DNA from: a virus
Virus record (IMG/VR): IMGVR_UViG_3300046005_002578
Coordinates: 1 to 26,953 of that record
Strand: one strand, 5' to 3'
DNA: 26,953 bases
The notes beneath the pieces were generated by a model, which made no database searches, was not told the DNA's origin, and worked only from the letters and a program-made list of their open reading frames with translations. The position numbers and the translations under genes were made by a program. Of the stretch, positions 1 through 26,953 are shown in pieces. The first letter of the stretch is position 1, and each line of letters begins with the position of its first letter.

Positions 1-291
1 GCGATAGATATTGTCGAGGCGGTGTTTTGGCAACCCTAAATCTTGAACAGCAACGCCATCTTGCCATTGCTCAAACGACTGACCATCGGCTAATTTTGCG
101 AACAGTGAATTGAGGACAGCTTGAAGCTGGTCAAGGCTGGCAACGCCTGCAATTGAAAATGCCAACTGCCGCTGAATGCCTTGCAACTCGCCGTAGTATT
201 TTGCAGGCAGCACGATTTCGCGTGCATCCATGGCAGCAATCGCTTCATCAAACGGGACATTAAAACCGATGGATACCGTTGTATCAGGCAT
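1..291 (-). CDS. Mu F-like phage head morphogenesis protein (partial)
   Basis: This is the N-terminal 97 codons of a gene that runs off the left edge. The frame is open from an ATG at 291 to base 1. The protein starts MPDTTVSIGF and contains the stretch LPAKYYGELQGIQRQLAFSI followed by AGVASLDQLQAVLNSL. This resembles the start of Mu gp30/SPP1 gp7-type minor head proteins, which sit next to the portal and help assemble the procapsid. It begins 8 bases inside the end of the portal gene, as expected for coupled late genes in the Mu order terminase-portal-F. The family call rests on this partial match and on gene order; the diagnostic C-terminal domain is not in the window. Confidence 0.7.
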   Translation of the reverse strand, partial: MPDTTVSIGFNVPFDEAIAAMDAREIVLPAKYYGELQGIQRQLAFSIAGVASLDQLQAVLNSLFAKLADGQSFEQWQDGVAVQDLGLPKHRLDNIYR

Positions 292-1801
292 TCACATAAC
301 CCAATACGTCAGCTGCAAACATCGCTCGTTCTAGCATCTGCCGAAATTGTGCGGTATCAGTATCGGCAAATAACACCGCTAATTTATCGGCTAAATCTTC
401 TGGCGATTTTGCAGTTTTAATGGCATTGAAAATTGCCCCTTCAGAAATCGGACTGCTCGAATTTGCCAGTGCGTTGTCTGCTAAATTTTCAATTTCTTGT
501 TGGGCTGAGGTAAATCTCGCGCCCATGGGCGCGTAAAAATTAAACGATTCCCTTCCGCCCATGGGCGGATGGTTTTCATCTTTTCTTGCGCCAATTGGCG
601 CAAAAACATTATCAGCCGCTGAAAATTTCTTTCCGCCAATTGGCGGATTGATGGTTTGATTTGGTAATTCGGCAGGGATTTCAAAATCACCTTCTTCATA
701 GTCGTACACCCGCAGCAAATAATCGGGCGTGAGTTTAAGTACGCCAGCTTGCACCAGCTTGGAATCACGGTCAGCACGTTCAGTTTCCAATCCCGTGTCA
801 TCTTCCATCACAAAAGTCGGTGGTTCACCTGTAAAACCGTTCAGCGTGTGCAACGCCGTGACCAGTGTTTGCACCGTTTTTGTCACTAAACGCATATCCG
901 CCTTGCGCCTGTCATCGAGTACCGCTTGATGCACTTTTGCAGCGGCAAAACTACCTGTTTTGCCAACATCGGACGTTAACGTTTGCCCAAGAATGACCTT
1001 TTGAATCCGCTTTAAAATGGCATTTTCAAATTGCTCAAAGGTCGCGCCGTTTTGCTGCACGCTCATAAACTCCGCTTCCCAACCAGCGGGGAGCGCAAGC
1101 GTAGCGTTTTGCACAGCGGCATTTAAAACAACGGATAAATGGTCAACCGATGGTGTGCCGTCCGCCATGGGCATATCGGGTGCAGTGCCTTTTAAAAAGG
1201 GAATCCCAGCGCGTTCAAGATTCTTTGCCCAGAATTTCCAGCCGTTGACGCGAAACAACCACGCCCAGTACAAACGCGACAACACCGCTTCGCCGTAGGG
1301 CTGACGGTAGGTTTGATTACGCACGGTGAGCAGAAATTTGTAATCGGTATCAACGGCTGTTCCCATTGGGTCGAGCATCGAGCGATAAATCAAATCACCG
1401 TTACTTTTTGGCTCGAACCATTCAAACGGTTTTTCGCTAATCTCCGCGAGAGTAATTTTGCCGTCGGTGTTTTTATAAATTATTTCCTGCACGCTGTAGC
1501 CATAAAGTACGGCGTTAAATGCACCGCGCAGTACCGTGGCAATTACGCGCTCGATCTCATTCCACAAGAAATTGTTTTGCCGAACTAATCCTGATTCCAA
1601 CCGCCATGGTGTTGCAATCAACGCTTCACGACGGGTTTCAATCGCGGCGTAAATTTCGTCATCGGATTCCAAAGTGCGAAGTTCTTTGCGATGAATACCG
1701 AGCTTTTTTAAGGTCTCATCGGTATCTGCCATTTGCAGCAGATTGTTTAGCAAATAATCAATTGCCTGCTCGTTGTAGAGGGCTTTCGGTGCGGTCGCCA
1801 T
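284..1801 (-). CDS. Mu gp29-like portal protein (DUF935 family)
   Basis: This 505-residue protein would form the dodecameric portal ring through which DNA enters the head. Typical DUF935 segments are visible: FEWFEPKSNGDLIYRSM, LPAGWEAEFM, and the conserved stretch around ILGQTLTSDVGKTGSFAAAK near residue 300. The ATG at 1801 overlaps the terminase stop as TGATG, so I prefer it to the TTG one codon upstream. An unusual C-terminal segment, roughly residues 385-428, is built from four perfect DNA palindromes that encode PPIGG, APIGA, PPMGG and APMGA in turn. This part is probably a lineage-specific insertion in a tail region of the protein that tolerates change. Confidence 0.9.
   Translation of the reverse strand: MATAPKALYNEQAIDYLLNNLLQMADTDETLKKLGIHRKELRTLESDDEIYAAIETRREALIATPWRLESGLVRQNNFLWNEIERVIATVLRGAFNAVLYGYSVQEIIYKNTDGKITLAEISEKPFEWFEPKSNGDLIYRSMLDPMGTAVDTDYKFLLTVRNQTYRQPYGEAVLSRLYWAWLFRVNGWKFWAKNLERAGIPFLKGTAPDMPMADGTPSVDHLSVVLNAAVQNATLALPAGWEAEFMSVQQNGATFEQFENAILKRIQKVILGQTLTSDVGKTGSFAAAKVHQAVLDDRRKADMRLVTKTVQTLVTALHTLNGFTGEPPTFVMEDDTGLETERADRDSKLVQAGVLKLTPDYLLRVYDYEEGDFEIPAELPNQTINPPIGGKKFSAADNVFAPIGARKDENHPPMGGRESFNFYAPMGARFTSAQQEIENLADNALANSSSPISEGAIFNAIKTAKSPEDLADKLAVLFADTDTAQFRQMLERAMFAADVLGYVNA
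518..647. repeat. Cluster of four in-frame perfect palindromes in the portal gene
   Basis: Four perfect palindromes lie at 518-533 (core GCGCCCATGGGCGC), 554-569 (CCGCCCATGGGCGG), 586-603 (TTGCGCCAATTGGCGCAA) and 632-647 (CCGCCAATTGGCGG). Their centres are 36, 33 and 45 bases apart, all multiples of three, so each is read in the same frame. The set covers all four combinations of two cores (AATT or CATG) and two flanks (GCG..CGC or CCG..CGG), with both arms always matching. The sequences between them are unrelated. Confidence 0.95.
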
Positions 1802-3066
1802 CAATAAATCCTCGCACCAGAGGTAATCGGGGCAGATTGCGCGATACCTGTTGCGCCATAAAACGCAATCGCCAGTGACATTACGGTGTCATCGTGTTGA
1901 CCATGCGGTGCGCCGTAACGAATCATGCCGCTGGGCAAGCGTTCTTGGTCAAAACACATGAGTTCGTTAATCAACGGCGAATAATCGGGAATCGAAATCG
2001 TGCCTTGCTCAAACGCAATGGCGAGTTTTTCAATGATTTCAGCTTTACTGGCGTTGGTGGTTTGAAACGCACGGACAGGCAGACCACGGCGTTTGGCTTG
2101 TTCGAGAAACGGCAACCCTGTGTTGTTGGATTCAATCAGAATTGGTGCGCCTTTGAAGCGTTGCGACATGGCGACCAGCCGCTCCAATTGCATGACGTAT
2201 TCGACTTGGTTAAATCTATCGACGGCGACAACTTTACGGTCACGCGCATCAACCACGGTGATGACGGTAAAATCCTCAACCCGCGCTAAATCCACGCCGA
2301 TAACGTAAGCTCTAGCATCGGCATTTTTTTGTTCTTTTCGCCACCAATCGTCGCCATTGATTTCATAAGTGCAAGCGCGAATGTTACGAAACACGCCACC
2401 TGCATCATCTAAGAATTGCGCGAGGTATTCTTGTTGGAAAGTACGTTCAGGGAGATTGCGACGGGCTTCTTCAATTTCGTCTGGATGGATAAACGGATTA
2501 CACGCGGTGGGCATTTGCCAGCTTGCCCAGTTGGGTTCGTGGTTAACACCACGTTGATAACAGTCATAAAAATAATTTCGCCCCTTGGGTGTGGATAAAA
2601 ACCACGCATCGCCACCAAAATCAGTCAGCGTCGGGCGAATGGCGTTCTCCCATGCAGGTTGTAGCCGTTTAGCAATGCCTGCTTCGTCAATAATCACGCG
2701 GCTATATTTACGACCACGCCCTGCATCTTCATCTTCGAGTGACCAGAAATCGACTGCACCGCCGCCGATAATTTCGAGGCGTTTGGATTGCTCACTTTTG
2801 CAGGTAATCACGGGCTTTAAGCGGTCTTTGGATTCACGCCACGCGGCATCAAGCACTTTATACGTCGGGGCAAACCAACCGACGGGATAGCCTTGCAACG
2901 CGGCAGTCGCTAAATCACTGCACGCACTCGCACCCAACGCCAACATAATGCCGAGCGCGGTTTTACCACTCCGCCGCCCCAAGCAGACCACGTTATAACG
3001 GGCGCGACCTTGCCACACCTTTTGTTGCGCGATGTGCAACGCAGGCAATTTAAGTCTTTTTGTCAT
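1801..3066 (-). CDS. Phage terminase large subunit (Mu gp28-like)
   Basis: This 421-residue packaging motor pumps DNA into the head and cuts it. Counting from the ATG at 3066, an N-terminal ATPase shows a Walker A-like GRRSGKT near residues 30-36 and a Walker B VIIDE near 124-128. LSTPKGRNYFY follows near 158. The C-terminal RNase H-like nuclease shows VIGVDLARVEDFTVI (Asp about 259), LIESNN (Glu about 312) and HDDTVMSLA (Asp about 392). The ATG at 3066 has a GGGA ribosome site six bases upstream; a TTG one codon earlier is less likely. The stop overlaps the portal start. Unusually, the small terminase is about 2 kb upstream, separated by five small genes. Confidence 0.93.
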   Translation of the reverse strand: MTKRLKLPALHIAQQKVWQGRARYNVVCLGRRSGKTALGIMLALGASACSDLATAALQGYPVGWFAPTYKVLDAAWRESKDRLKPVITCKSEQSKRLEIIGGGAVDFWSLEDEDAGRGRKYSRVIIDEAGIAKRLQPAWENAIRPTLTDFGGDAWFLSTPKGRNYFYDCYQRGVNHEPNWASWQMPTACNPFIHPDEIEEARRNLPERTFQQEYLAQFLDDAGGVFRNIRACTYEINGDDWWRKEQKNADARAYVIGVDLARVEDFTVITVVDARDRKVVAVDRFNQVEYVMQLERLVAMSQRFKGAPILIESNNTGLPFLEQAKRRGLPVRAFQTTNASKAEIIEKLAIAFEQGTISIPDYSPLINELMCFDQERLPSGMIRYGAPHGQHDDTVMSLAIAFYGATGIAQSAPITSGARIY

Positions 3067-3083
3067 CAACTTCCCACTCTTTT

Positions 3084-3116
3084 AAAAAGCCGTCTCACCA
3101 CAGAATGGCAAGGCGG
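3084..3116 (-). terminator. Weak terminator-like hairpin upstream of the large terminase
   Basis: Read on the minus strand, GCCG at 3116-3113 can pair with CGGC at 3092-3089, with two further pairs inside, followed by a run of five T at 3088-3084. The stem is short and the loop long. It may lower read-through from the small virion genes into the terminase gene, or mean nothing. Confidence 0.25.
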
Positions 3117-3149
3117 CAAACCTTAGAACAAAACGAACAGCGTTTTTTC

Positions 3150-3857
3150 TTATGGCAACAACGCTGCGCCGTCTAAGAAGTGGGTGTATTGAATCGTGAC
3201 GGTTTTATCCACCAACGTACCGATTTCAGTCGCTAAATAGCCGTCTAAGGCATCAATGAAAATCGCGCCTTCACCATTGGTTACGCGCAAGTCATAAGTC
3301 ACGCCTTCTGCGGTGACGTGCTGCACCGTGCCTTGGTTTAAAACGACCATGACGGGATGTGCTAAGTTCAATGGCTCGACATCCGAAGTCACTAAAATGG
3401 TTTCGATGGTTGTGCCTGTGACCACGCCGCCGTTGAGCAACGCGCTAACTTGGTCTTTGTTGGCAGTGACGGTTGCCGCTAAAGTAGCAACAGACGCATT
3501 GACTGACGCAATCGCGGCGTTAATTGCATCTGCAACGCTGGCGTTTGGATTGACCGCGATGTAATCGGCGATTTCTTTTAATGTGTTTAACGCTTCAGGT
3601 GCAGCACCGATTAAATCGGCGATTTCTTTACGGAATGAACCGACGGTGGTGGAATCACCGTTGATGGTCGCAACCAATGTTGAAACTGGTGAAACCGCCG
3701 CGTTGATGGCATTGGTACGCGCCGTGACTTCGGCGTTAATCGCTTCGGCTAATGCCGCAGTGCTACCTGTGCCAACTGCTGCCGCTTGGGCTTGTAACGC
3801 GGCTAACGCTTCTTTTAAACCTGCAATCGAACTTTGACTGTATTGAATTTGTGCCAT
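3150..3857 (-). CDS. Fibre-like phage structural protein
   Basis: This 235-residue protein begins MAQIQYSQSS, then has a low-complexity, Ala-rich helical region. It contains the stretch GSFRKEIADLIGAAPEALNT followed by LKEIADYI, which is common in phage tail-fibre and appendage proteins. The C-terminal 80 residues are beta-rich (VEPLNLAHPVMVV, GEGAIFIDALDGY) and could be a virion attachment or trimer domain. GGAG lies eight bases before the ATG. Its first 21 residues are identical to those of the next small gene upstream. A structural role is inferred from composition and place; the exact role is unknown. Confidence 0.6.
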   Translation of the reverse strand: MAQIQYSQSSIAGLKEALAALQAQAAAVGTGSTAALAEAINAEVTARTNAINAAVSPVSTLVATINGDSTTVGSFRKEIADLIGAAPEALNTLKEIADYIAVNPNASVADAINAAIASVNASVATLAATVTANKDQVSALLNGGVVTGTTIETILVTSDVEPLNLAHPVMVVLNQGTVQHVTAEGVTYDLRVTNGEGAIFIDALDGYLATEIGTLVDKTVTIQYTHFLDGAALLP

Positions 3858-3925
3858 GAGAAAATCTCCAGAAAGGCAATGACGGTGTTACTTAGTCCGA
3901 CAACTGAGAGTAGCCTTGCGGCGAT

Positions 3926-4123
3926 TTAATCTTGCGGGGCATCAAAGCGAATGCGCCATTTGGTTTTAGTTTTTTTCTTTGATGAACGCTTGGTTTGTAC
4001 AAAAACGATTTCTTTAGGCAATTTAAAATTTTCACCTTGCTGGTTTTTTATCTGCTCATCGAGCGCGGCAAGGGCTTCCTTCAAACCTGCAATCGAACTC
4101 TGGCTATATTGAATTTGTGCCAT
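3926..4123 (-). CDS. Small protein sharing the N-terminus of the fibre-like gene
   Basis: This 65-residue protein has the same first 21 residues as the 235-residue protein downstream (MAQIQYSQSS onward). It then diverges completely into a Lys-rich tail (TKRSSKKKTKTKWRIRF). The first 59 bases of the two genes differ at only 8 positions. AAAGG lies before the ATG, and the start overlaps the end of the previous gene. It looks like a duplicated 5' end joined to a different or eroded 3' part. It could be a separate small virion protein or the remnant of an older fibre gene. I do not recognise a family. Confidence 0.55.
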   Translation of the reverse strand: MAQIQYSQSSIAGLKEALAALDEQIKNQQGENFKLPKEIVFVQTKRSSKKKTKTKWRIRFDAPQD

Positions 4124-4322
4124 TTTTTAGCCTTTGTTCGTTTAGCGTTTTCACCAACTTTCGCACTCGTTCAAATTGCGGTTTGCAGGTGCTTTCATAT
4201 TCATTTTTCAAACGATTTAACGCGGTGGTATCGACATCAAGGCAAACTCCAGCACTGATAATCGTGTACGATACGCCTTGCTCAATAGCCCATGCGGCAA
4301 AATAAAAATCTCGAATAATCAT
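4104..4322 (-). CDS. Hypothetical small phage protein
   Basis: This 72-residue protein overlaps the gene before it by four bases and the one after it by 20 bases. It has an N-terminal hydrophobic half (FYFAAWAIEQGVSYTIISAG) and a charged helical C-terminal half rich in Lys, Arg and Glu. I do not recognise it. The tight overlaps on both sides support it as a real late gene. Confidence 0.55.
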   Translation of the reverse strand: MIIRDFYFAAWAIEQGVSYTIISAGVCLDVDTTALNRLKNEYESTCKPQFERVRKLVKTLNEQRLKNGTNSI

Positions 4323-4708
4323 GTCGCCTCAATGTAAGTCACCACAGCCAGTGCGCCTGTGTAGTCGTAGCTGGTATCTAAAAAACGCAAAACGTAATCA
4401 CCGTTCAAACAGTCGAGCGCAATGTTGTCATGGGTTTCCGTAACAAAATGTCCCACATCACCGTAGGGCAAATAAACTTGCGCGATACCTAATACAAAAT
4501 TGCCCAGCGGTTTGCTTGGCAACACGCAGACAAAATCAACAATCGGCATCTTCGGCGTGGTGACACAGGTCACGCCACTGGTTGAACCGCCACCACGCAC
4601 GCCTTCAACTCTAATTACCGACACATCTTGTGATACCAAAATCAGTGGTTGTTGCACCTCGGTGACGATAATGACCACCTCTTGCGTGTTGTTTGAATTT
4701 GCAGCCAT
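4319..4708 (-). CDS. Hypothetical phage protein, beta-rich
   Basis: This 129-residue protein starts at an ATG overlapping the stop of the gene before it (4708). It is rich in Val, Ile and Thr, with alternating strands (EVVIIVTEVQQPLILVSQDV) and a Gly-Ser linker (GGGSTSG). It has no catalytic motif. Placed after an Ig-like adapter gene, it may be a virion decoration or appendage part. The family is not recognised. Confidence 0.55.
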   Translation of the reverse strand: MAANSNNTQEVVIIVTEVQQPLILVSQDVSVIRVEGVRGGGSTSGVTCVTTPKMPIVDFVCVLPSKPLGNFVLGIAQVYLPYGDVGHFVTETHDNIALDCLNGDYVLRFLDTSYDYTGALAVVTYIEAT

Positions 4709-5079
4709 TACGATTTCGCTCGTGTGATTTGCGGAATCACGAAAACTCGCGCTCTGTAATCATCAATCGGTGGCAAAATAGTGGTGATTTCGTTTGCGGT
4801 GCTTTTCACCTGCAAATCGTAGTAATAACTGCCTGCTGGCAATGCGGCTGTGACTTCGGAAGGAATGTGCAAATAACAAATCCCATTCACAGGGTCGTCC
4901 ATCGGATATTGTCCTGCCACTGTTGAAACGTGCAGCACTGCCGCTTCGTCGGTATCAGCAAAGTCTTTTTTTAAGGTCAGCCAAAATTTGTAGCCCGTGA
5001 TGTTCGTCACGACCGCGTATTGAATTTGCAGCCGATAATCGTCGCCGTTTCTAATGCTCGGAATGTTCTTTTTAGCCAT
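4708..5079 (-). CDS. Ig-like adapter protein resembling the BppU N-terminal domain
   Basis: This 123-residue protein starts MAKKNIPSIRNGDDYRLQIQ and has the pattern KFWLTLKKDFADTDEAAVLH, then NGICYLHIPSEVTAALPAGS and YYYDLQVKS. That succession is typical of the small Ig-fold adapter found at the N-terminus of BppU-type baseplate or fibre proteins. The start at 5079 lies inside the last codons of the small terminase gene (8-base overlap); the long upstream extension of the frame is shadow. Here the domain is free-standing rather than fused to a fibre. The domain match is moderately sure; its place in the virion is unknown. Confidence 0.55.
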   Translation of the reverse strand: MAKKNIPSIRNGDDYRLQIQYAVVTNITGYKFWLTLKKDFADTDEAAVLHVSTVAGQYPMDDPVNGICYLHIPSEVTAALPAGSYYYDLQVKSTANEITTILPPIDDYRARVFVIPQITRAKS

Positions 5080-5566
5080 TGTCGCGCTCGATGATAATTT
5101 TTTGCGGTTCGTTATTGTTTTGCTGGGCATTAGTGTTGGTAATGGTCGCAGCGGCTGGGTAATACGGCACAACGCCTGACACGCGCATCGTTGAAACCAA
5201 GGTATCGGCGACAATTTTGCAGTCGATGGGTTTAGGTGTTTCGCCCATCGATTTGACAGCCATCATCGCCACTTTTTGCCCCGCCTTGGCGTAAAACTCC
5301 CGCACTTTGGTTTGCTCGTCGATGGCTTTGGTGACGACTTCCTGTGCTGTTGAATCCAGTGTTGAAATGACCTCTGAAACCCGCGCCCCGTCTGCGATAA
5401 GCTGTTGAAACTTACCTTTCTCCCAACCTTCGTTTTTTGCCCGTTTGCTGACGGTGGAACGGTCGATACCTGTTTCGGTGCTGATGTCATTTAAACTTTT
5501 GCCTGTTTCAAATAACGCCTTCGCTTTTGCCCATTGCTCAGGGGTAGCAGGTTTTGCTTTAGCCAT
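5072..5566 (-). CDS. Small terminase-like protein with N-terminal HTH
   Basis: This 164-residue protein starts MAKAKPATPEQWAKAKALFE and carries a clear helix-turn-helix, SLNDISTETGIDRSTVSKRA, near residues 24-43. A helical middle and a C-terminal part follow (IVADTLVSTMRVSGVVPYYP). This is the layout of small terminase or packaging-site recognition subunits in Mu-like phages. The start at 5566 overlaps the end of the methyltransferase gene by eight bases, the same GATGGCTAAA-type junction as at its own 3' end. It probably recognises the packaging site and passes DNA to the large subunit encoded about 2 kb downstream. It could instead be another HTH DNA-binding protein. Confidence 0.7.
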   Translation of the reverse strand: MAKAKPATPEQWAKAKALFETGKSLNDISTETGIDRSTVSKRAKNEGWEKGKFQQLIADGARVSEVISTLDSTAQEVVTKAIDEQTKVREFYAKAGQKVAMMAVKSMGETPKPIDCKIVADTLVSTMRVSGVVPYYPAAATITNTNAQQNNNEPQKIIIERDNG

Positions 5567-6860
5567 CGACCAGCGCGTTGAATAACTCCCCGCTGCTTTC
5601 CAAAATGGCTGCTTTGCCTGTGAGTTCTTGCCAGCGACGTACAATCACGTCGCAATACTTCTCCTCGAGTTCCATTAAACGGGCAACACGATTGGTTTTT
5701 TCGCAAGCAATCATGGTCGTGCCAGAGCCGCCGAATAAATCCAAAATCATCTCGCCGTCGTTGGAACAATCCAAAATCGCATCGACCACCAGTTGCGTCG
5801 GTTTCACGGTGGGGTGGAGTTTTTCGTTGCCGCGTTCTTCATTGGTAAATGATGTGACCATCGGATAATCCCAAACGTTGGTTCGATAACGCCCCGTTCC
5901 GCCGAGTTGGAAATTGTTGGTGTGTTTTTCTGTGCCGTTTTTATAGGCGAAAATCAGCTCGTGTTTGTTGCGATAAAACGTTCCCATGCCGCCGTTGTTT
6001 TTATTCCAAACGCACAGGTTTTTGAGTTCGGTGTAAATTTCACCAGCGGAGGTGAGTTCTTGAATGTGTCGCCAGTCCATACAAACGTAATGAATCGAAC
6101 CATCTTTTGAGGCGGCAATCAGGCAAGTGAACACAGCGCGTAAAAAATCGGTGAACTCGTCTTTGGTCATTTCACCCGATGCCATTTTGAATTCACCATG
6201 AATTCTGCCGATGCTGTTTTCTGACGCGGCACTGCCCAGACCTGAAATTTTGACGTTGTACGGCGGGTCGGTGAATATCATGTCGGCTTTGTCGCCGTTC
6301 ATTAGCGCGTCCACAGCATCAATACTGGTACTGTCGCCACACATCAAACGGTGTTTGCCGCATAGCCACACGTCGCCGAGTTTGGTAATCGGAATAGCAG
6401 GTAGTTCTGGCACATGATCAAGGTCAGCATCGTCATCAAGCGTGGTGACATCGGTGTCGTCAAATTCACTCAAATCGAAATCTTCAAAGCCTGTTAAATC
6501 CAAATCAAAACCGAGTTCGTCGAGTTCTGTGAGTTCAAGGCGTAGCAAATCCATGTCCCATTCAGATTCGCTCACTTTGTTGTCAGCAATGCGAGCCGCT
6601 TTGGCTTGTGCAGGTGTTAAATCTGTGCGAACAATAACGGGAATCGTGGTCATGCCCAGTTTTTTACAGGCAAGCAATCGCCCGTGACCTTTAATAATCA
6701 CGTTGTCGCTATCCACCACAATCGGTACGTCGTGACCATACTCAGCAATCATCGAAGCGAGTTTGTCGATTTGTTCAGCAGGGTGTTTTTTGGTGTTGTT
6801 CGCGTAGGGAATCACGCTGTCGATAGCGACCCGAATGATTTGTGCGTCAAATTTGTTCAT
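5559..6860 (-). CDS. ParB-like domain fused to a beta-class DNA methyltransferase
   Basis: This 433-residue protein has an N-terminal ParB/Srx-type domain (residues about 8-95, with IIKGHGRLLA near 56-65). An acidic linker rich in Asp, Glu and Leu follows, and then a DNA methyltransferase with DPPYN near 198-202 and the SAM-binding motif LFGGSGTT near 375-382. The catalytic motif before the SAM motif marks the beta class, which methylates adenine N6 or cytosine N4. Such fusions are common in Mu-like head modules. It probably modifies phage DNA against host restriction or takes part in packaging. No cognate nuclease is next to it. I prefer the ATG at 6860, seven bases after GGA; a GTG at 6872 overlaps the endolysin stop. 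Confidence 0.9.
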   Translation of the reverse strand: MNKFDAQIIRVAIDSVIPYANNTKKHPAEQIDKLASMIAEYGHDVPIVVDSDNVIIKGHGRLLACKKLGMTTIPVIVRTDLTPAQAKAARIADNKVSESEWDMDLLRLELTELDELGFDLDLTGFEDFDLSEFDDTDVTTLDDDADLDHVPELPAIPITKLGDVWLCGKHRLMCGDSTSIDAVDALMNGDKADMIFTDPPYNVKISGLGSAASENSIGRIHGEFKMASGEMTKDEFTDFLRAVFTCLIAASKDGSIHYVCMDWRHIQELTSAGEIYTELKNLCVWNKNNGGMGTFYRNKHELIFAYKNGTEKHTNNFQLGGTGRYRTNVWDYPMVTSFTNEERGNEKLHPTVKPTQLVVDAILDCSNDGEMILDLFGGSGTTMIACEKTNRVARLMELEEKYCDVIVRRWQELTGKAAILESSGELFNALVDG

Positions 6861-6871
6861 GTTTGTGTCCA

Positions 6872-7327
6872 CTATCCAATTGAAACCATGCCGCCCGCTT
6901 GTTTGTAAGCACTGACTAAAAAGTTCATGGATTGCTCATGTTGTCCATAACCCGCGTTGGGCAAACTCGCCCAGCGTGACGCGCATTTTTTAATCGCTTC
7001 TTCAATGCGTCCTTTTTCAATATCTTCTAAGGCATGACATTCGCGGATTAACTGCACGGCAATGGCATCTTGTGAGGCTTTGCCGAAGTCTTTTAAACCC
7101 AGTTGTTTTTTATAAGCATCAAAATAACGCGCTAAAATTTGATAGCGACCTGCGGCGGTTGATTTAATGCCCAGTTTTGGCAAATCGACGGCAATGCGTG
7201 GATGGTCAGCGTAGCTATTGAAGAATTTGCCGCCAACTAAAACGTCGTACCCATCATCCCCTTTGCCCCACGTTCCTTCGCTTTTAGCAATCGCGTCTAA
7301 AAATGCTTTTAAGTTTCTAGCAATCAT
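6872..7327 (-). CDS. Lambda R-like endolysin (lytic transglycosylase)
   Basis: This 151-residue protein is closely similar over its length to the lambda R endolysin. It cleaves the glycan strands of peptidoglycan by transglycosylation once the holin opens the inner membrane. The catalytic Glu is in AKSEGTW at residue 17, the place of Glu19 in lambda R. Other matching segments are GYDVLVGGKFFNSYADHPR, STAAGRYQ, YKKQLGLKDF and ASLPNAGYGQ. There is no signal peptide, so export should depend on the holin. The ATG overlaps the holin stop as ATGA, with GGAG before it. Confidence 0.95.
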   Translation of the reverse strand: MIARNLKAFLDAIAKSEGTWGKGDDGYDVLVGGKFFNSYADHPRIAVDLPKLGIKSTAAGRYQILARYFDAYKKQLGLKDFGKASQDAIAVQLIRECHALEDIEKGRIEEAIKKCASRWASLPNAGYGQHEQSMNFLVSAYKQAGGMVSIG

Positions 7328-7668
7328 TTTTCAGCTCCTGTTTTTGCACACTGAGCAATTCCGAGTTTTTTACGCAAAAATAATTCAATGAAATAAATCG
7401 CACGGCTGCCCATGTGACCAGATAGCCCCACGAGTGCAGCGGTAATAGTTTGGTCAAGATTAGAGGTTTGGCATAAGAAGAAGGTAATCACGCCAACAAA
7501 ACTGCTGATGACCATTTCGCCGATAAGTTCGTAAAAACTGAACTTTTTGGTGATGCCTTGTTTGATTTTGCGGATATAGCTGGCAATGCCGCCCCACATG
7601 GATAAAAAACACACCCATGCAAACGTCATAATGCTGTCTGCGTTGAAATTAAAAGGATTGGGGAGCAT
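7324..7668 (-). CDS. Phage holin, LydA-like family
   Basis: This 114-residue membrane protein has three predicted hydrophobic stretches: about 12-30 (IMTFAWVCFLSMWGGIAS), 49-67 (GEMVISSFVGVITFFLC) and 75-95 (ITAALVGLSGHMGSRAIYFI). A charged C-terminus follows. The segments FELIGE-like FYELIGEMVISSFVG and ALVGLSGHMGSRAI are typical of LydA/Phage_holin_3_3 proteins. It forms the lesion that lets the endolysin reach the wall and sets lysis timing. It is first in the lysis-head operon. The start at 7668 has only a weak GGGT ribosome site. No separate Rz/Rz1 spanin genes are seen next to it. Confidence 0.8.
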   Translation of the reverse strand: MLPNPFNFNADSIMTFAWVCFLSMWGGIASYIRKIKQGITKKFSFYELIGEMVISSFVGVITFFLCQTSNLDQTITAALVGLSGHMGSRAIYFIELFLRKKLGIAQCAKTGAEK

Positions 7669-7751
7669 TGGCGTACCCGCTAAAGAGTGGAATTAGCGTT
7701 GTACAGTAAAGATTAGTGAGATGGGTTTCTAATCGCGTGATTTAGTAAAAC

Positions 7752-7767
7752 GTGCGAAATTTTGCAC
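7752..7767. promoter_or_regulatory. Near-palindrome upstream of the lysis-head operon, possible activator site
   Basis: GTGCGAAATTTTGCAC is a 16-bp dyad with a single mismatched pair, centred 92 bases upstream of the holin start in a 125-base gap. Mor and C proteins of Mu bind dyads just upstream of weak -35 regions, so this is a reasonable candidate operator for the Mor-like protein encoded upstream. No good -35/-10 pair is evident downstream of it, which fits an activator-dependent promoter but does not prove it. Confidence 0.35.
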
Positions 7768-7793
7768 AAAAGAAACCTTGAATTGCAAAAATT

Positions 7794-9917
7794 TTAATTA
7801 ACAAGAGAGTATTTACTTGAAATTTTAGTCAAATCTTGAAGATCAATCATATACTTGTTCCTCGAAAATTTTTTTGAACCAATTTTAAATTGACGTTCAA
7901 ATAGTTGCATCGAATCCATCATGTCTTTAATGAAGATGCCGTCTTCAAGATAAGCTACAAGGTCATCAACAGAAAATGATAAATCTTTCCAAGTTCTGTA
8001 CTTCTTATCGCCAACAATAATTTCGCCAGATTTCAATAAATTAAGTAATTCGTGTACTTGTCTAACAGGATGGCTATTGCATTTATAGCTGTTAAATACT
8101 CTATTGCCTATTGCAATACATGTGATGACTTTGTCGGATGGGATAGCATTTTCCCAACCAAGAGAATCAAATAGTTTTTTTTGTTCGGATAAAGTATTTA
8201 ACCATTTTGCACGTTTTTCTAATTGTTTTGCGGCATGAGTTATACGTTCGTAACTATTCCTTAATTCATAGACATTGCATGGATGAAATGAATTTTTACA
8301 TTCAAAAATGAAAAGATGTTCATCACGATAAGCAATAATGTCAATTTCTAATTCTTCGTTATTAAATCGACGTTTAACTTCAACTTCTGTCAAAAAACCT
8401 ATATTTTTTAATGTATTAGAAAGTATTGTTTGCATAGGATCTGGGCTATTCTCCCGCATGGTTAATCTTTTTTGTTCACGGCAAAGAATATTTCTAATCA
8501 AGTTAGATGATGCAAGAATGGCAGGAGAAAACATATAGTTATCGGTAGACTTGATTATTGGCGAATATTGTATGTCTATGTAACTAGCGTCTTGAGTATT
8601 ACAAGTTAGCAAAGCTAAGATTTCTTCAGCTTTAATTTTAGAAAGAAGAATTCTATCGAAAATGGTTATTAACTGATTGTTATCAAATACAGGAACACAT
8701 GATTGTAATTGAATTTTGTATCTATCTGATTTACTTGAATGCTGTGAAAATGCTTCATGAAAACAACTAAGTGTAAAAAGAAAGAATCTTTGAATTTTTA
8801 AAATATCGATTACGGTTATATTCCCTACTACAGGGGACTGAATTGCTTCGTTTTCAGAAATGTAATCTTCTATAGATAACGCCTTCAAATTTATATAGTC
8901 TTCTAAAAATAGGTTGTCATTAGAAAATATGTTTAGAAATTTTTCATTATCTGGTACTTGAAGCACATAGCGAGCTATTGGTTTCTTTTTTATCTCTAAA
9001 AATTTTTTTTCTGTTAGTTCAAGAAAAGAATTTGCCATTTGCAATACAGATGGAATTTTTGAAAGCATTTTTTGATAGTGATAGGTTTTGATCTGCATTT
9101 GCATATTTGATTGAATGTATCCAAGATTTATTGATTTTTCTAAATCAATATCAATAGGTTCAATTTTAATTTCTCCTTTTTCATTTTTTAATGCTTTATA
9201 TGGGAAAGCATCAACAAGTATCTCCATAGAATTAAATTGACACATTTTCGCCGCATCGATGAGCAATTTTGAATAAAATTCTTTTTTAGAATTATCAATT
9301 AAACAAAAGTGATTTTTTTCAATTTCGCCAACATTAGTTTGAAATAAAGTAAAAAGGTAAGAAAAAGCTTCTGCCATACTTTCTCGAGAGTATGCCTGAA
9401 CAGAATCTGTCTTTAATTCAAGATTACCGAGTGATTCATCTAAGAACATTCCGTCAACAGTCGCTAATAACGTTTTGATAACGTAATTTCTCTTGATTGA
9501 TAGACGGGCTATAAGAGAATTTCTTTGTTTTATTAACTCATCACTTAATAACAATAAATTATTAACCGATTGAAAATATTCGATATGCTCTTGAGTCAGT
9601 GCATAGTGGTTTGCATTTTCCAGCATATCATTTACCAATGACTGCAAAACTTCCCCTTTATATTCATATTTTGAGCATCTAAAAAGACCTTCTCGCCGTA
9701 TTGTTGAAATAATTTTTTCAGGGGATGTAAGTAACATTGCTCTCATGATGGAAATTGCATCACTAATTTTTCTATTTGAAATATATTCTCTAAGTTTTTC
9801 TTTAGCTGTTTTCAAATCACTTTTGGATAATTGATATTTTTTCATTTTAAATTGATTAAAAATGTCCAATGGAGAACTAGTGTTATTTATCTCAAAAATA
9901 AATTGCGCTAAATCCAT
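7794..9917 (-). CDS. Uncharacterised 707-residue protein with C-terminal PD-(D/E)XK nuclease motif
   Basis: I do not recognise the full-length protein. The first 500 residues are mostly helical with many Lys, Leu and Ile and no visible ATPase or membrane motif. Near residues 508-560 there is a nuclease-like core: EVEVKRRF, then EIDIIAYRDEHLFIFECKNS, giving Asp526, Glu539 and Lys541 (D-x12-E-x-K) as in Mrr/NERD-like PD-(D/E)XK enzymes. The ATG at 9917 is preceded by GGGGAG at slightly long spacing; a TTG at 9938 is an alternative. The gene is far more AT-rich than the head genes. It sits as cargo between the activator gene and the lysis genes, which suggests lysogen defence, but that is inference. 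Confidence 0.75.
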   Translation of the reverse strand: MDLAQFIFEINNTSSPLDIFNQFKMKKYQLSKSDLKTAKEKLREYISNRKISDAISIMRAMLLTSPEKIISTIRREGLFRCSKYEYKGEVLQSLVNDMLENANHYALTQEHIEYFQSVNNLLLLSDELIKQRNSLIARLSIKRNYVIKTLLATVDGMFLDESLGNLELKTDSVQAYSRESMAEAFSYLFTLFQTNVGEIEKNHFCLIDNSKKEFYSKLLIDAAKMCQFNSMEILVDAFPYKALKNEKGEIKIEPIDIDLEKSINLGYIQSNMQMQIKTYHYQKMLSKIPSVLQMANSFLELTEKKFLEIKKKPIARYVLQVPDNEKFLNIFSNDNLFLEDYINLKALSIEDYISENEAIQSPVVGNITVIDILKIQRFFLFTLSCFHEAFSQHSSKSDRYKIQLQSCVPVFDNNQLITIFDRILLSKIKAEEILALLTCNTQDASYIDIQYSPIIKSTDNYMFSPAILASSNLIRNILCREQKRLTMRENSPDPMQTILSNTLKNIGFLTEVEVKRRFNNEELEIDIIAYRDEHLFIFECKNSFHPCNVYELRNSYERITHAAKQLEKRAKWLNTLSEQKKLFDSLGWENAIPSDKVITCIAIGNRVFNSYKCNSHPVRQVHELLNLLKSGEIIVGDKKYRTWKDLSFSVDDLVAYLEDGIFIKDMMDSMQLFERQFKIGSKKFSRNKYMIDLQDLTKISSKYSLVN

Positions 9918-10027
9918 GTTAAATCTCTCCCCAAGCAATTGCCGAAAGTTCGTTTTTTTCGACTAACATAATAATTCATCAAATTCACATGTACATTTTT
10001 CCATTAAACTCACTTCGTGTACCAGCA

Positions 10028-10333
10028 TTAGAAATTTTCTTGTCTTTTGTTACGTTGTTCTTTGATAATTTTGCATATGTGTTGGTAGCACAAATCATAC
10101 TCTCGGCAGAGCTGTAACGCATTGCGTCCGTTAAATTTACGATAAATTTCAGCGTTACGTTCGGAATAGTTGTTAGATTTTTTATGGATGTAAATTGGTA
10201 CGCCACCGTAGTTTTGGCGAAAATTTAGTGTTAGGTCTTCACTGATGTCTTCAGCGACTTGGGATTCAACTGAGCGGGCTTTGAGTTCACGCGCAATAAA
10301 TTCACGCATTTCTGTTAAAAAATTGGGCATCAT
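10028..10333 (-). CDS. Mor/C-family transcription activator
   Basis: This protein of about 101 residues matches the Mor family, which turns on middle and late genes of Mu-like phages by binding as a dimer upstream of RNA polymerase. Diagnostic segments are NFRQNYGGVPIYIHKKS (the Gly-Gly beta strand) and RNAEIYRKFNGRNALQLCRE followed by YDLCYQHICKIIKEQR (the helix-turn-helix). A strong GGAGG lies four bases before the ATG at 10333 and seven before a second ATG at 10330. It faces the late genes on the same strand, so it probably activates lysis and head genes. The cargo nuclease gene separates it from them. Confidence 0.88.
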   Translation of the reverse strand: MMPNFLTEMREFIARELKARSVESQVAEDISEDLTLNFRQNYGGVPIYIHKKSNNYSERNAEIYRKFNGRNALQLCREYDLCYQHICKIIKEQRNKRQENF

Positions 10334-10361
10334 CAAGCCTCCAAAGCGTTACGGGGGCAAG

Positions 10362-10388
10362 ATTATAAATGACTTATAAACAGCACAA
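10362..10388 (-). promoter_or_regulatory. Candidate promoter of the Mor-like gene
   Basis: On the minus strand a perfect TATAAT (10367-10362) lies about 30 bases before the start of the activator gene. A poor -35 (TTGTGC at 10388-10383) stands 15 bases upstream of it. The same spot holds two TTATAA copies five bases apart (10363-10368, 10374-10379), which could be an operator. The -35 is weak, so regulation is likely. Confidence 0.4.
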
Positions 10389-10494
10389 TTAAAAATAAAT
10401 GGCATAAGAGCGTCGAGAAGAAATCAGGTACAACTCCGTGAGGAAATCTATAAGAATAACGCCTCAGAAATGCTACAATCACAACCACTGGACG

Positions 10495-11616
10495 ATGTCA
10501 ACGCACATGTTATTGCGTAAACCATTTAAATCACCACAAAATATACAAAAAATGAATTTACTTAATATCTTTGAAGCGTTGAAATCACGGTCTTTTTCAT
10601 TTCGTCAACTTCAATCAGAATTAAAACACCATCAAATGCCATCAGCTTTGGGTTGGGATTTATTACAGAGTCGGTATTCTAATAATTCACTTTTTGAAGA
10701 TGATGAATTGGCAAATTGGAACAATTCGTTGCAAATGATATATGCAAATCATCTTTGGTATGGTGCAAAAGCTGTTGTCATATTCACCTTAGGGCAGAAA
10801 AGTTGTTTAGATTTAATCGATGAGTTTTCTAAATTAAATTTAGAGCAATCCCCTTATAAATCTAGCTATCCATTGCCATTGACAGAATGTGAGCTCAAGG
10901 AAATAACAGCAAAGCATTTTGCTAGTTTTTTTTCAAAAGATGACGAAGCGCGTTTAATTTTTTGTAAAAAACGTGCGGTAAAAATTACCGAATTAATTAC
11001 ATACGATACTTTAGAACCTGCTTTCGTGAAACATTTAGGAGAAGTTGAGGAAATAATTGTTGTTCGTAATAAACTGATTCAATCATTCGACAGCATTGTT
11101 ATTCGTCCAGATAAAAACAGATTGGAAATCCATATTGATATACCAAATCAATTAACTACAGAAGAAATATTGGAGTCAGTCAGAATTCTTAAACACACTA
11201 TTGATAAAACATTGCGTGAATTATCAAGTGATGAAGAATTGAGCAGCCCGATAAACTTTTTTCCCAGCATTGCAAAATTGTACAAGGAAGATGATGGCTG
11301 TGTCCTTCAACTGAAACATGCTACAGGGACGGCTTCGATTAAGGATGAAAAAATGAGAGGGAATAAATATTTGGATTTAAGAGAGGAATTATTTCACGAA
11401 AAAGGAATTGAGGCAGTTGGAGGGGATACCAATTGTTACTCAATAACAAAATGTTGGGAAACAGATACAGGACATTATCCACAAGTTACAATTTCTGGAA
11501 GTTTATCTCATACGGTATCTTCAAATCCGACCATCGAATATGTTGTTATTGATAATAGTGGATGTGAAAAGAATTTTGAAATGGTCATTACTAAATTACT
11601 CGATACTGCAAAGTGA
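10495..11616 (+). CDS. Unrecognised protein, first gene of a three-gene cargo operon
   Basis: This protein of about 373 residues matches no family I recognise. The N-terminal part is helical (MNLLNIFEALKSRSFSFRQL, LGWDLLQSRYSNNSLFEDDE). A central segment reads VRNKLIQSFDSIVIRPDKNR and then LEIHIDIPNQLTTEEILESV, which looks like an alpha/beta domain. The C-terminus is beta-rich (HYPQVTISGSLSHTVSSNPT). No nuclease, ATPase or membrane motif is visible. The start is uncertain: ATG at 10495 is chosen because a TACAAT box lies at 10474; GTG at 10438 and ATG at 10552 are possible. Its stop overlaps the GTG of the next gene as GTGA. It is AT-rich, like the 707-residue cargo gene. Confidence 0.6.
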   Translation: MSTHMLLRKPFKSPQNIQKMNLLNIFEALKSRSFSFRQLQSELKHHQMPSALGWDLLQSRYSNNSLFEDDELANWNNSLQMIYANHLWYGAKAVVIFTLGQKSCLDLIDEFSKLNLEQSPYKSSYPLPLTECELKEITAKHFASFFSKDDEARLIFCKKRAVKITELITYDTLEPAFVKHLGEVEEIIVVRNKLIQSFDSIVIRPDKNRLEIHIDIPNQLTTEEILESVRILKHTIDKTLRELSSDEELSSPINFFPSIAKLYKEDDGCVLQLKHATGTASIKDEKMRGNKYLDLREELFHEKGIEAVGGDTNCYSITKCWETDTGHYPQVTISGSLSHTVSSNPTIEYVVIDNSGCEKNFEMVITKLLDTAK

Positions 11617-12026
11617 ATAAACAAAAAATCATTCAATATATGGAAGAAGACCTCAGTAAATTACCTGATTTGCTAGAAGTTTGTCGTGCCATTTTTGATT
11701 ATATTTGTTCACAACCAAAACAAAACCTGAGGCATATTACATTTGGAGCATTGAGTAGAGCGGCAAACTTAACCCAGACACATGAAATTATTCCAGCGGT
11801 GCAATACCTTACAGGAGAACGACTACACTTATTATCAACAAAATTTGAATTCATAGATGGTGATTTTGTTGTAGATATTCCTATTGAGGATGTAACCGAA
11901 GCAAAAGAAAAAAATGTTTTTTTCCATCCTGATAAAGGCGAGGTGATGAGTGATTTTGAATCAAAACTGTTTATGTATTTCACGTTAAGCCCTGATGGCG
12001 AAAAACTACTTAGCGGACAAATTTGA
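11613..12026 (+). CDS. Small unrecognised protein, second gene of the cargo operon
   Basis: This 137-residue protein is coupled to its upstream neighbour by a GTGA overlap. The N-terminal 80 residues (LPDLLEVCRAIFDYICSQ, LRHITFGALSRAANLTQTHE, IIPAVQYLTGERLHLLSTKF) look like a winged helix-turn-helix: three helices and then a hairpin FIDGDFVVDI. The C-terminus is acidic. It could be an adapter or a regulator for the flanking proteins. No family is recognised. The fold guess is from the pattern of helices alone. Confidence 0.6.
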   Translation: MNKQKIIQYMEEDLSKLPDLLEVCRAIFDYICSQPKQNLRHITFGALSRAANLTQTHEIIPAVQYLTGERLHLLSTKFEFIDGDFVVDIPIEDVTEAKEKNVFFHPDKGEVMSDFESKLFMYFTLSPDGEKLLSGQI

Positions 12027-12027
12027 A

Positions 12028-12663
12028 ATGCAATTAGAGTCACTTTCATTGGCTGATTTTAAAAATTTACGCGAACTTCGTCCAGATTGTGCCAGATTTG
12101 CAGATTTCATACTTGTGCAAACTTATGAAGAATTTGTAAATATTCTCTACCAAAATATTGATGAGTGCATCAGATTGATGGAGGGTGGTCGTAACCTTAG
12201 AAAAAATGATGGTGAAGATCGTTTAACTGAGGATTTTAGAATGTTTTTGCGTGCTAAAGGCTATCAAGCAAGGCATGACGAAAATATAAATGGGCATAGT
12301 GACTTAGTTGTTAGTCAGAAAGATAAGCCCTATTTATGGTTGGGCGAAGCAAAAATTCATGATGGTGGTTATACTTATTTGCGGCAAGGTTTTGATCAAT
12401 TAACTACACGTTACTCGCTTGGAACTGAGGACGCTTTCCACGGTGGATTATTGATTTACATTCGTCAACCCAAAGCCGCAAAAATAATTGCAACATGGAA
12501 AAAACGACTTGCAGCATTTAAATTAGATGATTATTCGGAATCAGAATGTGCAATGAAACCAAATTTGGCTTTTTTCTCTACGCATTGCCATGAGAGTTCT
12601 GGGCTACCTTTTACTGTTCGACACATGGCTATAGTGTTACACCACAATCCCCAAGATAAATGA
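12028..12663 (+). CDS. Predicted PD-(D/E)XK nuclease, third gene of the cargo operon
   Basis: This protein of about 211 residues carries a clear restriction-nuclease core: LTEDFRMFLRAKGYQARHDE, then INGHSDLVVSQKDKPYLWLG, then EAKIHDGG. Counted from the ATG at 12028 this gives Glu68, Asp92, Glu107 and Lys109, that is D-x14-E-x-K, with a following Gln in LRQGFDQLTTRYS that is often kept in these nucleases. An N-terminal helical part precedes it. The ATG at 12028 is two bases after the previous stop codon; an in-frame ATG at 11995 would overlap the previous gene by 32 bases. It is the likely effector of the operon, cutting DNA when the other two components allow. Target and trigger are unknown. 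Confidence 0.7.
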   Translation: MQLESLSLADFKNLRELRPDCARFADFILVQTYEEFVNILYQNIDECIRLMEGGRNLRKNDGEDRLTEDFRMFLRAKGYQARHDENINGHSDLVVSQKDKPYLWLGEAKIHDGGYTYLRQGFDQLTTRYSLGTEDAFHGGLLIYIRQPKAAKIIATWKKRLAAFKLDDYSESECAMKPNLAFFSTHCHESSGLPFTVRHMAIVLHHNPQDK

Positions 12664-12672
12664 AACCTTCTG

Positions 12673-15600
12673 TTATTTATTAGTCAACATCAACAAATCA
12701 AACACCACCTTAGCAAAACCCGCCGATTTTGCTGGATCAGATAACAGCTGCATCATTTGATTTTGATGTGCTTCGCCACTTTCCATAATTGCGTCGTCAA
12801 TGGCTTTCGGGAAATTGCCGAGCATGGCTTGTTCGGGTGTATTTTCTGTAATTTGCTTCATTACCAGCGCATTTTCGCTGATTTTATCTCGAATCGTGTA
12901 AGCGTAATTCACCATGTCTTTATCGGTTAAATGGTCGGTGATAAACAGCTCATTCAAACGTTCAATAATCTGTGACAAAAACGCTTCTTCGATATTTTTT
13001 GCCGTTGCCGAGCCTAAATCACTTGCAGGCTCAAGCGGCTGTGGCGCGTCTATTTGCAGTTTCAAATCTTGTTGACGAATAATCGACACACGGTAATGAC
13101 TGAGCGCAACGTCGCTTAAATCAATGTCATCTTCTTCCATAAAGGTTTCGCGCAACATCGGGCGCAAATGACGAGCAAACAAACTGAGCTTTTCTAAATC
13201 CTTGTCGTCGTAATCAACGATTTGTGACATGAATTCATAAAAGCGAACAAACGTGCCTAAATCCTTTTTGAAAATTTCGAGTTTGTCTTTTTCTTTTTTG
13301 CATTCCTTGAAACTGTTTTCAGCGTTGGTAATCAGCACCGCATCAGCGGTTTTTTTGGTACGCTCAAACATATCTTTTGCTTGTTTAAACGCTTCAACGG
13401 CAGATTGATAACGCTTTTGCCAACGCTCTACAGCGGGTTTGCAAATGTTAGCGATTGCCGCATTGCTTTTGCTTTTCACAAAAAATGCCGCGCAAAATTG
13501 TTCGACTTCGTGCCATGTAAAAATCCCCGCTGCGCGTAATTTTTCAGCCAAATCAAAAATCAAATTCGGGTCAGATACGTCGGCGAGTTCGGCTGTTTGA
13601 TAATATGGTTGAAACGATTCGAGGATGTCTTGCGGCTGGTTGAAAAAATCTAAAACGAACGTCGTTTCTTTGCTTAAATAGGTACGATTCAAGCGCGACA
13701 AGGTTTGCACGCATTCCACACCGCCGAGTTTTTTATCAACGTACATCGCGCAAAGTTTGGGCTGGTCGAATCCCGTTTGAAATTTGTTCGCCACAATCAT
13801 CACTTGGTAATCGTCCGAATCGAACGCTTTACGCAAATCGCGTCCTTTTAAATTCGGATTCATGTTGCTTTCGGTGAATTTTTCACCAATCAAACCTTCT
13901 GAATTTGGGTCTTTGTCGGTGAATTCGACTTCGCCTGAAAATGCCACCATCGCATGAATGTTTTGATAGCCTTTTTCGATGATGTATTTGTCAAAGCCGT
14001 GTTTGTAACGTACCGCTTCTTTGCGTGAACTGGTGACAACCATCGCTTTGGCTTGTCCGCCGAGTAAGCCCATCACGTTATCCTTGAAATGTTCAACGAT
14101 GATTTGGACTTTTTGCGAAATGTTGTAATCGTGTAGACGCACCCATTGATTGAGTTTTACTTTTGCGCGTTTGCTTTCCACTTCTTGGTCGGCTTCCTGA
14201 ACTTTTAACGCCAAGTTGTAAGCGACTTTGTAATTGGTGTAATTTTTAAGCACATCAAGAATAAAACCTTCTTCGATGGCTTGGCGCATACTGTAGACAT
14301 GAAACGCGGCAGGTAAATTCGTTTTCGATGCTGGCTCATTTGGATTGGGTAATCTGCCGAATAATTCGAGTGTTTTTGCTTTGGGCGTGGCGGTGAAGGC
14401 AAAATAACTCACATTCGGTGAAGCGCGACGCGAAGCAATCGTGGCATCTAAAATATCTTCGGCGGTCAAGTCTTCATCGTCAATTTGCGAATCGGTCATC
14501 AAGACTTCTTTTAATTGTCGCGCCGTCGAGCCTGTTTGTGATGAATGCGCCTCGTCAGCAATAATCGCGTAGCAGCGTTCTTTTAAACTCACGCTATTTT
14601 CGATGGCGCGTAATACAAACGGGAAGGTTTGAATCGTCACGATAATAATCGGCTGAGAATTTTCAAGTGCGGCAGCTAATTTTTCAGATTTTGAACCATC
14701 GCCTTCTTTGTTGTTGATGCGTCCGACAACCCCATCAACGTGTTCAAATTGATAAATCGTGTCTTGTAATTGGTCATCTAAAACCGTGCGGTCTGTGACG
14801 ATAATCACCGAGTGAAATTGCTTGTTGCCGCCCTCGTTGTAAAGTGACGAAAGTTGATGCGCCGTCCATGCAATTGAATTGGATTTGCCAGAACCTGCGC
14901 TGTGTTGAATTAAGTATTTTTGCCCTGTACCTTCGATTTTTGCGGCATGAAGTAATTTTTTCACCACGTCCCATTGATGATAACGCGGAAAAATTAAGGC
15001 TTCTTTTTTATATCGCCGACCTTCCCAATTTTCTTTTTCTTCGATTTGCAAATGAACAAAACGCGCCAAAATGTTCAGCAAATTTTCAGGCAATAACACT
15101 TCATTCCAAAGATAAGCCGTTGCGTATTGATTCGCATCGTCGGGCGAATCGTTACCCGCGCCACCATCTGCTGTGCCTTTGTTGAACGGCAGAAAATAAG
15201 TGTCAGCACCTTCAAGGCGTGTGGTCATATAAACTTCGTACTGACTCACCGCAAAATGCACCAACGCGCCACGCTTGAAAGTTAGCAACGGTTCAGGTTT
15301 TTTGGTGGTTGGGTCAGTTGGCAAGCGCGTGGTTTTATATTGCTTAATCGCGTTGTGTACCGCTTGTTTAAATTCGGATTTGAGTTCGAGCGTCGCAATC
15401 GGCAAGCCATTTACAAATAACACTAAATCAATTCGCGCCAAATTTCCCCACGCGCTATAAACCAATTCAGGCACAACGCGGCAACGGTTTTTTTCATAAC
15501 GCGCCAACGTGTCAGGGTTTAAATCGTGTTCGGGTTTGAATTGGCATAACCGAAAGCGCGTGTTTCGGTCTTTGATTTCGTGACGTAAAACACCGAGCGT

Positions 15601-15879
15601 GCCGAAAGTTCGCATTTCTTTGTTGGCGGCGTTTGGGTCGGCTTTGCTGAGTTGATTTGCAACACGTTCTAAAAATTTTTCGTCGGCATTATTCGGGTAC
15701 AACGCACAAAATTTTTGCCATTGTTGCGGCTGGGTTTCTTGCACAAAACCGAGTAAATCTTCCGAATACAATGCTAATTCACGGTTATAGTTTTCAGATT
15801 TTCCGAGCAACCAACCGTTAGCGAGTAATTGCGAAATGATGTCATTTTGGAACGGTAATTCGTTGGCTTTATTCGTCAT
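12673..15879 (-). CDS. hsdR: Type I restriction enzyme, R subunit
   Basis: This 1068-residue protein is the DNA translocase and nuclease of a type I system. The N-terminal nuclease has ARIDLVLFV and ATLELKSEF (Asp151, Glu165, Lys167). The SF2 helicase follows with HSAGSGKSNS (Walker A about 329-333), VTDRTVLDDQ, ADEAH (442-445), FAFTATPK, and late motifs QTGFDQPKLCAMYVDKK and QTLSRLNRT. The C-terminal region is helical and would bind the methylase core. The start at 15879 gives an ATGA overlap with hsdS; a longer start at 15891 lacks this. All motifs look intact, so it should be active. Its end lies ten bases from the convergent three-gene operon. Confidence 0.95.
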   Translation of the reverse strand: MTNKANELPFQNDIISQLLANGWLLGKSENYNRELALYSEDLLGFVQETQPQQWQKFCALYPNNADEKFLERVANQLSKADPNAANKEMRTFGTLGVLRHEIKDRNTRFRLCQFKPEHDLNPDTLARYEKNRCRVVPELVYSAWGNLARIDLVLFVNGLPIATLELKSEFKQAVHNAIKQYKTTRLPTDPTTKKPEPLLTFKRGALVHFAVSQYEVYMTTRLEGADTYFLPFNKGTADGGAGNDSPDDANQYATAYLWNEVLLPENLLNILARFVHLQIEEKENWEGRRYKKEALIFPRYHQWDVVKKLLHAAKIEGTGQKYLIQHSAGSGKSNSIAWTAHQLSSLYNEGGNKQFHSVIIVTDRTVLDDQLQDTIYQFEHVDGVVGRINNKEGDGSKSEKLAAALENSQPIIIVTIQTFPFVLRAIENSVSLKERCYAIIADEAHSSQTGSTARQLKEVLMTDSQIDDEDLTAEDILDATIASRRASPNVSYFAFTATPKAKTLELFGRLPNPNEPASKTNLPAAFHVYSMRQAIEEGFILDVLKNYTNYKVAYNLALKVQEADQEVESKRAKVKLNQWVRLHDYNISQKVQIIVEHFKDNVMGLLGGQAKAMVVTSSRKEAVRYKHGFDKYIIEKGYQNIHAMVAFSGEVEFTDKDPNSEGLIGEKFTESNMNPNLKGRDLRKAFDSDDYQVMIVANKFQTGFDQPKLCAMYVDKKLGGVECVQTLSRLNRTYLSKETTFVLDFFNQPQDILESFQPYYQTAELADVSDPNLIFDLAEKLRAAGIFTWHEVEQFCAAFFVKSKSNAAIANICKPAVERWQKRYQSAVEAFKQAKDMFERTKKTADAVLITNAENSFKECKKEKDKLEIFKKDLGTFVRFYEFMSQIVDYDDKDLEKLSLFARHLRPMLRETFMEEDDIDLSDVALSHYRVSIIRQQDLKLQIDAPQPLEPASDLGSATAKNIEEAFLSQIIERLNELFITDHLTDKDMVNYAYTIRDKISENALVMKQITENTPEQAMLGNFPKAIDDAIMESGEAHQNQMMQLLSDPAKSAGFAKVVFDLLMLTNK

Positions 15880-16583
15880 AAAACGTCCCATTCCCGCACA
15901 TCAATTTTCCCTGTCACTGCCGCAGAAATTAGGGCATCACGACGTTCTTGTAACAATGAAATCATGCACTGAGTATCTTTGATTTGACCCAGTGAAACAC
16001 CACCTGTCATTTTTTGAATTAAAGCGTGAATTTTAAGAGTTTCGTTATCAAGGAAATCAACAATTTTTTGTTGTTCTTCCAATGTAGGGACTAATAATGG
16101 TAAACGTCGCATATCATCAAACTTCATTGATTGACGTAAACCGCCACCCATTCCATAAAAAACTTTTGTTGTATCGTATGAGTGTAATAATCGATACAAG
16201 AAGCGGTCATTTAAGTGATTATTTCTCGCAACTAATTTCAAATATGCCGAAGTGATGATGCCGTTTTCTTTGGCGTGACCAACTCTCAAACTTCTTTTAT
16301 CATTTTGTAAATCTGTCAGTCTTAGAATTAAATCACCAGAATTTACTAATTGATAAGTGTTAAACGATTCAGGTAAAAGCCCTGCATTTTCTTCCACATC
16401 CCTTTTTACTATATTGCCATAACTCAGGGACAAAACATTGGTCTCAAGCCCATTTGAGTTTTTTATTGATTCTGTATAAACCACCGCAAAAAGAGGCTTT
16501 ATATCCCAATGAGTAGGTATGTCTCCTACCCACTCAACATCAGAATTTTTATATGCGGGGTAGGTTTGGTATTTGCCAGACAT
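15876..16583 (-). CDS. hsdS: Type I restriction specificity subunit, half size
   Basis: This 235-residue S subunit chooses the DNA target of the HsdM/HsdR complex. It opens with YPAYKNSDVEWVGDIPTHWD, the usual start of the first target-recognition domain. After one such domain comes LPLLVPTLEEQQKIVDFLDN and a helical spacer, and it ends LLQERRDALISAAVTGKIDV, the usual end of a full protein. Normal HsdS has two recognition domains and about 400 residues, so this one has a single domain between normal ends. Half S subunits in other systems can act as pairs on symmetric sites. The spacer has an odd segment (MTGGVSLGQIKDTQ). The ATG overlaps the toxin stop as TGATG, with AGAGG upstream. Confidence 0.88.
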   Translation of the reverse strand: MSGKYQTYPAYKNSDVEWVGDIPTHWDIKPLFAVVYTESIKNSNGLETNVLSLSYGNIVKRDVEENAGLLPESFNTYQLVNSGDLILRLTDLQNDKRSLRVGHAKENGIITSAYLKLVARNNHLNDRFLYRLLHSYDTTKVFYGMGGGLRQSMKFDDMRRLPLLVPTLEEQQKIVDFLDNETLKIHALIQKMTGGVSLGQIKDTQCMISLLQERRDALISAAVTGKIDVREWDVL

Positions 16584-16609
16584 CACGAATGCACCTCTTG
16601 TAATAATTT
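16583..16609 (-). repeat. Copy of the hsdM tail at the end of the toxin gene
   Basis: The last eight codons before the tacT stop encode KLLQEVHS, the same eight residues as the end of HsdM (17375-17401). The two copies differ at six of 24 bases, all silent. This copy contains AGAGG at a fitting distance from the hsdS start, so it doubles as the hsdS ribosome-binding site. Confidence 0.7.
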
Positions 16610-17080
16610 TTTAAGTGACAGAATTAAGGTCATTGGCTGAGTTGGTGAAACAACAAAGCCGTGATGTTCATAAAATGCCTTCGCTTCAACCGATAACGCA
16701 TGAACCAACAAACCGCGAATGCCTACAATTTCAGCGGCTTTTGCGGTGCGAATCACAGCATCTTGAAGTAACGCCACACCAATTCCTTTACCTTGATAGG
16801 TTTTATCAATCGCCAAGCGTCCTAAAATAGCGACAGGAACAGGGTCGGGCATATTGCGTCGAATGGAAGCAGGCGTACTTTTTAATTCCAACGCACCTGA
16901 AGCCAAACAATAATAACCCACCACTTTCTGCTCATCGGTGACAACGTAAGTGCGTGACGCGCCGTTGATTTGATTGGCATAAGCGCGTTTTTTCAGCCAA
17001 TCATCAAGACTATCAACGCCACAAACAAAATCATCAAGTTGATGTTGCGCTGTTAGCAAAGTGGGTGAAGATAACATCAT
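16583..17080 (-). CDS. tacT: GNAT acetyltransferase toxin, TacT family
   Basis: This 165-residue GNAT enzyme resembles TacT/AtaT-type toxins, which acetylate the amino group of charged tRNAs and stop translation. The acetyl-CoA site is seen as ILGRLAIDKTYQGKGIGVAL (QGKGIG about 96-101). The catalytic Tyr is in EAKAFYEHHGF (Tyr137). The ATG at 17080 overlaps the antitoxin stop as ATGA; a GTG at 17089 is less likely. The protein ends KLLQEVHS, a tail foreign to the family and identical to that of HsdM. The pair lies inside a restriction operon, where it would be co-transcribed with hsdM and hsdS. Confidence 0.9.
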   Translation of the reverse strand: MMLSSPTLLTAQHQLDDFVCGVDSLDDWLKKRAYANQINGASRTYVVTDEQKVVGYYCLASGALELKSTPASIRRNMPDPVPVAILGRLAIDKTYQGKGIGVALLQDAVIRTAKAAEIVGIRGLLVHALSVEAKAFYEHHGFVVSPTQPMTLILSLKKLLQEVHS

Positions 17081-17364
17081 TCGTTCCACGGTTTGCGAGC
17101 TGCCATCAATCGTTCAAATCCTTCACCGCTCGGTGGCTCATCAAGAACATTCAGAAAATGGTTGTAGGTTTTTTGGTCAACGCGCACCAGTGTTTGGTCA
17201 AGCAACGATTCTTCTGCGGCTCTACGAGCGGCTTCAATCATAAAATCTGCTAGCGTTTTACCTTGTGCTTTGGCGGCTTTATCAATCAAGGTGCGAACAT
17301 CATTGCGAACCCGTAAATTGAGCGCACGACTTGAAATAGGCTGTGTGGTTTGGTGGTAAGGCAT
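17077..17364 (-). CDS. tacA: TacA-type antitoxin (DUF1778, ribbon-helix-helix)
   Basis: This 95-residue antitoxin has the DUF1778 pattern: a ribbon-helix-helix at the N-terminus (SSRALNLRVRNDVRTLIDKA, then AKAQGKTLADFMIEAARRAA) and a C-terminal toxin-wrapping tail (DQKTYNHFLNVLDEPPSGEG, ending ARKPWNE). It neutralises the acetyltransferase encoded next and usually represses its own promoter as a complex. AGAGGA lies just before the ATG, only ten bases after the hsdM stop. There is no room for a separate promoter unless it is inside hsdM. Confidence 0.92.
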   Translation of the reverse strand: MPYHQTTQPISSRALNLRVRNDVRTLIDKAAKAQGKTLADFMIEAARRAAEESLLDQTLVRVDQKTYNHFLNVLDEPPSGEGFERLMAARKPWNE

Positions 17365-17374
17365 AAAAATTCCT

Positions 17375-17401
17375 CTAGGAATGAACTTCTTGCAACAGTT
17401 T
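17375..17401 (-). repeat. Original hsdM tail, partner of the copy in tacT
   Basis: The final codons of hsdM encode KLLQEVHS. The match to the toxin tail downstream is exact at protein level and is not expected between a methylase and an acetyltransferase. Confidence 0.7.
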
Positions 17402-19657
17402 CATAATTTCTGCGCTAACGGCATCTAAATCGGCATCAATTTCGACTAAATCACGCGGCGGCTGATATTGGTAAAAATGGCGATTAAATGGAATTTCATA
17501 ACCCACAATGCCGATTTCGCCGTCTTTGTCATCGCGTTTGCTGGCATCAATCCAAGCGTCGGGAACGTGCGGCAACACTTCTTTTTTGAAATACGCTTCG
17601 TTGATGTCATTCACGCTTAAAGCAGGATTTAGCGCGACGTTTTCATTATCGCGTAATTCGGAATCGGCTTGATATTCGATAATTTCGCCGCCGACTTCAA
17701 ATAAACCATAAAGCGGATTGGCTTTGCCTTTGTGAATTTTCTTGATGACTTTTTCGGCGGCTGGATTGCGCCAACTTACGGCATCTTTGAGTTGCTTTTT
17801 CTCTTTCGTATCAAGTGTGACGGCGGCTTTTTTACAGGCAATTTTTAGCGCATCTTCAAAACCGTTCATGTCATCGAATTGCGCTAAACCGATAACGCCT
17901 TGCAGTTTTTGGGCTTTTTCTAATAATGCTTTTTGGTCTTGCCAAAGTTTGGGTTCTAAAACGTCTTTGATTTGTTTTTCTTTGAAATCGGGGAAATGAA
18001 TTTTGAGATGTTTGCGGATTTCGTCATGGTCGCTTAAATCGTCGCCAAACTGGGCATAAATCGATTTCATTGGCGCGTTCAACGCACCTGCCGCAAAACG
18101 CAATTCTTCAATGCGTTCGTCGCTAAACTGAAACGATTCACGCAATGGGCGTTCAATAGTGATGCGACGATAACCGAACTCGTAACTGTTGAAGATTTTG
18201 CTGGCGAAGGTTTTAGCTGCCTCGGTTTTTGGATTTGCCGATTGGCGACCACGATTGCTTTTTTGTTCGGCGGGTTTATCAAGTTCACGCGCTTCGATTT
18301 CGACAAACTCACCAAACGCACGAGTGACAGTTGCAATGTCGCCTTCGTCCATTTCGTTACGTTTTGAGCCGAGCGACTTTCGCATTTTGCCGCATAAATT
18401 TACCGCGTTAATCAGTTGCACTTTGCCTTTACGTTCACGCGCTTTTTTATTTGATAAAATCCAAACATACGTTGAAATGCCTGTGTTGTAGAACATATCG
18501 GTTGGTAACGCGACAATCGCTTCGAGCAAATCTGCTTCTAAAATATAACGACGGATTTCAGATTCACCCGACCCCGCGCCACCTGTGAATAAAGGTGAGC
18601 CGTTGAGAATAATCCCAATGCGTGCGCCACCGTCTGCCGTGTCGCGTAATTTGCTGATGAGATGTAACAAAAATAACAACGAACCGTCTGAAACTCGCGG
18701 TAATCCTGCACCAAAACGCCCGTCAAACCCTTTTTGGGTATGTTCGTCTTTGATGTCAGTTTCAATCTTTTTCCAGTCCACACCAAACGGCGGATTCGAC
18801 AACATATAATCGAATTTTTGTGAATAAAGCTGGTCATTGGAAAGCGTGTTGCCGAGTTTGATATTTTGAACTTCTTGCCCTTTGATGAGCATATCGGCTT
18901 TACAAATCGCGTAACTTTCAGGATTGAGTTCTTGCCCGAATGCTCGAATCACCGCATTGGGATTGAGTTCATGGACATACTCCATGCCTGAGGATAAAAA
19001 ACCGCCTGTGCCTGCTGTCGGGTCATAAATCGTGCGAATAATGCCGTCTTTTGTGAGTGCATCATCGTCTTCCATAAACACCAGTGAAGTCGTTAAGCGC
19101 ACAATGTCACGCGGCGTAAAATGTTCTCCAGCAGTTTCATTTGAACTTTCAGCAAAACGGCGTATCAATTCTTCAAATACCAAGCCCATTTCATAATTGG
19201 AAATCGCTTTCGGACTTAAATCGGCTTCGCGTACTTTTTGCACCAGTTTATAAAGCAAATTCGCGTCACTCAGTTGCCCGATAAATTCTAAAAATTTGAA
19301 ATGTTCAAAAATTTCACGGGCATCTTTGGAAAAAGCGAGGATGTACGATTCGAGATTGGCAGCAATGCCTGATTCGCCTAATTTCGACAAATCCATTTTT
19401 GAGGTATTGAAAAACGACAATCCGCCTGTGGCTTTGAGCAAAAACTTTTCTTGTGCTTCTTCAGGCAGATTCATGGCTTGCAATCTGTCAAATTCTGCCA
19501 GTACCGCTTCTTTTCTATCTGCCAAAACGCCTTCAAGTCGGCGTAGTAATGTGAAGGGTAAGATAATGCGCCCGTATTGACTTTGTTTGAAATCACCGCG
19601 TAATAAATCGGCAAGTGACCAAATGAAGGCGGCTTGGTTGTTGGTGTTTTGGCTCAT
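17375..19657 (-). CDS. hsdM: Type I restriction-modification DNA methyltransferase, M subunit
   Basis: This 760-residue adenine methyltransferase pairs with HsdS to modify the target and protect self DNA. The N-terminal HsdM helical domain starts [30 protein letters not shown] (about 179-188), the SAM motif DPTAGTGGF (212-220) and the catalytic NPPF (288-291) follow in gamma-class order. It is longer than the 529-residue E. coli form because of an extended C-terminal region, as in many environmental homologues. It starts the operon hsdM-tacA-tacT-hsdS-hsdR on the minus strand. The promoter should lie in the 155-base gap before it. No obvious ribosome-binding site is seen upstream of the ATG. 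Confidence 0.95.
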
Positions 19658-19756
19658 GGTTTTAGGATTTAACTCAAATGTTAGGTTGATGTTTATTATC
19701 TATTTTCAATTTTTGGATAACTTCATATCCACGATTTTTCAATTACCTAGATATAC

Positions 19757-19827
19757 AAAACAGGCAAAAAAGATTGCCATTATTTGAACTATCTTAGGTC
19801 AATAATTGCTATTTAATTGCCTGTTTT
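19757..19827. repeat. 11-bp inverted repeat beside the repressor stop
   Basis: AAAACAGGCAA at 19757-19767 is the exact reverse complement of TTGCCTGTTTT at 19817-19827. The second arm overlaps the last codons of the repressor gene. The arms are 49 bases apart, in the AT-rich gap between the repressor gene and hsdM. It may be a bidirectional terminator or a regulator site for the hsd operon. Confidence 0.5.
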
Positions 19828-20217
19828 TTGATTTACATTTTTACTGTTCGTTGCTATCCAATGTGAAATAGCTTCGTCAAAGGATTGTAAAAAAGTTTCA
19901 ATATCCGCGATTTCCTTCTTTTTTTGCGGCTCTGGCAGCCGTTTAATCATATTCAACATTCGTACATCCTCTTCATCAAAACGCCCCCTCCCATTGTCGC
20001 CTTGTTTGGCTTGGGTTATCCGCACACCCGTCAAAATATAGTTCACATCAGCCCCTAATTCGGCAACGCTTGCCAAATAATGTCCATCTGGGCAACGCTC
20101 ACCCGATTCATATCGTGCTTGCGCCCGTTTTTGAACCCCTCCTGCAAGAGCCATTTTCTCTTGCGTGATGCCTAAGCGGGCGCGTTCTTCTTTAAGTCGA
20201 TTTCCTATGGTGTTCAT
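19813..20217 (-). CDS. CI-like XRE-family phage repressor without peptidase domain
   Basis: This 134-residue protein has an N-terminal XRE helix-turn-helix (RLKEERARLGITQEKMALAG, about 18-40) followed by ELGADVNYILTGVR, the usual end of this repressor domain. It should bind the dyad in front of the divergent early operon and keep the prophage silent. The C-terminal 60 residues are charged and helical. They lack the LexA/S24 Ser-Lys peptidase, so induction by RecA-driven self-cleavage is unlikely. AGAGG lies just before the ATG. Its divergent position to the Cro-like gene is the standard temperate switch layout. Confidence 0.85.
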   Translation of the reverse strand: MNTIGNRLKEERARLGITQEKMALAGGVQKRAQARYESGERCPDGHYLASVAELGADVNYILTGVRITQAKQGDNGRGRFDEEDVRMLNMIKRLPEPQKKKEIADIETFLQSFDEAISHWIATNSKNVNQKTGN

Positions 20218-20241
20218 ATAGCCTCTATAATTTCTTGCAAA

Positions 20242-20255
20242 AGTCCTTTTGGACT
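20242..20255. promoter_or_regulatory. Short inverted repeat in the genetic switch
   Basis: AGTCC TTTT GGACT is a perfect 5-bp inverted repeat with a four-base centre, 30 bases from the main operator. It could be a second binding site of a different protein, or a hairpin in the repressor leader RNA. Confidence 0.35.
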
Positions 20256-20271
20256 GCTAAAGTTTAACCAT

Positions 20272-20290
20272 GTTGAGCTAGTAGCTCAAC
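20272..20290. promoter_or_regulatory. 19-bp perfect dyad, likely repressor operator
   Basis: GTTGAGCTAGTAGCTCAAC is a perfect inverted repeat around a central G, in the 101-base gap between the repressor and the Cro-like gene. Its left half contains the proposed -35 of the early promoter, so a bound repressor would block RNA polymerase. Only one full copy is seen. Confidence 0.7.
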
Positions 20291-20301
20291 GGCTACAAAA
20301 T
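20273..20301 (+). promoter_or_regulatory. Candidate early rightward promoter
   Basis: TTGAGC (20273-20278) and CAAAAT (20296-20301) are spaced by 17 bases, each matching the sigma-70 consensus at four of six positions. The -35 is inside the 19-bp dyad. A strong AGGGGGA ribosome site and the first early gene follow within 20 bases. Confidence 0.45.
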
Positions 20302-20318
20302 ATCACAAAGGGGGATAA

Positions 20319-20555
20319 ATGCAACAAAGAAAGAGCGTTAAAACAACAGAAAAACCCGACCTCGCAAAACTCAAAGATGAATTTTTGGACATCAAGATTG
20401 GGTTCTTGAGACGAGGCTCAACGGTCACTAAATTTTGTAGGTCAAACGGACTTAATCGCAGGCACGTTTTTATGGCTTTTAATGGGCTATGGAATGGTGA
20501 AAAAGCCCAAGCCTTGCGTGAACGTCTTGCTAAAGCCTCAAGGGGGGAAGAATGA
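20319..20555 (+). CDS. Cro-like small DNA-binding protein
   Basis: This 78-residue basic protein has a helix-turn-helix pattern near residues 35-55 (TVTKFCRSNGLNRRHVFMAF) and then GLWNGEKAQALRERLAKAS. It resembles small phage DNA-binding proteins at the first place of early operons. By position it is the Cro counterpart that shuts off the repressor. AGGGGGA precedes the ATG, and the stop overlaps the next start as ATGA. The HTH is fairly clear; the Cro role is inferred from its place. Confidence 0.65.
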   Translation: MQQRKSVKTTEKPDLAKLKDEFLDIKIGFLRRGSTVTKFCRSNGLNRRHVFMAFNGLWNGEKAQALRERLAKASRGEE

Positions 20556-21283
20556 GTTTTCAAGATATGTCTTGGGCAGTGGAGCAAGTTTTGCCACTCA
20601 AAGAAAAAATGACGTTATTGATGCTTGCCAATCACGCTAATCATCACACGGGGCAATGCAATCCGTCTTTAACACGATTGGCACTGGAATGCGGAATGAG
20701 TAAGGATTCGGTAATGCGAGCTATCAAATCACTAGAAGAAAAAAATCTGGTGATTCCGATACGTCAAAAGGTAGGCGGAGTGAATTTGCCTAACCAGTAT
20801 CAATTAGCAACCAGTAGTAGCACGTTGCAACCACCCCCAGCACACAGCCACGACCCTAGTCGCACACAGCAGGGAGGGGGTAGTCGCACAGTGCAACTCA
20901 AACCTATAAATACTAAACCTATAAATGAAACAAATATTACTACTAATGAGCCGCCTGAAAATTTTGAAAATTCGGAATTGAAATTAACCACCGAACAATC
21001 GGAATGTTTTGAATGGGCTAAAGAAAATGACTACTGGCATTTAACCACATCGACCATCGAAGAATTTTTACTGGTCTACAACAATCCAAAAGGAGGTATG
21101 CGAAAACAATTTCAAACCTACAAAAAATCAACCCATCCCATTAAATCAAACGGAGGAAATCATGCAGCACATCAGCTCGCATCTCAAAAACTATCCGCAG
21201 GAGACCGAATCCGAATCGCCAACGGAATCCCACTCAATGACGAACCCAACGTCATCGACAGCACCGCCACTCACGTCGCTTGA
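20552..21283 (+). CDS. Lambda O-like replication initiation protein
   Basis: This 243-residue protein begins with a winged helix domain (KMTLLMLANHANHHTGQCNP, then SLTRLALECGMSKDSVMRAI, then KSLEEKNLVI), as in phage replication initiators of the lambda O group. A low-complexity linker rich in Ser, Gln, Thr, Asn and Pro follows. It is encoded by repeated DNA that probably forms the origin. The C-terminal domain (SECFEWAKENDYWHLTTSTI) would bind the helicase loader. GGGGGGAAGA precedes the ATG. Its end overlaps the next gene by 122 bases in another frame. Confidence 0.75.
   Translation: MSFQDMSWAVEQVLPLKEKMTLLMLANHANHHTGQCNPSLTRLALECGMSKDSVMRAIKSLEEKNLVIPIRQKVGGVNLPNQYQLATSSSTLQPPPAHSHDPSRTQQGGGSRTVQLKPINTKPINETNITTNEPPENFENSELKLTTEQSECFEWAKENDYWHLTTSTIEEFLLVYNNPKGGMRKQFQTYKKSTHPIKSNGGNHAAHQLASQKLSAGDRIRIANGIPLNDEPNVIDSTATHVA
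20815..20950. other. Putative phage replication origin inside the O-like gene
   Basis: Three iteron-like copies are seen: TAGTAGCACGTTGCAAC (20815-20831), TAGTCGCACACAGCAG (20857-20872) and TAGTCGCACAGTGCAAC (20881-20897). They share TAGTNGCAC and, in two copies, GCAAC. Directly after comes an AT-rich stretch with two exact copies of AAACCTATAAAT (20900-20911, 20915-20926). Iterons followed by an AT-rich unwinding region inside the initiator gene is the lambda origin layout. Confidence 0.6.
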
Positions 21284-21656
21284 AAAGACGCGGCAATTTT
21301 GGGCAGCAATGGGAGACATTTACGGCACGCAATGGACAAATGCGTTTGGTCATAAACCGAATCAAATTTGGATAGCTGAAATCGAACGCTTAACGGTCAC
21401 AGAAATCAGTTTGGGAATTGAACGATGCAAACACTCAGGTTCGCCGTATATCCCAAACCTGCCGCAATTTTTAGCACTGTGCGACCCATTACACGGTTAC
21501 ACAGAAGAACAACGAGCGTTTTACGCCAGAACAAAAGGAGGCAATGAACCAAAAGAATTACCTAAACCACCACCCAATCCTGAAATCAAACGGGCTGCGT
21601 TAGCAGAGATTAAATCGACGCTGGGAATGCCTGAAACGAAAAAGCCAGAGCTGTAG
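21162..21656 (+). CDS. Lambda P-like replication protein (helicase loader role)
   Basis: This 164-residue protein has a Ser-, Thr- and Pro-rich N-terminus. A domain typical of phage replication protein P follows: TRQFWAAMGDIYGTQWTNAF, then WIAEIERLTVTEISLGIERC, then YIPNLPQFLALCDP. Lambda P brings the host DnaB helicase to the O-bound origin. The ATG at 21162 has an excellent GGAGG at the right distance, so I keep this start although it lies 122 bases inside the previous gene; ATG 21237 is the alternative. Its last codons form one arm of a stem-loop. Confidence 0.72.
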   Translation: MQHISSHLKNYPQETESESPTESHSMTNPTSSTAPPLTSLEKTRQFWAAMGDIYGTQWTNAFGHKPNQIWIAEIERLTVTEISLGIERCKHSGSPYIPNLPQFLALCDPLHGYTEEQRAFYARTKGGNEPKELPKPPPNPEIKRAALAEIKSTLGMPETKKPEL

Positions 21657-21675
21657 GGCAAATACAGCACTGGCT
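21643..21675 (+). other. Stem-loop over the P-like gene stop codon
   Basis: AGCCAG and GCTGT (21643-21654) pair with ACAGC and CTGGCT (21664-21675), giving 11 base pairs with one A-A mismatch and a nine-base loop. A second small hairpin, CGGTC AAA GACCG (21683-21695), follows. Neither has a T run. They may protect or process the early mRNA. Confidence 0.6.
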
Positions 21676-21787
21676 AAAAACACGGTCAAAGACCGCATTT
21701 GAATTATCGAGGTTCAATTATGACACGAAACGAAATAGCACGACAAACCTGAAAAACGTTGAGACAACTCAACATAAAAACACACCC

Positions 21788-21839
21788 GTAGCTTTTGCTA
21801 CCTCCTGACCTCGCGCTGCTGCAAGGTAGCGCATTTTTT
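21788..21839 (+). terminator. Strong terminator with competing upstream pairings
   Basis: GCGCTGCT (21813-21820), loop GCAA and GGTAGCGC (21825-21832) form an eight-pair stem with two G-T wobbles and a GNRA-type loop. Six T follow at 21834-21839. Upstream, GTAGC TTTT GCTAC (21788-21801) forms its own hairpin. GCTACC (21797-21802) can instead pair with GGTAGC (21825-21830), which would break the terminator. These alternatives look like an attenuator. The terminator itself is well supported; the switch is inference. Confidence 0.6.
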
Positions 21840-21851
21840 AAGGGTAGAAAA

Positions 21852-21983
21852 ATGACAGTTATAGCAATCGAACTGGCGATTATCGCCGTGATGCTAGTGC
21901 TAATCCACAAACAACAAGTTAACAACACCCGCCGTGAAAAACTGATTAAAAAAACATGGCGTGCAATGGGAGCAAACCGATGA
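21852..21983 (+). CDS. Small single-span membrane protein
   Basis: This 43-residue protein has one hydrophobic helix (VIAIELAIIAVMLVLI, residues about 3-18) and then a basic tail rich in Lys and Arg. It should insert with the basic end in the cytoplasm. AGGGT precedes the ATG, and the stop overlaps the exonuclease start as ATGA, which supports it as real. It is the first gene after the terminator. Function unknown. Confidence 0.6.
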   Translation: MTVIAIELAIIAVMLVLIHKQQVNNTRREKLIKKTWRAMGANR

Positions 21984-22786
21984 ATACCGCAGTAATTGAA
22001 CAACCACAAACTAAACCTGCCACGGTGGGTTATTTCGAGCGTCCTGAAATCAACTGCTCAGGATTGAAACTGATTTTGCAATCTCCCGCGCATTTCAAAC
22101 ACGCGCAGACTTCGCCACGGGTGGAAACCAAAGCGATGCAAATCGGTACAGCAGTTCACGCTTTAACGCTTGAACCCGTGAAATTTGCACAAGATTACAC
22201 GGTGCTGCTCGATGACATCGACAAGCGTACCAAAGCTGGCAAAGAAGCGTGGGCGGCGTTAGAAGCGCAAAACAAAATCCTACTCACCCGCGATGAATTT
22301 GAACAAATCAAAAACATCAGCGAAGCGGTAAAAACGCACCCAACGGCAGAAAAAATTCTGGAATTCGGATTTGCTGAACTAGAAATTTACACTCAAATTC
22401 AAGGTGTACCTGCCAAAGCTAAAATGGACTGGTATCGCAAAGGCATCATCGCAGATTTGAAAACCACCGACGACTCAAGTCCCGCAGGATTTGCCAGAGC
22501 GTGTGCCAAATACGGCTATGCGATGCAGGCGGCTTGGTATTTGGATTGCGCCAATGCACAAGGCATGGAAGTGCGAGAGTTCATTTTTATCGCGGTCGAA
22601 AAATCCGCGCCTTATTGCGTCGGAATTTACACGCTCGACGATGAGACGTTGGAACGCGGACGAAACGATTATCGACGGGCGTTAGCGATGTACCAACGCT
22701 GCCTTGAAACGGGCGTGTGGCATGGCTACTCCACCAACATCGAAACCTTAACGTTGCCTACATGGGCATTCAAACAAGCCGCGTAA
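21980..22786 (+). CDS. RecE-like exonuclease VIII family nuclease (PD-(D/E)XK)
   Basis: This 268-residue protein resembles the nuclease domain of RecE and other phage exonucleases that chew 5' strands to expose single strands for annealing. Motifs are SPAHFKHA, IGTAVHALTLEP (His60), KAKMDWYRKGIIADLKTTDD (Asp150, Asp159, Lys161) and YAMQAAWYLD (Gln183). The ATG at 21980 overlaps the membrane-protein stop and has GGGAG upstream; the frame extends further but without support. It is followed by a putative annealing protein, the usual exonuclease-annealase pair of phage recombination. Confidence 0.82.
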   Translation: MNTAVIEQPQTKPATVGYFERPEINCSGLKLILQSPAHFKHAQTSPRVETKAMQIGTAVHALTLEPVKFAQDYTVLLDDIDKRTKAGKEAWAALEAQNKILLTRDEFEQIKNISEAVKTHPTAEKILEFGFAELEIYTQIQGVPAKAKMDWYRKGIIADLKTTDDSSPAGFARACAKYGYAMQAAWYLDCANAQGMEVREFIFIAVEKSAPYCVGIYTLDDETLERGRNDYRRALAMYQRCLETGVWHGYSTNIETLTLPTWAFKQAA

Positions 22787-22801
22787 GCACGGAGAAAAGT
22801 C

Positions 22802-23827
22802 ATGAGCTTAAATCAATTTCCAACTCAAACCACGCCATCAAATTTAAGTCCGATGGCACAAACTGACCAAAACCGTGCGGTGGCGGAAGTCCAAGCGGCG
22901 ATGATGATTGCCAGCATGAACCCGCGTAATCAACGTGGTGCAATGGACAGAATTTTAAATGCCTGCACGCGGCAATCGCTCGCCGAAAGTGCGGTTTATC
23001 AATTCGCTAGAGGTGGCGCAAACGTCTCAGGCGCATCGATTCGACTTGCCGAAGCCATTGCTCAACAGTGGGGCAACATTCAATTTGGAATCCGAGAACT
23101 CGAACAGCGCACGGGCGAAAGCACGGTTCAAGCCTTCGCATGGGATGTTGAAACCAATACCCGCCGCGAAGTGACGTTTCATGTCGCCCATGAATTGCAC
23201 ACGCGCAAAGGCGTGAAAAAACTCACCGACCCGCGTGATATTTACGAGATGGTGGCAAACCAAGGCGCACGGCGGTTGCGCGGCTGCATCTTGGCAATTA
23301 TTCCCAGCGATGTCACCGAAGCAGCGGTAGCCCAATGTGAACGCACCTTAGTTACCACCGCCGACGTTACGCCCGAAGCAATTAAACGCTTAGTGGAAGC
23401 CTTTGAAGCCTTCGGTGTAAGCAAAGAACAAATTGAACTGCGAATTCAACGCAGGCTTGATGCCGTTCAGCCTGCACAGGTGGCGAATTTACGAAAAATC
23501 TACGCCAGTATTCGTGATGGCATGAGTACCGCCGACGAGTGGTTTGAAAAGCCTGCCGCCAAATCGCGCAGCGTGGAGAGTTTGATTGAAGTCGAGCCGC
23601 CAAAAGAACCTGAACTGGTGGCAGAACAGTTGCCCATGAGCAACGCTGAACTGCCACCTGACCCTTATGGCGAATGGATTGGCAAAATTGAAACCTGCCA
23701 AACAGTCGGCGACATTGCCAAATTGCTCAACGAAATGCCTGCCAATGTGAAAACCGATTTGAAAGAGTTGGTCACTAAACGGCAGGACGACATCAAAGCA
23801 CAGGCTCAACAAGAAGCCGCGCAATAA
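22802..23827 (+). CDS. Putative single-strand annealing protein of the phage recombination module
   Basis: This 341-residue protein belongs to a conserved phage family with the segments NRAVAEVQAAMMIASMNPRN, ILNACTRQSLAESAVYQFAR, SIRLAEAIAQQWGNIQFGIR and LTDPRDIYEMVANQGARRLR. In other phages the family sits next to RecE- or lambda-type exonucleases, so an annealing role is likely. I do not see a clear RecT, Erf or Rad52 signature by eye. The C-terminal third is variable and charged and ends QAQQEAAQ. GGAG lies eight bases before the ATG. The family match is secure; the function is inferred from neighbours. Confidence 0.65.
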   Translation: MSLNQFPTQTTPSNLSPMAQTDQNRAVAEVQAAMMIASMNPRNQRGAMDRILNACTRQSLAESAVYQFARGGANVSGASIRLAEAIAQQWGNIQFGIRELEQRTGESTVQAFAWDVETNTRREVTFHVAHELHTRKGVKKLTDPRDIYEMVANQGARRLRGCILAIIPSDVTEAAVAQCERTLVTTADVTPEAIKRLVEAFEAFGVSKEQIELRIQRRLDAVQPAQVANLRKIYASIRDGMSTADEWFEKPAAKSRSVESLIEVEPPKEPELVAEQLPMSNAELPPDPYGEWIGKIETCQTVGDIAKLLNEMPANVKTDLKELVTKRQDDIKAQAQQEAAQ

Positions 23828-23838
23828 CCCGTTTCAAA

Positions 23839-23864
23839 GCTGCTCGCTTATCAAGGCGAGCAGC
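23839..23864 (+). other. Nine-pair perfect hairpin between early genes
   Basis: GCTGCTCGC (23839-23847) pairs exactly with GCGAGCAGC (23856-23864) over an eight-base loop, in the 51-base gap after the annealing protein gene. No T run follows, so it is more likely an RNA stability or processing element than a terminator. Confidence 0.6.
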
Positions 23865-23878
23865 ACTTTCGGAGAAAA

Positions 23879-24277
23879 ATGATGAGTAAAAATTTATCAA
23901 ATACCGAGAGCAAGGCTCTCAAATTGATTCAAAAAGAGGGCATTACACGTTATCTGTCGCGCCAAGCCAATGTTGAGCGACGCAACAAAATCCGTGAGTT
24001 TGATAGTTATGTTGGCAGCGATGGCAAAGGTTCAACATCACCCGCAGGCATGGCAATTTCAATCGCTCGTGCCATCAAAGATTCGTTTGGTGTGGCAGTA
24101 GCAGAAATGAATGAGTGGCAATTAAACCAACTCATCATGCTCGAAAACAGCGCGATTCAAATTATCGAAAACGGTATGAAAGCTAATCTGCCGCGTGTCG
24201 AAATTCGCCAGCGCATTTTCGATGTTATCAAGCTCAACAAACAGCAATACGACATTATCAACGGAGATTCAAAATGA
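23879..24277 (+). CDS. Hypothetical early phage protein
   Basis: This 132-residue, largely helical protein begins MMSKNLSNTESKALKLIQKE and contains STSPAGMAISIARAIKDSFG. No catalytic motif is seen and I do not recognise a family. GGAG precedes two consecutive ATG codons (23879 and 23882), so the start is sure to within one residue. The stop overlaps the next start as ATGA. It is likely an accessory part of the recombination or replication module. Confidence 0.6.
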   Translation: MMSKNLSNTESKALKLIQKEGITRYLSRQANVERRNKIREFDSYVGSDGKGSTSPAGMAISIARAIKDSFGVAVAEMNEWQLNQLIMLENSAIQIIENGMKANLPRVEIRQRIFDVIKLNKQQYDIINGDSK

Positions 24278-25362
24278 ACGAATTACAACAATTACCCGAT
24301 ATGACGCTCGAAGAAGCACAAGTTAAACACGCCGAACTTAAAGCCCTTGAAAGTGTCATGCGTTCAAGTTTGCTTGAAATGCGTGACCGCAAAGGTTGGA
24401 AAGTTTTAGGTTATTCGAGTTGGGCTGAATACGGTGAAACAGAATGGGGATACGGTCGCCAATACTTAGACCGACTAGCAACCGCTTCTCGCATTCAACA
24501 AATTGTTGCGCCAATTGGCGCAAGCGATATTCCTGAAAGCAATTTACGTCCGCTTGGAAAAGTTCCCGATGCAGATAAATCCGCAGTGTACGAAGAAGCC
24601 GTTGAACGCGCCTTAGCCGAAGGTAAAAAACTCGGTGCAAAAATGATGGAAGATGTCGTAGCTGAATATCTTGCAAAAAATCAAACCATGCAACAACGAC
24701 TCGATTGGCTTGAAATCAATAAAGAAGCCATTACTCAGCAAAACGACCAGCTTCGCAATGATTTAGCGTTCAAGGTAAATGAAAAGGTTGATGAAAAATT
24801 AGCTATCGAACGCGCCACCTTGATTCTTGAAAATTCCAATGCGTTACAGAACGCACAAAAATTGATTGATGACGCGCAAGACACCATCGAACGCCTGCAA
24901 CAAGAATCCGCTGACCAGCTTGAACGTTTCAAAAAAGAAAAAGACAAAGCCGTCAGAGACGGAATTAGTCTTGAATTAAGCAAACGTGAAACTGAACTGC
25001 GTCAGCTGGATTACCAAGTGGAATCGTTGCAAAAACAAGCCGCCGAATTACGAAATGCCCGTGATTTGCTCGACACAGAAAATGGCATCATCAAACAGCA
25101 CCAAGAGAGCATCAAAGATGTTGGAGGGGCAATTCAGGACATCAAAGCCGCGTTATATCTAGCAAACGAGAGTGGCAGCATTCCCATCGAACTGATGAAC
25201 ACTTGGCATTCGTTACACGCTGCCTTCACCGAATTAGCCAAAGAATTTAATGCGTTTTGTATTCGTAGCGCGAATGGCATGGTGATTGATGGCAACGCGC
25301 TTGCGTCGAATTCCGCCGATGATTTTGATGACCTCTCTTTTATCGCTTGGGGAAACGCATGA
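24274..25362 (+). CDS. Coiled-coil protein with N-terminal DNA-binding-like region
   Basis: This 362-residue protein has an N-terminal region (RKGWKVLGYSSWAEYGETEW, then GYGRQYLDRLATASRIQQIV and NLRPLGKV). It resembles helix-turn-helix domains found in plasmid and phage proteins related to replication control. From about residue 135 to 290 it is one long coiled coil rich in Glu, Gln, Lys and Leu. A short mixed C-terminal domain follows. Residues near 80 read VAPIGASD, encoded by an 18-bp palindrome identical to one in the portal gene. GGAG lies seven bases before the ATG. It might organise DNA or cover single strands; no family is certain. Confidence 0.6.
   Translation: MNELQQLPDMTLEEAQVKHAELKALESVMRSSLLEMRDRKGWKVLGYSSWAEYGETEWGYGRQYLDRLATASRIQQIVAPIGASDIPESNLRPLGKVPDADKSAVYEEAVERALAEGKKLGAKMMEDVVAEYLAKNQTMQQRLDWLEINKEAITQQNDQLRNDLAFKVNEKVDEKLAIERATLILENSNALQNAQKLIDDAQDTIERLQQESADQLERFKKEKDKAVRDGISLELSKRETELRQLDYQVESLQKQAAELRNARDLLDTENGIIKQHQESIKDVGGAIQDIKAALYLANESGSIPIELMNTWHSLHAAFTELAKEFNAFCIRSANGMVIDGNALASNSADDFDDLSFIAWGNA
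24506..24523. repeat. 18-bp palindrome identical to one in the portal gene
   Basis: TTGCGCCAATTGGCGCAA is identical to the palindrome at 586-603 and is read in the same frame (GCG CCA ATT GGC GCA, encoding APIGA) although the gene lies on the opposite strand. The surroundings of the two copies are not related. Confidence 0.9.
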
Positions 25363-25565
25363 ACGAACAACAACGCGCCACCATCAATCAAAAATTGGAC
25401 AGATTACGACTCAAACAGCGTCGCAAAACTAACTGGGGCAAGGGGTTTGTAATTCCAAAAAAGAAAACTGATATTGAATTCGTAGAAGCAGCTCGTTTTA
25501 AACGAATAGCGGTTGCTAAATCAAAGGTGAAGACAAGTTATCGGATGGAGACCACTGAATTATGA
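25359..25565 (+). CDS. Small basic hypothetical protein
   Basis: This 68-residue protein is very rich in Lys and Arg (INQKLDRLRLKQRRKTNWGK). Its start overlaps the previous stop and its stop overlaps the next start, each as ATGA. GGGGA lies six bases before the ATG. The charge suggests nucleic-acid binding. Not recognised. Confidence 0.6.
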   Translation: MNEQQRATINQKLDRLRLKQRRKTNWGKGFVIPKKKTDIEFVEAARFKRIAVAKSKVKTSYRMETTEL

Positions 25566-25909
25566 CTACGCTAGATTTAAAAGAAGCGGCGGCATTTTTA
25601 AAAATTCATCCTGAAACCATGCGGCAAATGGCATTAGCAAAAAAAGTGCGTGGTACAAAAATTGGGCGACGGTGGGTTTTCCTTCAAGAGCATCTTGTTC
25701 AATTACTTACAGGCGATTATCCTAAACAAGGCGGCTTGCGTCTTGTGGTTAATAATGCACAGGAGCAAACCAAGTGGCAATCTACAAAAGAAAAAACGAC
25801 AGAACGAACTACTGGTATATCGACTTCATCGGCGCAAACGGCGAGCGAATACGACGCTCTGCTTGCACCGAAGACAAACAAGCAGCGCAAGAACTTCACG
25901 ACCGTTTAA
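25562..25909 (+). CDS. Excisionase-like helix-turn-helix protein
   Basis: This 115-residue protein starts MTTLDLKEAAAFLKIHPETM and continues RQMALAKKVRGTKIGRRWVF, the MerR-like winged helix of HTH_17 excisionase-type proteins. Directly upstream of the integrase gene it should bend DNA at the attachment site and steer the reaction to excision. Only the first 60 residues carry the domain. The last 45 are Thr- and Lys-rich, and their DNA is shared with the integrase start in another frame (136-base overlap), so this tail may be under little selection of its own. Confidence 0.75.
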   Translation: MTTLDLKEAAAFLKIHPETMRQMALAKKVRGTKIGRRWVFLQEHLVQLLTGDYPKQGGLRLVVNNAQEQTKWQSTKEKTTERTTGISTSSAQTASEYDALLAPKTNKQRKNFTTV

Positions 25910-26826
25910 AAGCTGAATCATGGCGTATCAAAAATGTAGGCGAGAAGCCAACTTACACATGGGAAGACGCAGTGGTTCGGTACTTATCGGAACAATCAGA
26001 AAAACGCAGTTTAGAAACCGATAAATTTCATTTACGCTGGGTTGATACATTTTTGCGTGGCAAGTCTTTAAATGAAATCAACAAGCAAGTCTTTGATAAA
26101 TTGAAATACGAAAAATTAAAGACAGGGGTTTCAAATGCCACAGTTAACAGAATGCTTGCGACGGTGAGAAAGATTGTCAACGAAGCGGCTAACGAATGGG
26201 AATGGTGCGATGCACCTCCCGTCGTTAAGATGTTAACAGAGCCGCAATCGAGGGTTCGGTGGCTGACACACGCTGAAGTCGATAGGCTGTTGGTTGAATT
26301 GCCTCAGCATATCAATGTCATGGTTAGATTTTCATTGGCAACTGGACTTAGAGAACGGAACGTGACGCATCTGGAATGGTCACAAATAGACATGGATAGA
26401 CGATGTGCGTGGATTACTGCCGAACAGTCTAAATCAAAGAAGGCTATCGCCGTGCCACTGAATACTGACGCATTGGCTGTTTTACGCGAACAGCGTGGCA
26501 AACACGAAACCAACGTATTTGTGTATCAAGGTAATCCAATAGAAACGGCTAATTCCAAAGCGTGGCGCAAAGCGTTAGTCAGAGCTGGAATTGAGGATTT
26601 TAGATGGCATGATTTACGTCACACATGGGCGAGTTGGCACGTCCAAAATGGCACGCCTTTAAATGTGTTGAAGGAATTAGGTGGCTGGGCTGACTTATCG
26701 ATGGTAATGCGTTATGCACATTTGTCTAGTGAGCATCTTGCAGAATACGCTACTAATTCGGCTCGGAAAGTGGCAACGAATGTCCCACATTTGTCACATC
26801 AGCAAAAAATGAGACGGGTTAAATAG
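25774..26826 (+). CDS. int: Tyrosine site-specific integrase
   Basis: This 350-residue tyrosine recombinase inserts and removes the phage at the neighbouring tRNA gene. It has an N-terminal arm-type DNA-binding domain (AIYKRKNDRTNYWYIDFIGA), a core-binding SAM-like domain (about 60-150) and the catalytic domain with Arg193 (ATGLRERN), a Lys near 220, His279-x-x-Arg282 (WHDLRHTWASW), Trp305 in place of the second His (LGGWADLSM) and the nucleophile Tyr314 (MRYAHLS). The start is GTG at 25774, eight bases after AGGAG, inside the excisionase-like gene. The stop lies 20 bases from the tRNA 3' end. All catalytic residues are present, so it should be active. Confidence 0.95.
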   Translation: MAIYKRKNDRTNYWYIDFIGANGERIRRSACTEDKQAAQELHDRLKAESWRIKNVGEKPTYTWEDAVVRYLSEQSEKRSLETDKFHLRWVDTFLRGKSLNEINKQVFDKLKYEKLKTGVSNATVNRMLATVRKIVNEAANEWEWCDAPPVVKMLTEPQSRVRWLTHAEVDRLLVELPQHINVMVRFSLATGLRERNVTHLEWSQIDMDRRCAWITAEQSKSKKAIAVPLNTDALAVLREQRGKHETNVFVYQGNPIETANSKAWRKALVRAGIEDFRWHDLRHTWASWHVQNGTPLNVLKELGGWADLSMVMRYAHLSSEHLAEYATNSARKVATNVPHLSHQQKMRRVK

Positions 26827-26837
26827 TTGTAACCCGT
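26814..26837 (+). terminator. Hairpin at the integrase stop, possible terminator
   Basis: ACGGGTT (26814-26820) pairs with AACCCGT (26831-26837) over a ten-base loop that includes the integrase stop codon. Only a mixed TGATTTAATT follows, so termination would be weak. Confidence 0.4.
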
Positions 26838-26846
26838 TGATTTAAT

Positions 26847-26891
26847 TGGTCGGAACGATAGGATTTGAACCTACGACCCCTTGTCCCCCAG
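26847..26891. other. Predicted prophage attachment site (right end) in the tRNA 3' half
   Basis: Integrases next to tRNA genes usually recombine within the 3' half of the tRNA, from the anticodon loop to the CCA. The tRNA here is intact and oriented so that this half touches the phage. The duplicate core should lie at the left prophage end, beyond the window, so the exact limits cannot be set. Confidence 0.5.
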
Positions 26892-26923
26892 ACAAGTGCG
26901 CTACCAAGCTGCGCTACGCTCCG
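26847..26923 (-). tRNA. tRNA-Pro (GGG anticodon)
   Basis: This complete 77-base tRNA has an encoded CCA end. The acceptor arms CGGAGCG and CGTTCCG pair with one G-T wobble. The anticodon stem CTTGT/ACAAG closes the loop CTGGGGG, so the anticodon is GGG. The T arm has GTTCAAATC. It reads Pro CCC codons. Its 3' end faces the integrase, as in tRNA-targeted prophages where the attachment core restores the tRNA 3' part. Confidence 0.95.
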
Positions 26924-26953
26924 AAAATTTTTTAAAGTCTATCACAATTGCTT

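Follow-up and report, generated by a model that had tools for sequence, protein, structure and literature searches.

The window, by which we mean the whole stretch of viral DNA analysed (26,953 nucleotides, IMG/VR record IMGVR_UViG_3300046005_002578), carries an integrase gene adjoining a tRNA-Pro (GGG) at 26847-26923, the sole match in an Rfam scan. The tRNA is the likely attachment site, and its position beside the integrase gene makes a prophage likely. A megablast search of the window for the host gave no match. Within the prophage, 12673-19657 encodes a Type I restriction-modification system (HsdR, a half-length 236-aa HsdS and HsdM), and between the Type I genes lies a GNAT-type toxin and antitoxin-like pair; a Shewanella xiamenensis plasmid carries an HsdR with 78.6% identity to this one. 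The product of 7794-9938, 714 aa long, weakly matches a NERD-type nuclease, with unknown genes adjoining at 10438-12663, and this region is possibly defence cargo. A 60-bp direct repeat (3798-3857 and 4064-4123, 87% identical) lies at the starts of two neighbouring genes or remnants. The genes and palindromic sites treated here are:

284..1804, minus strand: Mu gp29-like portal protein gene (Pfam Portal_Mu, 1.2e-67)
518..533, minus strand: portal site 4, CGCGCCCATGGGCGCG, encoding Y-APMGA; perfect palindrome in the linker
554..569, minus strand: portal site 3, TCCGCCCATGGGCGGA, encoding H-PPMGG; perfect palindrome in the linker
586..603, minus strand: portal site 2, TTGCGCCAATTGGCGCAA, encoding F-APIGA-R; same 18-mer as at 24506-24523
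632..647, minus strand: portal site 1, TCCGCCAATTGGCGGA, encoding N-PPIGG; perfect palindrome in the linker
22802..23827, plus strand: RecT-like single-strand annealing protein gene, bearing a one-mismatch palindrome
23629..23644, plus strand: GTTGCCCATGAGCAAC, encoding QLPMSN in the RecT-like C-terminal linker; one mismatch
24274..25362, plus strand: coiled-coil protein gene (weak phrog_464 match only, 2e-6)
24506..24523, plus strand: coiled-coil site, TTGCGCCAATTGGCGCAA, encoding V-APIGA-S; perfect, with other perfect palindromes here in orthologues

The initial annotation had pointed to an identical 18-bp palindrome in unrelated genes on opposite strands, and TTGCGCCAATTGGCGCAA is indeed present as an exact 18-mer at both 586-603 and 24506-24523. 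Its codon phase is the same in the portal (minus) and coiled-coil (plus) genes, both long ORFs. The word is its own reverse complement and so gives one peptide from both strands, (F)APIGA in the portal protein and (V)APIGA in the coiled-coil protein, as had been proposed. A third place, 631-648, resembles TTGCGCCAATTGGCGCAA with 3 mismatches. Dinucleotide shuffles yielded on average 0.09 matches with ≤3 mismatches, and not one shuffle in 100 reached three, which upholds the view that chance identity is unlikely.

Exactly five perfect palindromes of at least 14 bp are present in the window, where about 1.65 would be expected from 4^-7, and all five share the form S-CGCC-MATK-GGCG-S. Four lie in the portal C-terminal linker, inside a 130-bp stretch of the gene, and one in a loop of the coiled-coil protein; the initial annotation saw two of these copies and overlooked three in the portal linker (518, 554 and 632). 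The RecT-like site at 23629-23644 is a sixth member with one mismatch. The class has a core C-[AATT or CATG]-G, variable but perfectly paired arms and a peptide X-P-[I/M]-G-X'. Three arm types occur in the window genome (TTGCGCC, TCCGCC and CGCGCC), each exactly symmetric. Judging by alignments, the four portal copies probably stem from duplication of a pair in which the P type precedes the A type. None of the five is followed 3' by a T run, so that the GC stem plus U run of an intrinsic terminator is absent.

Palindromic sites among relatives of the phage

Protein similarity was used to collect relatives of the portal and coiled-coil genes. Alignments show a hypervariable portal linker, with one to four palindromes in the nearest relatives; the outgroups L038, L041 and L062 have none in this linker. 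The centre of site 4 is CATG in the window and AATT in the 97%-identical relative L030, while site 1 has a CATG centre in L030 and reads TACGCCCATGGGCGTA in L037. Site 3 is 12 nt shorter in L031. Single mismatches occur at sites 1 and 3 of L032, as at the RecT-like site of the window; a relative's RecT-like site is the perfect GTTGCCAATTGGCAAC, encoding QLPIGN.

In the coiled-coil protein the palindrome encodes residues 79-83, within a low-pLDDT loop (77-84) between two predicted helices, in a structure prediction of modest quality (pLDDT 71, pTM 0.39). A fold search with the N-terminal model gave no significant match, and a search for named phage or plasmid homologues of the protein found none. 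Phage orthologues (~50-93% identity) show six arm sets at this site, namely TTGCGCCAATTGGCGCAA (APIGA), TATGCCCATGGGCATA (MPMGI), TCCGCCAATTGGCGGA (PPIGG), TTTTGGGAACAATTGTTCCCAAAA (GTIVP), TTCCGCAATTGCGGAA (SAIAE) and TTCCGCCATGGCGGAA (SAMAE). P80 and G82 are invariant only in close orthologues; wider orthologues lose both and the palindrome stays (SAIAE, SAMAE, GTIVP and STMVE). As the peptide turns over while the palindrome persists, it is the palindrome and not the peptide that is kept here. Orthologues did not show an APIGA conserved through other codons; they retain a palindrome, with varying peptides.

Two simpler accounts of this site were discarded. The initial annotation had taken APIGA for an insert in the coiled-coil gene, but close orthologues have the same length and carry other palindromes there. 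A conserved PIG protein motif is likewise excluded by the wider orthologues that lack P and G yet are palindromic.

Protein profile search alone found seven distant chromosomal homologues of the coiled-coil protein. One is perfectly palindromic at the site (L285, TTCCACCATGGTGGAA) and two are nearly so, L286 with a 22-bp near-palindrome broken by a single T-G mismatch and L288 with seven-base arms around a GT centre. The other four (L287, L289, L290 and L291), mostly more distant, have no palindrome there. This recurring placement, which includes three of the seven distant homologues, suggests from comparison of sequences a conserved local function over random mobility.

Across the phage group there are 1-6 copies per contig, 14-24 bp in length. 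Within one phage several loci share identical arms, and the arms change from relative to relative. Thus TCCGCCAATTGGCGGA is found in the coiled-coil, portal and 161-aa genes of a single contig, and TTTGGGAACAATTGTTCCCAAA is common to the portal gene of L034-L036 and the coiled-coil gene of L233. When the 161-aa gene of L178, L149 and L186 is compared with that of L003 and L006, the DNA 3' of IYESNHPKYAGF is conserved and the 5' part is unrelated, which places this palindrome at a module junction.

Symmetry, codon phase and distribution

Covariation was measured in windows centred on each palindrome. In the sites found by homology 178 of 184 cells are paired. At positions 4-8 the count is 76 of 80, whereas 20,000 shuffles averaged 41 and never exceeded 63; the shuffle keeps the relatedness of the sites, so this comparison is not a formal probability. 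All four Watson-Crick pairs are represented at position 7, and in 22 of the 23 sites found by homology the bases at -2 and +2 change together as A:T or C:G. Where mismatches are present, A:C or G:G is as frequent as G:U.

Arm lengths in the phage group are bimodal for the CAATTG and CCATGG cores, with a background at 3-5 and a second class at 7-11; for eight other cores tested in the group this long-arm class was absent save for isolated cases. Of the group's 33 loop-4 hairpins with GC-rich stems, 22 have the loop AATT (15) or CATG (7). Within ORFs, nearly all CMATKG-centred palindromes of the group share one phase, with third codon positions paired with third positions, whereas the other hairpins of the group occur in all codon phases. 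Synonymous resampling under a fixed peptide gave an equally long palindrome at p 0.002-0.025 per site, so that codon choice is more palindromic than the peptide demands. Exchange of AATT and CATG at the centre, with flanks that are nearly identical, is seen at a terminator, a methylase linker, portal sites 1 and 4, and the RecT-like and coiled-coil sites. The terminator exchange is intergenic and distinguishes L200 from L148; an exchange of the centre also distinguishes L234 from L240.

In viral contigs TTGCGCCAATTGGCGCAA itself is almost confined to close relatives of this phage. Exact scans of these contigs for TCCGCC-centre-GGCGGA returned 74 stretches with AATT, 35 with CATG and 13 with the GATC control, and since the scans were baited with the palindrome they are informative for extension, phase and centre only. 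Half-arms of at least 10 were found in 20 of 63 distinct AATT contexts, 16 of 27 CATG contexts and 1 of 12 GATC contexts; the GATC-centred controls encode the same PPIGG and seldom extend. In other phages the in-frame palindromes reach 26 bp. The CCGCC-armed core lies in frame in linkers of ParB-like/MT-A70 proteins, ParB/N6-N4 methylases, a replication-type protein, an ERF protein and a polyvalent protein with an FtsK gamma domain. PPIGG as a conserved ParB-like motif was ruled out, as it is absent from nine named plasmid and phage homologues whose linkers are hypervariable.

Several related structures were seen in other contigs. In the Acidithiobacillus-type phages L200, L148, L159 and L229 a terminator-like TCCGCC-centre-GGCGGA hairpin with a T run precedes the tail sheath gene; the DNA is nearly the same apart from the hairpin centre, which is either AATT or CATG. 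A 38.7 kb contig (G621, comprising L251 and L252) has seven CGCCAATTGGCG-type sites, which fall in every codon phase as well as in non-coding DNA, and these are more like an iterated genome word than the one-phase sites of the window group. In G622 (L256-L258) the perfect palindromes measure 34, 36 and 42 bp; they appear to be intergenic, and all have CCAATTGG at the centre. A 108-bp perfect palindrome at the contig end of L152 (11999-12106) is probably an assembly chimera.

In 84,980 genomes (257 Gb), TTGCGCCAATTGGCGCAA was found in 19 scattered, unrelated species, one copy each and in several frames; 4^-18 × 257 Gb predicts about 4 chance occurrences. In a sample of 369 Gammaproteobacteria the 14-mer CCGCC-MATK-GGCGG did not rise above background, and none of the genomes had more than 2. 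Counts of the family word in these 369 genomes and 200 Burkholderiaceae (569 in all) gave no clear outlier, and a Hydromonas MAG had six matches, mostly asymmetric. With only scattered single copies and no genome in clear excess, the word is not known as one spread through a bacterial genome. The earlier suggestion of a small iterated element in the host genome therefore stands in part: the word is iterated in frame and its class occurs in many phages, but iteration across the host genome found no support in the sampled genomes.

Explanations for the retained symmetry

The words vary from phage to phage yet stay palindromic and in one frame. On these sequence comparisons, what is acted on appears to be the palindrome, as DNA or RNA, and not the encoded protein alone.

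Our preferred, tentative reading is that these very short coding palindromes form a dispersed family maintained by conversion; any function is putative. A change in one half of a palindrome would be copied onto the other half, or the entire word would be swapped for another copy, by hairpin-mediated template switching or short ectopic conversion. Palindromes would be tolerated where they encode a small flexible [AP]-P-[IM]-G-[AG] in a protein loop, and new copies may enter linkers by this route too, in the manner of Rickettsia palindromic elements and intragenic REPs. Consistent with conversion are the same-sequence copies in unrelated genes of one phage, the change of arms and centre in concert, the constant reading phase and the location of sites in loops and linkers. 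Relatives yielded no clean empty site bearing a target duplication, and the sole length difference, the 12 nt of L031, is a deletion or a partial insertion. Because conversion explains most of the observations, but no clean insertion was found and the position in the coiled-coil gene is conserved, we place it somewhat short of an even chance. A more specific statement, of a self-correcting coding palindrome defined by its symmetry, with a two-state core, arms and peptide turning over and copying between phage genes, is more doubtful.

Alternatively, the palindromes could be cis-acting sites for a dimeric DNA-binding protein of phage or plasmid type (an operator or a parS-like site), placed inside tolerant genes and with arms that diverge with specificity. 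Such sites would fit the sharing of arms among loci of one phage and their difference in relatives, as well as the retention of the coiled-coil-gene site in deep homologues with other arms. Many of the carriers handle DNA (ParB-like plus MT-A70, N6/N4 methylase, ERF, RecT-like and FtsK gamma domain), and a position limited to A or C per half-site suits protein contacts. However, one genome has several exactly symmetric arm types, the expected asymmetric half-site hybrids were not seen in the phage group at stems of at least 6, and the same core doubles as a terminator stem; we regard a binding site as unlikely.

A functional mRNA hairpin, acting in pausing at domain linkers, in processing or in stability and leaving the arms free as long as they pair, would explain the covariation of the arms. 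RNA folding gave z = -5.4 for the portal linker and z = -2.3 for the coiled-coil site, and the copies with T runs before the tail sheath gene of the Acidithiobacillus-type phages are terminator-like. Against this, a hairpin has no need for the covariation of the -2/+2 loop bases (22 of 23 sites), A:C or G:G mismatches are no rarer than G:U, and pairing leaves the sequences common to unrelated phages unexplained. The hairpin thus seems rather improbable as the general explanation.

Coincidence, in which P-[IM]-G turns in common codons are palindromic by themselves, draws on the P80 and G82 of close coiled-coil orthologues and on CCA-ATT-GG being an 8-bp palindrome, yet it is very improbable: peptide turnover at one homologous site contradicts both a protein motif and codon chance, orthologues without P and G are still palindromic, the observed arms are rare under synonymous resampling, and GATC-centred PPIGG controls are few (12 against 63 AATT and 27 CATG) and rarely extended.

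Relation to known palindromic elements

The nearest kinds to this putatively conversion-maintained family are Rickettsia palindromic elements, intragenic REPs and mitochondrial coding palindromes, and the window class fits best among the in-frame palindromic elements, as a variant. The first two each differ in a tested defining feature, the length for the Rickettsia elements and the terminal tag for the REPs.

Rickettsia and Wolbachia palindromic elements (RPE/WPE) are in-frame palindromic repeats in unrelated genes and solvent-exposed parts of proteins (PMC3767692); RPEs are 100-150 bp long and their repeat identity is lost over time (PMC6649704). The window class also lies in frame in unrelated ORFs (portal, coiled-coil, RecT-like and 161-aa genes) and, by prediction, in exposed parts (loop 77-84 and the hypervariable portal linker). 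Unlike RPEs, the phage palindromes are 14-26 bp, phage-borne and perfect despite sequence turnover. Intragenic REPs are GTAG/CGTC-tagged stem-loops of 20-40 bp, some of them in DNA replication or repair genes and in flexible linkers, and Xanthomonas recB genes have different REPs at one site (PMC3733652). In contrast, no GTAG or CGTC tag adjoins any window copy, the window genes scanned included neither a transposase nor a RAYT-type enzyme, and the dyad is perfect through the centre.

Nematomorpha mitochondria have perfect coding inverted repeats that are gained and lost, with template switching proposed as their upkeep; they reach 284 bp and the long ones favour other codon phases (PMC6649704). 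The window class shares the perfect inverted repeat in coding sequence and the gain and loss between relatives, with protein function presumed from intact, conserved ORFs, but it is shorter, with a single core and a single phase that pairs third codon positions. Cyanobacterial HIP1-type words have a fixed sequence at ~500-2500 per Mb, and their reported alternates exclude this core (PMC4390886). Both are short palindromes dispersed in coding sequence; HIP repeats one invariant word of 6-8 bp hundreds to thousands of times per Mb, whereas the arms of the window class vary and there are 1-6 copies per contig.

Short in-frame palindromes are easily missed because they resemble ordinary linkers. 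If palindromicity itself persists, they would offer a natural readout of palindrome repair and conversion in living genomes, with the steps visible under coding constraint. If a protein or RNA function maintains them, they would instead represent a regulatory site common to many phages and some chromosomal relatives.
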